Shown here in pieces: positions 1 through 64,000 of a stretch of 64,000 nt of DNA; position 1 is the first letter of the stretch, and each line of letters opens with the position of its first letter. Origin of the DNA: Cerasicoccus maritimus (GTDB taxonomy: Bacteria > Verrucomicrobiota > Verrucomicrobiia > Opitutales > Cerasicoccaceae); assembly GCA_031296935.1 (NCBI GenBank), contig JAVDPD010000005.1, forward strand, positions 208,500 to 272,499, read 5' to 3'. A program made the position numbers and the translations under genes. The notes under the pieces are model-generated. The model saw nothing but the letters and a program-made list of their open reading frames with translations, did not search any database and had not been told where the DNA came from.

Positions 1-731
1 ACGGGCAGATCCGCGCCGTGCTGTTCGACGGCGTGATGACCTCGTATCCGTTCGCCGTTTGGGGCGGGCGCGTGCAGGGAATTGTGGACGACGAGCACAC
101 CTTCCGCCTCGGCCTCTTCCAACTGACTCAGGAAATGTGGGATCCTAGCAACCACGGCATCGACTTCAGCATCGATAGCGGCGATGGCGTTTCGATCTTC
201 GCGCAATACGACTGGACGCCCGAGCTCGACGGCAAGCCGTTCCGTTTGTTCGCCGGCCTCAACCAGACCTTTGCTTTCGACATGCCGCAGTTTGGCAGCA
301 CGAATACGACGGACGAATTTACCCGCTTTTATGGCGGCGTGGATTACCAGGTCTATCGCGAATCGCCGGACCGCGACGAGGGGCTGACGCTGTTCCTGAC
401 CTTTGCCTACACCGACCAGGAAGATGTGGCGATCATGCCGATCCAGTCCAGCTTCGGCGCGCACTACAAGGGCCTGCTGCCGAATCGTCCCGACGACCGC
501 CTCGTGACGTTCTTCACCTATGGTCAGTTCAGTGACGACTACTCGGATTCGCTTGTCTCCGCCGGGGGCAGCAGCGTGGACAACGAGATGGTGCTCGAAG
601 TCGGCTACCGCATCGCGGTGACTGACTCGGCCTACATTCAGCCTGACTTGCAATACGTCATCAACCCGGGCGGCACGGGCAACATCAGCAATGCGACGGT
701 GCTGGGCATCCAGTTTGGCGCGAGTTTCTAA
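1..731 (+). CDS. OprB-type carbohydrate porin, C-terminal part (5' end outside window)
   Basis: The reading frame is open from the first bases of the window, so the gene begins upstream; what is visible is about 240 C-terminal residues. The sequence alternates polar and hydrophobic residues as in outer-membrane beta-strands. It has the ending typical of OprB-family porins: a strand reading YIQPDLQYVINPGG, then a last strand ending in phenylalanine (GIQFGASF), the signature recognised by the BAM machinery. OprB porins let mono- and oligosaccharides diffuse across the outer membrane, which suits the glycan-degrading gene content here. A good terminator lies 208 bases downstream. The family call is fairly secure; the substrate is unknown. 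Confidence 0.8.
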   Translation, partial: GQIRAVLFDGVMTSYPFAVWGGRVQGIVDDEHTFRLGLFQLTQEMWDPSNHGIDFSIDSGDGVSIFAQYDWTPELDGKPFRLFAGLNQTFAFDMPQFGSTNTTDEFTRFYGGVDYQVYRESPDRDEGLTLFLTFAYTDQEDVAIMPIQSSFGAHYKGLLPNRPDDRLVTFFTYGQFSDDYSDSLVSAGGSSVDNEMVLEVGYRIAVTDSAYIQPDLQYVINPGGTGNISNATVLGIQFGASF

Positions 732-893
732 GAGGGCGTCTAAAAAGTCTGATCGAGTCGGCGAGATGTATTCGAGAGGAAAAATTTCGGCTTCTGAAGC
801 GAGGCGAAACCAGTTTCGTCGAGGTGAAGAAACGGAATTTTGACCTCGAAGACGCCCTCCGGCGAAGGTCAATTGAGTTTTTAGACGTCCTCT
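731..893. repeat. Dispersed repeat R1, copy A, with short terminal inverted repeats
   Basis: The element begins on the last base of the porin stop codon with agagggcgtctaaaaa and ends at 878-893 with the near-perfect inverse, tttttagacgtcctct (one mismatch). The inner part at 820-893 recurs, in opposite orientation, at 6710-6790 and 7081-7165. It is MITE/REP-like and carries no transposase. It fills most of the 343-base gap before the ABC-F gene; the rest holds a terminator and nothing else I can recognise. Confidence 0.75.
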
Positions 894-938
894 AAGTTTC
901 ATTTCCGGAGTTATCCAATGGGTGGATAATGCCACTGG

Positions 939-968
939 CCCGCATTGATTCGTCAATGCGGGTCTTTT
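939..968 (+). terminator. Rho-independent terminator after the porin
   Basis: A perfect 10-bp stem (cccgcattga / tcaatgcggg) with a ttcg tetraloop is followed by tctttt. It would end transcription from the porin before the ABC-F gene. Confidence 0.85.
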
Positions 969-1074
969 AGTAGCCGAAATTGCGAGGAGCTGGCGGCGGA
1001 AATTACTTAATTCTACGCTGGCCAGAGCGTGGAAAGCTGACAGTCTGCTTGCTCCAAAACGTAAAGCAGCAGCC

Positions 1075-2703
1075 ATGATTGTCCTCAACGATCTCAAACT
1101 CGCATACGGCGAGAAAGTCATTTTCAACGAAGTTAACGCCACTATCGGAACCCGCGACCGCATTGCCCTGGTCGGGGTGAATGGCTCGGGCAAATCCACC
1201 TTTATCAAGGTGCTCCTTGGTCAGACGGAATTCGACGGCGGCCAGATCGAAAAGCCCGGTTACGTGTCCCTCGGCTACCTGCCGCAGGACGGCATTGAGG
1301 CCAAGGGCAAGACGCTTTACGAGGAAGTCGAAACGGCGTTTGCCGACGTGCTCAAGCTGCAGGATAAGATCAGCGAAGCCGAAGAGCAGATGTACACGAT
1401 GGACACCGAGGACCCGGCTTACTACGACCTGATCGACGCCATTGGCGAGTGGGAGCAACAGCTCGAAGAGGCCGAGCCAGCCAAGATGAAGTCCCAGATC
1501 GAGCGCGTGCTCCAAGGGCTTGGTTTTTCGATGGCCGACATGGCTCGCCAGACCGATGAGTTCTCCGGCGGTTGGCAAATGCGAATCGCGCTGGCCAAGC
1601 TATTGCTCAAAAAGCCGTCGCTCCTGCTGCTGGACGAACCGACTAACCACCTGGACATCATTTCGCAGAACTGGCTCGAAAAATACCTGATCGGCTACCA
1701 CGGCGCGCTGATGGTGATTTCGCACGACAAGGCGTTTTTGAACGCTGTTACGAACTACACCTACGAGCTCAAGTTCGGCAACCTGAACACCTACAAGGGC
1801 AATTACGATTTCTACATGGAGCAGTCCGCTCAGCGCCTTGCCACGCAGCGCAAGAAGGCGGACAACCAGAAGAAGGACATCGCCCGCCAGAAGGAATTCA
1901 TCAACCGCTTCCGCTCCAACCAAAAGAAGGCGAGCATGGTGCAAAGCCGCCTGAAGCAGCTCGACAAGATTGAGCGCGTCGAAGTCGAGCGCGAGGAGAA
2001 GAAGATGTTCTTCCGCTTCCCTGAGCCGCCGGCCGCGAGCCAAAAGGTGGTCGAGATCCACGACATCTTTAAGTCCTACGGCGACATCAAAGTCTTCAAG
2101 GGCCTGAGCCTTCGTATCGACCGCGGCGACCGCATTGCAGTGGTCGGCGTGAACGGTGCCGGTAAGTCCACCCTGGCGCGTATTCTTGCCGGCGTAGAGC
2201 CGATTGAATCCGGCGAAATCGATCGCGGCGTGAACACCGTCACCGGTTACTTCGCGCAGCAACAGGCCGAGGAACTCGACCCGAAAAACACCGTGCAGGA
2301 AGAAGTCGAAAAATCGATCGATCACGCGACGAACCCGGACGCGAATCCGCGTGCGGCGCTCGGCGCGATGCTCTTCAGCGGGCAGGCACAGCAGAAGTCA
2401 ATTAGCGTGCTTTCCGGTGGTGAGCGCAACCGTGTGGCCCTCGCCAAGATGCTCATGAAGCCTGCGAATTTCATCATTCTTGACGAGCCGACTAACCACT
2501 TGGACATCCGCAGTAAGGAAGTGCTCCAGGACGCGATTAAGCTCTTCCCGGGAACGATGATCCTCGTGAGCCACGACCGTGACTTCCTCGACCCCGTAGT
2601 GACCAAGGTGCTGGAAATCAGCCCCAAGGGCAGTCGTTTGCTGACCTGTAACGTCAGCGAGTACATCGAGCGCATCGAGGCCGAAGCCGAAGAAAACGGC
2701 TAG
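1075..2703 (+). CDS. ABC-F family ATP-binding protein
   Basis: A 542-residue soluble protein made of two ABC ATPase cassettes with no membrane segments, the layout of ABC-F translation factors (EttA, Uup, YbiT and relatives) that act in the ribosomal E site. Cassette 1 has Walker A GVNGSGKST near residue 35, signature FSGGW near 163 and Walker B LLLLDEPTNHLD near 184. A charged, Lys/Arg-rich linker of about 80 residues follows (roughly 235-320). Cassette 2 has GVNGAGKST near 358, LSGGE near 445 and ILDEPTNHLD near 465. The length is normal for the family. The ATG at 1075 has no strong ribosome-binding site. Which ABC-F subgroup it belongs to cannot be decided by eye. Confidence 0.93.
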   Translation: MIVLNDLKLAYGEKVIFNEVNATIGTRDRIALVGVNGSGKSTFIKVLLGQTEFDGGQIEKPGYVSLGYLPQDGIEAKGKTLYEEVETAFADVLKLQDKISEAEEQMYTMDTEDPAYYDLIDAIGEWEQQLEEAEPAKMKSQIERVLQGLGFSMADMARQTDEFSGGWQMRIALAKLLLKKPSLLLLDEPTNHLDIISQNWLEKYLIGYHGALMVISHDKAFLNAVTNYTYELKFGNLNTYKGNYDFYMEQSAQRLATQRKKADNQKKDIARQKEFINRFRSNQKKASMVQSRLKQLDKIERVEVEREEKKMFFRFPEPPAASQKVVEIHDIFKSYGDIKVFKGLSLRIDRGDRIAVVGVNGAGKSTLARILAGVEPIESGEIDRGVNTVTGYFAQQQAEELDPKNTVQEEVEKSIDHATNPDANPRAALGAMLFSGQAQQKSISVLSGGERNRVALAKMLMKPANFIILDEPTNHLDIRSKEVLQDAIKLFPGTMILVSHDRDFLDPVVTKVLEISPKGSRLLTCNVSEYIERIEAEAEENG

Positions 2704-2742
2704 GCCCGCGACCGTTTTAATCGACGGCATTTGCTGACTAAA

Positions 2743-2774
2743 CGGCGCTTGGGCTCGACCAGCCACAAGCGCCG
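2743..2774. terminator. Hairpin between convergent genes
   Basis: A 9-bp stem (cggcgcttg / caagcgccg) with an inner ggct/agcc pairing lies between the convergent ABC-F gene and the MORN-like gene. T-runs are weak on both sides, so it may be a bidirectional but inefficient terminator. Confidence 0.5.
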
Positions 2775-2781
2775 CTACGCA

Positions 2782-3768
2782 TTAATTTTGGCAACAGTCT
2801 TCGCCGCCGGAGCAACCGCCGCATTCGCCACCGCCACAACCACCGCCGCAGCATTCGCGGAGCACGCGCTGGCGCTCGAATGACTGGAAGTTGTGCGTGT
2901 CGATGTCGAAGCGATGCACTTCCTTGGCCGTGATGGTGATCTCTGTTTCGCTAAAATCGATCTGCATCGGCACGGTGCGCATTTGCTCGATGTCGATCAG
3001 GCTGGCTGCTTCGTAGGGCTCGATGTTGGTGTAGGTTTCGCCTTCTTCGGACGCTACGCAGATGCCGGTGTGGACCGTTTTCAGCGAGAGCAGGGCGCCC
3101 TCCGGGCTGAACTGCACAGAATTCTGATCCGCGTTCATGCCGAGCATTTCCGGGTCGGAGGCTTGAATGATGCCAATGGGCGTAATGAGCTCCGCCATGC
3201 CCGAGGGCTCGACCGAGCGCACAGCGCCGTTTTCGTAGAGAGAGAAGCCCGTGCGGACATTCATCGGGCCAACCGGCGTTTCGATACGGATGCGTTCGCC
3301 CGGCCAGAGGGTCAGGGATTTCAGCGCGCCGCTCGGATAGAAGTTCAGGCTGATGATTTTTGCGCTAAACTTGCCCACCGGCAGATCAAAATCGAGCACT
3401 TCGGCGAGCTGGCCTTCCTGCTGCTCCGACCAAAAGCCATCGATCTGCCCATTGAGCGGGAACAGGCGGTTGATCTTGCCGTCTTCGAAAAAGGTGACGA
3501 ACTCCGCTTTAAATTCGCCCATCGGCGTTTGCAGCGGCATGGCTTGATCGAGCGCGGCGCTCTTGAGTTGGCCGCTTGGATAAAAGCTCAGCGAGCTGCG
3601 GTGCTTCTTCTGGCGTTCGCCAAACTCCGCCTCACGGTATTTGGGGATGATTTCGCCGACTGGAGTCTGAATGCGGTTCTCTTTGTTCAAGATGCACGAC
3701 TTGGGGCTACCGTCCGGGTAGCTCAGGGAATTGACCACTCCCGAAAGTTCTCCATATGTTGATTCCAT
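2782..3768 (-). CDS. MORN-like repeat protein with Cys/Gly-rich C-terminal tail
   Basis: A soluble protein of about 328 residues with no signal peptide. It contains repeated units of the form FYPSGxLKSxxL...TPVG (around YPSGQLKS, YPSGALKS, YENGAVRS, SPEGALLS), which resemble MORN/YwqK-type beta-hairpin repeats. The last 20 residues are almost only Cys and Gly (CCGGGCGGGECGG and onward, about seven cysteines), a likely metal-binding tail. The start is ambiguous: an in-frame ATG also lies at 3777, and a longer form begins at 3810. I prefer 3768 because AAGG lies just upstream, though the spacing is short. The gene is monocistronic and convergent with the ABC-F gene. The function is unknown. Confidence 0.75.
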   Translation of the reverse strand: MESTYGELSGVVNSLSYPDGSPKSCILNKENRIQTPVGEIIPKYREAEFGERQKKHRSSLSFYPSGQLKSAALDQAMPLQTPMGEFKAEFVTFFEDGKINRLFPLNGQIDGFWSEQQEGQLAEVLDFDLPVGKFSAKIISLNFYPSGALKSLTLWPGERIRIETPVGPMNVRTGFSLYENGAVRSVEPSGMAELITPIGIIQASDPEMLGMNADQNSVQFSPEGALLSLKTVHTGICVASEEGETYTNIEPYEAASLIDIEQMRTVPMQIDFSETEITITAKEVHRFDIDTHNFQSFERQRVLRECCGGGCGGGECGGCSGGEDCCQN

Positions 3769-4039
3769 TACCTTCATAGCGCGTGTGATGCTGCATAAAC
3801 CACACCGCATTCGTGCCGAAGTCCGATTGTAATGGCGTTATTAATGCCGCTGTGCGCCTTTAGTAGAGGGGCTTTCGCGTGATGATGCGCGCAAATACTG
3901 ACTGACCGCCAGCGCATGATCTACGTTCATGCAATGTGTGGAATCTGGCAGTGTTTGGGTGCGCTAATTCATGATATGATTAAGGGCAATATGCTTCATA
4001 TACACTTGTCTTTGTCGGGCCGTCCATTATTCTTAAATC

Positions 4040-6700
4040 ATGCTAAAGCACGGGGAAGATTATGTTTCGATAGTAAGAATATTACTCCTGGTTGATCGGA
4101 CTTCAGAGCGCAGCGGGATACAGCGAGCGTTGCTGGAATTTGAGCCTTCTCTGATTGAGATTGAGGTGGCAGAAACATTGGCTGATGCGCTCAGGACCAT
4201 TGAGCATGATTCATCTGATGTTGTCGTGCTAGACTTCGACCTCTGGAAACTTGCCAGCCAGGCAGACCGGGAAGCCCTGACGCCGTTGCAGATTCCCATT
4301 GTCATACTGGTTGAGCCTGGGGAAGCGGAAGCGGCAATGCGCGCCATCGGCAGCGAGAAGCGAGCCTACCTGAGCAAAGGCGCATACAGTGAGGCGCAAT
4401 TGAGGTCTGAGATTCAGCGGGCAATGGCTTATCAGTGCCAGTCTGAAAGCGACGAAGCCGAGGTTACGGATGAAGGGGGGCAGCCGCTAGGTAGCCTGGA
4501 GAATCTTATTTGCCAGCTTTTTAAGTCATTTACGGATGGCGTGGTGATTCTCGATCAAAAGAACACCGTGCTTTGCGCGAATCCCAAATTCCAAACGATG
4601 CTGGGGATCTCTTTGGCGGATCTCGTGGGCAAACGCGCGCCGCAGGGAATCGTCCGCAATAGCGACCAGGAGATCCAAATCCAGCGCCAGGATGGGTCGA
4701 GATGCCACTTGGAAGTTTTTTCGTCTGAAATTAAATGGAATAGGGCGCCAGCTTATTTGGTAACCTTGCGCGATATTACACAGAGTAAGCACAACAACCT
4801 GGAACTACGGCTATTCCGCACACTTATTGACCACTCTTCTGACGCGTTGGAAATACTCGATGAAGATGGCCACTTCCTCGACATGAATAAGACCGGACTG
4901 GAACGGCTGGGCTATACATTGGAGGAAATCAGGAATCTGCGCATTCATGATGTTGAAGAGTCCCTCACCGACGATGAGTGGCGTCAGCGGATGCATGATT
5001 TGAAGAGCGCCTATCGGCGAGGGCTGTTTCGGACGCTGACTGAAGTCCACGTCAAGAAATCGGGCGAGGCATTTCCGGTTGAAGTGAGCGTGAGCTACGT
5101 TGATCTGGATCAACCCTATCTGGTCGCAGTCGTGCGTGATATCACCGAGCGTAAAAAAAATGAGGTCTTGCTCAAAAGAGACGCCGAAATTCTTTCCCGG
5201 CTGCACTCCGCGATCGTCGTCTGCAATCCCGACCATGAGATCATTTATTGGAACGAAGTGACCTTGAGCCTATTTAATCGCACAGCCAAAGAAATCATGT
5301 CCCTGCAGCTCATGGATTTAGTCTCCCGGGATGGGGCCAGTCAGATCCAGGACTGTTTCCGCCAGATTGCACTGGGCAAGAATGCGGAATCGCAATTTGA
5401 GCTGAAAATCAAGGGACAACACATCTGGCTGGGCGTGCATGCCTATTCGTATGAAGATGATGGCGTGGGGAAATGCAGCAGCATCTTTGTTTTTACTGAC
5501 CTAACTAAGCACAAAGACTTGGAGCAGCAGCTCATGCAGGCGCAGAAAATGGAAGCCATTGGGACACTGGCCGGAGGGATCGCCCATGACTTTAATAACA
5601 TCATGGGCGCGATTCGCGGCTTCTCTGAGTTGGCGTTGCGGCGCGCCGGTGATCAAGCCAGCCGAGACTATTTGGAGCGGGTTGTTTCATCCTCCGAGCG
5701 GGCGACCAGTTTGATTGATAAAATCCTCACTTTCTCGCGTAAGCATACGGACGTGCGCTACCGCATACAGCCTGCGGAAATGGTTCGGGAAAGCACGGAT
5801 TTACTCCGGGCAACCATTCCCACCACGATCAACGTCCAGCTGGATATACAGGATACTCGCTCGCAAATCGAAATCTGTCCGGACCACATTCAGCAGATTA
5901 TCCTCAATCTCGGGACGAATGCGTTTCATGCGCTTGAAGAGCGCTTAGGGACTTTATCCGTCGAGCTAAAGAAGGTGGATCTTACTTTGGAAGAGGTGTC
6001 TCTGCCGATGAATATACCGCCTGGCGCCTACCTGTGCCTTTCAGTGAGCGACACCGGTGCGGGCATTCCGCCAAGCGTCAAAGAGCGTATCTTTGAGCCA
6101 TTTTTCACGACGAAAGAACAGGGCAAAGGCACCGGCCTTGGGCTGTCGACCGTTCATGGCATCGTGCAGCAAAGTCATGGCGCGATCAAAGTGGAGAGCG
6201 AGGTCGGCGTCGGGACGACATTCTCCTGCTTTTTCCCCATCGTCGATTGTGGGGGGGCAGAAATGAAGAGCGCCCCTATGCTCGATTTGCCCGGCCAGGG
6301 CGAGCGCGTTTTATTGGTCGACGATGAGATGACGCTGCTCCTGCTCGGTCGCGAAATGCTCTCAGACTTGGGGTATGAGGTCGAGTTGTGCTCCGATTCG
6401 ATTGAGGCGCTCAGCGTGGTCATGAATGCGGCGAATCCCTTTGACTTGATCATCACCGATCAGACCATGCCTCGCATGACGGGGCTTGAGCTGGCGAAAG
6501 AGATTCACATTCGATTGCCGCAGCAAAAGATCATCATTGCGACTGGCTACTCAAGCACTTTGACTCTTGAGAAAGCCAGGGAGGCCGGCGTTAGCGTGAT
6601 CATCAAGAAGCCGCAGTCGATATCTCAACTCAGTCAAGTGTTGCGCGATGTTCTCCAAGGGGAAATCACCGAACCGCGTTTCTACCCGCATATTGCATGA
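4040..6700 (+). CDS. Hybrid sensor histidine kinase (REC-PAS3-HisKA-HATPase-REC)
   Basis: An 886-residue cytoplasmic signalling protein without membrane segments. In order: an N-terminal receiver-like domain (about 12-135, VVLDFDLW acid patch); three PAS domains (about 150-250, 255-370 and 380-490); a dimerisation/phosphoacceptor helix with GIAHDFNNI, His516 as phosphorylation site; and an HATPase_c domain with DTGAGIPP and GKGTGLGLS boxes. A C-terminal receiver (about 752-875) has Asp807 in LIITDQTMP. The layout suits a phosphorelay sensing a soluble ligand or redox state through PAS. No separate response regulator or target gene is adjacent. The ATG at 4040 has no clear ribosome-binding site. 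Confidence 0.92.
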   Translation: MLKHGEDYVSIVRILLLVDRTSERSGIQRALLEFEPSLIEIEVAETLADALRTIEHDSSDVVVLDFDLWKLASQADREALTPLQIPIVILVEPGEAEAAMRAIGSEKRAYLSKGAYSEAQLRSEIQRAMAYQCQSESDEAEVTDEGGQPLGSLENLICQLFKSFTDGVVILDQKNTVLCANPKFQTMLGISLADLVGKRAPQGIVRNSDQEIQIQRQDGSRCHLEVFSSEIKWNRAPAYLVTLRDITQSKHNNLELRLFRTLIDHSSDALEILDEDGHFLDMNKTGLERLGYTLEEIRNLRIHDVEESLTDDEWRQRMHDLKSAYRRGLFRTLTEVHVKKSGEAFPVEVSVSYVDLDQPYLVAVVRDITERKKNEVLLKRDAEILSRLHSAIVVCNPDHEIIYWNEVTLSLFNRTAKEIMSLQLMDLVSRDGASQIQDCFRQIALGKNAESQFELKIKGQHIWLGVHAYSYEDDGVGKCSSIFVFTDLTKHKDLEQQLMQAQKMEAIGTLAGGIAHDFNNIMGAIRGFSELALRRAGDQASRDYLERVVSSSERATSLIDKILTFSRKHTDVRYRIQPAEMVRESTDLLRATIPTTINVQLDIQDTRSQIEICPDHIQQIILNLGTNAFHALEERLGTLSVELKKVDLTLEEVSLPMNIPPGAYLCLSVSDTGAGIPPSVKERIFEPFFTTKEQGKGTGLGLSTVHGIVQQSHGAIKVESEVGVGTTFSCFFPIVDCGGAEMKSAPMLDLPGQGERVLLVDDEMTLLLLGREMLSDLGYEVELCSDSIEALSVVMNAANPFDLIITDQTMPRMTGLELAKEIHIRLPQQKIIIATGYSSTLTLEKAREAGVSVIIKKPQSISQLSQVLRDVLQGEITEPRFYPHIA

Positions 6701-6709
6701 ACTGGCCTA

Positions 6710-6790
6710 AGAGGGCGTCTAAAAACTCAATTGGTCTTCGCCGGAGAGCGTCTTCGGGGCCAAAATATCATTTCTTCATCTCGACGAAAT
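6710..6790. repeat. Dispersed repeat R1, copy B
   Basis: Starts 10 bases after the kinase stop codon with agagggcgtctaaaaactc. It matches copy C at 7081 closely and the reverse complement of copy A. Like the other copies it lies directly against a gene 3' end. Confidence 0.75.
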
Positions 6791-6827
6791 AAGGCTCGAA
6801 CCGGGTGTCTTTCCCTACTAGCGACGT

Positions 6828-7046
6828 TGGCTTTTTCGCAAAACCCACACCAGTGTTCTCAAAAAGAACCGCTGCTGTACTGAAGCAACAACAGTGGCTG
6901 TACTTGGTCGACAATCGATGCTGTACTGGGGAAAGAACCGAGCGGTTCTTTTCGAGTTTCCTACGTAGGCTTTTGGGAAACAACCGTATAGGCTTTTGCG
7001 AGTTTCCTACGTAGGTTTTTTCAAGTTTCCTACGTAGGCTTTTTCG
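6828..7046. repeat. Tandem array of ~23-bp units with palindromic core
   Basis: About nine to ten imperfect units. One half is marked by gctgtac at 6874, 6897 and 6920, exactly 23 bases apart. The other half is marked by agtttcctacgtaggc or variants at 6955, 6978, 7001 and 7024, again exactly 23 apart, each centred on the palindrome cctacgtagg. Units at 6828 and 6943 are offset by one base. The array lies between R1 copies B and C and has no spacers, so it is not a CRISPR. The 494-base gap from 6701 to 7194 holds only these repeats. Confidence 0.8.
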
Positions 7047-7080
7047 GGGTGTGACGCTCGGGCACAAAAAACGCTCTCTT

Positions 7081-7165
7081 AGAGGGCGTCTAAAAACTCA
7101 ATTAACCTTCGTTGGAGAGCGTCTTCGTGGTCGAAATTCCATTTCTTCACCTCGACGAAACTGGA
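7081..7165. repeat. Dispersed repeat R1, copy C
   Basis: Begins agagggcgtctaaaaactc and runs to ctcgacgaaact. It has the same orientation as copy B and lies 30 bases downstream of the stop codon of the minus-strand TPR gene. The preceding acgctctctt (7071-7080) may be a degenerate opposite end of copy B. Confidence 0.75.
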
Positions 7166-7194
7166 GGAGCAGTTCTCTATAACGGAGTGCGCGC

Positions 7195-8436
7195 TCACTC
7201 CTGATCGCGGAGGTGGTTGATGCGGAAGGCCACCAGGATCATCGCCAGAAAACTCATGGAAACGAAGGTGCGCGCTTCTGGCATGCCCAGGTAATAACCC
7301 ACCGTGAAAAACGCACTCAGCGCACACACGGCGAGGACGCTGATCCAGGCTTTGCGGCGGCTTTGTGCGAATTGCAGCTCGTAAATATCGGACACAATGC
7401 CTGCGGCCAGCGCGGCGGCCAAAGAGTGCGTCACAAACAGATAATCGCCGGTCAGCAGGCGTGCGACCGCAAAGCCGGCTATGCCAACCAGAAACCAACT
7501 TGACCAAAATACGCCGCGCTTTTCCAAGTCACTCAGCGCAATACGGGTCGAGGCATCGCAGTAGATCACGAGGTTGAAGATGGCGTCCTTGGCCAGCAGC
7601 AGAATGAGGAATACCGTGATCGAGAAATCCGCGAGGATGTAAACCGTCGATGAGTTGGTGAGTTTGCCCAGGAGCAGGGGGATCTCGTCGCCAAAGAAAA
7701 TGAAGCCGCCGAGAAACGCGATTTGCCCCATGGTCGGCAGCTTGGCGTACCACAGCAGGAACCCGAACAGAATGCGGTAAACAAAGCTGCGGGCCTTGAA
7801 CGTTTGAAGCAGCCCCTGGCGCGCGCCTTCGTTGGTTGGGTCGATGCGGAGGGCCTCGGCAAAGTGTATGCTGGCCTGCTGATAGGAGCCGCCGAGGAGG
7901 CAGTTCCAGCCCTGGGTCAGGTGGGCGCCATCGTCGTCCGCGTCGGCCGCGAGGACCTGCTGCATGTCGGCTGCAGCGGCGTCTTTTTTATTCATGCGCG
8001 CGAGGATGGCGGCGCGCAACTGCAAGGCGCGGGTGCTTTGCGGATTGAGGGCGAGGGCGCGGTTGACGGACTCCAGAGCCTTGGGGCGTTGGCTAAGCTT
8101 GAGCTGAATGTAGCCCATGAGGATGAGGTTGTCCTCGTCGTCCGGATCGAGCTCGATGGCGGTCTCCAGCGCCTTGAGGGCGGCGCGGTGCTTGCCGGTC
8201 ACGTAGAGGGCCTCGGCGCGGATGTTGTGGAAGCGCGCGTCCATGGACTCCAGGGCCAGAGCGGCGTCGATGGTGGGCATGGCTTCCTTGCCGCGGTTTT
8301 GATTGAGCAGGCAGCGCGCAAGCCAATAGAAGGTCTCCGGGTTGTTGGGTTCGTTGACGACCCAGTCCCGCGCGATCTCCTCGGCCTCCTTGCTACGGCC
8401 CATCTGTAGTAGCTGCACTATGCGCACCAAATGCAT
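7195..8436 (-). CDS. TPR-repeat membrane protein
   Basis: A 413-residue protein. Residues 1-205 consist of about six tetratricopeptide repeats (for example ALKALETAIELDPDDEDNLI and ALESVNRALALNPQSTRALQ), a protein-protein interaction scaffold. After FKARSFVYRILFGFLLWY there are five or six hydrophobic segments that would anchor the protein in the inner membrane. The ATG at 8436 opens directly into the first repeat, so the TPR part should be cytoplasmic if the first segment runs inward to outward. It follows a coiled-coil protein gene on the same strand (67 bases apart), possibly an operon. The specific role is unknown. Confidence 0.8.
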   Translation of the reverse strand: MHLVRIVQLLQMGRSKEAEEIARDWVVNEPNNPETFYWLARCLLNQNRGKEAMPTIDAALALESMDARFHNIRAEALYVTGKHRAALKALETAIELDPDDEDNLILMGYIQLKLSQRPKALESVNRALALNPQSTRALQLRAAILARMNKKDAAAADMQQVLAADADDDGAHLTQGWNCLLGGSYQQASIHFAEALRIDPTNEGARQGLLQTFKARSFVYRILFGFLLWYAKLPTMGQIAFLGGFIFFGDEIPLLLGKLTNSSTVYILADFSITVFLILLLAKDAIFNLVIYCDASTRIALSDLEKRGVFWSSWFLVGIAGFAVARLLTGDYLFVTHSLAAALAAGIVSDIYELQFAQSRRKAWISVLAVCALSAFFTVGYYLGMPEARTFVSMSFLAMILVAFRINHLRDQE

Positions 8437-8503
8437 GCCGTGAAAAAAGACTTATGCGCGTGCGAGGCGACCATTAAATGGCTGAATCGTCGTCCTTCGT
8501 CCG

Positions 8504-9172
8504 CTACTCTTTGAAGCCGTAGGGGCGGTAGTTGGGAGACCAGATCTTGTAGCCGGGGATGGTGATATCGCCGCCGGCGGCCATGATGGCTTCTTCGATT
8601 TCAATCTGCCGTTGCTTGATCGAGTCGGACTGCGACTCGAGGGCTTCGGTCTTTTGGGAAAGCATTTCGATCTCGGCGTTGCGGCGCTCGAGCTCGGCCT
8701 GGCGGCGCTCCATCTCGCGGACGAGGGCTTGGCTGGCTTGCGTGCTTTTTTCGGCCTCGGCAGCGCGGGCGGCTAGCTGGGCCTCTTGTTCGCGCATTTC
8801 GGCGCGCTCTTTTTCGAGGCGGGCCATCTTGATGCGCATATTTTCGGCGGCTAGCTCGGCGCTTTCGCGGGCTTTGGCTTCCTTGGCCAGGCGGGTGTTG
8901 AGCTCTTCGATACGGGCAGTGCGCTCGGCGTCCATGCGGGCTGCGGCGAGCTCGGCTAAGCGGGTGGCCTCCTGGGCGCGGGCAATTTCCTCTTGGGCGT
9001 GTTTTTCGGCGGCGTCGAGGTCTGCTTGCGTAGGACCAGTTTCAACGGGGGCCGCTTCAACGACTGGCGCTGCCGGCAATGGCTCAACATCCGATGAGCG
9101 CTTACCCATCAGCAGCCATGCAGCCAACGCCGCAATGCCAGCGACGCAGAGAAAAATCACAGCGTTCTTCAT
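8504..9172 (-). CDS. Membrane-anchored coiled-coil protein, unknown function
   Basis: A protein of about 222 residues. An N-terminal transmembrane helix (AVIFLCVAGIAALAAWLLMG) is followed by a Pro/Ala/Val linker and then an almost uninterrupted Ala/Glu/Arg-rich coiled coil (about residues 50-195). It ends in a short conserved-looking tail, IPGYKIWSPNYRPYGFKE. I chose the ATG at 9172; a TTG codon at 9181 is the only alternative. The protein is probably in the periplasm, tethered to the inner membrane. It lies between the sugar symporter and TPR genes on the same strand. I do not recognise the family. Confidence 0.7.
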   Translation of the reverse strand: MKNAVIFLCVAGIAALAAWLLMGKRSSDVEPLPAAPVVEAAPVETGPTQADLDAAEKHAQEEIARAQEATRLAELAAARMDAERTARIEELNTRLAKEAKARESAELAAENMRIKMARLEKERAEMREQEAQLAARAAEAEKSTQASQALVREMERRQAELERRNAEIEMLSQKTEALESQSDSIKQRQIEIEEAIMAAGGDITIPGYKIWSPNYRPYGFKE

Positions 9173-9187
9173 TGGGATCAATAGTTT

Positions 9188-9257
9188 GCGCCTCAGGCGC
9201 TTAGCGCAACGGAAAATAATGCCTGAGGCATATTCTCTATTTAACGCCTAAGAGGCG
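9188..9257. repeat. Three small palindromes in a row
   Basis: gcgcctcaggcgc (9188), tgcctgaggca (9220) and cgcctaagaggcg (9245) follow one another upstream of the coiled-coil gene. They may be a short degenerate relative of the palindrome-core arrays elsewhere in the window, or operator or hairpin sites. Confidence 0.4.
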
Positions 9258-9284
9258 TCGGTCAACCAACTCTGAAAAGCGCGT

Positions 9285-10745
9285 CTAAAGCTTGCCGCGG
9301 CGGTCTTCCAGCTCCGTGCGGATGGCGTGCATCTTCTCGCGGTTGAGCGGGTAGATCCACATCAGCCATGCCGAGACGCCCCAGAACGCGAGGGGGATCA
9401 GCACGAAAAACAGCAGCATACGCGTCAGCACTTCGGGCGGTTGTTCGCTGCCGACGTTGACGTCGAAGCCCGTCGCTTCGATGATGAAGCCCGACACCCC
9501 GGCTGACAGCGTGAACGCCATTTTCAGGAACCAGGAGAAGATGGAGTTGATGCTGCCTTCGCGACGTTGATGCGTGGTGCGTTCGTCGTAGTCGACGATG
9601 TCGGCCTGCATCGAGGGCACGATGAGCCACATGGCGCCGAGGACACCGGCATTGAACGCGACCGGGACCAACTGAAGATACGGGTAGGCGGGCTGGAGGC
9701 ACACGTAGTTGAGCCCCGCGCCGATGAAGCCCGAAATGAGGATGATGAACATCGCCCACTTCTTGTCGAACTTCTCGCAAATCCAGGTCCAAATCGGAAT
9801 CGTGCAAATGCCAACCGTGGCGGAAACCGTTGCTTTCCAGCCTTCGATGATGAACGACTTCTGCAGCTCGCCGTCGTTGATCAGGTAAATGTTCAAGTAG
9901 ATGCCCAACTTACTCACGACGCCGTTGCCGAACATGAACAGGAAGATGAAGCCGCAGAGCAGCCAGAACGGCTTGATCTTAATGGTCTCCTTAACGCCTT
10001 TCCAGAAGGGCACTTTCTCCTGCTGCGCGGCCTCTTTCTTGTAGTAGCGTTCTTTAACGAAAATAGCCGGCAATATACCGAGGATCAAGACCAGCGCGGC
10101 CAAGCCATAGCTCACCATGCCCATGCCTGCCTTGACGTCAGGCTCGCCCGTTGCCGGGTCGATAAAGTAATCCAGCGACGCAATTGCGAGGACCCAACCG
10201 CCCACAAACACCCCGAGCTTGGTGACGGCGGCGCGATAGCCCGCCACATGGGTGCGCTCGTCGTAGTCGGGCGTCATTTCCAGCATGAGGCTGTAGTAGG
10301 GCATCGCCCAAACCGTGAACGCGGTGAAGAGCAGCAGCCCGACCACCGTCAAGTAAATCACGAGCCCGCTGATCTGATGGTCGACGCCGAGGAAGGGTAA
10401 ATTGGGCGTCCAGTTTTGGACGAATTCTGGCGGATTCCAGAGCACTGGCACCAGCAGCGCCGTGAAAATGGCGCCCACGAAAATATACGGACGGCGGCGG
10501 CCCCAGCGCGTGCGTGTGTTGTCCGAAATGTTCCCCATAACGGGGTCCGCAATCGCATCCCAGCCACGGTAAATCAGCAAGATGATCCCGAGAATCGCGG
10601 GGCTCACGCCGTAGGCAATGTTCCAAATCGGCATCCAGAGGACACCCGTAGCCAAGCCAACGGACCACCAGTCGATGGGGGCGGCGGATGAATAGGCGAT
10701 TTTCTGGGAAAGCGGAACTTTGTCTTCCGCAGCGACTTGCTTCAT
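9285..10745 (-). CDS. MFS transporter, GPH (glycoside-pentoside-hexuronide:cation symporter) family
   Basis: A 486-residue inner-membrane protein with about twelve hydrophobic segments. The GPH/MelB-type motifs are clear: LIYRGWDAIADPVMGNISD near residue 60, where MelB relatives place their cation-site Asp residues, followed by TRTRWGRRRPYI in the cytoplasmic loop. The long loop KERYYKKEAAQQEK separates the two halves. Members import sugars or glycosides with sodium or protons. The length matches the family. It fits uptake of oligosaccharides released by the secreted enzymes of this region, but the substrate cannot be read from the sequence. Confidence 0.92.
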   Translation of the reverse strand: MKQVAAEDKVPLSQKIAYSSAAPIDWWSVGLATGVLWMPIWNIAYGVSPAILGIILLIYRGWDAIADPVMGNISDNTRTRWGRRRPYIFVGAIFTALLVPVLWNPPEFVQNWTPNLPFLGVDHQISGLVIYLTVVGLLLFTAFTVWAMPYYSLMLEMTPDYDERTHVAGYRAAVTKLGVFVGGWVLAIASLDYFIDPATGEPDVKAGMGMVSYGLAALVLILGILPAIFVKERYYKKEAAQQEKVPFWKGVKETIKIKPFWLLCGFIFLFMFGNGVVSKLGIYLNIYLINDGELQKSFIIEGWKATVSATVGICTIPIWTWICEKFDKKWAMFIILISGFIGAGLNYVCLQPAYPYLQLVPVAFNAGVLGAMWLIVPSMQADIVDYDERTTHQRREGSINSIFSWFLKMAFTLSAGVSGFIIEATGFDVNVGSEQPPEVLTRMLLFFVLIPLAFWGVSAWLMWIYPLNREKMHAIRTELEDRRGKL

Positions 10746-10889
10746 AGGGTTACGATACGGCTAAACCCACGGCAATGAGCGCCGTTGGGGGGTTAACGAG
10801 GTGGTTAAACGCGCAGACTAGGTGGGAATTTCTCCAGAAAGAAGAAATGCGATCTTGTTACTGTCACAAGCCCCTTGTGAGGCACGCAA

Positions 10890-11261
10890 CTACTCAGCTG
10901 AATCGTCGAGCTCCTGCGGTTTACAGAGGTAGTAAACCGTGATCAGCGCACAGAGCATGATGGGGTACATAGCAGCCACCAGAAAGAGGCTGCCCAAGAT
11001 GCCGATCGCCACGCCGGTCCACACACCGATCCAGTCCAATGCGACCAGAACGCATACAGGGATCAGCACGATGAGGATCGCGAGCACGTAGCCAATGGAG
11101 GTCGTGCCGAGGTAAAAACCGTCTTCCTTGCCCAGCTTGAGCCCACAATGGGTGCAGGCGTCCTGGAGGCGGAACCAGTGGCGGAAAAGTCCCCGCCGAC
11201 CACACTTCGGGCAAGCGCCGGTCAGGCCACGAGAGATGATTTCGCCGGATGATGGGCGCAT
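10890..11261 (-). CDS. DUF983 family membrane protein
   Basis: A 123-residue protein. An N-terminal zinc-ribbon-like part (CPKCGRRGLF, then CTHCGLKLG) is followed by two hydrophobic helices, the usual DUF983 layout and length. The biochemical role of the family is not established. It is the third gene of an apparent operon hflX - LolA-like - DUF983, with only 11 bases to the preceding stop codon. Confidence 0.88.
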   Translation of the reverse strand: MRPSSGEIISRGLTGACPKCGRRGLFRHWFRLQDACTHCGLKLGKEDGFYLGTTSIGYVLAILIVLIPVCVLVALDWIGVWTGVAIGILGSLFLVAAMYPIMLCALITVYYLCKPQELDDSAE

Positions 11262-11272
11262 GGGGCAGGGGG

Positions 11273-12133
11273 TTAGTAATGCGCTTCGGGCAGATCGCGC
11301 AGGAGCTTGGAAGTGACTTGGCGGTCGGTGTCCGCATTCCAGTCGTCAGCGAAATCGAGTTCGAAAATTTCGTCGGGCAGCTGCGGATTCCAGTTGCTGC
11401 GGATACGGGTCAGCACGGTGGTGGAGCCGGCTTGATAATCAATGAGCTGGATTTGCTTGGCGCGCGACTTTTGCTCGCCTTGAAATTCAAAGTGCTCGTT
11501 GCTCAGGATGTCCACGGCATAGACCAGTTGACCGGAAAAGTCGAAAAACTCGATGGACATCGGCTGCTCGTCTTTCTGCCGGATGTAGATGCGGCGGTAG
11601 TCGTAGCCCACGGCGTCGCGCATCTCCGGCTCGCGGTAGCGCGACTGGATCACGTCCACCGGGCTGCCACGGTAGTAGCTGGAGTCGAGCTTTTGGTAAT
11701 ACCAGGGGTTGTGATCATCGTCGTAAATGCCTTCGAAATACCAGTCCGTATCGCCAAGTTTTTGGCGGACATCTTTCAGGGCGACTGCGCCGCCGGTGTT
11801 TTTATTCTTATCGTAGAAAGTCAGCTGCGGCAGTTGATTGGCCACCTGCTTGCTCAGGAGCGTCACGCCCTGGTTGTCGCCATCGGGAATGAGCCGGAAG
11901 ACGCCGTTGATTTCGCCCGGTTGGTAGCGGAAAATGATGAGCATCTTGCCTTCGAATACCTGCCCTTCGTTGGTGATGCGCACGTAGCGATAGAGCTCCG
12001 CGTATTCCTGAATCGAAAAGTGGCCTTCGGCGCGTTGGACGATTTCCTTGGCGCGTTCCTCTGGCGAGATCGTACGGAAGCCGGCCAGTGGGAGCGTGGC
12101 GAGGAGAAGCAGGAGAGCGTGGCGAATTTTCAT
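11273..12133 (-). CDS. Outer membrane lipoprotein-sorting (LolA-like) protein
   Basis: A 286-residue protein with an N-terminal signal peptide (HALLLLLATLPLAGFRTISPEE) and no lipobox Cys. The remainder has the half-barrel LolA/LolB-like pattern of the PF17131 group: ELYRYVRITNEGQVFEGKMLI, later YRRIYIRQKDEQPMSIEFFD, and an ending like NWNPQLPDEIFELDFAD. The family is thought to handle lipids or lipoproteins in the periplasm, but members of this branch are poorly studied. The gene starts 8 bases after the hflX stop codon and is followed 11 bases later by the DUF983 gene, so the three are probably co-transcribed. Confidence 0.82.
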   Translation of the reverse strand: MKIRHALLLLLATLPLAGFRTISPEERAKEIVQRAEGHFSIQEYAELYRYVRITNEGQVFEGKMLIIFRYQPGEINGVFRLIPDGDNQGVTLLSKQVANQLPQLTFYDKNKNTGGAVALKDVRQKLGDTDWYFEGIYDDDHNPWYYQKLDSSYYRGSPVDVIQSRYREPEMRDAVGYDYRRIYIRQKDEQPMSIEFFDFSGQLVYAVDILSNEHFEFQGEQKSRAKQIQLIDYQAGSTTVLTRIRSNWNPQLPDEIFELDFADDWNADTDRQVTSKLLRDLPEAHY

Positions 12134-12141
12134 CGTAAGAG

Positions 12142-13482
12142 CTAAGCAAGCGTCCTGCCATTTATTAAAAATGGTTTAACCGGGTCAAGCAGCCGTTGCG
12201 GTACCGTGCCCTCGATGTAAACGCCGTCGTCCTGGACTTCCTTGTTCGTAATGGCGCCAGCTTCGTGAAGCTTGTTCACGAGGTCGTAGCGATCGTGGGG
12301 GATGAGCAGCTCCACATTTTCGCCCCATTCGCCGATGCACTCCTGGCATTTGTCCAGCAGTTGATCGAGGCCTTCGCCGGTCTTCACGCTGATGAACAAA
12401 GCGCCCGGATAATCGTGGCGCAGCATGGCGAGCTCCATGCGATCTTCGACCATGTCGATCTTGTTGAAGACGGTGATGATCGTTTTTTCGTCGGCGTGCA
12501 GTTCTTTGAGGACGTTCATCGTGGTCTCGTAATGCTTGGCGACATCCGGGCTGGAGGCGTCGAGCACGTGGATGAGAAATGTCGCCACGACGGCTTCTTC
12601 CAGCGTTGCCTTAAAGGCCTCGACGAGGCGGTGGGGCAGGCGGCGGATGAAGCCCACGGTGTCGGTCATGAGCAGGGTCTGGCCGTTGGGCAGATCAGCG
12701 CGCCGTGTTGTGGGATCGAGCGTCGCAAAAAGCTTATCTTCCGCCATCACGTCGGACAGCGTCACGCGGTTGAGCAGGCTGGATTTACCGGCATTGGTGT
12801 AGCCGACAATCGATGCCGTGGGCAGTGGCACGCGCTGGCGTTTTTTGCGCTGCACTTCGCGGTGCTGGAGGACTTCCGTCAGCTCTTTTTTGAGACGGGA
12901 AATGCGCGTGCGGATGATCCGTTGGTCCATTTCGAGCTGCGTTTCACCCGCGTCACGCTGCACGGCGCCGCCGCCACGCTGACGGTCCAGGTGGCTCCAC
13001 GCTCGCTTCATGCGCGGCAGCTCATACTCCAGGCGCGCGAGCTCGACTTGGAGCGAGGCTTCCTTGGTGGTCGCGCGGCTGTTGAAGATGTCCAAAATGA
13101 TTTCCTGGCGGTCGATCACGAGGATTTTGCCGCCGAGCTCTTTCTCCCAGTTACGCTGTTGGCCAGCCGAGAGTGGTTCGTCGAAGATGAGGGAATCGCA
13201 GCCGCGGGCTTTAATCTCCTCGGCAATTTCCTGCACCTTGCCCGAGCCCAGCAGAAACGCGGCGTTGGGCTCACGGACTTTGACGACCTTTTTGACTGCG
13301 ACGCCGATGTTTAGGTTGGAGACGAGTTCTTCGAGCTCTTCGAGCAGCGTCTCTGCTTCGCCCTCGGGCATACGTGAACCACGCACCCCCAGCAGGAATG
13401 CGCTGTTAATCATCGGATTCAGGTCGTCAGTTTCGATCATGTGTTTGAGCGGATCATAGATGAGCTTTTGTCCGCCATGCAA
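12142..13482 (-). CDS. hflX: GTPase HflX
   Basis: About 432-446 residues. The N-terminal HflX domain has AAFLLGSGKVQEIAEEI and the glycine-rich GGGAVQRDAGETQLEMDQR stretch diagnostic of HflX. A coiled coil follows, then the G domain: G1 GYTNAGKSS near residue 227, G3 DTVGFIRRLPH, G4 NKID. HflX binds the 50S subunit and rescues stalled ribosomes, notably after heat stress. The start is uncertain: the ATG at 13440 (MIETDDLN) is as plausible as that at 13482, since neither has a good ribosome-binding site. It is the first gene of an operon with the LolA-like and DUF983 genes. Confidence 0.95.
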   Translation of the reverse strand: MHGGQKLIYDPLKHMIETDDLNPMINSAFLLGVRGSRMPEGEAETLLEELEELVSNLNIGVAVKKVVKVREPNAAFLLGSGKVQEIAEEIKARGCDSLIFDEPLSAGQQRNWEKELGGKILVIDRQEIILDIFNSRATTKEASLQVELARLEYELPRMKRAWSHLDRQRGGGAVQRDAGETQLEMDQRIIRTRISRLKKELTEVLQHREVQRKKRQRVPLPTASIVGYTNAGKSSLLNRVTLSDVMAEDKLFATLDPTTRRADLPNGQTLLMTDTVGFIRRLPHRLVEAFKATLEEAVVATFLIHVLDASSPDVAKHYETTMNVLKELHADEKTIITVFNKIDMVEDRMELAMLRHDYPGALFISVKTGEGLDQLLDKCQECIGEWGENVELLIPHDRYDLVNKLHEAGAITNKEVQDDGVYIEGTVPQRLLDPVKPFLINGRTLA

Positions 13483-13520
13483 CGGAAATGGCTCGGTTAA
13501 AGGCTTGGGGCCAGATTGGA

Positions 13521-13640
13521 AGGTCGCGGCGTTGGCATTTCACTCACGGGCTTCCAGCCCGCTCAATCAATGCCGCCTTGCGCTGCATTCATTTTCCCTC
13601 GTCCCATCAACAACTTTAATTTGAAAACACTACCTAGCGA
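13521..13640. repeat. Structured repeat R2, copy 1 (left of glycosyltransferase)
   Basis: About 120 bases starting aggtcgcggcgttggc and ending in a run through tttgaaaacac. It is repeated in the same orientation at 14707-14825. An internal hairpin reads cgggc-ttcca-gcccg, enclosed by ggcatt/aatgcc. The stop codon of the glycosyltransferase lies inside this repeat. Confidence 0.8.
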
Positions 13641-14520
13641 GTTCAGCGCCTAAGGCTATTGTCAAATTCGCGGCGTGCCGTGGCAGAAAATAGTCATTGA
13701 AGTAGCACAGGTTATCTCGCTGGACGCCTTGCTCAGCGCAATACGCGGCGAGTTCGCTTTCTTCGCCCCGTAGCAGCAGGTCGAAAAAGTCTTGGAAGAA
13801 CGTTTCCCCATTTTGCAAATAGAGATCATGCAGAGCCGTCCAATGGATACCGATGCCTGCGTGGCGATTGACGAAGTTCGCGGGGGCGCCATTCAAGATT
13901 TTCGACCGCAGTTGGTCGGCGCTCCTCACTGGAATATGGAGCACTTCATAATTGCTCAGCTCTTTGCCTTCGCACTCCTTGCGCTTGATGCGCCCGCGCC
14001 AGTCAGTGTACTCGAGGGTGGCGCTGTGGTTGCCCGAGTTGATCGTTAATTCGGGGCTCCAACGGACCAATGTCTTCTTGTAGTTTGAACAATTGCAACA
14101 CTGGTAAACGACGCCTTCGTCGCACACGATACAGGTCCTCCAGCGCAGGGAAACCGCGTCGTTATCCATCTCTGCAAGCAAATCTGGGCACTGCAAGGCA
14201 GAGTTGTTTACGGGCTGGAGGAATTCATCCGCATCAAAGGGGTAGACGTGGGTCGCCGAAAAGTAGTCGATGGCCATTTGCGCTAAAGCCGTGACCTTCA
14301 TCGATTGCAGATAGCTCTGCTTGAAATCCTGGACGATCAACACGCTGGCGTCGTCATGCAGACGCCGGAACTTATGGACCTGATCCAAGGTCGCATCGCT
14401 GGAGTCATTGTCCATAATCGCAAACAACCTGATGCCGAAGTTATACAGGTTTTGGAGTGAGGCCAAAATGATGTCACCCTCATCCTTTATGAGGGTTATG
14501 GCTACTAGGGATGTGCTCAT
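13630..14520 (-). CDS. Glycosyltransferase family 2-like protein (PF13704 type)
   Basis: A 296-residue cytoplasmic protein. It opens VAITLIKDEGDIILASLQNL, then IMDNDSSDAT, and carries YPFDADEFLQP, the DxDEF-type metal/nucleotide-sugar motif of PF13704 glycosyltransferases. The mid-region Cys cluster (CIVCDEGVVYQCCNC) is unusual. Such proteins decorate surface polysaccharides, often within mobile or variable loci. Here the gene stands alone, bracketed by direct repeats R2 at 13521 and 14707, with a 25-bp stretch of R2 also present in inverted orientation at 14563. This suggests a cassette that can be gained or lost. The ATG at 14520 lacks a clear ribosome-binding site. Confidence 0.85.
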   Translation of the reverse strand: MSTSLVAITLIKDEGDIILASLQNLYNFGIRLFAIMDNDSSDATLDQVHKFRRLHDDASVLIVQDFKQSYLQSMKVTALAQMAIDYFSATHVYPFDADEFLQPVNNSALQCPDLLAEMDNDAVSLRWRTCIVCDEGVVYQCCNCSNYKKTLVRWSPELTINSGNHSATLEYTDWRGRIKRKECEGKELSNYEVLHIPVRSADQLRSKILNGAPANFVNRHAGIGIHWTALHDLYLQNGETFFQDFFDLLLRGEESELAAYCAEQGVQRDNLCYFNDYFLPRHAANLTIALGAELAR

Positions 14521-14562
14521 TTAAAAAAAGCTGGGCGCGGGCGACAACTGGTTCTATGGACT

Positions 14563-14587
14563 GTTTTCAAATTAAAGTTGTTGATGG
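14563..14587. repeat. Inverted copy of the R2 3' segment
   Basis: A perfect 25-base reverse complement of 13604-13628 and of 14790-14814. With copy 1 it forms an inverted pair that encloses the glycosyltransferase gene, just upstream of its start codon. Confidence 0.85.
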
Positions 14588-14706
14588 CGGCATGGATTTT
14601 TTCAGTCAGCGAGGCGTCTGAGGTCGAATAGGCTGGAAGCCTTTCGGCCAAAAGACAACGAAGCTGATGGGAAAAAGCCATCCGGAGCCTGAACGGTCAA
14701 AATGAA

Positions 14707-14825
14707 AGGTCGCGGCGTTGGCTTTTCACTCACGCACTTCCAGTGCGCTTCGCTCAAGCCGCCTAGCGTTGCATTCATTTTCCCTCGTTCCATCAACAAC
14801 TTTAATTTGAAAACACTCCCTAGTG
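14707..14825. repeat. Structured repeat R2, copy 2 (right of glycosyltransferase)
   Basis: Direct repeat of 13521-13640. The hairpin reads cgcac-ttcca-gtgcg and the enclosing pair ggctt/aagcc. Both stems differ from copy 1 by compensated changes, so the pairing itself seems to be conserved. Confidence 0.8.
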
Positions 14826-15911
14826 AATGAAATTTGCAGGCATCAAAATGCGTAGTATGGTTCCTTGCGCCGAGAATGAACGCTTATGCCTTGGCAGGCT
14901 CATAAGCAAATCGTTTTGAGAAATGGGACCAATCAGCTTTGTGGTCTTATGATTTTTTTACATTTCCCGAGGCGCAGAGGGGGAGTTGAATCGCTTGAAT
15001 CGATGGCTGCCTGATCTTCGCGATCTTCCTATTTTGATAACACGCAGAGATGGAGGCTGGTTCACACCAATGCGCAAAGCCGCAAATCTATTAGGGGAAA
15101 AGTTTTTGAGGCAGTTCGATTTGAGGGCGAATGAGGGCCTTTTCGGTGCCACATAGCACGAATTTTTAATAGTCAGTGGCTCTCACTATTAGTGAGTGGC
15201 TTTCAGTGGCGCCAGAAATGCGCCGCAGTGCCGAAAAAGTGCCCCGCTGAGCCAATTGAACCAACTGAGCCTGTGTAGCCAGCTGAGTCATTGGCGGGGC
15301 AGGGGAGATTTGGTAATATGATGGGCATGAACCCTTCATTACATCCACCCACCGAAAGCCGCCGCCCGCCGTAGTGTGTGGTGAGTCCAGCCAATGCCGC
15401 CAGGAACGCATTCGTTCGCGCGCGGGCAGTTGGAATCGTCAACCGGGCCTATTCGGCAGCAGGGCAATGTGTGGAGCGGCAAACGTCGTTTTGCGCCGCA
15501 AGCCCCAGTCAGCGTAGCGAACTGACGCGCTGTCGACGCCCGTAGATTTTAATGCCGCCTGAGGTGTCGACCGCGAGTCGACGTTTCAGCGTAGCCCAAC
15601 TTCCCGCCCGATTATGCCAGCTTGCGTTCCGGGCAATGGCGTTAGGACGCCGTCGAAAACAATAGTCAGCCATGCGTTGGCCTAATCTAAGGTCGCGCCC
15701 GACTGACGCATTTTTTCGACGCCGTCCACTGCGCGCGACACAACGGCGCGTTCATCCGCTCTTGTTTCGTCGTCCGCGAAACAGGCGGGCGGAGCTGTGT
15801 TCTTTGATAAATAATATTGGCGGTTTACCCCCCCCCCCGGCCCCCCCCTGCGGGCCGCTGGGAGGAAGAATGAAAAGCGAAAAAATGACCGTGCGCGAAT
15901 TTGCGATATGG
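14826..15911. other. Non-coding, repeat-rich stretch
   Basis: No convincing gene in either strand; the longest open frames have no recognisable similarity and no starts with ribosome-binding sites. Features seen: agtggc/agtgcc words at 15175, 15195, 15205, 15227 and 15238 (spacings near multiples of a helical turn); ctgagcc/ctgagtc at 15247, 15265 and 15283 (18-base period); a hairpin around gtcgaccgcgagtcgac near 15570; and a C-rich tract at 15828. It may be a graveyard of degraded elements. Confidence 0.6.
15828..15848. repeat. Homopolymeric C tract (C11-GG-C8)
   Basis: Eleven C, two G, eight C in intergenic DNA. Such tracts slip during replication and are also typical places for sequencing-length errors. 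Confidence 0.8.
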
Positions 15912-16008
15912 AGTGCGCCAGCCCTCTGGCGCTTTTAGCATTTTGCGCAAACGGAGCAGGTTCGTATCGGCATTGTTCCATGCGAAAGCGCCAGAGGACT
16001 GGCGCACT
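15912..16008. repeat. Inverted repeat element with 24-bp arms
   Basis: The arms at 15912-15935 and 15985-16008 are inverse with one mismatch, around a 49-base centre. Each arm is itself a small hairpin (gcgccag...ctggcgc). MITE/REP-like, with no coding capacity, located 55 bases from the 3' end of the downstream minus-strand esterase gene. Confidence 0.85.
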
Positions 16009-16062
16009 TCATAAAGGGGCTTCGTGCATTGCGCTACTCCCGCGCGTTAGCGGCACGGGCTG

Positions 16063-18459
16063 CTACTCGGCGGCGGAGGATTCGATTGAGTTCCAGGCGG
16101 TGTAGGCGGCGAGCGTTTCGTTGATGCGGGTAATCTCCGCTTCGGTGAGCCCGTCTCCCCAGAGGGCGAGCTCGGAAAATTCGCCGCGGACGGGCTTCGT
16201 GCCGTCACTGTTTAAAGCCATGAAGGAGATGCCGCTGCCGCCGTAGGAGCTCGTGGATGCGCTTTGCAGCGTTTGGCTCACGCCGTCGACCCAGATGCGC
16301 TGAGTGGCGGCGTCGGCAGCAATTGCCACGTAGTTTTCGCCAAAGTCGTTTATGATTTGCTGGCCACCGGGCATCATCGCCAGGTTGCCGCCTCCGGGTC
16401 GATAAAGCATGATCGAATTCGTGCCGAGCGCCACGCAGTTGCGCAGCGGAATGCGGCCAATGACCGTGGCGAAGGCCGGCGAATCATAGTCTGCGCACGC
16501 GTAGAAGCCGGTGCGTTTATCGCGGTTAAAGGCCGGACGCCGACCTTTGAAAAACAAGGCCCCCGAACTCGTAAACTGCGATTGCAGTGCGGCGGTTGGC
16601 GCCGTGAGGTCGCGGCCATGCCCGCTCTGGTCATACAGGCGCGTGATGTAGGTGTGGTTGGAGCCCGAAAGGAGTTCGATGCTTTTGGCGTCCAGTTCGC
16701 CGTTGGCTTGAAAAAAGATGTCTCTGGTCTCGCCGGTGGCGTCGTTGCGCAGGTTGAGCGCGGGGCCGGTGTAGCCCTTGACCAAACGCCGCAGGCCGAC
16801 GGCCAACTCAGGCCGCGCAATGTCAGTGGCGTTAGCCGCGCCGATGCCGGAATAGACGTCTGCGGGGAAGTCAACGGGCGTGCTGCGACTCTTGGCAATG
16901 GGGACCAGCGCTGCGGCGTTGGCGCCCTTCAGGCGGTTGCCCCCAGCGTTGTAGTGGATGCTTTCGAGCACATCGTTTTCATTGACGTATTGGTAGCCGG
17001 CGACGCCTTCGGAAAACGCGTAGTAAGGCAGGATTTCCTCGGCACGAACCTGCGCGGCGTCGAGTATCAATCGGCCGTAGGCACCAGACAGCGCCCACTC
17101 GGGCACCATGCCGGACTTGATCGCCCAGGCGTTGCCCGCGCCGGTTATTTGCTGGCGAAAGCTACGAATAACTTCGGTGTGGCGGTCGATGAAATCCGCA
17201 TACGTTTGTGCGCCGGCATCGTTCTCACCGGGGCCGCCGTAGAAGCCCACCACGCAGCTGTCCGGGTAGATCGCCTGCGCGGCCGCCAGGGCGTCATTGA
17301 CGGCGGAAATGGCCAGCAGATACAAGTCGCCATTTTCATCAATGCCGTCGCCATAGGGGTTCCAGCGTGGGTTGCCAATGTAGCTGGTGCCACCCACGCA
17401 CACGGGCACGATCAGCACCTTGCGGTTGGCGGCCAAGGTCTCGGCATAAGCCTTGGCGAACGAGAAGCCAGGGCCCACGACGGCGCCCGATGCGATGGGC
17501 GTGTAGATCGTGCCGTCGTCGATGTCGATGATGCTTCCGCTGTTTTCGCCTGAGAGCGCAAACTGCTGAATGCGGCCTGTTGGGTCGGTGTCGAGCTCGA
17601 GGTCGATGGCGCCATCGACGCCGCGTTCGTTGGATTGCCCCCAGACCAGAATGATGTCGTAGCCGTCGGGTTGCTCGCCCAAACCGCCTGCCACCGTGAC
17701 GCTGAAACTGTGCTTGGCTGTTTGCGCGCCGTCGGTGATCGTCAGCTCAAACAGCGCAATGCCGATGCTGTTTGGAGACGCCAGGTTGAGGGTGAAATTT
17801 GGACTCGAGCCGCTGATGCTGATCGATGTTTCCGGAAAAAGCGTCGCGTTGCCGGAGGTTGCGGAGATGGCGAATCCCGTAGCGCTTGAATCCAGGTTTT
17901 CAATCGAAAAGGGGAGGCTGAGCGCGCCGCTGTTGACCGCGATTGTCTGGTTTTCAATCGGTGTGACTTCGGCGTCGCTGGGGTCGCGCGTAACGCCCAG
18001 CCGATAAAAAATGGGCCCGCTAATCGCGCCAACGTCGGCGGAAAACGTCTGGCTCCATCGGCCGGGGGCGTCTTCTGAAGCGCTGAAGGAGTAGGGCTGC
18101 GCCGCCCAATCGCCGTTGGTCAAATCGGTCGTCGTGTAGAATTGGACGAAGAGGTCATCGGGCACGAAGTCACGGGAGGCATCAAAGCTGATCGAGAGAT
18201 TACCGTCTGCTTGAAATGCGCCGCGGGGGTGTTTGCTCGATGCGGTGCTTTGTGGATTTTCGTCGAGAAAGTATTGCATCAAGGCGCTGTGTTTTGCGCC
18301 GGGAACGATGGCTTGCTCGGACACTCCCACTAGCCCGTGCTCCCGCTGCCAGCTCTTCCAATTGCTTTGAGCCTGAGCGGAAAACAGCAGACCGTAACCG
18401 AGGAAAATAAGGGCGTAACGCGAGCCGCTGCTGCGGCATGGGGGTAGTGTCAACGACAT
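16063..18459 (-). CDS. Secreted SGNH-type carbohydrate esterase with C-terminal LamG/arabinofuranosidase-B-like domain
   Basis: About 798 residues from the ATG at 18459, which has AAAGG upstream and opens a signal peptide ending GLLFSAQAQ; longer in-frame starts upstream are less likely. Residues ~30-245 look like cadherin/Ig-type beta modules. A sialate-O-acetylesterase-like (SASA/SGNH) domain begins at DIILVWGQSNERG with likely nucleophile Ser276, and a second block reads YGGPGENDAG. The C-terminal ~250 residues (LRRLVKGYTGPALNLRND, then YITRLYDQSGHGRD) resemble the concanavalin-like domain of alpha-L-arabinofuranosidase B. It probably removes acetyl groups from glycans outside the cell. 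The stop codon is followed by a long inverted repeat. Confidence 0.78.
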   Translation of the reverse strand: MSLTLPPCRSSGSRYALIFLGYGLLFSAQAQSNWKSWQREHGLVGVSEQAIVPGAKHSALMQYFLDENPQSTASSKHPRGAFQADGNLSISFDASRDFVPDDLFVQFYTTTDLTNGDWAAQPYSFSASEDAPGRWSQTFSADVGAISGPIFYRLGVTRDPSDAEVTPIENQTIAVNSGALSLPFSIENLDSSATGFAISATSGNATLFPETSISISGSSPNFTLNLASPNSIGIALFELTITDGAQTAKHSFSVTVAGGLGEQPDGYDIILVWGQSNERGVDGAIDLELDTDPTGRIQQFALSGENSGSIIDIDDGTIYTPIASGAVVGPGFSFAKAYAETLAANRKVLIVPVCVGGTSYIGNPRWNPYGDGIDENGDLYLLAISAVNDALAAAQAIYPDSCVVGFYGGPGENDAGAQTYADFIDRHTEVIRSFRQQITGAGNAWAIKSGMVPEWALSGAYGRLILDAAQVRAEEILPYYAFSEGVAGYQYVNENDVLESIHYNAGGNRLKGANAAALVPIAKSRSTPVDFPADVYSGIGAANATDIARPELAVGLRRLVKGYTGPALNLRNDATGETRDIFFQANGELDAKSIELLSGSNHTYITRLYDQSGHGRDLTAPTAALQSQFTSSGALFFKGRRPAFNRDKRTGFYACADYDSPAFATVIGRIPLRNCVALGTNSIMLYRPGGGNLAMMPGGQQIINDFGENYVAIAADAATQRIWVDGVSQTLQSASTSSYGGSGISFMALNSDGTKPVRGEFSELALWGDGLTEAEITRINETLAAYTAWNSIESSAAE

Positions 18460-18607
18460 GCCTTTATAGGACAAATGATTCTCGCGCTCACGCAAGATGC
18501 CGGCCATGGAACCATATGCGAACGCCATGCGTTTACCCGCTTGGAAAGACCAATTCAGACTTGGCGCGGGCGGGGAATCTGGCACAATGCTCCGTTTTTC
18601 CCGAAAG

Positions 18608-20197
18608 ATGAGCACCGAAAAATCCAACGTTTTCATGTATGACACGACCTTGCGCGACGGCACGCAGGGCGAGGGCATCTCCTTTACCGTAAGCTCCAAA
18701 GTGCGCTTGGCGGAGAAACTGGATTCGTTTGGCATTGATTACATCGAAGGCGGTTGGCCGGGCTCCAACCCGCGGGACATGGCGTTTTTCGAGCAGGTGC
18801 GAAGGGTCCAGTTTAAGCACGCCAAGGTGGCGGCGTTTGGCTCGACCCGCCGCGCGAATGTGGCCGTGGAGGAAGACCCGCAGGTCAAGCTGCTCCTCGA
18901 AGCGGAGACCCCGGTGGTGACTTTTTTCGGCAAAACCTGGCTCATGCACGTAACCGAAGTTCTGCGCACAACGGCGGATGAAAACCTCCGCATGATCGAG
19001 GACACGACCCGCTATCTCGTTGATAATGGCCGTGAGGTTGTTTACGACGCCGAGCACTTTTTCGACGGCTTTAAGGACAACCCCGAGTTCGCGTTATCGA
19101 CTCTGGAAGCGGCCCAACGCGGCGGCGCGTCGTTCCTGACTTTGTGCGACACCAACGGCGGCACACTCGTTGGCGAGGTCAATGAGATCGTAGGCCGTGT
19201 CGTGAAGCATTTTCCGAACACCCGCATTGGCATGCATTGCCATAACGACGCCGGTTTGGGCGTCGCGGTTTCTCTGGCGGGCGTCGAAGCCGGTGCCACA
19301 ATGGTGCAAGGCACGATGAACGGTTACGGCGAGCGCATTGGCAACGCCAACTTGACGACCATCATCCCAAACTTGTCGCTCAAGATGGGCTACCCGATGG
19401 CCTGCGGTGAGCACATCAGCCGCCTACGCGACTTGTCCCTCTTTACCGCCGAGCTCGCGAACCAACGCCACGACAGCAAGCAGCCCTACGTAGGCGCTTC
19501 GGCCTTTGTCCACAAGGGCGGTGTCCACGCAGATGCGGTCAACAAGGTGAAGCATTCCTACGAGCACATCGCGCCAGAGCTGATCGGCAACCGCACCCGC
19601 GTGGTCGTCTCCGACATGTCGGGCCGCGCGTCGATCATGATGAAGGCGCACGAAATGGGCATCGATGTAGAGTCGAAGTCGCCTGCGATGAAGAGCTTCC
19701 TCGACGAGCTCAAGCAACTCGAGTTTCGCGGCTATGAATACGAAGCCGCCGATGCGTCATTCAAGCTGCTGATTCGCCGCTACATCGATGGCAAGGACGA
19801 GCCGTTTACGATCCAGAACTTCAAGCTCAACGACGAATACGGCGACTGGAAAGACGACGTGACGGCCGAGGCGACGATGAAGGTCAATATCGGCGAGAAA
19901 GTTTACCACGTGGTGGACGAAGCGACGGGCCCGGTCGGCGCACTCGACGGCGCGCTCCGCAAGGCGCTGGAAACGGATTTCCCGAAGGTGCACGACGTTC
20001 GTTTGACGGACTTCAAAGTGCGCGTGCTGGACGGCCAAAAGGCGTCGAAGGCAATCGTCCGCGTGCAAATCGAGTCCACCGACGGCGACAACATCTGGGG
20101 CACCGTGGGCGCATCAGACGACATCATCGAGGCTTCATTGGAAGCGCTGCGTGATGCGTTCCTCTACAAAATTGCGCTGGATTTGGGCGAGGCGTAA
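18608..20197 (+). CDS. cimA: (R)-citramalate synthase
   Basis: A 529-residue enzyme of the alpha-isopropylmalate synthase/homocitrate synthase family. It would condense pyruvate with acetyl-CoA to (R)-citramalate, the first step of the threonine-independent isoleucine route. The TIM-barrel start YDTTLRDGTQGEG is at residues ~11-23; GMHCHNDAGLGVA carries the metal-binding histidines; NGYGERIGNANL is typical of CimA (TIGR00977 type). The C-terminal ~130 residues form the LeuA allosteric domain. The ATG at 18608 gives the standard N-terminus; an in-frame ATG at 18497 would add 37 atypical residues. It is divergent from the esterase gene, and no other branched-chain genes lie nearby. Confidence 0.93.
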   Translation: MSTEKSNVFMYDTTLRDGTQGEGISFTVSSKVRLAEKLDSFGIDYIEGGWPGSNPRDMAFFEQVRRVQFKHAKVAAFGSTRRANVAVEEDPQVKLLLEAETPVVTFFGKTWLMHVTEVLRTTADENLRMIEDTTRYLVDNGREVVYDAEHFFDGFKDNPEFALSTLEAAQRGGASFLTLCDTNGGTLVGEVNEIVGRVVKHFPNTRIGMHCHNDAGLGVAVSLAGVEAGATMVQGTMNGYGERIGNANLTTIIPNLSLKMGYPMACGEHISRLRDLSLFTAELANQRHDSKQPYVGASAFVHKGGVHADAVNKVKHSYEHIAPELIGNRTRVVVSDMSGRASIMMKAHEMGIDVESKSPAMKSFLDELKQLEFRGYEYEAADASFKLLIRRYIDGKDEPFTIQNFKLNDEYGDWKDDVTAEATMKVNIGEKVYHVVDEATGPVGALDGALRKALETDFPKVHDVRLTDFKVRVLDGQKASKAIVRVQIESTDGDNIWGTVGASDDIIEASLEALRDAFLYKIALDLGEA

Positions 20198-20297
20198 GCG
20201 GGCATCATCAGTTAATTGCCTGGGCCTAATATTTGCTTAAGCAGGTGATTTATTTTGCCTACTAAGTGATTCTCATTAGAGTAGAGGTATTTCCCTT

Positions 20298-21080
20298 ATG
20301 ATCCCATTATTCACCAAGCTGAAAACGCTGTTTATGCTCTTTGTGGTGTTGGCCAGCGTTGCTTATGGGCAGCAATCTCAGGACTTGCAAGACTTGCAGC
20401 AGCGTCACCGTGAGGCACGTGCGGACGCAGCAGCCTACCTGCATATTCGCAGTATTACGGTGAAGGGAACCAGTGCCATTGGCTCCGAAAAGCAGAACTT
20501 TGAACTGACTGCCCGTGAGAGCGGGGAACTACGTTATGCAGTCGAAACGCCCGCAGGTTTGGTGATCCAAGTCTTTGATGGCGAGGACGGCTGGCGCTGG
20601 GTTTCTGGCAAGCCCGAGCTGGGCGCTCAGAAATTGACCGACCGGCAAGTGCGCTTTTTCCTGCTGACCAGCGGGTTTTACACGCCATTTGAAGACCCGG
20701 ATGATTTCGCTTTTACCCCGGTCTATATGGGCATTGAGGTGAATGAGGAAGGGGAGCCTGAGCATCACGTGCAGCTGGTTAGTAGTCGCTACGATGACGT
20801 TATGGATGTCTGGATCGACGCCTACACCTTCTTGGAAAACCGCCGACAATATCGCCCGGAACAGGGCGCTGCGCCGCTGGTCATGGAATTTCTGGAGTAT
20901 GAGCGCGTCGATGGCGTCTTCGTCCCAATGACGGTTAAAACAAGCTTTAACGGCAAGCCTCTAGGCACGACGAGCATTGACTACGTGGGCCGCAATTCTG
21001 GTATGCTGAGCTTCTATTTCAACAAGCCCCCGTCTTACGCTGAAGTGCAAGTTGAAGCGGGTAAAATCGCCGCTCAGTAG
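20298..21080 (+). CDS. LolA-like periplasmic protein
   Basis: A 260-residue protein with a signal peptide (LFMLFVVLASVAYGQQ). The rest resembles outer membrane lipoprotein-sorting proteins: ITVKGTSAIGSEKQNFELTA, LVIQVFDGEDGWRWVSG, MEFLEYERVDGVFVPMTVKT, alternating strands as in the LolA half-barrel. agagg lies 10 bases before the ATG. The gene stands alone and is convergent, stop to stop, with the small protein gene at 21081. It is a different lineage from the LolA-like gene at 11273. The exact cargo is unknown. Confidence 0.75.
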   Translation: MIPLFTKLKTLFMLFVVLASVAYGQQSQDLQDLQQRHREARADAAAYLHIRSITVKGTSAIGSEKQNFELTARESGELRYAVETPAGLVIQVFDGEDGWRWVSGKPELGAQKLTDRQVRFFLLTSGFYTPFEDPDDFAFTPVYMGIEVNEEGEPEHHVQLVSSRYDDVMDVWIDAYTFLENRRQYRPEQGAAPLVMEFLEYERVDGVFVPMTVKTSFNGKPLGTTSIDYVGRNSGMLSFYFNKPPSYAEVQVEAGKIAAQ

Positions 21081-21572
21081 TTAGTTACTGGGTTCGGAGG
21101 TGGTGATGAGCCAATCGCCATCCACTTTCTCCAGAGCAATGCGGTATCGGCCGGAATGTCTCTCTGAGCTGCCTCCAACCGTGGCCTTACCCGTGATGGT
21201 GGCAGTGACGATGGCGCGGTCGCCGTCAATAGTCGCTTGTCGGCTCGACATCGAAATTTTGGCTTCGGTGGCGTAGGAAAACAGGTAAACGAAAAGGCCA
21301 GTAACGGCGTCGCGGTTGGTGACGGCGGCTTGGCCTGGCCAAGCGACGAGATACGGGCTTTCGACAAAGTGTCCAGAGAGTTCCTTGGCGCTGGTTAGCT
21401 GGGATAATTTTGGTTTGGGGGAGTCGTAGGAAATCCCGTCGCAAATTTCGTCCAGCACGGCGTAAACTTCCGCTTCGGGTCCTGACTCACCGGAAATAAT
21501 GAACACTAACGCAACTGCGGCCAAAGCGATCGCCGCGAGAGCAATCTTCAGGTTTTGCTGCAACCAAGTCAT
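21081..21572 (-). CDS. Membrane-anchored small protein, NTF2-like fold suspected
   Basis: 163 residues: an N-terminal transmembrane anchor (LKIALAAIALAAVALVFIIS), then a ~130-residue domain ending AIVTATITGKATVGGSSERHSGRYRIALEKVDGDWLI. The long helix followed by curved strands and a last strand of the W-x-I type suggests an NTF2/SnoaL-like fold, but no catalytic residues are evident. It overlaps the preceding gene by four bases (ATGA), so the two are translationally coupled. The function is unknown. Confidence 0.7.
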   Translation of the reverse strand: MTWLQQNLKIALAAIALAAVALVFIISGESGPEAEVYAVLDEICDGISYDSPKPKLSQLTSAKELSGHFVESPYLVAWPGQAAVTNRDAVTGLFVYLFSYATEAKISMSSRQATIDGDRAIVTATITGKATVGGSSERHSGRYRIALEKVDGDWLITTSEPSN

Positions 21573-22036
21573 TGTTTGGCGCTTTGCTCGGCCTTGAATT
21601 CAGCAGTCGGCGTATCAGCAAAACTTGATATTTGCCAGGAAGACTGAAATTTCTTCAGCGTTACTACATGGCGATCCGAGCGCACCTCTTTGCCATAGAA
21701 ACTATCCGTGCCCGGAGGATCGACGCGCACATTCTGCACCACAGTCAGTGTGACGGTGTTGCCGTCTGGCGAGACGACTTTGTTTTTAAAATTATACCAT
21801 GTAAAGCGCACCTCGCCATTGAGGAAGTCTTCACGCTGCTCTCGTGCTTGAAAGGGGAATAGCACATCCTGCCCGGTTACGAGCTGCTTTATTCGTGACG
21901 GCTCGCCATCGAGTAAGGCGTCTGCGTAGCGCTTGTAAACCATGGCCTCGGAACTGAAGTTCGTCACCAGATACGTGTAGCCGAGGTAACCAAGCGACCC
22001 AACGATGATGATTGCTACTAAATTTTTTAGCTTCAT
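21569..22036 (-). CDS. Membrane-anchored small protein, paralogue-like partner of the next gene
   Basis: 155 residues: N-terminal anchor (LVAIIIVGSLGYLGYTYLV) and a soluble part (YKRYADALLDGEPSRIKQLV ... HVVTLKKFQSSWQISSF) with the same helix-then-strands layout and W-x-I ending as its downstream neighbour. Their ATGA overlap and matching architecture suggest two related subunits or a duplicated pair facing the periplasm. I do not recognise a named family. Confidence 0.7.
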   Translation of the reverse strand: MKLKNLVAIIIVGSLGYLGYTYLVTNFSSEAMVYKRYADALLDGEPSRIKQLVTGQDVLFPFQAREQREDFLNGEVRFTWYNFKNKVVSPDGNTVTLTVVQNVRVDPPGTDSFYGKEVRSDRHVVTLKKFQSSWQISSFADTPTAEFKAEQSAKQ

Positions 22037-22201
22037 GCCTGCCTAGTAATGTGATTGTCACCATTGAGTATCAGCTGGATTTTTCAATGACAATAATTAA
22101 CCGCAACAGAGACTCCTCATCCCTGCTGGTAAACAGAATATTAGCACAATCTTTGCAAATTATGCAGAAGTGGCGGAGAAACGTCCTCAGAGCGCTTAGG
22201 A

Positions 22202-23533
22202 TCAACCCTCACGCCACAGCGCCAAAACGCTGCCAACCAGCTGGGTCGCAGGCACTTCCTGCTGTTCGCCCGAGCGCATGTGTTTGACCGTCACAATGCC
22301 TTTGGCGAGCTCATCCGGGCCATAAACCAAGGCAAAATCGGCCCCCGACGAAGCTGCTTGCTTGAACTGCTTGCCCATGCCCGCGCCCTTGTAGTTGAGC
22401 TCGGCGCGCAGGCCTTGGCGGCGCAATGCGTAGGCGTCGGCCAGCGCGGTCTTAAAGGCGTCGTCGCCGCTGTAAACCAGATAAATATCGGCTTTGTCGA
22501 TGAGCTTGGGCAGGCGGTCGACTTCTTCCAGCAGGTCGCGGAGGGTCACGTCGCCCATGCCAAAACCAACGGCCGGCATCGGTGCGCCGCCAAGTTTTTC
22601 GATCAAATCATCGTAGCGACCACCACCAGCGAGCGCGCGGCCTTTGCCAACCGTTTGGAATGCCTCGAAGACGAAGCCCGTGTAGTAGGCCAAACCGCGG
22701 ACGATGCGCAGGTCGATCTTGATGAAGTTTTCCAGCCCAGCGGCAATCAGCAGGCTGAGCAGCTCGCGCCACACGTCGAGGCGGGCGAGTAGCTTGTCCC
22801 GGGCGGACTCTTCGAGGTCCATATTCGTGAGGTAGGCCTTGATTGTGCAAACATCGGGTAGCTCTTGGAAATCACTAATCGCTTTCAGCGTGGCGGCGGG
22901 ATCCTTGGCGCCGAGTTCGGCCAGAGCGGCTTGAGATTTCTCCGCGGGCACGCGCTCCATCTTGTCGATCACGCCCAGTGCGCCCATAGCTTGTTCACCG
23001 GTGAAGCCAAGGCTCTCGATGAAGTAATACCAAAGATTGCGGTCGCTCAGGCGGACGACGAATTCGCCGGCGCGGAGGCCCTGATTGCAGAGACTCTCGA
23101 CGAGCAGGCCGATGACTTCGGCGTCGGCGATGACACCGGATTCGCCGAGGATGTCGGCGTTAAATTGGTAGAACGAGCGCAGGCGGCCCTTTTGCTGGCG
23201 CTCGTAGCGAAAGTTTTCGCCGATGCTGAACCACTTGACCGGGCGAGGCAGGGCGTTGGCCTTGGCGCCGACCATGCGCGCGAGGGTGGGGGTCAGCTCA
23301 GGGCGCAGGGTGACCTGGCGTCCGCCTTTGTCCTCAAAGTTAAACAGCTGACCAACGATTTCCTCGCCGCTCTTGGCGGTGAGCAGCTCGAGTGATTCCA
23401 GCACGGGGCCATCATACTCTTGGAAGCCGAAACGCTTGGAAGTCTGACGCCACACGTTAAACAGATGATTACGCAGCGAACAGTCTTCAGGGTAGAAGTC
23501 GCGGAATCCGGGAAGTGTTTTGTACGTGGCCAT
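22202..23533 (-). CDS. hisS: Histidine--tRNA ligase
   Basis: A 443-residue class II aminoacyl-tRNA synthetase. Motif 2 is around WFSIGENFRYERQQKGRLR. The histidine-binding signatures are IVRGLAYYTGFVFE (the first one, with Ala where many bacteria have Asp) and AGGGRYDDLIEKLGG. Motif 3 glycines follow in AVGFGMGDVTLRDL, then a C-terminal anticodon-binding domain (about 335-440). It charges tRNA-His. It is the last gene of a tight minus-strand run with the EamA transporter, oxidoreductase and epimerase genes, 60 bases after the transporter. Confidence 0.96.
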   Translation of the reverse strand: MATYKTLPGFRDFYPEDCSLRNHLFNVWRQTSKRFGFQEYDGPVLESLELLTAKSGEEIVGQLFNFEDKGGRQVTLRPELTPTLARMVGAKANALPRPVKWFSIGENFRYERQQKGRLRSFYQFNADILGESGVIADAEVIGLLVESLCNQGLRAGEFVVRLSDRNLWYYFIESLGFTGEQAMGALGVIDKMERVPAEKSQAALAELGAKDPAATLKAISDFQELPDVCTIKAYLTNMDLEESARDKLLARLDVWRELLSLLIAAGLENFIKIDLRIVRGLAYYTGFVFEAFQTVGKGRALAGGGRYDDLIEKLGGAPMPAVGFGMGDVTLRDLLEEVDRLPKLIDKADIYLVYSGDDAFKTALADAYALRRQGLRAELNYKGAGMGKQFKQAASSGADFALVYGPDELAKGIVTVKHMRSGEQQEVPATQLVGSVLALWREG

Positions 23534-23593
23534 GTCTGTTGTCGGTTGAAGAAAAAGCGGACAAACGTAGGCCCTCGCGCCCGCAGCGCAACG

Positions 23594-24469
23594 CTAAATC
23601 AGCACCAGCGCAATAGCCGCTACGAGCATTAGTGCGCCTGCCATGCGGCGGCCCATCACCTTATTGCCCGCTTCGCGCTCGCGATTGGCAAACAAACTGC
23701 CAATGCCCCACACGAAAACGATGCTCCACAGCCCGCGCGAAGAGTAGATAATATTCAAAGCCGTGGCATCGCCCCAAAACGCCAAACCCGAGCCCAGACT
23801 CACTGCCTGCATCGACATCAGGGCGGCGCCACCAAGAATCCACGGCCAGGCTTTACGTGGCGTGTCGCGGAGACGGCCTTCAAAACACGGAATCAACAAC
23901 AGCGACTCCAGCGCCAGCACCCCGGCCACCAATGCGAGAAACCAGCCCGGGCTAAAGCCGCCGGCATGCTTCATCACGAGCACATCGGTGAGCCCAAAAA
24001 CCGCCGACGCAGCCAGCGCGAGGACCGCGGTTTTCAGAATTGCTCTACGGTTGGACCAATCGGAAAAGCTCAGCAGGAAGATCGCAATCGCGGTCAACCC
24101 TGCGCCGATCCACCAAGTTAGTGGAACCGGCCCTGCGCCCATGATTACACTGAACGCGGCGACGAAGACGACCTTGGTGCCCATCATCGGCGCTTGTACC
24201 GACACGTCGCCATACTTGATCGCCATGAAGGTGAGGAAGTTGCCGATGAAGAAACCCGTGCCGGCCATAATTGGCCAATGGAGCTGACTCCAGTCGGGCG
24301 GCTCGCCAGGGATCAGCGTTAGCGGCGCAAAGCCGAGAAACAGGCAAACATTCGCCACAAAAGACAAACGCAGGGCGCCCGAGCCCTCCTGCAAGGCGCG
24401 TTTGCAGAACATCGACGACAGCGCGTAAACAGCCCCAGCAAAGGCGGGCAGAAGGTAATGCAGGTGCAT
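23594..24469 (-). CDS. DMT superfamily (EamA-like) transporter
   Basis: A 291-residue inner-membrane protein with ten predicted hydrophobic helices in two five-helix halves, the drug/metabolite transporter layout. The N-terminus HYLLPAFAGAVYALSSMFCKRAL and the mid-protein repeat match EamA-type modules. The substrate is unknown. It lies 8 bases from the upstream oxidoreductase gene, so it is co-transcribed. Confidence 0.85.
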   Translation of the reverse strand: MHLHYLLPAFAGAVYALSSMFCKRALQEGSGALRLSFVANVCLFLGFAPLTLIPGEPPDWSQLHWPIMAGTGFFIGNFLTFMAIKYGDVSVQAPMMGTKVVFVAAFSVIMGAGPVPLTWWIGAGLTAIAIFLLSFSDWSNRRAILKTAVLALAASAVFGLTDVLVMKHAGGFSPGWFLALVAGVLALESLLLIPCFEGRLRDTPRKAWPWILGGAALMSMQAVSLGSGLAFWGDATALNIIYSSRGLWSIVFVWGIGSLFANREREAGNKVMGRRMAGALMLVAAIALVLI

Positions 24470-24477
24470 GCGCTGGC

Positions 24478-25449
24478 TTAGGCCGAGGCCGCAATGCTGT
24501 CCGCGGCGAGTAGGCCGGACATCGCCGCGCCCTCCACTTTGGGTGCGTGAAAGCTGTCGCCGGCCATCCAGAGGCCGAGCGTGGGATCGGCAAAAAAGTC
24601 ACGGTTGTGCTCCGTCAGCCGATGCGCGAATTTCCAACGATGCCCCTTTGCGGAAACTACTTTGGCCTTCAGGTAGGGCAGGGCAGCTTCAACGAGGATG
24701 GGCACGCGGACTTCGTCGGGCTCGTCAAAATACTTTTCGGCAAATTCGTGTCCGCTATGGATGGTGACGGCGGGCAGGCCTGAAACACCTTTCTGTTGGT
24801 TGTCAGCAATCCACGCTACCGGCTCCGGTGGGTCCAGTTTCAGGCGTCCGGGGTTGGGCAGGTGGCTGGGTGTTTCGAGCTCGACCATAGCCGCGATGGT
24901 TTTGGCATACTTGATCGAGCGTAGGAAGGCGTCGTCATCTGTCTTGAGCTGTGTGCCGCCTGCATCAAGGATTTCCATAGCCTGAGGGACGGGGGCGTTG
25001 ATCAGCAGCTTGGGGGCGCGAAAAGTGTTGCCGACTTCGGTTTTAAGGACCCATCCGCCGCTTTCGTGCGCGGCGGATATAACCTTGGTCTGACGATGAA
25101 TCTCCAGGCCTTCGACAAGCTTTTTCGCCACAGCGGTCATTGAAGGAAAGGCTGCATAACGAAACATCGGCGGCTCGTCGCTAAACTGATCAAACCACAT
25201 TTTGACTACGCGCTGCTCCAGCCAATGATCGACCCACGCCTTGAAGCGTGGGTTGGTCGCCGAGAAAAATTGAGCGCCGTGGTCGTAGGTGGCCTCGCCG
25301 TCGCGCCGCGTCGCCATGCGCCCGCCGACGCCGCGGCTTTTATCGAGAATGGCCACGCGGAGGCCGTGTTTATCGGTGAGTTCGCGGGCAGCAAGCAGTC
25401 CGGCAATGCCGGCGCCAATGACGAGCAGATCTATCGGGTTATCGGGCAT
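24478..25449 (-). CDS. Renalase-like FAD/NAD(P)-dependent amine oxidase family protein
   Basis: A 323-residue flavoprotein. The N-terminal Rossmann motif DLLVIGAGIAGLLAARELTD (residues 7-26) is followed by KSRGVGGRMATRR, the GG-doublet and RxATRR motif of the NAD(P)-binding_8/renalase group. A C-terminal GLWMAGDSFHAPKVEGAAMS gives the FAD-contacting GD motif. Bacterial renalases oxidise isomeric dihydro-NAD(P) forms, but many relatives have no known substrate. It lies 3 bases after the epimerase gene and 8 before the transporter. Confidence 0.87.
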   Translation of the reverse strand: MPDNPIDLLVIGAGIAGLLAARELTDKHGLRVAILDKSRGVGGRMATRRDGEATYDHGAQFFSATNPRFKAWVDHWLEQRVVKMWFDQFSDEPPMFRYAAFPSMTAVAKKLVEGLEIHRQTKVISAAHESGGWVLKTEVGNTFRAPKLLINAPVPQAMEILDAGGTQLKTDDDAFLRSIKYAKTIAAMVELETPSHLPNPGRLKLDPPEPVAWIADNQQKGVSGLPAVTIHSGHEFAEKYFDEPDEVRVPILVEAALPYLKAKVVSAKGHRWKFAHRLTEHNRDFFADPTLGLWMAGDSFHAPKVEGAAMSGLLAADSIAASA

Positions 25450-25452
25450 GGT

Positions 25453-26352
25453 TTATTTAAGCACGTGTTCGAGCGCGGCGTCGAGCTTCGGAAAGTTAAA
25501 TTCAAAGCCCGCGTCGAGCAGGCGGCGGGGGACGACTGGTGCGTCGGCGAAGAGTGTTTCGTCCACCAACTCGCCGAATGCGAGCTTCAGTGCGAGGCGA
25601 GGCGTTGGGATCTTGGCCGGACGGTTGACGACGTTGCCCAGCGCTTGCGCGAATTCTTTGTTGGAGACGATCTCTGGCGCCGCAAAATTGTAGGGGCCCT
25701 GGCAGTCATCGTGGTCGAGCAGAAAAATTAGGCCTGCGACGACGTCGTCCAGCGTGATCCATCCGAGGCGTTGCTTGCCGTCGCCCAATGGGCCACCAAG
25801 GCCGAGCTTGAACGGCGGCAGCATTCTCTCCAACGCACCGCCATTTGCTGCGAGCACGACGGTGATACGCGCAATGGCCACGCGGGCGCCGTGCTTCTCG
25901 GCTGCCAGCGCAGTAGCCTCCCAGTCGCGGCAAATCTCAGCGAGGAAGCCAGGTCCCAGAGGCGCTGTTTCATCGACCTCCTTACCTGGCTTGGGGCCGT
26001 AATAGCCTGCGCCTGAAGCACTAATAAATACCTTGGGCGGGTTGGCGATTTTTCCCATCGCATCGACCAGCATTTGGCCGCTTTTAATACGGCTTTCGCG
26101 GAGCACGCGCTTGCGCTCATCCGTCCAGCGTTCGTCTGCGACGCCAGCGCCAGCAAGGTGGATGATTGCGTTGACTCCATTGAGCGTATCGGCGTCGAGT
26201 TTGCCGGAGTCGATGTCCCACACAATGCCGCCCGGTTGCTGGGAGCGAGAAATCGGCACGACGGTATCCCCGCGCTTTTGTAGCGCCGCGGTGAGGGCGG
26301 TTCCAACCAGGCCAGTGGCCCCGGTAATGGCAATGCGTTGGGGGGTGGGCAC
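25453..26352 (-). CDS. TIGR01777 family NAD(P)-dependent epimerase/dehydratase
   Basis: About 299 residues from a GTG at 26352, which places the nucleotide-binding motif ITGATGLVG at residues 9-17 as in relatives. An upstream in-frame start (26433 or 26397) would add 15-27 atypical residues. Other family marks: INLAGA-type stretch read as IHLAGAGVAD, then SASGAGYYG with the catalytic-like Tyr, and a C-terminal DUF1731-like end (PRRLLDAGFEFNFPKLDAAL). The substrate is unknown; plant and bacterial members relate to SulA/YfcH. It is the first gene of the four-gene run ending with hisS. Confidence 0.88.
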   Translation of the reverse strand: MPTPQRIAITGATGLVGTALTAALQKRGDTVVPISRSQQPGGIVWDIDSGKLDADTLNGVNAIIHLAGAGVADERWTDERKRVLRESRIKSGQMLVDAMGKIANPPKVFISASGAGYYGPKPGKEVDETAPLGPGFLAEICRDWEATALAAEKHGARVAIARITVVLAANGGALERMLPPFKLGLGGPLGDGKQRLGWITLDDVVAGLIFLLDHDDCQGPYNFAAPEIVSNKEFAQALGNVVNRPAKIPTPRLALKLAFGELVDETLFADAPVVPRRLLDAGFEFNFPKLDAALEHVLK

Positions 26353-26412
26353 ATTTCTAACATGGCACGCTTGGCCCCTCCTGCAAGTCAGCCGCATTGA
26401 TTTAATGCAATC

Positions 26413-26483
26413 AACCTCCGCCTGAGTAATCAAGCGGAGGTTCCGTCATCTCTGGCGCTTCACGGTTGCGGGCTGGAAGCGCC
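26413..26483 (-). terminator. Two hairpins downstream of the sulfatase operon
   Basis: Hairpin 1 at 26454-26483 (ggcgcttc/gaagcgcc) and hairpin 2 at 26413-26442 (aacctccgc/gcggaggtt) lie after the sulfatase stop codon and before the epimerase operon. T-runs are short, so termination is likely but not certain. Confidence 0.45.
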
Positions 26484-26615
26484 AAACGATTGCACGGGGT
26501 TAGGCCCCGGGGATTAAATTACTGATGCCTTATCTATCGACAGCGGCTTGGTAAAATTAAGCGCCGCCGTTAGGAATAAGAGTCAGCGGAATACGGATTT
26601 ATTCCTGAGAATATA

Positions 26616-28007
26616 TCAACTTACTGGCATCTCAACAGGCGCTGTTTCCATTCCGCCGATGCGGTAGGCTTCGGGCAGAGAGCGGACCCGCGAATAATAC
26701 TCCGCCAACTGGTCTTCGACTAAGCCGTCGGCGATGAGTTCGGCCTCTGGTTTCATCGCCAGGTCGCCAGTTTTTTCCAGGAATGCGGCCAAGGCTTCGC
26801 GATGTGCGGACAGGATGTCTGCAAACGCTGGGTCGGTGGCGAGGTTATTAACGCAGTCTGGATCTTGCACGATATCGAAGAGTTCTTCGGCTGGTTTCTC
26901 AGCGGCAAACCAATATGCCTGCGCGGCGTTTGCTTTGCCTTGGGCGTTGAGTTCGCGCATGACCTGAGTGCCGATTTGCGTCTCCATGTAGCTGAGACGG
27001 GAGGCCCAGGGAAGCTGTGGAAAGTCGTTGCGAATGTAATGATACTGACGGCTGCGGGCAACGCGCACGCGGTCATAGAGCTCGTCCATGCGGTCACGTC
27101 CGGCAAAGATATATTCGGGTTCAGGTTGTTTCTGTGGCCCCAGGAAAATGCGGCCCTGCGCGCCGTCGAGTTGCTTTGCATCGCAAAGTGAAAGGATGGT
27201 GGCGGAGATGTCCAACCAACTGACGATCTCTTCGCTGACTGCACCAGCTTTGATTAAGCCCGGTGCATCGATGATGAGCGGCAGGTGAATGCCGGCATCG
27301 TACATCCAGCGCTTTTCACGTATCTGTCCGCGACCGTGGTCGGACATATAGATGACGATGGTGTTCTCTTTTTGGCCGGATTTTTCCAGTGCGGCCAAGG
27401 CGTGGGCAACTCCCTTGTCCTGCACGATCAGGGACTCGTAATAGCGGGCGAGATCGGCGCGTATTTCCGGGGTGTCGGCCAGGTAGGCGGGAACATGAAT
27501 TTTGGCGGGATCGACACGCTGGTTTTCTTCTAAATTTGGCGCGACCTCGTTCTTCCACATATCTGGCCACATGCGGCTCTCGTGGGTGACGACGAAGTTG
27601 TGATAGAGGAGCCATGAGCGGTCGTTGAACTTGCCGGCGGCTAGATCGTCAAACCACTCGCTGCGCTCGTCGGCAAAGGAGTCACGTGGCTCGAAATTAA
27701 AGTCGGTCTTGTTGGACCAGTTGACGTAGTAGCCAGCCTCGCGGAGGGCTTCCGTGAACAGCTTGGGCGGATTTTTAAGAATGGACCGCATGTGGTGTGA
27801 GCCTTGGGAGAATGCAGTCTTGCCCATCATCAGCGCAGAGCGGCTGGGCGCGCAAACTGGCGCGGTGGAGCAGGCGTTGGCGTAGCGTGTGCCGGCGGCG
27901 GCAATGGAGTCAATGGCTGGCGTGCAATTGACCGGATCGCCATAGCAGCCTTGGTGACGACCGGTGTCCTCGGCAACGAGGAGCATGATGTTTGGGCGTT
28001 TCTTCAT
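26616..28007 (-). CDS. Sulfatase (type I, formylglycine-dependent)
   Basis: A 463-residue arylsulfatase-family enzyme. The N-terminal metal site is MLLVAEDTGRHQGCYG. The formylglycine motif is VCAPSRSALM, Cys52 being the residue converted by an FGE or anSME enzyme (C-x-P-S-R). A second site includes YMSDHGRGQIREKRW and PLIIDAPG. It hydrolyses sulfate esters, probably of polysaccharides (N-sulfoglucosamine sulfohydrolase-like in overall look). No clear signal peptide is visible, so the location is uncertain. It follows the other sulfatase gene by 12 bases as an operon. Confidence 0.93.
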   Translation of the reverse strand: MKKRPNIMLLVAEDTGRHQGCYGDPVNCTPAIDSIAAAGTRYANACSTAPVCAPSRSALMMGKTAFSQGSHHMRSILKNPPKLFTEALREAGYYVNWSNKTDFNFEPRDSFADERSEWFDDLAAGKFNDRSWLLYHNFVVTHESRMWPDMWKNEVAPNLEENQRVDPAKIHVPAYLADTPEIRADLARYYESLIVQDKGVAHALAALEKSGQKENTIVIYMSDHGRGQIREKRWMYDAGIHLPLIIDAPGLIKAGAVSEEIVSWLDISATILSLCDAKQLDGAQGRIFLGPQKQPEPEYIFAGRDRMDELYDRVRVARSRQYHYIRNDFPQLPWASRLSYMETQIGTQVMRELNAQGKANAAQAYWFAAEKPAEELFDIVQDPDCVNNLATDPAFADILSAHREALAAFLEKTGDLAMKPEAELIADGLVEDQLAEYYSRVRSLPEAYRIGGMETAPVEMPVS

Positions 28008-28019
28008 ATCTAAAATTCT

Positions 28020-29417
28020 CTAGGAAAGTTCCGTGGCCATTGCGGACATGTAGGCTTCATTGGCTTGGGGCGCGTTATTGGCGCGAAATGCTTTCAGGGC
28101 AGGATCGCTGTTGGACTCCATCCAGGTTTCCAATTCCTGTCGCAGCGTATTAACCTCAGATGCGTAGGCTGGGTCATCGATCAGGTTGGTCAATGCGTTG
28201 GGGTCGTTTTCAAAATCGTAGAATTCCTCGGGCACGCGATAGAGGAATAAATCAACCCGCTTCGCGAGCTCGGGGTCTTGCGCGGCGGCGGCTTCCATCG
28301 CGTTGAATGTGCGCCCGGACTGCGATTCGTTTTTGAAGATGCGCTCGCCATCGGACCACGGATTCCAGATGTAGCCGAAGCGCCGGTTTTGCACGCAGCG
28401 CATCGGGTAGTTTCGCTTGCCAGCGGTCTGGTGGAATTGGGTGAAGGCCAACTCGCGGCCGACTTGTGCTTCGCCGCGGAGGACCGGTAAGAATGATTTG
28501 CCATCCATGCCTGCGGCTTGTTCTATGCCAGCGGCTTCGAGCAAGGTGGGGGCGAGATCGACGCCGGTTACGAAGTGCTCGTTGTCGATGAAGTTGGGGG
28601 TGATGACTCCGGGCCAGCGCATGATCCATGGCGTGCGTGTGCTGTTGAGGTAGCAATTGGTTTTGGCAAATGGGAATGCCATGCCGTTGTCCGAAAGGAA
28701 GATGACGATAGTGTTATCGGCCACGCCTTGCTCGCGGAGCATGGTGAGGGTTTCACCCACGGTGTCGTCGCAGCGGCGAACCGAACTGTAGTATTCCGAA
28801 ATTTCCAGGCGGACTTCGGGCAGGTCGGTGAGGAAGCCTGGCGTGGTCACCTCGTCGGTGGTAAATGTTTTGGACGGCGCGACCGCGGGCGATGATGTGT
28901 TGGAATACCACTCCTGCTGATCATTACCGTAGAAGGGGCGATGCGGATCGTGGGAATTCAGCATCAGGAAAAACGGTTCACCGGACGCCTTACTTTGCGA
29001 TACAAAGTTAGATGCGTGCTCGCGGTAGATCGTCGGGTTGCGCCCCATGCCGAGCTCGTGCTGGTCATAGACCATGTCCCATTGAAAATCTGCATAGGGC
29101 GTCGAGTGTCCGAGCTTGCCGAGGATGCCAACTCGGTAGCCACCGTCGCGCAAAAGTGCGGGCAAAATGGGCACGTTGGGGTGGCGTAGGTTGAAGAATC
29201 CTTCTCCGCCGCTGCGGTGCGGGTAGCGCCCGGTCATCATGGCGGATCGGCTCGGCCAGCAGACGGCGATGGTCACATGGCCATGATTGAATCGCATTCC
29301 CTCGGCCGCCAACTGATCGATATTAGGTGTGGTGCCGTCGTCGGGGCAGCCAAACGCGCCCACGGCGTCCCAGTTCATGTCGTCAGCGGTTATGAGGAGT
29401 ATATTCGGTCGAGGCAT
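28020..29417 (-). CDS. Sulfatase (type I, formylglycine-dependent)
   Basis: A 465-residue sulfatase. N-terminal metal site NILLITADDMNWDAVGAFG; formylglycine motif VCWPSRSAMMTGRYPH with Cys53; second site FLSDNGMAFPFAKTN. It resembles heparan N-sulfatase/iduronate-sulfatase type enzymes of marine Verrucomicrobiota and Planctomycetes. No typical signal peptide precedes the catalytic start. It is the first gene of a two-sulfatase operon and is divergent, across 80 bases, from a ThuA-like gene. This suggests joint control during use of a sulfated glycan. Confidence 0.93.
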   Translation of the reverse strand: MPRPNILLITADDMNWDAVGAFGCPDDGTTPNIDQLAAEGMRFNHGHVTIAVCWPSRSAMMTGRYPHRSGGEGFFNLRHPNVPILPALLRDGGYRVGILGKLGHSTPYADFQWDMVYDQHELGMGRNPTIYREHASNFVSQSKASGEPFFLMLNSHDPHRPFYGNDQQEWYSNTSSPAVAPSKTFTTDEVTTPGFLTDLPEVRLEISEYYSSVRRCDDTVGETLTMLREQGVADNTIVIFLSDNGMAFPFAKTNCYLNSTRTPWIMRWPGVITPNFIDNEHFVTGVDLAPTLLEAAGIEQAAGMDGKSFLPVLRGEAQVGRELAFTQFHQTAGKRNYPMRCVQNRRFGYIWNPWSDGERIFKNESQSGRTFNAMEAAAAQDPELAKRVDLFLYRVPEEFYDFENDPNALTNLIDDPAYASEVNTLRQELETWMESNSDPALKAFRANNAPQANEAYMSAMATELS

Positions 29418-29497
29418 TTGTGTTACTCAACTGGTCGCCTTAAACCGGGCAAACCAATTTGTTTGCAAGCGTATCCATATCCGCTCATACAGGTGCG

Positions 29498-30133
29498 ATG
29501 CCCCGAAAAGCTCTTGTATTCTACGGTGGTTGGGAAGGCCACCAACCTGCAAACGTTGCCCAGCGCTTTACGGACGCGCTCACGCGTCGCGGATATGAGG
29601 TCTCTTTGCAGTCCGGATTAGACTGCCTTAAGGACGCCGAGCAACTCGCCCGCTATGACTTGATTGTGCCTTGCGTGACGATGGCTGAGATCACATCAGA
29701 GCAGGAAGCAAACTTGTCACAGGCTGTTCATGGCGGGGTTGGGCTTGCTGCTGCACATGGCTCTGGCGATGCCTTCCGCGCCGCCTTGACCTACGTGATG
29801 ATGCTGGGCGGACAGTTTGTTTCGCATCCGCATGTGGGAGACTATACCGTCCGCATCACTCAGCCAGGTCATGCATTAACCAAAGGTCTGCCCGATAGCT
29901 TTCCCTATGATTCCGAGCAATACTACCTGCATGTCGATCCAGGTAACGAAGTGCTGCTGGCAACCGATTATCTCTACGAAGGCAAAACGATCGATATGCC
30001 CGTTGCTTGGACCAAAAGCTGGGGTGTGGGCAATGTCTTCTACTGCGCCTTAGGCCATGACCCGAAGGAATACGACGACTATCCACACGTGTGGAAATTC
30101 ATCGTCGATGGTGCCGTCTGGGCGTCACTCTAG
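29498..30133 (+). CDS. ThuA-domain (trehalose utilisation-like) protein
   Basis: About 211 residues from the ATG at 29498; an earlier start at 29459 would add 13 unlikely residues. Family marks: KALVFYGGWEGHQPANVAQ, GVGLAAAHGSGDAFRAALTY, GGQFVSHPHVGDYTVRI, and the C-terminal VFYCALGHDPKEYDDYPHVW, where ThuA relatives keep a conserved GHD. ThuA domains have a glutamine-amidotransferase-like fold and act on oxidised sugars. It is divergent from the sulfatase operon. Confidence 0.85.
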   Translation: MPRKALVFYGGWEGHQPANVAQRFTDALTRRGYEVSLQSGLDCLKDAEQLARYDLIVPCVTMAEITSEQEANLSQAVHGGVGLAAAHGSGDAFRAALTYVMMLGGQFVSHPHVGDYTVRITQPGHALTKGLPDSFPYDSEQYYLHVDPGNEVLLATDYLYEGKTIDMPVAWTKSWGVGNVFYCALGHDPKEYDDYPHVWKFIVDGAVWASL

Positions 30134-30183
30134 TTCGCAAAGTACACTCTGTCTCGCAGTCGTTCCACCACTCCTTCACCGCC

Positions 30184-30226
30184 ATTTTCGCACTGCGAAA
30201 ATCTACCGGTGCAGCGGGACGCTGCT
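30184..30226. repeat. Double-hairpin repeat R3, copy 1
   Basis: A 43-base element: a 9-bp hairpin with one-base loop (attttcgca / tgcgaaaat), then cta ccggt, then gcagcg-gga-cgctgc. It overlaps the stop codon of the minus-strand methyltransferase gene. The second copy is at 59237-59279, also at a stop codon. Confidence 0.8.
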
Positions 30227-31058
30227 ATTTTTTCTTTTGCTCTTTTTTGGCGGCTTGGCGGGCGCGGAAACCGCGGTCTTTGCCTTGCTTGCCTTCGACG
30301 GTGAGCCAGGCGAGCAGGGTGGCCAAGTTTTCCGCCGGAGAAAGTGACATTGGGCCCTTGGTTGGGACGTAAACGCGGTGCTCGCAGAGCGGCACGATGC
30401 GTTTGTCGATGCCTTCGGGACGGTCACTAATGATGAGCGCCGGGGAGCGGCCGGGGGCGCGGAGCGGCTTGGGCCAGTTGGGACGGCTGGCACCCGGTCC
30501 ACCAATGCCAATCGACAGAAAATATTGCTCCATGGGTTTAAACAAGGGCACGAGTCGGCCAATCTTATAGCAGCGAATGTGCTCCAGGGCACCTTGGCTG
30601 GCGGAGTAAACCGCGCCATCGATAGGCGCTTGCATCGGCGTATCGGTGATGAGCGCGCGACGCATGTTGAAGCTGACCGCGACCTTGAGCAAGCGCCCGA
30701 GCTCAATGGGGTCGGATACCTGGTCGATGATCAGCAGCGGCTCGCCGCTCTTTTGCCAGTCGACGAGGTGCGAAACCTGAAACTGTGGCTTGAGTGGCGG
30801 ATCGATGAACGCGACGGCGCCTTCGTGGTTCGGGTGTTTGACGACACGGGTCAGGCGGTCGAACGTCTGCGTGGAATACGAACGCTTTTCGTCTGCCAGG
30901 TAAGAGCAGATTTCGCCCATGGGGCCTTGGTTCTCCTCCATGAGCCACAGCTTGCGCAGCGCCTTGGGGCGGTTCTTAAACACGGCGTCAATGGCCGCGC
31001 GTCCGCAGATAATCCAGTCTTCGGCGTGTGGTTCGTCCTGGGAGGTGGGTTGTGTCAT
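30225..31058 (-). CDS. TrmH/SpoU family RNA methyltransferase, divergent motifs
   Basis: A 277-residue protein with an N-terminal substrate-binding-like domain (WIICGRAAIDAVFKNRPKAL) and a C-terminal SPOUT domain. The trefoil-knot motifs are present but altered: motif 1 reads DQVSDPIELGRLLKVAVSF (lacking the usual Asn and Arg), motif 2 ISDRPEGID, motif 3 GPMSLSPAENLATLLAW in place of SLNVS. It probably 2'-O-methylates rRNA or tRNA, but activity is less certain than for canonical members. The tail is Lys-rich (KKEQKKK). It follows the DUF1294 gene by 76 bases, and its stop codon lies within repeat R3. Confidence 0.8.
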   Translation of the reverse strand: MTQPTSQDEPHAEDWIICGRAAIDAVFKNRPKALRKLWLMEENQGPMGEICSYLADEKRSYSTQTFDRLTRVVKHPNHEGAVAFIDPPLKPQFQVSHLVDWQKSGEPLLIIDQVSDPIELGRLLKVAVSFNMRRALITDTPMQAPIDGAVYSASQGALEHIRCYKIGRLVPLFKPMEQYFLSIGIGGPGASRPNWPKPLRAPGRSPALIISDRPEGIDKRIVPLCEHRVYVPTKGPMSLSPAENLATLLAWLTVEGKQGKDRGFRARQAAKKEQKKK

Positions 31059-31134
31059 GGGAGGGAGTTTGTTGGATTGTGGTCGCCGGACAAGCTCTGT
31101 TTGGCGATTTCATAAGCTGGTTTTGTGCGTTAGT

Positions 31135-31587
31135 TCAGGCCACCAGGGATTGGGCGAACTGCACTGCGCCGCGGGTGAAGCGCCAGTTGAGCAGGTAGTC
31201 CAGCGCAACCAGATTTTGCAGGAGCGCGATTGCCCAAAAGGTAAATTGATAGGCGGTCTTCGAGGTCTTGTGGCGGAATGCACGTTGCGCGACATAGGCT
31301 GCGGGCCAACCACCAGCCAGCTCCAAAAGATGCAGGGTGCTTTCTGGTATGCGCCAAGCGCCGACCTGTGCCTTACGTTTATCCAGGTAATAGACCAGGA
31401 TGGTGGCGATGGAGATAATGGCCAGGTAGCCGGCAAGGTAAGGGTAGCGAACTGCCTGGCTTAGCTTAATGGCTGCCGCGCACGGGAGCACGGATACGAC
31501 GATGGCCACCAAGGCGGTATTGAGCCAGTAGCGTGCTGGGCGGCGGCGAGAGTTGGGATTCCTGTTACGTGGCACGAGGGGACTCAA
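31135..31587 (-). CDS. DUF1294 family membrane protein
   Basis: A 150-residue protein. The DUF1294 core YYLDKRKAQVGAWRIPESTLHLLELAGGWPAAYVAQRAFRHKTSK (split here around residue 90) is conserved, with three or four hydrophobic helices around it. In many bacteria this domain follows a cold-shock domain; here only a short basic N-terminus (RNRNPNSRRRPARYW) precedes it. The function is unknown. It is divergent from the flavoprotein gene at 31663. Confidence 0.87.
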   Translation of the reverse strand: MSPLVPRNRNPNSRRRPARYWLNTALVAIVVSVLPCAAAIKLSQAVRYPYLAGYLAIISIATILVYYLDKRKAQVGAWRIPESTLHLLELAGGWPAAYVAQRAFRHKTSKTAYQFTFWAIALLQNLVALDYLLNWRFTRGAVQFAQSLVA

Positions 31588-31662
31588 GTTACGACAAGCG
31601 CAGGCGTCAAATTTTAAGGCGAGGCTTGTCTTTGGCTGGTTAGCGCCTCAAACAGAAAGCGG

Positions 31663-32937
31663 ATGAGTAAGAAGCCGCAGGACACCCATTCACATCGCAA
31701 CAATACGCCACACGTAGCCATTGTTGGCGGCGGCGCTGCGGGCTTTTTCACGGCCTTGACCGTGGCCGAGTTGAATCCCTCCGCAAAGGTCACCATTTAC
31801 GAGAAGGGGCAAAAGTGGCTCGCGAAGGTAAAGATTTCCGGCGGAGGGCGCTGCAACGTCACGCATTCCTGCTTTGATCCCAAGGAGCTCTCGATGCGAT
31901 ATCCGCGCGGCGCCCGTGAATTGCGCGCGGCTTTTTACCGGTGGCAACCGCAGGATACGCTGGACTGGTTTGCGGAGCGCGGGGTGAAGATTAAACGCGA
32001 AGAGGACGGCCGGATGTTTCCCGTTACGGATGACTCGCAGACGGTCATTGATTGTTTTCTGAAAACCTCGCAAGAGGCTGGCGTTCAGCGATTGAAAGGC
32101 GTCGGGCTGAAGTCACTCGAGGTGCTCGACGGTGGGGGCTTTGAGTTCGAGCGAACCGATGATCAAGTGGACCGGGCGGACGCCGTTTGCATCGCGACCG
32201 GCTCGCTGAAGGCGTCGTCGTTGGTTCGGTCTCTGGAAGGGCTGAGCCATACCATTGAGCCGCTGGCCCCGTCGCTGTTTGCCTTCAATGTGGCGGACAA
32301 GCGCACGCATGGTTTAGCCGGGCTCTCGGTGCAGGATGCTCAGGTGCAGGTTGTTGGCAGTGGCAAACCGCAGACTGGGCCGATTTTGCTCACGCATCGT
32401 GGCTTCAGCGGGCCCGCGATTTTGCGCCTATCGGCCTGGGAGGCGAGGGCGCTACAGGAGCAAAATTACCATTTCGAAATCGCAATCAACTGGCTCAAGG
32501 ACATGACCGAGAATCAGGTCCGCGAACAGTTTAATCGCCTACGTAAGCGCTCGGGCAAAAATAACGTCCACAGCAAGGTGTTCGACGCCCTGCCGCGCCG
32601 TTTGTGGGAGCGACTGGTGACGGTGTCTGGCATCGGCGAAGACACCCGCTGGGCACAGTTGCCCAAGGATCAGGAAACTACACTGATTAACGAGCTCATC
32701 GATGGCCGCTACCAAGTCCAAGGGAAGACAACTAACAAGGACGAATTCGTTACGTGCGGAGGCGTTTGCCGCAAGGAGATCGATTGGCGGCGTATGGAGA
32801 GCAAAATCGTGCCCGGACTCCATTTCGCAGGCGAATGCATTGATATCGACGGCATTACTGGGGGCTTTAATTTTCAGGCCGCTTGGACGACAGGGCGCAT
32901 TGCTGGAGAGGCAATGGCGGAAGCCTCGTGTGATTAG
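31663..32937 (+). CDS. HI0933/BaiN family NAD(P)/FAD-dependent oxidoreductase
   Basis: A 424-residue flavoprotein. N-terminal Rossmann motif VAIVGGGAAGFFTAL (residues 18-32), then the family hallmark KVKISGGGRCNVTH, and a C-terminal FAD motif HFAGECIDIDGITGGFNFQAAWTTG (split in the middle). TIGR00275-type proteins are widely conserved, and BaiN of clostridia acts in bile-acid dehydroxylation, but the usual substrate is unknown. The length is typical. It is followed by a tandem repeat array and not by another gene. Confidence 0.92.
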   Translation: MSKKPQDTHSHRNNTPHVAIVGGGAAGFFTALTVAELNPSAKVTIYEKGQKWLAKVKISGGGRCNVTHSCFDPKELSMRYPRGARELRAAFYRWQPQDTLDWFAERGVKIKREEDGRMFPVTDDSQTVIDCFLKTSQEAGVQRLKGVGLKSLEVLDGGGFEFERTDDQVDRADAVCIATGSLKASSLVRSLEGLSHTIEPLAPSLFAFNVADKRTHGLAGLSVQDAQVQVVGSGKPQTGPILLTHRGFSGPAILRLSAWEARALQEQNYHFEIAINWLKDMTENQVREQFNRLRKRSGKNNVHSKVFDALPRRLWERLVTVSGIGEDTRWAQLPKDQETTLINELIDGRYQVQGKTTNKDEFVTCGGVCRKEIDWRRMESKIVPGLHFAGECIDIDGITGGFNFQAAWTTGRIAGEAMAEASCD

Positions 32938-32992
32938 GCTATTCCGCTCAGAGGGTGAGCTGACTGCTAAAAATTCGACTCGATCCTTGCCT

Positions 32993-33181
32993 GGAACGCT
33001 TAGGTTTTCTTCCGAACCAAGCTGGTTTCGCGCTGGAACGCCTAGGTTTTGCGCCGGACCGCTTCGGTTTAGGGCTGGATCGTCTAGGTTCGGAGCTGGA
33101 TCGTCTAGGTTTGGCGATAAAACGCTTCGATCCGCCGCCAGAACGCTTAGGCTTCGAGTTGGATAACTGTGGTTTCCATAG
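32993..33181. repeat. Tandem array of 21-bp units
   Basis: Nine consecutive units starting at 32993, 33014, 33035, 33056, 33077, 33098, 33119, 33140 and 33161, exactly 21 bases apart. The consensus is near ggaacgcttaggtttngcgct; some units contain the palindrome cctagg. The same array reads as heptapeptide repeats in several frames on both strands, which is a consequence of 21 being a multiple of three. It lies in the 525-base gap 32938-33462; the remaining 280 bases after it hold a gtttgttcggc/gccgaacaaac inverted pair and no gene. Confidence 0.85.
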
Positions 33182-33462
33182 AGCGATGTAGCCATCGCTG
33201 ACGGTGCGTGCTGCGCAGCATGTGGTGTCCGCTCACAGTCAGTCGATTGCAGATGGAAAAATGTTGTCGGTTTGTTCGGCCTTGCGGATAGCCCAGCGTA
33301 GCTACGTCCAGCTTTTGGCCGGATACTCGAAACCGCCGAACAAACGCGGCGTTTGGCCGCTTCGTTCCTGCCTTTGGTTGGCTCTGGGTAGTCACATCGC
33401 TTGCGACATAGGCTGTTGTAAATTGACTCGCAGAGTATGGATATTTTTGTAGGTTTCCTTCT

Positions 33463-34305
33463 ATGGCCAAACTCGCTCTAGAGCTTTCTCTGCAGGTTAA
33501 GGAATCGCGCTATCTGTCGCTGACCAGGAAGCCTAAGCAGGATGGTGTTTTTTACGCGGGTTTTGAGGTGTGTGCGCCGGACTTCTTGATCGACCGCGAA
33601 AATTTCCCATTCTGGATGTTGGAATACATCAGCGAAGGGCAGGGGGAGATGCGCGTGCGCGGCAAAAAGCACCAGCTGGGCGCGGGGTCGTTGATTTGCT
33701 ACGGGCCAGGGATCCCGATTTATTTTCATAACCGCGCTGACCATCCCTTTCATAAATACTTTTTCTGCCGGACAGACGGCGCATTTCCGGATCGTTGGCG
33801 GCAATGTGGGCTCACGCCCGGTTCGGTGAATACGCTGTCGCTGGGCAGTCCGTTTTGCGCGGTGATGGACCAGCTCATTTTTGACGGCGCTCAGGGCTAT
33901 GCGGAAAAGGTTCAGACTCTCAATTCGCTTGAGCTTATTCTGACGAGCTACATTCGGCGGGATTTATCCAAGGAAAAAACTAATACCGATGGCCCTGCGC
34001 AGGTGTATGAGATTGCCATGCGCGTGCTCAACGAAGAGTACCGCGAGATCAACTCTTTGGCCGAATTGGCGGACCGTACGGGTTACGGCTCGGAGTATTT
34101 GTGCCGCATTTTTAAACGCTACCACAACGAATCGCCCTATCAGGCGCTCTTGCGTATGAAAATGAATGAGGCGTTTCGTCAACTAAAGGATGGTCGGCTT
34201 CGTGTGATGGACATCGCTCAGCAGGTCGGTTTTGACGATCCATTGCACTTTTCCCGCGTCTTCAAAAAGACGATGGGCATGCCGCCAAGCATGGTGAATG
34301 GCTGA
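33463..34305 (+). CDS. AraC family transcriptional regulator
   Basis: A 280-residue regulator. The N-terminal ~170 residues form a cupin-like sensing domain (FWMLEYISEGQGEMRVRGKKHQ, GSLICYGPGIPI). The C-terminal ~95 residues contain the two helix-turn-helix units of AraC/XylS proteins: SLAELADRTGYGSEYLCRIF and VMDIAQQVGFDDPLHFSRVF. It probably senses a sugar and activates nearby or distant glycan genes. The adjacent genes (flavoprotein, transglutaminase) give no clear target. Confidence 0.92.
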   Translation: MAKLALELSLQVKESRYLSLTRKPKQDGVFYAGFEVCAPDFLIDRENFPFWMLEYISEGQGEMRVRGKKHQLGAGSLICYGPGIPIYFHNRADHPFHKYFFCRTDGAFPDRWRQCGLTPGSVNTLSLGSPFCAVMDQLIFDGAQGYAEKVQTLNSLELILTSYIRRDLSKEKTNTDGPAQVYEIAMRVLNEEYREINSLAELADRTGYGSEYLCRIFKRYHNESPYQALLRMKMNEAFRQLKDGRLRVMDIAQQVGFDDPLHFSRVFKKTMGMPPSMVNG

Positions 34306-34711
34306 ACCTTTGTCGGCCAAAAATCCTACTAACTAGCGGGAAATCAGCCTGTTGTGACTTTTGCGTTTGGAGGGCTCTTGATTTTAGCGCTTATCGTCCG
34401 GCTATGTTGAACACAGTGCTTCTACTTGGTTCTGATTTATGCGAAAACGAACACGGTGAAGAACTGAAGTATGAAATTTATTCATACTGCTAATATTCAG
34501 TAGTTTATGCAAAAATTAGTATTGACGAGACAGCCTTGTGAAATTCACGTTACGCGGCTTTTTTTAGTGGATTGTTAGACGCATAAGCATACGAACAATC
34601 GCCTATTTCACTCAACGACTTTACTAACTCTAAATCCCATCCAAATACTACCCAATATGTGTTTAACAGCGATACATGTTTTGGGGCGTTAACTGCTTTT
34701 TAGACAGCGAT
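34306..34711. other. AT-rich intergenic region upstream of the transglutaminase gene
   Basis: About 400 bases with no gene, clearly richer in A/T than its surroundings, probably holding the promoter of the transglutaminase gene. The only structured site is an inverted repeat at 34468-34488 (agtatgaa-attta-ttcatact), a possible operator. Confidence 0.5.
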
Positions 34712-37700
34712 ATGGCTATCGACGTCAAACTTTTCCACCGGACTTCCTACCGCTATGACCACCTGGTGACGATGGGGCCCCAAGTTGTGCGTTTGCGCCC
34801 TGCGCCGCACTGCCGCTCCGAGATCGTTTCCTACTCGATGCGCATTGAGCCCGAGGGCCAATGGGTCAACTGGCAACAGGACCCCTTCAGCAACTATTTG
34901 GCCCGCGTCGCCTTTCCCGAGAAGACCGACCTGTTCGAGGTGATCGTCGACCTGACGGTCCGCATGGAGGCGTTCAACCCGTTCGACTTCTTCCTCGACA
35001 CCAATGCCGAGCATTACCCGATCGAGTACAGCGAGGCCACCGAGCACGATCTAAAGCCGTACTTGAAAACGGAAAAGCCCGGCCCACTCCTCAAGAAGTG
35101 GGTCGACTCCGTTGACCGTAGCAAAAAGCAGACGATCGACTTCCTCGTTGAGCTGAATCAGCGCATCAACAGCGAGCTGAAATACACGCTGCGCATGGAC
35201 CCGGGCGTCCAAGAGCCCGAAGAAACCCTAGAGCTCGGCATCGGTTCCTGCCGCGACTTTACGTGGTTGTTCGTCAACATCTTGCGCCACCTGGGCATTG
35301 CCGCGCGTTTCACGTCCGGCTACTCGATCCAACTGCGCGCGGACGAAAAGGCCATCGACGGTCCGTCCGGTGTTGAAGAGGACATTTGCGACCTGCACGC
35401 CTGGACCGAAGTTTACCTGCCGGGCGCTGGCTGGGTCGGCCTCGACTCGACTTCCGGCCTGTTCTGCGGCGAAGGCCACATTCCGCTGGCCGCGACTCCA
35501 GACCCGCGCACCGCAGCGCCGATCACCGGCGGTTTCTCGGTCGACGAGGGCCAGAAGGTCAAGGACGAGTTCGAGCACGAAATGTGGATTCAGCGCGTGC
35601 ACGAGACGCCGCGTGTGACTTATCCCTACAACGACGAGCAGTGGAAAGACATCGTCGAGCTGGGCACCGAGATCGACAAGGACATGGACGCCAAGGACAT
35701 CCGCCTGACTATGGGTGGCGAGCCGACCTTCGTGTCCATCGACGACTTTGAGAGCGAAGAGTGGACCATTTCCGCCGTCGGGCTCGACAAGCGCAATAAG
35801 TCCGAAGACTTGCTTAAGCGCCTCTTCGCGAAGTATGGCAAGGGCGGCTTCCTGCACTACGGTCAGGGCAAGTGGTATCCGAGCGAGTCGCTGCCGCGCT
35901 GGTCTTACTCCTGCATCTGGCGCAAGGACGGCCAAACGATTTGGAAGGACCCCGCGCTTTTGGCGGACCTCCGTAAGGACTACGGCTTCACCGAGGTCGA
36001 GTCGCGCACGTTCATGAATCTCCTTTGCGAGAAGCTGAACCTCGACCCGAACATGGCCATGGACGGCTATGAAGACGCCTGGTATTACATGTGGCGCGAG
36101 CGCCGCTTGCCGACCAACGTCAACCCGCTGCAAAACAAAATCGAAGACGTGGAAGAGCGCACGCGCTTGGCCAAGGTCTTCGAGCAGGGGCTGAAGAAGG
36201 TCATCGGCTGCGCCTTGCCGATCGAGCGCGGCTGGGTCAATGGCCGCTACGCATGGTTGACCGGTCCGTGGTTCCTGCGCCCGGAAACGTTGTTCCTCTT
36301 CCCGGGTGACTCGCCCATGGGCCTACGTCTGCCGCTGGACTCCATGCCTTGGCAAGCGCCGACGGACTACCGCTTCATGGGTGAAGCGCCGATGCCGGAA
36401 GACGCGCCGCCGCTGCCGGACTACGATGCGCTGGCCAGCCAATACCGCCGCGATGGCGCCTCCGCAGGTGACCTGGGCAGCGGTCCGCATTCCCGCGCTG
36501 GTGGTCTGCAAAACGTTCCCCAGAGCGACCGATTTGATCCGTGGGAAGACTACATGCGCCGCTTTGGTCCGGGGAAATCTTTTGGCGCGACCCCCGGCAC
36601 TTGGCAAATCCCAGTCCACATGCGCCCGCGTCCGGAGACGATGCAGCGCCCGGACACCACGCCGCTGGACAACACCACCGCGCCGTGGATCATCCGCACC
36701 GCACTTTGCGTAGAGGCGCGCGAGGGCAACTTGTTTGTCTTCATGCCGCCGACACCGTCGATCGAAGACTACATCGACCTGTTGACCGCCATTGAAACAA
36801 CCGCTGGCGAGCTCAACATGCCGGTCGTGATCGAAGGCTACCTGCCGCCGCTCGACCGCCGTTTGGACAGCATCAAGATCACCCCGGACCCCGGCGTGGT
36901 CGAAGTCAACGTGCAGCCTTCCAGCGACTGGGCGCACCTCGTCGAAAAGACGGAGTTCCTTTACGAAGCCGCGAAGCACTGCCGCCTTGGCGCGAACAAG
37001 TTCGACCAGGATGGCACGCACACCGGCACCGGCGGGGGCAACCACATTGTCTGCGGTGGCGACTTGCCCAAGGATTCACCCATCCTGCGCAACCCGAAGC
37101 TCTTGTCCTCGCTGATCGCCTACTGGCACCAGCACCCGTCGCTCAGCTACGTGTTCAGCGGCAAGTTCATTGGGCCGACTTCGCAGGCGCCGCGTATCGA
37201 TGAAGCGCGCAATGACTCGCTTTACGAAATGGAAATCGCGATGCGCGAACTCGACGCGCAGATGCAAAACGGCAAGCAATGCCCGCCATGGCTCGTCGAC
37301 CGCATCTTCCGCAACTTGCTGACCGACTTGACCGGTAACACCCACCGCGCCGAGTTCTGCATCGACAAGCTTTACTCGCCGGACAGCTATACGGGCCGCC
37401 TGGGTCTGCTGGAAATGCGTGGCTACGAAATGCCGCCGCACGCCCGCATGTCGCTCACGCAGCACCTGCTGCTCCGCGCGCTGATCAACCGCTTCTGGGA
37501 CAACCCCTACGAGCCGGAGCGCCTCGTCCGCTGGGGCACCCAGCTGCACGACCGCTGGATGCTGCCGCACTGGAATTTCCGCGACTTCAGCGAAGTGCTG
37601 GAAGACCTTAAGGAGTGGGGCATGCCGTTCAACATCGACTGGTTTGCGCCGCATTTGGAGTTCCGCTTCCCGAAGTTTGGCGAAGTGAGCTACAACGGTA

Positions 37701-38227
37701 TGCGCATGGAAATCCGCCAGGCGCTCGAGCCTTGGCTGACCCTCGGCGAAGAGGCCACGGGGCAGGGCACCGCGCGCTACGTGGACTCCTCGGTCGAGCG
37801 CGTTCAGGTGAAGATCGAAAACTTCATCCCCGAGCGCTACGCCCTGTATTGCAACGGCTACAAGGTGCCGCTCAGCCCCGGTGGCGTGGAAGGCGAATAC
37901 GTTGCTGGCGTGCGTTTCCGCGCATGGCAGCCGCCTTCGGCCCTGCACCCGACGATCACCATCGATTCTCCGCTCACCTTTGACCTCGTCGACACCTGGA
38001 ACAACACTAGCCTAGGCGGTTGCCGTCACCACATCACCCACCCGGGTGGCCGTGGCTACGACGACTTCCCGGTCAACGCCCTCGCGGCGGAAAGCCGTCG
38101 CCTCAGCCGTTTTGAGAAGATCGGCCACACGCCCGGCGCTCAAACGATGCCGCGCCGCGAGAAGCACTCCATCGATTTCCCGATGACGCTCGACCTGCGC
38201 CAACCCCAAACCCTCAGCAACCTCTAA
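34712..38227 (+). CDS. Transglutaminase-like / DUF2126 protein
   Basis: About 1171 residues from MAIDVKLFHRTSYRYD, the conserved start of this family; an ATG at 34676 would add 12 residues. It has an N-terminal bacterial transglutaminase-N beta domain (1-100). A transglutaminase core follows, with the Cys-His-Asp triad visible as Cys180 (GIGSCRDF), His229 (LHAWTEVY) and Asp245 (GLDSTSG). A very long DUF2126 region follows (about 330-1150; marks GGEPTFVS, GGGNHIVCGGD and HRAEFCIDKLYSP). Family members are often encoded with alpha-E and circularly permuted ATP-grasp proteins and may make or cut isopeptide bonds; those partners are absent here. Confidence 0.92.
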   Translation: MAIDVKLFHRTSYRYDHLVTMGPQVVRLRPAPHCRSEIVSYSMRIEPEGQWVNWQQDPFSNYLARVAFPEKTDLFEVIVDLTVRMEAFNPFDFFLDTNAEHYPIEYSEATEHDLKPYLKTEKPGPLLKKWVDSVDRSKKQTIDFLVELNQRINSELKYTLRMDPGVQEPEETLELGIGSCRDFTWLFVNILRHLGIAARFTSGYSIQLRADEKAIDGPSGVEEDICDLHAWTEVYLPGAGWVGLDSTSGLFCGEGHIPLAATPDPRTAAPITGGFSVDEGQKVKDEFEHEMWIQRVHETPRVTYPYNDEQWKDIVELGTEIDKDMDAKDIRLTMGGEPTFVSIDDFESEEWTISAVGLDKRNKSEDLLKRLFAKYGKGGFLHYGQGKWYPSESLPRWSYSCIWRKDGQTIWKDPALLADLRKDYGFTEVESRTFMNLLCEKLNLDPNMAMDGYEDAWYYMWRERRLPTNVNPLQNKIEDVEERTRLAKVFEQGLKKVIGCALPIERGWVNGRYAWLTGPWFLRPETLFLFPGDSPMGLRLPLDSMPWQAPTDYRFMGEAPMPEDAPPLPDYDALASQYRRDGASAGDLGSGPHSRAGGLQNVPQSDRFDPWEDYMRRFGPGKSFGATPGTWQIPVHMRPRPETMQRPDTTPLDNTTAPWIIRTALCVEAREGNLFVFMPPTPSIEDYIDLLTAIETTAGELNMPVVIEGYLPPLDRRLDSIKITPDPGVVEVNVQPSSDWAHLVEKTEFLYEAAKHCRLGANKFDQDGTHTGTGGGNHIVCGGDLPKDSPILRNPKLLSSLIAYWHQHPSLSYVFSGKFIGPTSQAPRIDEARNDSLYEMEIAMRELDAQMQNGKQCPPWLVDRIFRNLLTDLTGNTHRAEFCIDKLYSPDSYTGRLGLLEMRGYEMPPHARMSLTQHLLLRALINRFWDNPYEPERLVRWGTQLHDRWMLPHWNFRDFSEVLEDLKEWGMPFNIDWFAPHLEFRFPKFGEVSYNGMRMEIRQALEPWLTLGEEATGQGTARYVDSSVERVQVKIENFIPERYALYCNGYKVPLSPGGVEGEYVAGVRFRAWQPPSALHPTITIDSPLTFDLVDTWNNTSLGGCRHHITHPGGRGYDDFPVNALAAESRRLSRFEKIGHTPGAQTMPRREKHSIDFPMTLDLRQPQTLSNL

Positions 38228-38235
38228 CTATTTTT

Positions 38236-38336
38236 TACCGCAGAGCACGCGAAGGCGCGGAGAGCGCAGAGGAGTTCCTCATATTATTTGAATTTTTAGT
38301 CTCTGCGCTCTCCGCGCCTCCGCGAGCTCTGCGGTA
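38236..38336. repeat. Inverted repeat element with 36-bp arms
   Basis: The arms at 38236-38271 and 38301-38336 begin taccgcagag and end ctctgcggta, with two mismatches around a 29-base AT-rich loop. It starts 9 bases after the transglutaminase stop codon. This accgcagag-type palindrome resembles dispersed repeats I have seen in other Verrucomicrobiota; that similarity is from memory and not checked. Confidence 0.88.
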
Positions 38337-38456
38337 TATCGCCACGCATACCCTCACTTCCACAGAACAATCTTTTTAGGCTGATCCTCAACAAACCATC
38401 ATTGTACTAACTACCGGGTTAATCGCAGTCTCAGCCTATAGAAAACCCAAACGATA

Positions 38457-39560
38457 ATGATCACAAGCAGCAGAAAATCCCAAGAAAGTGGCTTCCAGTT
38501 CGGCGGCCACAGCAGTGTTGTCATCAATGGTGACAGCGCTTCCATCTATGTTGGCCGTCTGGACAACTACGGCGAAGCCAGCACCCCGCGTTTGCAGGTA
38601 TGGGCCCTCTATGGTGCTCCGACCGGCGACGAAATCGACGGTGTGCTTCTCGCCGAAGCCGAAACCCAGGCCCTCTACGGTGGCTACTATCTCGAATTCA
38701 TTTCCCTCGACGCAGTCCTCGCCGACAGCGTGCGCGGCCTTTACACGATTGCGCTCGTCGTGACGCGCGCCGGCGAGTCCGGCTCTTACGACGATATCGT
38801 GGTGATGCCCGACCTCGTGGACTTCTACCACCCGCAGCTCATCCAGCCTGCAGCCGCCAAGCTCAGCAGCGATGGTTTCTCGGCTTCGGTGGCTGGCGTC
38901 AGCAATCCCCGCACTTCCGGCAACGCCAGCGGCTCCCTCGTGGTTGAGCTCTGGGCCATGTCCGACAAGAACGGCTTCACCGGCAGCGATTTCCACCTCG
39001 GCGGTGTCGAATACATCTCCGCTCAAGGCGGCGAAGTCTCCACCAGCATCGAGTTCAATGGTTACCCGAACTACCCGACGGGCAAGTTCTTCCCGGCCAT
39101 CGTTCTGCGCGAATGGACCCCGGCTGGCTACCTCGTGCGTGACCGCATCGTTGGTGAAAACGCCCTCGAGTTCCCGCCGCAGCTCAATGCAGTTGCCGAC
39201 GCCTTCAATGCGCCCGTCGCTCAAGTGACCGCTAAGGTGGTTGCACAGGAGCCGACCCTCGCCAAGGCTGCCCTCAAGGACGGTCCTACGCAGGAGAAGA
39301 AGGTTGCCGTCACTAAGAAGGTTGCCGCACCGGCCGCCAAGAAGGAAGAAGCCAAGCCCGCCGCCAAGGCCGAGCCCAAGAAGGCTGAAGTAAAGGCTGC
39401 TCCGGCCAAGGCAGAGTCCAAGAAGGTTGAAGCCAAGTCCCCGGCCAAGGCTGAACCGAAGACGGAAGCTGCCAAGCCTGCCGCCAAGAAGGCCGCGAAG
39501 AAGGCCGCAGCGAAAAAGTCCTCGATCAAGAAGGCTTCGAAGGCCTCCAAGAAGAAGTAA
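38457..39560 (+). CDS. Beta-sandwich repeat protein with histone H1-like Lys/Ala tail
   Basis: A 367-residue protein with no signal peptide. Two related ~105-residue units (about 15-125 and 130-240) share patterns such as LQVWALYGAP / LVVELWAMSD and YTIALVVTRAG / FPAIVLREWTP, suggesting duplicated beta-sandwiches. From about residue 265 the sequence becomes a repetitive Lys/Ala/Pro/Glu tail (AAKKAAKKAAAKKSS near the end), like histone H1 or the tails of some bacterial nucleoid proteins. It might bind DNA or RNA through the tail while the beta units bind a partner. A terminator follows. I do not recognise the beta units. Confidence 0.78.
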   Translation: MITSSRKSQESGFQFGGHSSVVINGDSASIYVGRLDNYGEASTPRLQVWALYGAPTGDEIDGVLLAEAETQALYGGYYLEFISLDAVLADSVRGLYTIALVVTRAGESGSYDDIVVMPDLVDFYHPQLIQPAAAKLSSDGFSASVAGVSNPRTSGNASGSLVVELWAMSDKNGFTGSDFHLGGVEYISAQGGEVSTSIEFNGYPNYPTGKFFPAIVLREWTPAGYLVRDRIVGENALEFPPQLNAVADAFNAPVAQVTAKVVAQEPTLAKAALKDGPTQEKKVAVTKKVAAPAAKKEEAKPAAKAEPKKAEVKAAPAKAESKKVEAKSPAKAEPKTEAAKPAAKKAAKKAAAKKSSIKKASKASKKK

Positions 39561-39587
39561 GCTTCTTGCCAGGTCACTTTAACCATT

Positions 39588-39616
39588 AAGCCGTCGGGGT
39601 TATCCGGCGGCTTTTT
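39588..39616 (+). terminator. Rho-independent terminator
   Basis: Stem aagccgtcgg / ccggcggctt (one G-T wobble) followed by a T run, 27 bases after the Lys-tail gene. Confidence 0.88.
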
Positions 39617-39629
39617 ACATGTGCTGATC

Positions 39630-39752
39630 AACCACTGGGTAGGGACGGTTGCCCTCAACCGTCCGTTGCGGCGAAATGGATGCGCGTTCCATTGCCATAA
39701 CCATGTGGATGAAACGCGGACGGTTGAGGGCAACCGTCCCTACCTTGTGGTT
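39630..39752. repeat. Inverted repeat element, ~36-bp arms
   Basis: The arms are built on gtagggacggttgccctc and its inverse at the far end (39717-39752), with a ~50-base centre. MITE-like, without coding capacity. Confidence 0.85.
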
Positions 39753-39872
39753 GTTAAATAAACGGTGGGGTATTGAGGCGGATGCTAGTGGATGATATCA
39801 CCTGCCTCGTAGCCCATTATGCCATTGTTATGGAGCAACACAGGGTCGATAAGTCTGTCCATGTCCATTACC

Positions 39873-39952
39873 TTATACCTTTTCTCGGTTAAATTGAGAC
39901 ACTGAAACAAGTATAGTGCTCAATATCTTAATTTAACCGAGAAAAGGTATAA
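39873..39952. repeat. Inverted repeat element, 23-bp perfect arms
   Basis: The arms at 39873-39895 and 39930-39952 share the core accttttctcggttaaa. AT-rich, unrelated in sequence to its neighbours. Confidence 0.85.
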
Positions 39953-40107
39953 CCGCAACACTTGTCAAACCGCAATCTTTCGGTCGGGCGTAAGTTGCAT
40001 GGATTGCAACAGCTGAGAGGTCGCCGCTGCTGGAGGGCAATGTTTCGTCGTTGCCGCAACCTACTGGTATGCTTAGTGGCCAGCGTCCCGATGGACCGGT
40101 GGATTGG

Positions 40108-40222
40108 CTGGAGGGCTAGGCTCCGTCATCGCCGTTGCGTCTTCCGTAGCACGGGTGTCCCCGCCAGTGCTACTTATTGCGAGTACTCCGGCGCAACGGC
40201 GATGACGGAGCTCGCTCTCCAG
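40108..40222. repeat. Inverted repeat element, ~32-bp arms with inner hairpin
   Basis: The outer arms contain ctccgtcatcgccgttgcg and its inverse; an inner hairpin pairs gtagcac (40146) with gtgctac (40167). It sits directly next to the 22-bp tandem array. Confidence 0.85.
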
Positions 40223-40234
40223 TGCAGGTGGCTG

Positions 40235-40344
40235 TTCCTAGCTTAGGCATTGCCAATTCCTCGCCGAGGATCTGGCAGTTCCTGCCCGAGGAACTGGTAA
40301 TTCCTAACCGAGGAACTGACGGTTCCTAACCGAGAAACTGGCTG
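40235..40344. repeat. Tandem array of five 22-bp units
   Basis: Units start at 40235, 40257, 40279, 40301 and 40323, each beginning ttcct and running ttcctaaccgaggaactg or close variants. Each unit carries a palindromic ttcct...aggaa core. Confidence 0.88.
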
Positions 40345-40429
40345 TGAGCTGGCGATGGCAATGATTTCCCCGCGCGTCGCCCAGTTCTTTGGATTCAACC
40401 TGATGGCTGGGGACTTCTGCGGAGGCCTT

Positions 40430-40660
40430 TTAGGAGTCAGTTTGGAGCTCGGGAAAGGTTTTTGGGATGCGCGTTTTCCAATCCCAAACCGCGCTGACTC
40501 GCGGGCTCCATCCGCCTGTCTTAGGCTTGTCGGCGGAGAGGTCGGTGTTGTCCCAGAGCGAAGGATGCGGCGACCTCTTGCTGCCAAACACCGTGACTAC
40601 CTTATGCTTGAGCACAAACTCGGTCGCTTCTTCGAAAGTCTTCATGCGAGCACAATTCAT
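40430..40660 (-). pseudogene. N-terminal stub of an AlkZ-related protein gene
   Basis: From ATG 40660 the product begins MNCARMKTFEEATEFVL, then VVTVFGSKRSPHPSLWD, then WDWKTRIPKTFPEL, and stops after 76 residues. This matches my memory of the beginning of AlkZ-related (winged-helix, DNA-glycosylase-like) proteins of Opitutae, which run for roughly 200 residues or more. The rest is missing and is replaced by unrelated sequence and then the 22-bp array. The identification is from recognition only and needs a database search. Confidence 0.5.
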
Positions 40661-40814
40661 GGTAATGGTTTCATCTTGTTTTTCTGACGCTAAGAGTCGT
40701 TGAGTGTCATGGCACGCCGGTGGGTGATGAGTGAAGGATCGGCTCAATCTATGAAAAATGGGAATGTTAACAATTTCATGATCTCATGTTTTTTTCTTGT
40801 AATGCATGGTTTGA

Positions 40815-40832
40815 GTGATAGCAAATTATCAC
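40815..40832. promoter_or_regulatory. Possible operator upstream of the esterase-LamG gene
   Basis: A perfect inverted repeat, gtgata-gcaaat-tatcac, lies 57 bases before the start codon in AT-rich DNA. Confidence 0.35.
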
Positions 40833-40888
40833 GAATCAATCTTTTAGTATTGAGGTTCACGAATTAACCCCAGAGTAAAGGACCTAGT

Positions 40889-43800
40889 ATGCCCCGCTTT
40901 TATTTTGTTGTTACATGCCGTACAATCGGCATTTTTTTAAGCCTATTGTTGGGAATGTTCACAAATGCTTATGCGGCTGATCCCAATGAGTTTGAAGTGA
41001 TCAACTATGATTTGGGTAATAACGGCGTGAATATGTATGGTCGCCTATTTGTCCCTGATAATTATGATAGTGCGCAGTCTTATCCATTAGTTATCTCGCT
41101 ACATGGTCTAGGGGAATACGGCACGGATAACGCTGATCAGGTCAATGGGAACATTGATAATCTGCTAGCTGCGGCAAAAAGCCATGACTTCTTCCTCTAC
41201 GCGCCACAGTCTGCTACGCAGGGGTGGGATCTTGAAAAGATGGATGCAATCATGCGGATGGCTGGCCAGATTTCTCAAGCTTACTCGGTGGATCTTGACC
41301 GGGTGTATACCACAGGACTGTCGAATGGGGGCGCCGGTGCTTACACAATGTTATCCAACTATACTCAGGCTTTCGCAGCAGGTGTCGCTATTTGCGGAAA
41401 TACGGGCAGTGCGACTGACAATTCAAAATTAATCCAAGTTCCCTTGTGGATTTTTCATGCGATTGATGATCACACTGAAAATAATGTGACCTATTCTCGT
41501 GATAGAGTTAATGGAATGCGGGCTGAGCAAGGCAAGACGGCGTTGTCATGGCGTCTGAACGACGATCCCAGTAACCCATATTATAATAATGGCGAGCCTT
41601 ACTACAGTGCTTCTTCTGGACATACTTTCTACGATGAGGATGGTCTTCGATATACAGAATACTCCGAGGGCGGACATGGAATTTGGGGGCGAGCATATGG
41701 TGAGAGCCATCTCTATGACTGGTTGCTGGAACAGAGTCGCTCACTGAATTCTCTGGAAGCTGGTGAGTCCATGCGCTTTGATTTTGGGAACAGCGCCTAC
41801 TCTGAACCAGATTCCGAAGGCCATTACTGGAATTCCAGTCGCACTTGGTTGGAGCGTACGCTTGATGCGATGGTTTTTCCGTTTTGTAAGACTGAGACTG
41901 GCGAGCGGACCCGGGTGATGGTTGAAGTCGCTCAAACTTTTGCAGGTTGGCATATCGCGAGCACGACTGGAACGCTACCTTTTGAGGACAATATTGCGCT
42001 GGATGGCTGGTCAACCTTGAATGGGCAAACAAATGCAGACCCGACTTCCACGATCGCCTTTCACGGCCTGAACCCCAATCAATCCTACCGGGTTCAGATA
42101 TTTGCCACCAGTTCAAGTGATGACGGTGGGCGAACGCGGACCACTCGTTATGAAATACACGGCGCGAGCGTTGACTTGGATCCTTATTTAAATGAGAGCA
42201 CGTTTGCGGAATTTACTGAAGTGACCGCAGACGCGAACGGCTCCATTACGCTCAATGTGTTGCCTTCGCCTGATACCAATGCGCGCTTTGGTTTGATTAG
42301 CGCGGCAGTCATCACTGCTCTCAGCAATGAGCTGACCGCGAACGATGACAATGCTTCGACCGATGAAAGCACCGCTGTATTCGTCGATGTGCTGGCCAAT
42401 GATTTCCCGGCCAACATGCTTTCTATTGCCGCAAACACCGCGCCTGCTCATGGAATTGCGAGTATCGTTGGAGACCAAATCGAATACACGCCCGATTATG
42501 GATACATCGGGATGGACTCGTTCAGCTATACGATGACCGACGGAGTAGACACTGCTTCTGCCACAGTAACGGTGCAGGTTAACAGTATCGCGGTCGCAGA
42601 TGATTTGACGGATGCGGGCCTTACTGGCGGGGAGATTGGGGCAAACGCCTCGGGTTCGTCACGCGTCATACCAGATGATATTTGGGAAGTGACCAGCAGC
42701 GGTGAAGGCCTTATTGGAACTGAGGATAGTTTCTACTTCGAACAGCTTGCCATCGAAGGCGACTTTCAAGCCCTGGTTCGCGTGCAAGCTCTCAGTGTTT
42801 CACCGGCGAGTCTGCGTGCAGGTCTAATGGTTAGGGAAAGCCTGGATGCGGATTCCCGAAATGCATGGCTGGGCTCTGCTCCATCGGGGTATGTTTACTC
42901 CGGAGGTCGTGCTACGGTTGGCGCCAGCAGTAGTGAGACCGTCGGCTCAATGCAGTATCTTTTCCCTGATCTTTGGCTCCTGCTGCAACGCGAGGGGGAT
43001 GTGATAACGTTGGCGAGCTCCGCTCAAGATAACGCTTATACTGAGATTGATAGCGTCACGTTGCCGAGCCTGTCGAGCAGTGTCTACCTCGGGATTTTCG
43101 GCACAAGCGGCGATGACTCCATCGCAACGCTAGCCCAGTTTAGCGATTTTCAGATCATTGAAATTAACGAAGGCGAAGGCATTGCGTCCGTGGGGCATTG
43201 GAGGCTTGATGAAACCAGTGGCGTGACCGCAGAAGACTCATCTGGTGAATCAGACGCCACATTATACGGAGACGCTGCTTGGGATACTGGCGGTCGTTTC
43301 GACGGCTGTCTCTATCTGGATGGAAGCAATGATTGGGTGGAAATTCCCCACAATGACTTGCACAGTGGCAGTGAGCTTTCCATTTCGATGTGGTTCAATC
43401 CGGATGTTTTGGATGGCAGTCCGCGCGCGCTCATTTCCAAACGCTGGGGTGTGAATATCGACCGCACATTCAGCATATTTATGAACCAGTCCAATAACCG
43501 TTTATTCATCGATATCGGAACCGAACGCTTTGATACGGGGTATGCAATTACCCAAACCGGCGTTTGGCAGCACTTGGCAATGGTTTTTGACGGTTCACTT
43601 GGTACTGATAGTCTCAAGCTGTATCTGGATGGAGTCTTGATTTACACAGCACAACCTAGCGCTGCTGAAATTGCGAATAATGACATCCCAATCTATGCGG
43701 GCATTTTTAACGCTGATTATGGAACGAGTTTCAGCGGCTACATCGATGATATTCGCATATATGATTTGGTCTTGGATGTCGATGGTGTCGCCTTGCTTGC

Positions 43801-44461
43801 GCAAGGGTTGGAGCCAGACAATCAGGATGTCGTGGAAGAGGGCTTGGTGTCTTTTTGGTCTCTGGACCAAAGCAGTGGCGTCGTGGCAATTGACGAAACT
43901 GGTTTTCAGGACGCAGATTTACAAGGTGACGCAGCCTGGGCCACGAGTGGCTATTCAGGTCAGGCATTGTACCTTGATGGGCAAAACGACTGGCTCGAAG
44001 TACCTGATCTGGCCGAGTATGAAGGTAGTCAGTTGACTTTGGCGATGTGGTTTCAGCCGCAACTGTTGGATGGCCAGCCGCGGGGGTTGATTTCCAAGCG
44101 CACGAGCCCGCAAAGCCGTGCCTTCAGCATTTTCACTAACAGTTGGAACAACCGCATTTATATTGATATCGGCAGCGAGCGTTTTGACACGGGTTACTCA
44201 ATTAGCGAATTATCTGTGTGGCACCATATCGCGGTTGTGTTTGATGGATCTCTTTCGCAGGACAGCCTGAAATTATATATCGACGGCGTTCAGGTATATG
44301 CCACCCAACCTGTGGCGCAGGTGATTCCCGACATCGGCGCGCCCCTCACATTTGGCATTTTAAACGCCGATTATGGAACGGGCTTTTGCGGATTGATCGA
44401 TGAGGTTCGGACCTATGACCGTCCTTTGGACGCTTTGGAAATTCTGAGCCTTGCCGATTAG
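40889..44461 (+). CDS. Secreted esterase with Ig/cadherin-like and two LamG domains
   Basis: 1190 residues. There is a strong ribosome-binding site (AAAGGA) and a signal peptide ending NAYAADP. An alpha/beta hydrolase resembling carbohydrate esterase family 1/PHB-depolymerase enzymes spans about 35-290 (YPLVISLHGLGEYG; nucleophile Ser145 in GLSNGGAG). A malectin-like region spans ~300-470. A VCBS/cadherin-like module is at ~475-565 (YTPDYGYIGMDSFSYTMTDG), and an unknown beta domain at ~570-760. Two LamG domains (~770-970 and 985-1185) are close duplicates (DGSNDWVEIPH / DGQNDWLEVPD; SLKLYLDGVLIYTAQP / SLKLYIDGVQVYATQP). It has no PEP-CTERM end. It probably deacylates a polysaccharide. Codon use looks more A/T-rich than in neighbouring housekeeping genes. 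Confidence 0.85.
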   Translation: MPRFYFVVTCRTIGIFLSLLLGMFTNAYAADPNEFEVINYDLGNNGVNMYGRLFVPDNYDSAQSYPLVISLHGLGEYGTDNADQVNGNIDNLLAAAKSHDFFLYAPQSATQGWDLEKMDAIMRMAGQISQAYSVDLDRVYTTGLSNGGAGAYTMLSNYTQAFAAGVAICGNTGSATDNSKLIQVPLWIFHAIDDHTENNVTYSRDRVNGMRAEQGKTALSWRLNDDPSNPYYNNGEPYYSASSGHTFYDEDGLRYTEYSEGGHGIWGRAYGESHLYDWLLEQSRSLNSLEAGESMRFDFGNSAYSEPDSEGHYWNSSRTWLERTLDAMVFPFCKTETGERTRVMVEVAQTFAGWHIASTTGTLPFEDNIALDGWSTLNGQTNADPTSTIAFHGLNPNQSYRVQIFATSSSDDGGRTRTTRYEIHGASVDLDPYLNESTFAEFTEVTADANGSITLNVLPSPDTNARFGLISAAVITALSNELTANDDNASTDESTAVFVDVLANDFPANMLSIAANTAPAHGIASIVGDQIEYTPDYGYIGMDSFSYTMTDGVDTASATVTVQVNSIAVADDLTDAGLTGGEIGANASGSSRVIPDDIWEVTSSGEGLIGTEDSFYFEQLAIEGDFQALVRVQALSVSPASLRAGLMVRESLDADSRNAWLGSAPSGYVYSGGRATVGASSSETVGSMQYLFPDLWLLLQREGDVITLASSAQDNAYTEIDSVTLPSLSSSVYLGIFGTSGDDSIATLAQFSDFQIIEINEGEGIASVGHWRLDETSGVTAEDSSGESDATLYGDAAWDTGGRFDGCLYLDGSNDWVEIPHNDLHSGSELSISMWFNPDVLDGSPRALISKRWGVNIDRTFSIFMNQSNNRLFIDIGTERFDTGYAITQTGVWQHLAMVFDGSLGTDSLKLYLDGVLIYTAQPSAAEIANNDIPIYAGIFNADYGTSFSGYIDDIRIYDLVLDVDGVALLAQGLEPDNQDVVEEGLVSFWSLDQSSGVVAIDETGFQDADLQGDAAWATSGYSGQALYLDGQNDWLEVPDLAEYEGSQLTLAMWFQPQLLDGQPRGLISKRTSPQSRAFSIFTNSWNNRIYIDIGSERFDTGYSISELSVWHHIAVVFDGSLSQDSLKLYIDGVQVYATQPVAQVIPDIGAPLTFGILNADYGTGFCGLIDEVRTYDRPLDALEILSLAD

Positions 44462-44599
44462 CTTCAAGATTGGAAAACCGAACCGTTAGCCAGGACAACT
44501 ACGGTTGAGGGGCGCATGGCTCTCGTCCGTTGAAAGCATCATCTCCGCAATGCTTTCCGTGGAACAGTGCTTCACTGGGTGGTCCCTAGCTTTGCCAAA

Positions 44600-44634
44600 C
44601 ATCCTCGCAGAGGCTTGAAACCTCAGCGAGGATG
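44600..44634. terminator. Hairpin downstream of convergent genes
   Basis: catcctcgc / gcgaggatg with an inner gaggcttgaaacctc pairing, between the esterase gene and the yecH-like gene. No T-run; function uncertain. Confidence 0.4.
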
Positions 44635-44693
44635 AATCGGCTCGCGCCCGTGACGGCTCTACAAACGCTGAGCGATCCGCAGTTTCGGCGCCG

Positions 44694-44948
44694 TTAATCG
44701 TGGTCGCACTTGGTGGCGGGATTGAAGACAAAGGCGTCATCCGGGCCCATGAATTTTCCGCGTTCGATGAGTGTATCCACAAGCGTTTCGGCCGACATGC
44801 CGCCGCCGGTGCAGATGACGAACTCGGTTTCGGGGCCGAACTTTTCGTTGATCGCGGCGATGAGCGAGTCGCGGGAATAAGTTTGGCCAGAGGAGGCCAT
44901 CATTTCGAGAACGGCGTGGCCGTGAACTTCGTTGGATTCGTTGATCAT
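44694..44948 (-). CDS. YecH-like small metal-binding protein (TIGR03853/DUF2492)
   Basis: 84 residues. It has the family's layout HGHAVLEMM (helix), TYSRDSLIAAINEKFGPETEFVICTGGGM, and a C-terminal metal-ligand end, FNPATKCDHD. Members are usually encoded next to hcp, as here: it starts 27 bases after the hcp stop codon. It may be a metal carrier or maturation factor for Hcp; this is inferred from context only. Confidence 0.87.
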   Translation of the reverse strand: MINESNEVHGHAVLEMMASSGQTYSRDSLIAAINEKFGPETEFVICTGGGMSAETLVDTLIERGKFMGPDDAFVFNPATKCDHD

Positions 44949-44975
44949 GATGATACTTTCGTAATGGATTATAAG

Positions 44976-46607
44976 TTAGGAGGCGAGCAGGACTTGCAGG
45001 TCTTGTTCGGGCGTAGTGATTGGCTGAATGTTGTAATGGGCCACCAGATAATTCAGCACGTTGGGCGTAATGAACGCTGGCAGCGTCGGCCCCAGGCGGA
45101 TATCTTTGATGCCCAGGTAGAGCAAGGTAAGCAGGATTGAGACCGCCTTTTGCTCATACCAGGAAAGCACCATCGAAAGTGGCAGATCGTTGACGCCGCA
45201 GTCGAAGGCCTTGCTCAGCGCCACGGCGATTTGAATGGCCGAGTAGGCATCGTTGCACTGGCCAATGTCGAGTAGGCGCGGGATGCCGCGGATGTCACCG
45301 AGGTCTTCCTTGATGAAGCGGAACTTGCCGCAGGCGAGGGTTAAAACAACCGAGTCGGCGGGTGTCTGACGCACGAAATCCGTGTAGTAGCTGCGTTCGG
45401 AGCGCGCGCCATCACAGCCGCCGACCAGGAAGAAATGCTTGATGTCACCCGCCTTGACGGCGTCGATAATCTTGTCCACTACGCCGAGCACTGCGTTGCG
45501 CGCAAAGCCGGTCGTGACCGTGCCTTGGTCGGTGTCGTCGGTCCAGCCGTCGAGCTCCAGCGCCTTGTCGATGACAGCGGAAAAGTCGTGTTCGGGCACA
45601 TGCTGGACGTCGGGCCAGCCGACGAGGTTCGTCGTGAACACACGGTCGGCGTAGCTGGCCAAGGGGCGTTGAATGCAATTCGTGGTGAAGAGGATCGCGC
45701 CGGGGAAGTTACCGAGTTCGATGCGTTGGTTGTGCCAGGCGGTTCCGAAGTGGCCGAAGAAATGTGGATACTTCTTGAGCTGCGGATAGGCATGGCAGGG
45801 CAGCATCTCGCCGTGGGTGTAGACATCGATGCCCTTGCCCTCGGTTTGGCGCAGGAGGGTTTCGAGGTTTTGCAAGTCGTGCCCGGTGATGAGAATGCAC
45901 TTGTTTTTGCGGTGGCCGAGCGGGACGGCGGTAGGCTCTGGGTGGCCGTAGTGGCCGGTGTTACTGGCGTCGAGCAGCTCCATCGCGCGTAGGTTGATCT
46001 CGCCAGCGCGCAGCGCAGCCTTCACGCAGTCTTCCACGGTCAAGCCCTCGGCAGTCAGCGCGAGGAGGGCGTCGTAGATGAACTCAGTGACGACCGGATC
46101 GGCCTCGCCAAACTTGTAGGCGTGCTCAGCGTAGGCGGCGATGCCCTTGATCCCGTAGAGCAGGATCTGCTTGAGCGAGCGGATGTCGGCGTCGGCATCG
46201 AGCTTTTCGATGAGGTTAAGCGCGCGGCTTTGTTCAATTAGCGCCTCGTTGGTGTCGGCGGGTATGAAGCGAGCCGAGGGATGGGGAAAACCAAGGTCGC
46301 GGCTAGCTTCGGCGAGCTGGGCGGTCAGCGCGTTGCGGCGGGCGACGGTTTCGCGGATGAGATCGCACAGGCGATCGGCGTCGAAATTGACGTTGGTCAG
46401 CGTGGTGAAGACGCCTTTGAGCACGAAGAAGTCGAGTTCCTCATCGACGATGCCGAGGTTTCGCGCTTCATGGGCGGGAAAGGCCAGGCCTTGCAGCGCG
46501 TAGATGAGCGCGTCTTGCAGGGCAGCGGTGATGTCGGTTTTGCCGCAGACGCCGCCGATTTCGCAGGCGACCCCTTTAGCAGTTTGTTCGCATTGGTTGC
46601 AGTACAT
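44976..46607 (-). CDS. hcp: Hydroxylamine reductase / hybrid-cluster protein
   Basis: A 543-residue Hcp. The N-terminal cysteines are MYCNQCEQTAKGVACEIGGVC (C3, C6, C15, C21; spacing CX2C-X8-C-X5-C), the pattern of class I Hcp proteins with a [4Fe-4S] proximal cluster. The later hybrid-cluster ligands are carried by stretches such as GHDLQNLE, FTTNCIQRP and LVGGCDGARSERSY. It reduces NO to N2O (and hydroxylamine in vitro), protecting anaerobic cells from nitrosative stress. It is cotranscribed with the yecH-like gene and divergent from a Crp/Fnr regulator, with an FNR-type box in between. Confidence 0.96.
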   Translation of the reverse strand: MYCNQCEQTAKGVACEIGGVCGKTDITAALQDALIYALQGLAFPAHEARNLGIVDEELDFFVLKGVFTTLTNVNFDADRLCDLIRETVARRNALTAQLAEASRDLGFPHPSARFIPADTNEALIEQSRALNLIEKLDADADIRSLKQILLYGIKGIAAYAEHAYKFGEADPVVTEFIYDALLALTAEGLTVEDCVKAALRAGEINLRAMELLDASNTGHYGHPEPTAVPLGHRKNKCILITGHDLQNLETLLRQTEGKGIDVYTHGEMLPCHAYPQLKKYPHFFGHFGTAWHNQRIELGNFPGAILFTTNCIQRPLASYADRVFTTNLVGWPDVQHVPEHDFSAVIDKALELDGWTDDTDQGTVTTGFARNAVLGVVDKIIDAVKAGDIKHFFLVGGCDGARSERSYYTDFVRQTPADSVVLTLACGKFRFIKEDLGDIRGIPRLLDIGQCNDAYSAIQIAVALSKAFDCGVNDLPLSMVLSWYEQKAVSILLTLLYLGIKDIRLGPTLPAFITPNVLNYLVAHYNIQPITTPEQDLQVLLAS

Positions 46608-46669
46608 GTTTTTGAATCCTCCCAGTTGTGGTTTTCCAGTAGCATAGCAGAAATGAGGCGGCGGTTTCC

Positions 46670-46683
46670 TTGACCTAGATCAA
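46670..46683. promoter_or_regulatory. FNR/DNR-type operator
   Basis: ttgacctagatcaa is a perfect match to TTGA-N6-TCAA. It lies between hcp and the divergent Crp/Fnr-family gene, about 63 bases upstream of each start codon. The adjacent regulator is the natural candidate to bind it. Confidence 0.8.
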
Positions 46684-46691
46684 GAACCGGA

Positions 46692-46707
46692 AAGTTTTTC
46701 GAAAAAA
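46692..46707. promoter_or_regulatory. 16-bp perfect palindrome in the hcp-regulator gap
   Basis: agtttttcgaaaaact, centred 23 bases from the centre of the FNR-type box (about two helical turns). It may be a second operator. Confidence 0.45.
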
Positions 46708-46746
46708 CTGCGTGCTTTAGCGGGCGGGGCGCTACAGATTGCCTCA

Positions 46747-47415
46747 ATGGACCGCGCCGCAATTATAGCCCAATGCAGCCTCTTCAACGGTCTGAACGAA
46801 GAGGACGTGCTGATGCTGGCCGCTGCCTGTGAAACGAAGCAGGTCGGGCGCGGTGAAGTGATCTTCCTCGAAGGGGTGGCGGCGGTCGGATTTTACGTCG
46901 TCGCGACGGGCCAAGTGAAGATCTACAAGAGCAACGCCGAGGGGCGCGAAAAGATCCTCCACATCTTCGGGCCGGGGGAATCTTTTGCGGAAGTGCCAGT
47001 GTTTCACGGCGACCCGTATCCTGCTTCGGCGATGGCGATGAAGGCCTCGGAGGTGCTGTGCTTTCCGCGGGCGCGCTTCGTGGAAATCATCGAGCAGCAT
47101 CCCTCGCTGTCGATGAATATGCTGGCGAATTTCGCCCAGAAGTTGCGGCGCTTCTCCATGCAGATTGAAAACCTCGCGCTGCGTGAAGTCCCTGCGCGGC
47201 TGGCCTCGCATTTGATCTACCTCAGCGAGTCGCAAAAGCGCACCGACGCTGTGACGCTGCGCGTGCCCAAGGGCCAGCTGGCCAACCTTCTGGGCACGAC
47301 GCCGGAAACGCTGTCGCGTGTGCTGGGGCGGCTGGAAGAGTCGGGCGTGATCCGCTCGGAAGGCAAGGCCATTGCACTGCTCGACTGGCCCAAATTACGC
47401 GAGTTGGCGGGCTAA
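46747..47415 (+). CDS. Crp/Fnr family transcriptional regulator
   Basis: 222 residues: N-terminal cyclic-nucleotide-binding-type beta-roll (EVIFLEGVAAVGFYVVATGQ, then VFHGDPYPASAMA), long dimerisation helix, and C-terminal winged helix (about 150-218) with recognition helix in NLLGTTPETLSRVLGRL. It lacks the FNR-type N-terminal cysteine cluster, so it is more like DNR/HcpR-type NO sensors. Divergence from hcp and the TTGA-N6-TCAA site suggest it activates hcp in response to NO or low oxygen. Confidence 0.92.
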   Translation: MDRAAIIAQCSLFNGLNEEDVLMLAAACETKQVGRGEVIFLEGVAAVGFYVVATGQVKIYKSNAEGREKILHIFGPGESFAEVPVFHGDPYPASAMAMKASEVLCFPRARFVEIIEQHPSLSMNMLANFAQKLRRFSMQIENLALREVPARLASHLIYLSESQKRTDAVTLRVPKGQLANLLGTTPETLSRVLGRLEESGVIRSEGKAIALLDWPKLRELAG

Positions 47416-47424
47416 GTGGCACAC

Positions 47425-47455
47425 AAAAAACGCCCGAGCTTGATGCCCGGGCGTT
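47425..47455. terminator. Bidirectional rho-independent terminator
   Basis: aacgcccgagc / gcccgggcgtt hairpin with an A run on its left (a T run for the minus strand). It serves the convergent ThuA-like gene and possibly the Crp/Fnr gene. Confidence 0.85.
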
Positions 47456-47481
47456 GATATCAGATACTTGGCGCTCTTGGC

Positions 47482-48270
47482 TTACTTGAAGCCTTCCTGA
47501 CCTTCTTCGTGGAGGCTGCCGCCTTTGGCGGTGATCTTCTCGGGCGCCTTGTCGACGGGGACGTTTGGCGCGTCCATCGCGCCGGCCCAGTTGCCTTCGG
47601 GCTTGGCCCACTCGACGGCATTCGCGATGACTTGGCGGACGGTTTCGTTGTGGTAGATCGGATACGTTTCGTGGCCGGGGCGGAAGTAGAAGATTTTACC
47701 CGCGCCACGACGCCAGGTGCAGCCCGAGCGGAAGACTTCGCCGCCTTCAAACCAGGAGATGAAGATCTGCTCGTCCGGGGTGGGGATGCCGAAAGGCTCG
47801 CCATACATTTCCGTTTCCGGCAGTTCGATACATTCGCCGAGGCCCTTAACAATTGCATGGGCGGGGGAGGTGACCCATAGGCGTTCGCGCTCGCCTGCTT
47901 CACGCCATTTGAGCGCGCAAGAGGTCCCGAGGAGGCGCTTGAAAATCTTCGAGAAGTGCCCGCTATGCAGGACGATCAAACCCATGCCTTCGAGCACACG
48001 TTTTTGCACGCGGTCAACGATCTCGTCGCTGACTTTGCCGTGTGCGCAGTGGCCCCACCAGAGCATGACGTCGGTGTTGTCGACGACATCTTGCGGCAGG
48101 CCGTGCTCGGGTTGGTCAAGGGTTGCCGTGGTGACGGCAACTTCGTCGCCCAAGAGCTTTTTGAGTCCCTCGGCGATGGCACCGTGGATGCCGTTGGGAT
48201 AGATGCCCTGAACGACCTTGTTGGTGTTTTCGTGAACGAATTCGTTCCAGATGGTAACGCGGATTGGCAT
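47482..48270 (-). CDS. ThuA-like sugar utilisation protein
   Basis: 262 residues. Family marks: [20 protein letters not shown], the WWGHCAHG stretch, [16 protein letters not shown], and [17 protein letters not shown] near the end. ThuA of Sinorhizobium works with the oxidoreductase ThuB on trehalose and related disaccharides through 3-keto intermediates. Here an oxidoreductase of ThuB's superfamily lies 14 bases upstream on the same strand, so the pair looks like a ThuAB-type module for an unknown glycoside. Confidence 0.9.
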
Positions 48271-48284
48271 AATATATACGGGGG

Positions 48285-49331
48285 TTAAAGTTGGACGGGT
48301 TGTTTGCTTTGGTTGGATTCAGTTGCGGCGTCGAGCATCTTCTGGACGGCTAAGCCGCGAGCAAAGTCGGGTTGATCCTGCACGCCACTCGCAATGCTTT
48401 CGATAAAGCGTTCGTAGATATTCGGAGTGGGCGGGCAGTAGTGGCTTTCCCAAGGCTCGGTTTTGCCGTCAGCGCCGATGCGGCTGGTCTCGATCATGTG
48501 GTAGGACTTATCGAGGTCGATGCGCAGCGCGCCTTTCTCGCCATGAATGCTCAGAGCAAGCGAGTTCATGTGGCCAGTCGCCATACGCGTGGTGGTCACG
48601 GTTCCCATGGCGCCGCTGGCGAACTCGACAATCATCAATGCGCTGTCGTTGGCATCGAGTTTGTATTCGCCGATTTGGTTGCCGGGGGCTTTGTCGAAGG
48701 TATGCAAGCGAGCTTGTAGGCTGGCGGCATCGCCGACGGGAAACGTGGCAAAATCCAAAATGTGTACGCCGACATCGCCAAGCACGCCGTTGCTGCCGTG
48801 TTCGGTTGAGCAACGCCAGAGCCAGCCTGGGCTGGTTGCCCAGTCACCCCAATCCTTGGCAGTAAGCCAGCTCTGTAGGTAGTGGGCCTCGACGTGAAAA
48901 ATCCGACCTAGCTCACCGCCTTGAACCATCTTCGCCGCACGCTGAATTGCGGAGCTGTCGCGGTAAGAGAAATTTACCATGTTGATGACCCCGGCTTTCT
49001 TCGCGGCAGCGACCATTTTCTCCGCGTCTTCAACACTAGTAGCGAGTGGCTTTTCGCTCAGCACATGCTTGCCAGCGGCGAGCGCTTGCAGGGCAATGGG
49101 GGCGTGGAATGCATCCGGAGTGACAATGGAAATCGCGTCGAAGTCGCATTTCTCCAGCATTTCTGAAAGATCTGTGTAGGTCTCCGGGATATTGTAGGTC
49201 TTGGCGAACTCCGCCACGCGCTCGGCAGAGATGTCACAGCAGGCGACTACTTTTGATTTATCCTTTTGGGATAGCTTTAGGGCATGGTTCTTGGCCATGC
49301 CGCCAGTTCCAATAACAGCAACTTTAATCAT
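48285..49331 (-). CDS. Gfo/Idh/MocA family oxidoreductase (ThuB-like)
   Basis: 348 residues. N-terminal Rossmann motif [17 protein letters not shown] (residues 4-20), then the conserved [16 protein letters not shown] with the EKP lysine, and a C-terminal alpha/beta domain ([17 protein letters not shown], the GxHxxD-type catalytic stretch). It oxidises or reduces sugars with NAD(P), often at C3. AGAGG lies just before the ATG. It forms an operon with the ThuA-like gene and is divergent from an AraC regulator, the likely controller. Confidence 0.92.
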
Positions 49332-49410
49332 GCCTCTAGGATTGACTCAGGTAAGTTTTTCACAAATTTATTAGGCCTCACGGAACCGCCAAAAATAGCA
49401 CTTATCCGAC

Positions 49411-50292
49411 ATGGCTAGATTGGAAGACATCGCGCCCGTTGCGCAAGAGGCAGAGCTGATGAAACCGATTCAAGCCTTTCAGCGCAGGCTTAGGGATGAC
49501 GGCTGTGTGATGGTCGCCAAGCGGTTGGGCTTGCGCCAGAATCTTCCGCAGATGCATTTCCATGACTATGCGGAGCTGTTCATGGTGATCAGTGGGCGTT
49601 GGGATTTTCGTTGCCCGCATGAAAAGTTTTCAGTGTCTCCTAATGAGTTGGCGGTGGTGCCGGCATCGGTACCGCATGCTGAGAGAGCCTATTCGCACGC
49701 GGGGAAGCCTTTCCGTGGTCTTGTCGTCTGTCAGCATCCGCATGGGGTCACGCTTATTCTTTCGGGCGTGCGTTCAGAGGGAGGCAAGCCTTACGTGGAC
49801 CAGTTTATGCACCTGGCTCCGGGTAATAGAGGCCGTATTAGCCGCCTGCTCGAGGATGTGGCAGTCGTGAACCGGGACGATGTGCGCAGCGCGTTACTCT
49901 ATGCTTTGCTGGGCTTGTTAGAGGAATCGCTGAGGCAGTCGGTTGAAGGTGTCGTGAGCATGGATCAGTCGTCGGCGCTCGTTGGAAAAGCTCAGGCGAC
50001 AATTGATGCTTATTTGGCAGACTCCGGCTTAACAGTGGCCTCGCTGGCTTCCGATGCCGGCTGCACGCCAGACCATTTATCGCGGAGCTTCCGCTCGGTC
50101 TTGGGCATGTCGGCTCAGGCGTATCTGAGGCGCGAGCGCATGGCCTTGGCCAAGCGACTACTCGCGCAGCGCGAGTTGCGTATCTCAGAGGTGGCGTGGT
50201 CATGTGGCTTTAACTCACTCAACTATTTTATCCGCGCTTTTCGTCAGGAGTTCGGACAAACACCCAAAAATTACCGAAATTCTATCCTCTAA
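49411..50292 (+). CDS. AraC family transcriptional regulator
   Basis: 293 residues. N-terminal cupin (MHFHDYAELFMVISGRWDF, then LAVVPASVPHAERAY) for sugar sensing; C-terminal AraC domain with TVASLASDAGCTPDHLSRSF and ISEVAWSCGFNSLNYFIRAF, ending QTPKNYR. It is divergent from the Gfo/Idh/MocA-ThuA operon across 79 bases, so it probably activates that operon in response to its sugar. Confidence 0.93.
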   Translation: MARLEDIAPVAQEAELMKPIQAFQRRLRDDGCVMVAKRLGLRQNLPQMHFHDYAELFMVISGRWDFRCPHEKFSVSPNELAVVPASVPHAERAYSHAGKPFRGLVVCQHPHGVTLILSGVRSEGGKPYVDQFMHLAPGNRGRISRLLEDVAVVNRDDVRSALLYALLGLLEESLRQSVEGVVSMDQSSALVGKAQATIDAYLADSGLTVASLASDAGCTPDHLSRSFRSVLGMSAQAYLRRERMALAKRLLAQRELRISEVAWSCGFNSLNYFIRAFRQEFGQTPKNYRNSIL

Positions 50293-50666
50293 TATAGGTA
50301 TAAGTGACCGTTTGTGTTTTACTTGAAATGATAACTTATGCTACTTCTGTGTTGTTTGGGTATTATTAAACTTTCAACGGTTGGCGTCTTGTTATAAGGT
50401 TTGGTCATCCAATCAGGATGAATACAGTTAACAGGCCTACCCCATTCAGGTCTGTGGCTGATTGCTTACTTTGAACACCCATCCATGACTACCCGTACCG
50501 TATATGTGAAACACGCTGGTGTGCGCTTATCCGGTTTTCCGCCGCCTACTTCGAAAGTTGTCTCGTGGGATCTGATGAGGATGAAGTCTGCCTGGCGGGC
50601 GGATAGCATCTTTGTCGTGCTTGGGGGGACACGGGGTCAGTCAGGACTTGAAAGGAACTACAGCAA
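50293..50666. other. Intergenic region without a recognised gene
   Basis: 374 bases. A 91-codon frame from 50485 runs into the methyltransferase gene in another frame, but its product (Arg/Trp/Leu-rich) looks like noise. AAAGGA at 50651 is the ribosome-binding site of the next gene. Nothing else was recognised. Confidence 0.5.
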
Positions 50667-51311
50667 ATGGATATGCCTACGATTGAAGCTTATGATACTC
50701 ATGGTGATAGTTTTGCCAGACGTTACCGAAATGGAGCGCGCGCGCCGATTGAGCGATTAAAGCAGGCTTTTGGGCATCGCTACCCCATCCTGGAAATAGG
50801 GATAGGCGGCGGTATTGACATGGACCGCTTGTTGGAAGCCGGTTACGACTCCCGTGGGTTGGAGCCGGCCATCACTCTTATCGATGGTGCGGTGAAGCAT
50901 TTTCCGCGGCTTAAAGGCCGCATTACTCAGGGCGCTTTGCCGTTGAACGGAGAATTGCTAACTCGCTGGCATGGGCATTTTCGCGGAATTCTTTGCTCGG
51001 CGGTGTTGATGCATCTTAAGGAGGAAGAGCAGGGCGTAGCGATTCAGAATATGTATGACTTGCTACGCATCAATGGTCGGCTCTTTCTAACGGTTTCCGC
51101 GACGCGTGATGGTCTCAACGAGGAGCGTCGTGATGAATACAATCGCTACTATGCTGAGTTGCCTTACGAGAGGGTGATCGCTCTTGCAGATGTGGTAGGT
51201 TTCGAACTGGTGCAGGCTTGGCATGATGATGATCAGTGGCATCGTCGCGGTTTGGAATGGACCAGCTATGTTTTTGAAAAAAAGACAAATGCTTCTTCTT
51301 CTACGCGGTAA
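50667..51311 (+). CDS. Class I SAM-dependent methyltransferase
   Basis: A 214-residue soluble enzyme. Motif I is ILEIGIGGGIDMDRLLEAG (about 41-59), motif II acid LEPAITLI, then ILCSAVLMHLKEEE and the LRINGRLFLTVS strand typical of Methyltransf_11/25 proteins. The substrate is not evident. AAAGGA precedes the ATG by about ten bases. The gene is alone between the AraC regulator and the PEP-CTERM gene. Confidence 0.85.
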   Translation: MDMPTIEAYDTHGDSFARRYRNGARAPIERLKQAFGHRYPILEIGIGGGIDMDRLLEAGYDSRGLEPAITLIDGAVKHFPRLKGRITQGALPLNGELLTRWHGHFRGILCSAVLMHLKEEEQGVAIQNMYDLLRINGRLFLTVSATRDGLNEERRDEYNRYYAELPYERVIALADVVGFELVQAWHDDDQWHRRGLEWTSYVFEKKTNASSSTR

Positions 51312-51667
51312 TTTTCAATTCATTGAGACATGGGCTTTGCTGTTATGTAGGTTGTAGTCGAGCTTCTTTCTTGGGCGCAACTATTCACACCAGCTCAACT
51401 GTCAAATCAGGCTGGCTTCGAAGTTCCTCTAATGCACGTCATGCGCTAACTTTATGCCTGTCTTTTGATGGTGCCAGAACATTTCGGATTAGTGGTTTCA
51501 CTGAATGGAATAATGTTACGATTATGTCGTTTGGAAAACATTAGTTACGTCAAAGCAAATAAGGAGGTGGCAACGATCTTGTCTATTGACCCTGTCGTGA
51601 GGGGGGTCCTTAAGATCTATACAGATGATTTCTAATTACTCTATTCTAAAACCTATAACTTCTTAAA
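51312..51667. other. Intergenic region without a recognised gene
   Basis: 356 bases, A/T-richer toward its end, probably containing the promoter of the PEP-CTERM gene. A 73-codon frame at 51323 shows no protein-like pattern. Confidence 0.5.
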
Positions 51668-52384
51668 ATGAAATTGTACATACATGTTTTTACCGCAGCT
51701 TTTGCAGCGACCTTAGCTAGCGTGTCTCACGCGACTTCACTCGGGTTCGGTCAGATCGGGGGCAGTAATACTGGCATCTCGACAAACTTTGGATCTAATG
51801 CTGTTGTTGACGGAAACGGATACATCATATCGGACGACGCAACGCCCAATGTTACCCTTACCTGGGATTCTGAGTGGGATGTCCACACGAGTTCTTGGTT
51901 TACGGATTTGGAAAACAAAACTGTAGGTGGTGGTGACTGGGATAACGAAGGTGGCACAAATCGCATTGCGCAGCTGGATTCCAGTTCACACTCCATCACG
52001 TTTGATGTGGATAGCGGATACGCGTTGGTCCTAAACTCATTTGACATCGGGCACACTGCCGAAACCACTGGAGTAACGACTTGGGATGTGGAGCTGACTG
52101 ATTCTGACAACGCCATTGTTTGGAGCCAATTCCTGACTTTGGACAATTCGAGCGTTGAGACTTCCATCCTTACGATAGCGCCTGAATTTACAGGACTTGA
52201 CGGAGAAACCTACACGCTTTCATTCAACTTGGTCTCGGAAACTTATGGTTCCAACGGGCGCCATGCTATTGATAACTTAACCTTCAGTCAGGTTGCGATC
52301 CCAGAACCTTCGACGGTTGCTGCAATCATGGGTTTGTGCGTTTTAGTTCCATTACTTCGCCGGCGCCAGCAGCAGGCCAATTAA
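51668..52384 (+). CDS. PEP-CTERM sorted secreted protein
   Basis: 238 residues: signal peptide (YIHVFTAAFAATLASVSHA), a ~185-residue beta-rich domain, and a C-terminal sorting signal IPEPSTVAAIMGLCVLV followed by RRRQ. That signal is recognised by an exosortase (EpsH/XrtA-type, not in this window). The beta domain is clearly homologous to residues 20-210 of the next gene's product (shared SNAxVDGxGY, HTSSWF, VGGGDWDNEG, SNGRHAIDNL). No Shine-Dalgarno site. Its role may be glycan binding or surface display; the domain family is not one I can name. Confidence 0.85.
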   Translation: MKLYIHVFTAAFAATLASVSHATSLGFGQIGGSNTGISTNFGSNAVVDGNGYIISDDATPNVTLTWDSEWDVHTSSWFTDLENKTVGGGDWDNEGGTNRIAQLDSSSHSITFDVDSGYALVLNSFDIGHTAETTGVTTWDVELTDSDNAIVWSQFLTLDNSSVETSILTIAPEFTGLDGETYTLSFNLVSETYGSNGRHAIDNLTFSQVAIPEPSTVAAIMGLCVLVPLLRRRQQQAN

Positions 52385-52420
52385 TTAATAGAATTTTTAT
52401 CAGCGTTTAGTTAGTGCGCA

Positions 52421-52449
52421 CGCGATGGTGGTTGCAGTCCACCATCGCG
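52421..52449 (+). terminator. Hairpin after the PEP-CTERM gene
   Basis: Perfect 11-bp stem cgcgatggtgg / ccaccatcgcg, followed by acctctcttcgttttt. A likely rho-independent terminator separating the PEP-CTERM gene from the giant enzyme gene. Confidence 0.8.
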
Positions 52450-52623
52450 ACCTCTCTTCGTTTTTCCAACCCAGTCATATCGATTGGTCGGTGCCGCGTT
52501 GTCTCATTTTGCGTTCGTATCACTGACCTACAGAGCGTTTGAGCTGAGTTCAAGAAAGGCAATTATCGCAGAAAATTTAGGCTAACGGAATTTAATAAGT
52601 ATAAGCCTTAGTAAATTTAATAT

Positions 52624-55600
52624 ATGAAAAATTCTCAAATACTCTTCGCCTTAGGCTTGTTGGCTGGCGCTGTTAGTTCGGGGCATGCAACCATCATTGG
52701 CTTTGGTGAATTAGGTGGCAGTAATACCTCGATACCCTCAAATTTAGCTTCTAATGCTTCGGTGGATGGCAGTGGCTATGTTGTAACTAATGGCGTAACG
52801 CCTAACATCGCGCTTCTTTGGGATGCTGCGTGGGATATACATACTAGCTCATGGTTCAATAACTTGGAAAGCCTCACCGTGGGAGGTGGCGATTGGGATA
52901 ACGAAGGAAATAGTCCACGGGTGGGGCAGCTTGATATCGATTATCACACGATTACATTTGAAGCCGATGCAGGTTACGCCGTTGTACTGAATTCATTTGA
53001 TTTCGTTCATACTCAGGAAACCAGTGGGACTACTGTTTGGGCACTCACGCTGAAGGATTCCAATGGGAGCGTGGTTTGGACTGAAACATTAAACATGGAT
53101 AGCTCTAGCACCAGTACTTCCGTTGTTACAGTTGAGCCAGACTTCACCGGCGAGTTGGGCGAGAGTTATACGCTGACCTTTGATCTGACTTCGCAGACTT
53201 ACAGTTCGAACGGTCGCCACGCTATTGATAACCTCAGCTTTAACCAATATCCTGATCCTGCGGCTGAGGCGAGCTTGGTGCACCATTATCCTTTTGATAA
53301 TGACGCTACGGACGCATTGGGCTTGGCGGACTTGAGTGTCAGTGGCGACTCAGTTACTTTCGTTGGCAGTGATGGAGCAGTAGATGGATACGTTAATCTA
53401 GGTGGTGCAGAAGATTGCTTACTGGCAGATTTGAGCCTGGGCAGCGCGCTGTCCATTTTGGGTGACTACAGTGTTTTTCGTCCATTCAGTTTGGCGTTTT
53501 GGATTCGTCAAAATCCGACTGATGCTACGGATGGAACGCATTCGGTTTTTGGAATGAGCACTGGGTCAACGAACCCAGATACTTACGCTACTGGCTTCGA
53601 GGTGGCGACTCATGATGCAAGTGCTCGCTCTTTGTTTGCGTGGCAACGCAACGGCAGTACCGTAGGCGAAATTGCGACTGGTGTAGATGTCGCTACGGGG
53701 GCATGGCGTCACGTGGTGGTAGTGTTTCTGGAAAATACTCGCTTCACTTATGTTGATGGTGAATTGGTCGGAAGTGATGATGCAGCAGTTGCGATAACGA
53801 CCAATCCGCTGCGTTACTTTACCATTGGAGCGCTGATGCAAAACGGCTCGATTATCAATGAGTTCCACGGTGATGTGGATGATTTTCAGGTCTACACCGG
53901 GCGCATCGATGATACGCAGGCGTTGCAGCTATACCAAAACCCAGGGCGTACTTTGGATGAAGATTTACCAGATCCGGTGGTCGACCCTAATACTGATTTG
54001 GCCGATCTGGTTGACGTCTGGATTGGTACGATTGGCGCTGGTTCCTGCCCTCCAGGTGCCTGTCTGCCCCAGTCATCAATCTATCCCAGCCCAAATACGG
54101 AATCGGCGGCTTCATCGGGCTATGCGGCTGGTAGTTCGGTGGTTGGTTTTGCGCAGATACACGCCACGGGCGCAGGTTCGTCGACTCTATCTTATGGCAA
54201 CTTTCTGGTCTCGCCGCGCATAGGGCTCGACATCGATGAGGATGATCATGCTTCCGTCCTACTAGATGCGGAAGCACATCCTTATTCCTTTAAGGGAACC
54301 CTTAGCGAATGGGGAATTGATTTTGCGCTCGCGCCAACCGCCAATACTGCCATTTACGAGTTTGAGTTCCCTGCCTCGACAGATGCGCGGATTAACTTCG
54401 ATGTTGCGCGTAAATTGGGCAGCAGCACCGGTATGGTGAATGGTTCTTTGGAGATTGATCTCGAAAGCGGGACCATTAGCGGCGGCGGTGAGTTTGATGG
54501 GAATTGGAACCCCGCCGCTTACAACCTCTACTTTTACGCGGTGGTTGACCGTACGCCGATTTCCGGAGGTTCGTGGGTTGGAGCGACTGCCACTGAAGGC
54601 GCTTTAACCGCCTCCACTGAAACACGCCAACGCTTAGGAGGCTGGCTGACATTTGACACCACCGAAAATACGATGGTTCGCTTGAAGATCGCTGTATCTT
54701 TCGATTCCGTGGCTAAGGCGCAGCAATACCTCGAAAGTGAGAATGCCGGTTGGGATTTTTCCACTGTTGAAGCTCAGGCGAAAGAAGCGTGGAATGACGC
54801 CCTAGGAACAGTTTCAACCCCTGATATTAGCCAGATCGAAGCGCGTCTATTTTACACCGCGCTTTACCATAGCCTGATTCAGCCTCGTGACCGTACCGGC
54901 GATCCAGCTGATTGGCCGTCAGATGCGCCGTTTTGGGATGACCAATACACGCTTTGGGATACTTGGATAACACTCTACCCGCTACTTGCTATCGTGAGGC
55001 CGGAGTCCGTCGCCGCGAATGTTAATTCATTTGCCGAGCGATTCGAACACAATGGCGTTGCCGAAACCGCGTTTATTCAAGGCAAGGATTATCAAGTCGG
55101 CCAAGGCGGCGACGAAGTGGATCGCGTGATCGCAGACGCATTCGTCAAACAGATTGAGGGCATCGACTGGGAGAAAGTCTGGGACTTGCTTGAGTTTAAT
55201 GCGTCGCGGCGTACGCCAGAATATCGGAATCTTGGCTATGTCGCTACGGACGGAAATTCCAATGGCTACGACTTCCGCCTTGCCTCTGCATCGTCTACGC
55301 TCGGATTTGCACATGGTGACTGGTGCGCTTCGCTGGTCGCTGAGAGTCTGGGACATTCGACCGAAGCTGAGCTTTTGCGCGACCGCTCCGGAAACTGGCG
55401 AAACGTGTGGGATGAATCCGCCACCAGCGATGGCTTCACGGGCTTTATCAAAGCACGCAGCAGCGATGGTGAGTTTGATGAATCGGCTGCAACTTCGTCG
55501 AGCGGGTTTTATCAGGGAACCAGTTGGAACTATTCTTTCAACGTGCCACACGAGCGCGATGAACTGGTTGAGTTAATGGGCGGGCATGCGCGCTTCATTC

Positions 55601-58600
55601 AGCGACTTGAGTTTGCGTTGGGGCAGGGTGACGGCAGTTATATTGACTACACGAATGAGCCCGGTTTTCAGACAACATTCCTCTTCGGTTATGCGCGCCG
55701 ACCATACCTGGCTTCGTATTGGGCATCGCAGCTACGTGAGCGTTTCAGCGAATATGGCTACCCGGGAGACGAAGATTCTGGCGCCATGTCGTCGCTTTAT
55801 TTCTTCACTACGGCGGGCTTCTTCCCAATGGCGACAGAAGACGTTTACTACCTGCATGGTCCGCGTATTCCCGAAGTGTCGTTTCATGCGCCGAATGGAA
55901 ATACGTTTACGATTCTGGCGGAAAATGCTGGCGGTGAAAATTACTACATTCAATCCGCTCAGCTCAATGGTGAGGTATTGGATGAAGCATTGATTCGCCA
56001 TGCAGACTTTACCGATGGCTCAACCCTGGAGTTGGTCATGGGTGCCTATCCCAATGAGTGGGGAACGGGTGCTGATTTCCAGGCGCCACTCAACTATGAT
56101 GATTCTTTTGCTGTGTCGGGTGAATGGGCCAGCGCTTTGGGGGATGCTCCATTGGATGGTGCCGAAACTGATTCCCCTTCCTGGGGTGGTTCGACTGATG
56201 CTGCCGCAAACTCTGCCATCTATGCTCCGTTTGAGTCAGTGTTCCTGAACCAAGGTGGCGCTACGATGACGCTCAGCGCCAAAGTGAGCTTCAGTGGACT
56301 AAGCAACGACAATAATGGCGCTGCGGAGAATTTCGCTTGGGGGCTCTTTTCAGGTGATGAAGATACGCTTGTTTGGTCGGGTTATCTCGCGGCAACTGAT
56401 GGTATCGATGATGCGGGAACCTCAGCCTTTTTCAGTAAAACGTCGGCTGATGATGAGGCCTTTTATGTGCAAAGCGAAGCATCTTCGCTGGCAAGTTTTG
56501 CCTTGCCCAAAGCACCGCTCGAAGATGGTGACTACCGTTTGGTCCTCACGCTGACTTGGTCTGAAAACTCTACGATGGATTACTATGCTGCGCTTGTTCG
56601 TGAAAGCGACGGCGTGTTGATGAGCGCCTTCACGGGATCGGATTCCAGTCCGAATGCATCGATTTTCAATCGCGTCGGTTTCCGTGTGGGTAATGACCTG
56701 GATGCAGATACGGTAGCAATCAGTGATTGCATGATTTACACCAGCAATCTGGCTGAGCTCGCTCCGGTCCCGCAAAGCAATGCCGTGACCTCGGAGGTCA
56801 ATGCCAGTGCGCTGAGCGGCTATGTGGGCGACCTCAATGATTACGTAACGGATCCCGATGGTGATACGCTTTATTACACGAAGGTAAGCGGTCCAGATTG
56901 GCTCGTGGTCAATTCCGATGGCACGATCTCGGGGAAGCCGGATTTTTCCGATGTCGGCACGAGTGTGTTCGTGATCTCAGTCACCGATAATGAAGATGGC
57001 TCCGCTAGCTTTACTTTGAACATAGTTGTGGAAGAGGCGATTGAAATACTACGTGCGCCACTCCCAGCATTGGGCGATACGCTTCGGTTTGGTGTGATCC
57101 CTGATACGCAAGGATCGACCAATGGAGTACCAGTTGACGAAGCGAATGCAGTTGCGCTCAAGCTTATTGAGCTGGCTCCTTCGTTTGTGATCGAAGTCGG
57201 TGACGTAACCGATGGCAATTCATCGGGCGACGCAAAGCTGTCTCAACTTGAGTTGCTCAAGGCACAAATGGTCACGCCACTGCGCAACAATGGCATCGAG
57301 TATTATCCGGTGCGCGGTAACCACGATTCATTGGCCAGTTCTTTGACGAGCAGTTTGAGCTGGGTTTGGCAGGCGGCGTTCCCTTGGCTCTTCGAGGGAG
57401 ACGGTGCAGTAATCGATCCCACGGATGTCCCCGGCGGCAGTGCGGATACCCCGAACTACAAGAACTACTCCTACGTTTATGATACAGGTGCCAATACCTT
57501 CATGATTGCGCTCGACGAATGGGATGGAGGCACGGACACAAACTACAGCGAATGGATCACTGATAAGCTGGCGGAGATTCGCAGCGAGCACCCGGATGCG
57601 CACATCTTCCCATTTTCACACACTGGTTTGTTCGCAATGGCGCTGCACCCGGCCATGACTGAATACATCTCCACTGGTCCGGAGCCATTTATCGAAGCAT
57701 GTGCGGAGTATGAAATAGATGGTTGGCTTGCAGGGCATAACCATATCTACGACCGTTCTATGGCGGTGGATTTGGACAACGACGCACGCTCAGAGTTCTT
57801 CTACATCACATGTGGATCGGCATCGGAAAAGTTCTATAGCCTGTCCCGACTCCCCGCGGATGATCAGCGCCTGAACCACTTGGTTGACAGTACGCACACT
57901 GAAGGCGAGCCGATTGCGTTTCAAATCATCGAAATCAACGGCGACTTTGTCACCATGCACAATTGGATGACGCCCGAGCATGATGATGGTTCTTTCACGG
58001 AATGGTCGATTTGGGACACCTACACCTACTCGCGAAATGGGGGCCAGTACAATGTTGCAGCGCAGGGCACCTATAACGACGCCAACATCGTTGACACAGC
58101 GCCCGATAAAGACGGCTTTGTGGGGACCAGTTTGAAGGTGAGTGACGGTGTAAATAGTGATGCTACTTACTATACAGTGGATAGTGAAACGTTCGGACTC
58201 TACCGCAACATAACCATTGGTTGGATTATGCAATCTCAGTGGCATGATGCAGATGGCGTCGATTTGGCGTCTGACATTGCCAGTATTCATGGCATGCGGA
58301 ATGATCCCGTACGTAACCGTTGTGACGCTTACACACTAAGCCTTTCCTACGATGATAGTGAATTATCCGATTCTCAGGAGAAGCAATTGAATCTAATTGC
58401 TTTTGTTGATTACGACGATGCGGATTCAGATCCTGGTGATTGGACCAATGCTGCGGGCGCAACCCTCGGAGATTTAGTCGCTGAGCCAGTTTACCGTGCA
58501 CCCAGTTCAGATGATGAGGTCGGTGTTTGGGGTGTCGATGTGGACAACAATATAGTATGGGCGCGTCTTGATTACCAAGGCGATTTTGCCATCGCTTCGA

Positions 58601-59115
58601 ATGCGATCGATTCGGACAGCGACGGCTTGGAGGATACTTGGGAAATAGCGAATTTTGGTTCCCTTGTTTATGGAGCCGATGACGATGTGGATGGCGACGG
58701 CCTGAACAACCTTGACGAGCAGAAAATCCATACTAGCCCAACCTTGGCGGATAGCGATGGTGACTTGTTTAGCGACGGTGTTGAATACCAGGCGGGGCTC
58801 GATCCAATCGTCATGAACAGTGATTTGCGTGATAGCATGTTGGAAGCTCTGCGTAATAATCTAGGATTGCAGACTGAGTTTGGCCTCTTCACTTCGTCGA
58901 CGATCGTAGGCTTGGCAGGTGAGCGTCCAGTGATTAAACTTGGAGATGAAGGTCAGGTTCAGTTGAAACTTCAGCTTTTGTTTAGCCATGATCTACAGTC
59001 ATGGGAGAACATCGAACTTATCGAAGTCGAGCCTGATGTGGACACTGATGGCGCAGGCTTTTTCATTTGGACGCCTGATACTACAGATGCAGTGTTAATG
59101 GAAAGCACTGACTAA
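52624..59115 (+). CDS. Giant secreted GH92 alpha-mannosidase fused to a metallophosphoesterase
   Basis: 2163 residues with a signal peptide (ILFALGLLAGAVSSGHA). In order: beta domain shared with the upstream PEP-CTERM protein (20-210); LamG (~215-440); GH92 catalytic region (~461-1150) with NEP (1011-1013) and GDEDSGAMS (1048-1056, general-base Asp1051); beta domain (~1160-1370); cadherin-like module (~1380-1465). A calcineurin-type metallophosphoesterase follows (~1488-1800) with Asp1494, GDV Asp1527, GNHD 1565-1568 and GHNH 1704-1707. Last come a beta domain and calcium-binding DSDSDG/DVDGDG repeats (~1996-2060). GH92 enzymes cleave alpha-mannose. The fused phosphatase suggests phosphorylated mannans. 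No PEP-CTERM end and no Shine-Dalgarno site. Confidence 0.88.
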   Translation: MKNSQILFALGLLAGAVSSGHATIIGFGELGGSNTSIPSNLASNASVDGSGYVVTNGVTPNIALLWDAAWDIHTSSWFNNLESLTVGGGDWDNEGNSPRVGQLDIDYHTITFEADAGYAVVLNSFDFVHTQETSGTTVWALTLKDSNGSVVWTETLNMDSSSTSTSVVTVEPDFTGELGESYTLTFDLTSQTYSSNGRHAIDNLSFNQYPDPAAEASLVHHYPFDNDATDALGLADLSVSGDSVTFVGSDGAVDGYVNLGGAEDCLLADLSLGSALSILGDYSVFRPFSLAFWIRQNPTDATDGTHSVFGMSTGSTNPDTYATGFEVATHDASARSLFAWQRNGSTVGEIATGVDVATGAWRHVVVVFLENTRFTYVDGELVGSDDAAVAITTNPLRYFTIGALMQNGSIINEFHGDVDDFQVYTGRIDDTQALQLYQNPGRTLDEDLPDPVVDPNTDLADLVDVWIGTIGAGSCPPGACLPQSSIYPSPNTESAASSGYAAGSSVVGFAQIHATGAGSSTLSYGNFLVSPRIGLDIDEDDHASVLLDAEAHPYSFKGTLSEWGIDFALAPTANTAIYEFEFPASTDARINFDVARKLGSSTGMVNGSLEIDLESGTISGGGEFDGNWNPAAYNLYFYAVVDRTPISGGSWVGATATEGALTASTETRQRLGGWLTFDTTENTMVRLKIAVSFDSVAKAQQYLESENAGWDFSTVEAQAKEAWNDALGTVSTPDISQIEARLFYTALYHSLIQPRDRTGDPADWPSDAPFWDDQYTLWDTWITLYPLLAIVRPESVAANVNSFAERFEHNGVAETAFIQGKDYQVGQGGDEVDRVIADAFVKQIEGIDWEKVWDLLEFNASRRTPEYRNLGYVATDGNSNGYDFRLASASSTLGFAHGDWCASLVAESLGHSTEAELLRDRSGNWRNVWDESATSDGFTGFIKARSSDGEFDESAATSSSGFYQGTSWNYSFNVPHERDELVELMGGHARFIQRLEFALGQGDGSYIDYTNEPGFQTTFLFGYARRPYLASYWASQLRERFSEYGYPGDEDSGAMSSLYFFTTAGFFPMATEDVYYLHGPRIPEVSFHAPNGNTFTILAENAGGENYYIQSAQLNGEVLDEALIRHADFTDGSTLELVMGAYPNEWGTGADFQAPLNYDDSFAVSGEWASALGDAPLDGAETDSPSWGGSTDAAANSAIYAPFESVFLNQGGATMTLSAKVSFSGLSNDNNGAAENFAWGLFSGDEDTLVWSGYLAATDGIDDAGTSAFFSKTSADDEAFYVQSEASSLASFALPKAPLEDGDYRLVLTLTWSENSTMDYYAALVRESDGVLMSAFTGSDSSPNASIFNRVGFRVGNDLDADTVAISDCMIYTSNLAELAPVPQSNAVTSEVNASALSGYVGDLNDYVTDPDGDTLYYTKVSGPDWLVVNSDGTISGKPDFSDVGTSVFVISVTDNEDGSASFTLNIVVEEAIEILRAPLPALGDTLRFGVIPDTQGSTNGVPVDEANAVALKLIELAPSFVIEVGDVTDGNSSGDAKLSQLELLKAQMVTPLRNNGIEYYPVRGNHDSLASSLTSSLSWVWQAAFPWLFEGDGAVIDPTDVPGGSADTPNYKNYSYVYDTGANTFMIALDEWDGGTDTNYSEWITDKLAEIRSEHPDAHIFPFSHTGLFAMALHPAMTEYISTGPEPFIEACAEYEIDGWLAGHNHIYDRSMAVDLDNDARSEFFYITCGSASEKFYSLSRLPADDQRLNHLVDSTHTEGEPIAFQIIEINGDFVTMHNWMTPEHDDGSFTEWSIWDTYTYSRNGGQYNVAAQGTYNDANIVDTAPDKDGFVGTSLKVSDGVNSDATYYTVDSETFGLYRNITIGWIMQSQWHDADGVDLASDIASIHGMRNDPVRNRCDAYTLSLSYDDSELSDSQEKQLNLIAFVDYDDADSDPGDWTNAAGATLGDLVAEPVYRAPSSDDEVGVWGVDVDNNIVWARLDYQGDFAIASNAIDSDSDGLEDTWEIANFGSLVYGADDDVDGDGLNNLDEQKIHTSPTLADSDGDLFSDGVEYQAGLDPIVMNSDLRDSMLEALRNNLGLQTEFGLFTSSTIVGLAGERPVIKLGDEGQVQLKLQLLFSHDLQSWENIELIEVEPDVDTDGAGFFIWTPDTTDAVLMESTD

Positions 59116-59146
59116 AAGCCGACTACCCGTTTCCCATATCGCCTAG

Positions 59147-59181
59147 TCCGACCGCTCATCTCTCGGAGAAGAGCGGTCGGA
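59147..59181. terminator. Bidirectional hairpin between convergent giant genes
   Basis: Perfect 11-bp stem tccgaccgctc / gagcggtcgga, 31 bases after the GH92 gene. The T-run is weak. Confidence 0.6.
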
Positions 59182-59236
59182 TTAACCATAATATACAATG
59201 GGATTCGGTAGCTGGCTTTGCTTTTTGCCTCACCGT

Positions 59237-59279
59237 ATTTGCGCAATGCGCAAATCTTCCGGTGCAGCGGGACGCTGCT
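59237..59279. repeat. Double-hairpin repeat R3, copy 2
   Basis: Same 43-base layout as 30184-30226: atttgcgca / tgcgcaaat hairpin, then gcagcg-gga-cgctgc. It ends on the stop codon of the minus-strand deacetylase gene. The first hairpin differs from copy 1 by a compensated base pair. Confidence 0.8.
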
Positions 59280-62200
59280 TATTGGGCGGTGAGGATGACT
59301 TGGCCGTTGTCGGGGACGGCGTCCACGAAGACGTAGGTGTCGCCGTTGTTGGTGACTATCTGGGCCGGGACGGAGATGCCGTTTTGCAGAGCGGAGACGC
59401 CCGTCCAGCCATCGGCGCGGAGCTTCACCGTGAGCGGCGTGTAGAACAGGCCGTCGTGCATTTCGTCAGTCAGCGTGAAGCGGATTTCGCTGGCGCTGAC
59501 GGAGTCGATGACGAGGTTGCTCGTAAGGCGCTCCTGGGCGTATTGGGCAACGTGGGTGTAGGTGTCGACGTAGTATTTTGCCTCGTTGTCCTTGATGGCC
59601 TGGAAGGCGGCTTCGATGTCATCCATGTCCTGCTGGTCGCCGTTGATGCCGTGGTAGAGTAGCACGCCCCAGCCGCGGTACTGCGAGTAGGCGAAGTTGC
59701 GCTGGTCTTCGAGGCGGTTGAACCAGGTGCCGTTGATAACGGTGTCGTAGGTCTTGATCGCGCCCATGGATTTCGTCTCCATGAAGTCGGCCATGTGGAT
59801 GGGGGTCGGGCCACCGGAGGTGCCGCGGGCTGAGATAAGATTGTCGCTCAGCGCGATCTTATACTCGTCGTTCGTGCCGGGGTCGCCGCAGGGGTAGGCG
59901 TAGGTCGAGATGTAGTTGCCAATCTCGCCCTCGAGGTGGTCGATGCCGAGCAGGCAATGGTCGAGGTAGTCTTGGGCGGAGAGGCCGTTCATCTGAGTGC
60001 AGGAGCCGTGGAGCTGGATGTCGTGACCGGCGTCGTAGAGCGGCTTCCAGGTGCCGATGGCGGTGCCCGCATAGCCGTTATTGTAGCCGGTCTGGTCGAG
60101 GTAGATGTCCCACATGCCGTCGTGCACGATGAGAAACCAGGTGAACTTCCAGCCGAACTGTGCGGCCATGCTTTCCCAAAAGGGAACGTCGGGCGCGTTG
60201 TTGTCATCGATGGTGATGGACAGCGCGGCGAGCTTGTCATCCTTCCACAGGCAGACGTGGCCTTCGCCGTGGTTGGCAGGCCAGACCCACTCAAGCTCGG
60301 CATAGGAATCGTAGTGGTAACCATCGGCCGGGACGGGCACATTCAGCTGCTGGCTACCGCCGGCACCATTGCCGGTATCGGGCCAGATGGGCGAGTAGTC
60401 GGCGCGGTAGGCGTTCCACATATCTTTGATGAATTGCGGCAGGTTGTTGGAGCCGTTGTTACCGCCGGTGATGTCCATGTAGCGGTCGCTGTAGTCGAGG
60501 AACGCGTTGTCATTCCAGAGCGTGCGCGCGCCCATGATCTCGACGGCGAGCGTGATGCCCGGGTAGACGCTGCCGTTGATATCGCGGTATTTGGAGGCGA
60601 AGTGGGCGTTGTCGGAGGCAGGCACGTAGCTATGGCGAATGCCCCAATCGGGCATGCCGATGTCGGCCGTGGTGTAGGGCGTGTATTCGTTGATGACGGT
60701 CTGCGTGGTCGAGTCCCAAACGTTGCGGTAGTCGGGCTCCCACTGGCCGCCGGGCAGGACGCCGGGGTGCGTGGCGGGCCACTTGTTAGAGGTGTCGGAG
60801 AGGCCACTTTGGGTCAGGTCGACAATGGCCTGGTCGACGTAGAAGGTGTTTTGAAACTCCTGGAATTCCACCCCGCCGTTGCCGAGCCCGTCGCCCTGGC
60901 CCCAGATGCCGGCGTCCTTCATGTGCTGGTCGTCGAGGAGGAGACCGGCCACGATGATCGGCATTTTACGGCCCAGGCCATGACCGCCGTTCGCGCGCCA
61001 ACCGCCGCCATTGTCAGCGATGCCAGCGAGGTCGATGCCGAGCTGGGTGAAGGAGATGAGCAGCTGGTCTTTGCTCGGGGAACCGGGCAATTGGCTGTAG
61101 TCGAGGTTGAGCATCATCAGCGCTTCATTGATGTCCTGCGCCATGTGTTGACCGTAGTTGTCCATGTGCTCGGACGGGTGGATGAACGCGCCGAGGTATT
61201 CGAAGACGTGGTCAATCCACGGGCGGGCAAAATACGACTCGACCGTCGCCGGGTCCGGGACGCTTGTACCGACGGGGGCGAGGTTCGCGAGGACGGAGGT
61301 GTCGATGTCGCTGAGGTTGTAGTTCACCGTCTTGTCCGTGCCAGCGTAGGGCGGGCGGAAGGAATAGTCGGCGGGCGCAGCGTCGAGCACGGTCAGCACG
61401 GCAGCCGATCGGGTGACGGGGCGCGGGGTGCCGGTGCCACCATTAAACGTCGGGGCACCGGGCTCGGCGGTTCCGCTAACGGAGTCATACATCCAGCTGA
61501 CGGAGGAGATCAGTGTGCTGTCGTTTTGAATCGTAAGCGGCAGATTGAGGCCGACGTTGAGCGCGGCGTTGTAGCTGCTGATGCCGTCGTCGTAGCCTTG
61601 CTCTTCGCGGTCCTGGCCTGGCGAGAGCGGGTTGAGCATTGAGCCGTTTTGGCCAACGCCGGGCGTCCACGCGGGGTCGTTCAGGTTGTTGGTAATGCTC
61701 GATACGGTCACGGGGCCGACGACCCAGTAATCGCCCGAAACAAAGGTGCCGTAGCTGACCGGCGAGGCGAAGGTCCAGGTAACGCCGTTACTCGTGATAC
61801 TGCTAGTGGTGCCGTAGCTGGTGCCGACGGTTTGGCTGCCGGCAACTTCGAGCGTGAGCTTCGGGTTGTTCCCGCTGTCGGCGGTGTCGTAGATCACGTA
61901 TTGGTAACCTGCGTTCGGCGCCTTGTCGTTTGTGAGGATGAAATAAACGAACGCGCCGGGCTGCGCGCCCGCGGTGTAGAAGCTCTCGACGAAGCTGCTG
62001 ATGTCGGCTGAGACACGCCAGCCGAAGCTGTCAGCCACGATGTCGGCGTGTGTCAGGATGTTGTCCGTGAGGAGCGTGGCGTTGGGGTTGGTCGGGTTCT
62101 CGCCGTCGACAAAGAACTGGGCATCGGCGGCGTCGCCAATGTAGTCATAGAGCGTGCTGCCGTAGAGATCGATGTTGTCGAGGTTGGCGTCGGCCCAGGT

Positions 62201-63379
62201 AGAAGCGCTGCTGAAGCTGACCTCCAACGTGGCGTTTTGCAGGGCGCCGCCATTGAGGTCGGGCAGGGCCATCGGGATCACGACTACCCAGTTCTCCAGC
62301 ACCGAGCTACGGCTGCCAATGCGCGAGCCGGCTTCACCAATGAAGCGCGCGCTGCCATCGGCCTTGATCGCCTGGTCGCTGTTGGTCGCATAGACTTCGA
62401 TCGTGGTTACGGGGGGCGGGGCACCTTGGTAAACGGCCTCCAGGTTGTTGCCGTTGACCTGAAGCGCCCAGTCGGCCGCATCGTTGGCATCAAGGGCCAA
62501 GCCTGCGTAGATGTTACCGCCGTCGGTCGCGGATAAGAGCGTGTAGGTTGCGCCGTTGGCCGGGGCCGCGCCGTTGAGCTCCAGGTCGATCGTGCCAGCC
62601 AAGCTGTCACTGGCTCCGCTGTTGAGGCTGATCGGCGTCACGCCGCCTGCGTCCACCGTGAACTTGAGCGTGGCGTTGGCGGTGGTGGTCAGGTTGCCAG
62701 TGAAATCAATCAGCGTCGCGCCGGAGCCATTCACGTGGAAGGTGGCTTGGTCGATGGTGTTGCTATGCCACTGGTGGTCGTCGAGGAATTCGCCGCCTGA
62801 GATTTCCACACTCACCGCAGCCGGGCTTGTGACCGTGCCGAGGTTCATCGAGCGGAAAACGGTTTTGCCGCCAGTCTGGGTTAAGCTATACGACGTGCCG
62901 CTGTTCGCGCCTCCAACATGGGACAGGCTCAGGCGGTCCAGATGCAGCTCTCCGCCGGTGACCAGCGCAGCGCCAGTCGTGCCCCCGTTGGTGTGTGCGG
63001 CGTAGGGCATCGTTAGGTGGACGCCGCTGTTTTCGGTGGTGTTGAATTTTCCGCCGTGGATCTCGAACACGGCGTCGCCGGTCGCGATGTTGCGGTTGAC
63101 CTGCACTTCGTAGGACAAATCGACATTGCCGCCAGTTTGGATGTAGCTGCCGCTGTCCTTTAGGGCAATACAAGGCAGGTTGGTCAGGGTCAGGTCGCCG
63201 CCGGTCACGCGGGCGATGTCGGTATTGTCGATGACGACACCAGTGTCGGTGATGGTGTTGCCGGTTTGGCAGATGGTCTGATCGCCGGTAACGTCGATCG
63301 TGGCATAAGTCGGGGCGCCCAGGCAAAGCCCAGCTATCGCCCCAAAAGCCGCTTGCCAGCGGATTGGGGGAGTATGCAT
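59279..63379 (-). CDS. Giant secreted polysaccharide-deacetylase (NodB-like) multidomain protein
   Basis: About 1366 residues from ATG 63379, which starts just before a signal peptide (RWQAAFGAIAGLCLGAPTYA); an ATG at 63436 would add 19 residues. Residues ~25-300 carry beta-helix-like repeats with TGGxL/GGEF turns, as in autotransporter passengers. A DNRLRE/CBM96-like domain lies at ~330-525 (DGSARFIGEAGSRIGSRSS). A mostly helical ~400-residue region (~690-960; WIDHVFEYLGAFIHPSEHMDNYGQ, split here) may be a lyase-type toroid. A NodB deacetylase lies at ~1040-1250 with metal ligands Asp1058/1059 (SITIDDNN) and HDIQLH (His1119, His1124). It would deacetylate a polysaccharide outside the cell. 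It is notably more G/C-rich than the convergent GH92 gene. Confidence 0.82.
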   Translation of the reverse strand: MHTPPIRWQAAFGAIAGLCLGAPTYATIDVTGDQTICQTGNTITDTGVVIDNTDIARVTGGDLTLTNLPCIALKDSGSYIQTGGNVDLSYEVQVNRNIATGDAVFEIHGGKFNTTENSGVHLTMPYAAHTNGGTTGAALVTGGELHLDRLSLSHVGGANSGTSYSLTQTGGKTVFRSMNLGTVTSPAAVSVEISGGEFLDDHQWHSNTIDQATFHVNGSGATLIDFTGNLTTTANATLKFTVDAGGVTPISLNSGASDSLAGTIDLELNGAAPANGATYTLLSATDGGNIYAGLALDANDAADWALQVNGNNLEAVYQGAPPPVTTIEVYATNSDQAIKADGSARFIGEAGSRIGSRSSVLENWVVVIPMALPDLNGGALQNATLEVSFSSASTWADANLDNIDLYGSTLYDYIGDAADAQFFVDGENPTNPNATLLTDNILTHADIVADSFGWRVSADISSFVESFYTAGAQPGAFVYFILTNDKAPNAGYQYVIYDTADSGNNPKLTLEVAGSQTVGTSYGTTSSITSNGVTWTFASPVSYGTFVSGDYWVVGPVTVSSITNNLNDPAWTPGVGQNGSMLNPLSPGQDREEQGYDDGISSYNAALNVGLNLPLTIQNDSTLISSVSWMYDSVSGTAEPGAPTFNGGTGTPRPVTRSAAVLTVLDAAPADYSFRPPYAGTDKTVNYNLSDIDTSVLANLAPVGTSVPDPATVESYFARPWIDHVFEYLGAFIHPSEHMDNYGQHMAQDINEALMMLNLDYSQLPGSPSKDQLLISFTQLGIDLAGIADNGGGWRANGGHGLGRKMPIIVAGLLLDDQHMKDAGIWGQGDGLGNGGVEFQEFQNTFYVDQAIVDLTQSGLSDTSNKWPATHPGVLPGGQWEPDYRNVWDSTTQTVINEYTPYTTADIGMPDWGIRHSYVPASDNAHFASKYRDINGSVYPGITLAVEIMGARTLWNDNAFLDYSDRYMDITGGNNGSNNLPQFIKDMWNAYRADYSPIWPDTGNGAGGSQQLNVPVPADGYHYDSYAELEWVWPANHGEGHVCLWKDDKLAALSITIDDNNAPDVPFWESMAAQFGWKFTWFLIVHDGMWDIYLDQTGYNNGYAGTAIGTWKPLYDAGHDIQLHGSCTQMNGLSAQDYLDHCLLGIDHLEGEIGNYISTYAYPCGDPGTNDEYKIALSDNLISARGTSGGPTPIHMADFMETKSMGAIKTYDTVINGTWFNRLEDQRNFAYSQYRGWGVLLYHGINGDQQDMDDIEAAFQAIKDNEAKYYVDTYTHVAQYAQERLTSNLVIDSVSASEIRFTLTDEMHDGLFYTPLTVKLRADGWTGVSALQNGISVPAQIVTNNGDTYVFVDAVPDNGQVILTAQ

Positions 63380-63747
63380 ATCAGGGGTACGGTTTAATTT
63401 TAGAGAGGTATGGTCGCGAACTCGTGCGACATACATATCTTGTTAGTTAGTCTTTGATCCGTCAATCAGAGATCAAGGGGTTTACGGAAGATTCAAATGC
63501 ACTTTTCCGACTTGATTGGTAGCTTTGATCAACCGCTTGGACGTTTTTACTAGGTGGTGCTCGTGTCCAGTTCAGTGTGGATGAATGTTAATCAAATGTT
63601 GTATTAAGCTGCAATGCGCTAGCATTAGTTGGTGCTGAGTGGCAATTGATACAATGTCTATAGTCTGATCGGATGCGTGTAAGTCATGCACTCGGCCGTT
63701 GTGGGCTCACGCACAAGATCTTTACACAAGTATTCATCGGCACCAAG
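63380..63747. other. AT-rich intergenic region
   Basis: No gene seen. It presumably contains the promoter of the deacetylase gene near 63400-63480 and the flank of the mobile element to the right. Confidence 0.5.
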
Positions 63748-63815
63748 TCTAGAGATAACATGAAGTTGCCGGGTTGAGTAAGTGCTGGACCCGGCAACTT
63801 CATGTTATCTCTAGA
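63748..63815. repeat. Perfect 27-bp inverted repeat, 14-base loop
   Basis: The arms at 63748-63774 and 63789-63815 share the core gataacatgaagttgccggg. cattttttcttg follows. It could be a strong terminator or the outer structure of the insertion element on the right. Confidence 0.85.
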
Positions 63816-63884
63816 GCATTTTTTCTTGATATAGGCATATTTTATAGGCGTCTTTTTTGAAAAAGGTGTTAGCAGTATTTATTC

Positions 63885-64000
63885 ATGAAAGCCTTAAGCA
63901 TGGATATTCGAAATCGTATTGTAGAACTTCGCTCGGGAGGAAATCGTGTTGCTGATATCGCTCAGCGGCTGCTGGTGAGCGAACGAAGCGTTAGTCGTAT
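63885..64000 (+). mobile_element. IS630-family transposase, N-terminal fragment (cut by window end)
   Basis: From ATG 63885 the product reads MKALSMDIRNRIVELRSGG, then VADIAQRLLVSERSVSR, the helix-turn-helix start typical of IS630/Tc1-mariner-like transposases. The remaining catalytic DDE part lies outside the window. The left inverted terminus is not certain; ggcgtcttttttgaaaaagg near 63848 is one candidate. Confidence 0.85.

Follow-up and report, generated by a model that had tools for sequence, protein, structure and literature searches.

The window analysed here, a stretch of 64,000 nucleotides from Cerasicoccus maritimus, carries one unbroken ORF whose product joins a GH92 glycoside hydrolase to a calcineurin-type phosphoesterase (Table 1). 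This pairing had been claimed in the first-pass annotation of the DNA, and it is borne out by the single reading frame and by Pfam matches to both domains. The N-terminal domain has no Pfam match; it is 54% identical to the product of the upstream gene, which gives a PEP-CTERM match of 16.7 bits in Pfam (below the cut-off of 20.7) and one of 17.5 bits to TIGR02595 (cut-off 16). The same architecture was found in three further genomes (L020, L021, and L022; by Pfam in L021 and L022), and the fusion is therefore unlikely to be an assembly accident. L020 belongs to the same genus, and its GH92 part is 92% identical to that of C. maritimus, while those of L021 and L022 are 71-72% identical. An assembly or annotation artefact was rejected as the source of an architecture common to four genomes. 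We found no description of a GH92-phosphoesterase pairing among the open-access papers searched.

Table 1. Features of the fusion gene and its upstream neighbor (positions in the window)
Feature	Residues	Position	Strand	Basis
Whole fusion gene	2163 aa	52624..59115	+	ORF, Pfam
Signal-peptide-like start (by eye) and N-terminal domain	1-219	52624..53280	+	
Laminin_G_3 / ConA-like lectin domain	286-426	53479..53901	+	Pfam
Glyco_hydro_92N (4.7e-41)	462-692	54007..54699	+	Pfam
Glyco_hydro_92 catalytic domain (2.6e-106)	698-1140	54715..56043	+	Pfam
KDYQVGQGGDE, contains the GQ[GA]G[DN] subfamily mark	821-831	55084..55116	+	
Gln964 codon, GH92 general-acid position	964	55513..55515	+	Alignments
GDEDSG, general-base motif (D1049 and D1051)	1048-1053	55765..55782	+	
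He_PIG / Big_9 Ig-like domain	about 1380-1467	56761..57024	+	Pfam
Conserved phosphoesterase module: Metallophos core (1488-1709) and conserved extension	1478-1969	57055..58530	+	
PDTQ, DxQ where the DxH metal motif is expected	1493-1496	57100..57111	+	
GNHD	1565-1568	57316..57327	+	
GHNH	1704-1707	57733..57744	+	
TSP3-like stretch, below the Pfam cut-off	2043-2061	58750..58806	+	
Upstream gene, same N-terminal domain as the fusion, PEP-CTERM-like C-terminus	238 aa	51668..52384	+	

Both Glyco_hydro_92N and Glyco_hydro_92 are matched in full length above the Pfam cut-offs, which places the module in GH92 of CAZy, and the fusion protein matches TIGR01180 with 301 bits (cut-off 249.55). The AlphaFold2 model of residues 441-1160 has a mean pLDDT of 89.9, and its best PDB match in Foldseek is 6f8z (TM 0.86). 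The general acid of GH92 is named as Glu535 of BT3130 and Glu533 of BT3990 in passages of PMC5930347 and PMC10167667. In our alignments this position, Glu in ordinary members, is Gln964 in the fusion, where it aligns with the acid Glu of BT3130; the module thus lacks the residue (E533 of BT3990) expected of an ordinary GH92 alpha-mannosidase. The base Asp pair (D642/D644 of BT3990) is kept, and so are 30 of 32 positions at which Glu-type GH92 are conserved to 93% or more. The GH92 catalytic motifs had been described as intact, which is wrong because the general acid is Gln964, although the base motif does remain. The Bacteroides thetaiotaomicron enzymes BT3990 and BT3130 share the fold and the base Asp pair with the fusion, but they have the acid Glu, lack the GQGGD stretch, and comprise the catalytic domain alone (PMC10167667, in part).

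The GH92 part had also been called divergent, with an altered GDH/GHH calcium site. The stretch is not a broken family motif: GQGGDEVDRVIADAF belongs to GQ[GA]G[DN], a mark of the subfamily, which was found in 16 of 16 loci (L026-L041), and the loss of a calcium motif was rejected for this reason. A GDH/GHH motif as a family feature was not seen at this position in these GH92 alignments, in which the more distant members mostly show x-MxG (C-MTG, V-MTG, etc.). The mark is present in 18 of 261 surveyed GH92 ORFs (7 Gln-type and 11 Glu-type); 10 Glu members were taken for the subfamily comparison, and L038, whose gene is split over two ORFs, was left out.

The acid position was surveyed in a non-random sample. 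This comprised the window's relatives, 387 genomes from the same phylum, 198 and 249 genomes from two actinobacterial orders, similarity hits selected because they resemble the Gln-type family, and regions picked for their ORF length or subfamily; it took in part of the GH92 matches listed in the scanned genomes. A GH92 profile matched 348 ORFs, of which 263 were kept after rows with fewer than 200 profile positions covered, or with an 80-residue core identical to that of a kept ORF, had been dropped. L190 and L038 are without the acid region, which left 261 ORFs. Unusual Glu rows were checked by sequence context, and L149 and L159 (rows L225 and L240) proved to be Glu. The count was 239 Glu and 22 Gln, and no other residue occurred among the 22 non-Glu rows. 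In the comparison with the unfused GH92 of relatives, one of 15 (L013/L023, cut by a contig end) was left out.

CcMan5 (CcGH92) of Cellulosimicrobium cellulans (PDB 2xsg, 4aq0), reportedly described by Tiels et al. in 2012, shares the GH92 fold and the proposed substrate type with the fusion, and its acid region, LYQGTLWQYHW, holds the same Gln as Gln964. This enzyme is reported to act on Man-PO4-Man phosphodiester linkages (PMC5930347). We consider it reasonably probable, judging from sequence comparison, that the fusion is secreted and bifunctional, attacking alpha-mannosyl phosphodiesters (R-O-PO2-O-1-alpha-Man) in two steps. The two proteins nevertheless differ: the base region of CcMan5 reads MDND in place of GDEDSG, the CcMan5-like L201 has no GQ[GA]G[DN] mark and no fused phosphoesterase was found in it, and the fusion matches CcMan5 with 118 bits, below the Bacteroides enzymes, which counts against action in two steps. 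L201 and the window's subfamily share one group of 31 rows with support 92 (9 Gln and 22 Glu). Even so, L201 is set apart from the window's Gln clade by a long branch and by rows of Glu type, and the Gln of CcMan5 and that of the fusion were therefore not inherited on the same branch. On a tree built without the acid column, there are at least five state changes between Glu and Gln.

The exchange of the acid could also mean that the GH92 module is catalytically dead and only binds mannose, so that the phosphatase would be held on mannan-coated surfaces to scavenge phosphate. Mutants give this some weight: AnGH92A E598Q/A is inactive (PMC12858847, in part), the Ala and Gln acid variants of Bt3990 are strongly impaired but not dead (PMC10167667, in part), and PDB 7fe2 is, by its title, an E494Q mutant complex, with E494 presumed to be the acid. 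However, the retained bases and conserved positions, the restriction of all non-Glu rows to Gln, and the reported activity of CcMan5 on phosphodiesters (PMC5930347) speak for a working enzyme, and we regard a dead module as unlikely. The Gln-type rows L339 and L340 retain just 23 of 31 conserved positions; therefore, Gln can also occur in doubtful enzymes, a point against the two-step reading.

Among full-length ORFs of at least 950 aa, a fused phosphoesterase was found in 8 of 19 Gln-type and 0 of 114 Glu-type proteins (Fisher 3.9e-8, a value uncorrected for kinship); ORFs cut by a locus end (19 Glu and 1 Gln) were excluded from this table. Pfam confirmed seven of the eight fusions; of the 114 Glu-type proteins, the 25 longest gave no Metallophos match there. 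A tree-aware test lent the link no weight: of three independent pairs, one agrees and two show no acid difference. The 11 Gln-type ORFs of this table that have no fused phosphoesterase count against a two-step enzyme, and some genomes with unfused Gln-type GH92 are rich in GH92 (6, 8, and 12 matches), and there the Gln change may have other uses.

Four actinobacterial proteins (L199, L200, L205, and L206) also have, in one chain, a Gln-type GH92 followed by Metallophos, but they belong to another GH92 clade (FHQST/FNQAT), and their module is of the purple acid phosphatase type (Pur_ac_phosph_N and Metallophos in Pfam). By domain type, the fusion seems to have arisen at least twice, with a calcineurin-type module in Verrucomicrobiota and a purple acid phosphatase in Actinomycetota. 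A follow-up of 40 regions from another actinobacterial order yielded no new fusion of either phosphoesterase kind. The GH92 module might instead be an ordinary, slower alpha-mannosidase that uses Gln, water, or a substrate group, with the phosphatase acquired by incidental domain shuffling. Such proteins are built from many modules (LamG, Ig, TSP3), and the phosphoesterase module is also found joined to other partners. Yet the sampled fusions are on Gln-type GH92 only and span two phyla and two types of phosphoesterase, and we hold incidental shuffling to be quite unlikely.

In the phosphoesterase module, Pfam PF00149 (Metallophos) is matched with 35.6 bits (1.7e-08; cut-off 21.5). The motifs GDV (within GDVTDG at 1526), GNHD, and GHNH that had been read from the sequence are indeed present, together with SHTG at 1665, and the metal-site residues D, GD, GNH, H, and GHxH do not vary among the 10 aligned modules, including that of the fusion, all of which match PF00149 at E up to 1. 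The first metal motif reads DxQ in place of DxH. Neither the single module sequence nor a profile of 10 rows matched any PDB sequence, and an NCBIfam search with the module had no hit at E up to 0.1; the AlphaFold2 model, based on three aligned rows, reached a pLDDT of 33.5. In the sibling proteins L131, L133, and L135, the same C-terminal module is combined with a second Metallophos stretch, which in L131 resembles 2nxf (7.1e-16), presumably an ADPRibase-Mn-like metallophosphoesterase. The metal motif of 2nxf is likewise DxQ (IADVQY), but the likeness in sequence runs through the second stretch of L131, whereas the fusion's own module matches no PDB sequence. The ADPRibase-Mn-like family name appears in the record of PMC3407115. 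These siblings, which we also count in favor of the two-step enzyme, and the DxQ motif would suit a scheme in which the two modules work on separate parts of a single phosphorylated glycan or phosphorus source, with, for instance, a diester or pyrophosphate elsewhere cleaved by the phosphoesterase, rather than in turn on one group. So would the protein neighboring L200, which has Metallophos, a 5'-nucleotidase C-terminal domain, and a below-cut-off EEP match. By itself, however, this explanation gives no reason why only Gln-type GH92 are found joined to phosphoesterases, and we think it quite unlikely as well.

For the two-step enzyme that we favor, the LamG and N-terminal domains would anchor the protein to the glycan or surface. 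The GH92 module would bind the capping mannose, and the Asp pair and Ca2+ would hydrolyze the mannose-phosphate bond with inversion; the acid Glu would be dispensable because the phosphate leaves without a proton. Next, the di-metal phosphoesterase module, carried on the same polypeptide, would hydrolyze the exposed phosphomonoester on the glycan, so that the products would be mannose, phosphate, and dephosphorylated glycan. The first-pass annotation had suggested that the phosphatase is joined to GH92 for a phosphorylated mannose target and removes the mannose-phosphate caps first. The Gln of CcMan5 and the Gln-only fusions lend comparative support to the former idea, but the order is probably reversed: a Gln-type GH92 should first cut mannose off the phosphodiester, and the phosphatase would follow. 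The mannan pathway of B. thetaiotaomicron also removes phosphate-linked mannose and phosphate, but with separate proteins and another glycosidase family for the first step: GH38 takes off the mannose and phosphatases take off the phosphate (PMC10154615, in part).

More broadly, and with slightly better than even confidence, we suggest that Gln at the acid position marks a class of mannosyl-phosphodiester hydrolases that evolved repeatedly and independently, and that fusion of this class with differing phosphoesterase types, in two phyla or more, has given single-chain uncapping and dephosphorylating enzymes for phosphomannosyl glycans, possibly winning phosphate as well as mannose. To our knowledge, few bacterial enzymes have been described for the mannose-phosphate diester bond. 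If the proposal is correct, a single residue would predict which GH92 enzymes act on such diesters, phosphoglycans would be a likely source of both phosphorus and carbon for these Verrucomicrobiota, and the fused proteins would be ready-made two-step reagents. A bacterial mannose-phosphate-uncapping enzyme has served to produce mannose-6-phosphate glycans for lysosomal enzyme therapy (PMC9246025).

The C. maritimus genome has one GH38 and one GH92 but no match to GH76, which argues against the two-step function. Yeast phosphomannan, which the first-pass annotation proposed for a biochemical test, is at most a candidate substrate. Around unfused Gln-type GH92 genes, selected flanking ORFs were scanned (four for L027, two for L028, and four for L036). 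A phmmer search with the window's phosphoesterase module, which also covered Glu-type loci, found no relatives of it in the regions flanking L027-L033 and L035-L089. L036 is flanked by GH38 and GH31, with no phosphatase among the four ORFs scanned. In L027, the gene immediately upstream, in the same orientation, is of the EEP family, and a PI-PLC-X gene lies close by; beside the GH92 of L028, a sulfatase-GDSL protein additionally gives a match to Phosphodiest (PF01663; 31 bits, cut-off 23).

The fusion of a GH92 mannosidase with a calcineurin-type phosphoesterase, proposed in the first-pass annotation, is borne out by a single ORF in which Pfam recognizes Glyco_hydro_92N, Glyco_hydro_92 and Metallophos. 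By eye, the start of the protein resembles a signal peptide; it is followed by an N-terminal domain that Pfam does not recognize, then Laminin_G_3, the two GH92 domains, an Ig-like domain and Metallophos, and a TSP3 match lies below the Pfam cut-off. The fusion is also present in L020 (genome G001, same genus) and in L021 and L022 from another family of the order, both confirmed by Pfam. No published account of such a fusion was found in the open-access literature among the matches listed; one listed paper, on iron deficiency in Bacteroidetes (PMC10434189), contains both GH92 and phosphoesterase terms. The PEP-CTERM-like product of the gene directly upstream shares 54% identity with the first 219 residues of the fusion protein, a region without a Pfam match. 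This duplicated N-terminal domain may serve in binding glycans or at the surface.

Coordinates and predicted products of the fusion gene and other ORFs
Feature	Position	Strand	Length	Remarks
GH92-phosphoesterase fusion ORF	52624-59115	+	2163 aa	
Small PEP-CTERM-like protein	51668-52384			Secreted-looking
ORF downstream of the fusion	59279-63436	-	1385 aa	Unmatched in Pfam and NCBIfam (E ≤ 0.01); C-terminal part resembles polysaccharide deacetylase by eye
Transglutaminase-like domain + DUF2126 protein	34676-38227		1183 aa	Putative amidoligase (DUF2126)
Hybrid-cluster (hydroxylamine reductase-like) protein	44976-46607			By eye
Crp/Fnr-type regulator	46747-47415			By eye; divergent to the adjoining hybrid-cluster gene
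Neighbor of an actinobacterial fusion	L200:1220-6265			LTD, Metallophos, 5'-nucleotidase C-terminal and SLH domains; EEP match below cut-off

The GH92 motifs had also been taken to be intact, which holds for the retained base motif GDEDSG but not for the general acid, replaced by Gln964. In a pairwise alignment, this residue lies opposite the general acid of BT3130 from Bacteroides thetaiotaomicron (Glu535; Glu533 in BT3990, according to passages of PMC5930347 and PMC10167667). The AlphaFold2 model of residues 441-1160, built from a 21-row alignment, had a mean pLDDT of 89.9, and BT3130 was the top Foldseek match of this predicted structure (TM 0.86). In a first comparison, which left out a fifteenth unfused GH92 truncated at its contig end, Gln was found in 4/4 fused proteins versus Glu in 14/14 other GH92 proteins of relatives. 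The subfamily concerned (L026-L042, 40-92% identical) is marked by a GQ[GA]G[DN] stretch, present in all 16 loci L026-L041, while the L042 sequence does not span it; one additional member, L195, was found later. Within the subfamily, the acid position is Gln in the window protein, L020/L026, L021, L022/L034, L027, L028, L036 and L042, and Glu in L029-L033, L035 and L037-L041.

From all loci in hand, a non-random sample, 263 GH92 ORFs were kept, and the 261 covering the acid position carried Glu (239) or Gln (22) and no other residue; 84 Glu rows with unusual neighboring residues were inspected. A search for phosphoesterase modules, combining motif detection with phmmer runs from three seeds, found them in 8/19 Gln-type versus 0/114 Glu-type full ORFs of ≥950 aa (Fisher, 3.9e-8) and in 8/21 versus 0/220 of all full ORFs (8.1e-10), both values ignoring kinship and the non-random sampling. 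A Pfam scan of seven of the eight fusions (the window protein, L021, L022, L199, L200, L205 and L206) confirmed Metallophos in each, the eighth being the same-genus copy L020; among the 114 Glu-type proteins, Pfam detected no Metallophos in the longest 25. The four actinobacterial fusions combine Pur_ac_phosph_N with Metallophos, a type unlike that of the window protein. A further actinobacterial order contributed 40 regions that contain long GH92 ORFs; these yielded three new Gln-type rows (L314, L339 and L340, the last two retaining just 23/31 conserved positions) and no fusion of either kind; this extension neither breaks nor strengthens the link between Gln and the phosphoesterase.

Actinobacterial L180 matches CcMan5 from Cellulosimicrobium cellulans (PDB 2xsg, 4aq0) at 757 bits. 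Like the window protein, CcMan5 has Gln at the acid position (LYQGTLWQYHW, read from the L180 alignment). It is described in passages of PMC5930347 as acting on phosphodiester linkages between mannoses, and uncapping by a C. cellulans alpha-mannosidase is described in part of PMC9246025 for making mannose-6-phosphate glycans. The same Glu-to-Gln change is destructive in ordinary GH92 enzymes: AnGH92A E598Q is reported to be inactive (PMC12858847), and the Gln and Ala variants of Bt3990 to be strongly impaired, not dead (PMC10167667).

When the 261 GH92 domains were placed in a FastTree phylogeny with the acid column removed, the minimum number of changes was at least five for the acid and three for the phosphoesterase trait. 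Every fusion falls within two of the five Gln clades, the Gln clades making up 7.2% of the branch length, and the domain types point to at least two separate fusions. Of three pairs in a pairwise test, with which significance is unreachable, one agrees, none disagrees and two have no acid difference. CcMan5-like L201 sits outermost in a group of 31 rows (9 Gln, 22 Glu, support 92) that contains the subfamily of the window protein; it may therefore be a distant neighbor of that subfamily, with Glu-type rows between.

Beyond the observed domain anatomy, the Gln with the bases retained, the Gln of CcMan5 and the phosphoesterase association, we infer a two-step reaction, in which the GH92 module would hydrolyze an alpha-mannosyl phosphodiester without acid help and the second module would then remove the phosphate. 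In B. thetaiotaomicron, as described in part of PMC10154615, the same two jobs, removal of mannose linked via phosphate and of the phosphate, are split between separate proteins, whereas the window protein has both modules in one chain. The window's own genome (97.6% complete) has single matches to GH92 and GH38 and none to GH76, and so does not look, from its gene content, equipped to degrade yeast mannan. GH92 matches number 6, 8 and 12 in the genomes that carry the unfused Gln-type L027, L028 and L036, respectively, and L036 adjoins GH38 and GH31.

Six other giant proteins from the order contain the phosphoesterase module (residues 1478-1969) with 53-59% identity, and a match at 1e-5 was found in 11/177 genomes, the window's own included; a GH92 search of the six genomes encoding these proteins found none at the module sites. 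The metal-site residues are invariant across 10 aligned modules, with DxQ in the first motif, and the module had no sequence match in the PDB. L131, L133 and L135, giant LamG proteins related to the C-terminal half of the window protein, each contain two different Metallophos stretches in a Pfam scan that covered these three and L132; L132, truncated at its contig end, contains one. L134 seems nearly identical to L135. Given these paired stretches and the match of the upstream L131 domain to 2nxf (E = 7.1e-16), the module also occurs downstream of another phosphoester-cleaving domain.

Among the actinobacteria, the protein encoded beside the GH92-purple acid phosphatase fusion of L200 hints at phosphate scavenging. 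In a 2.6-Mb Micrococcales MAG (G523; L089, L225-L229), GH92 is matched seven times, each time in an ORF of 1296-2004 aa.
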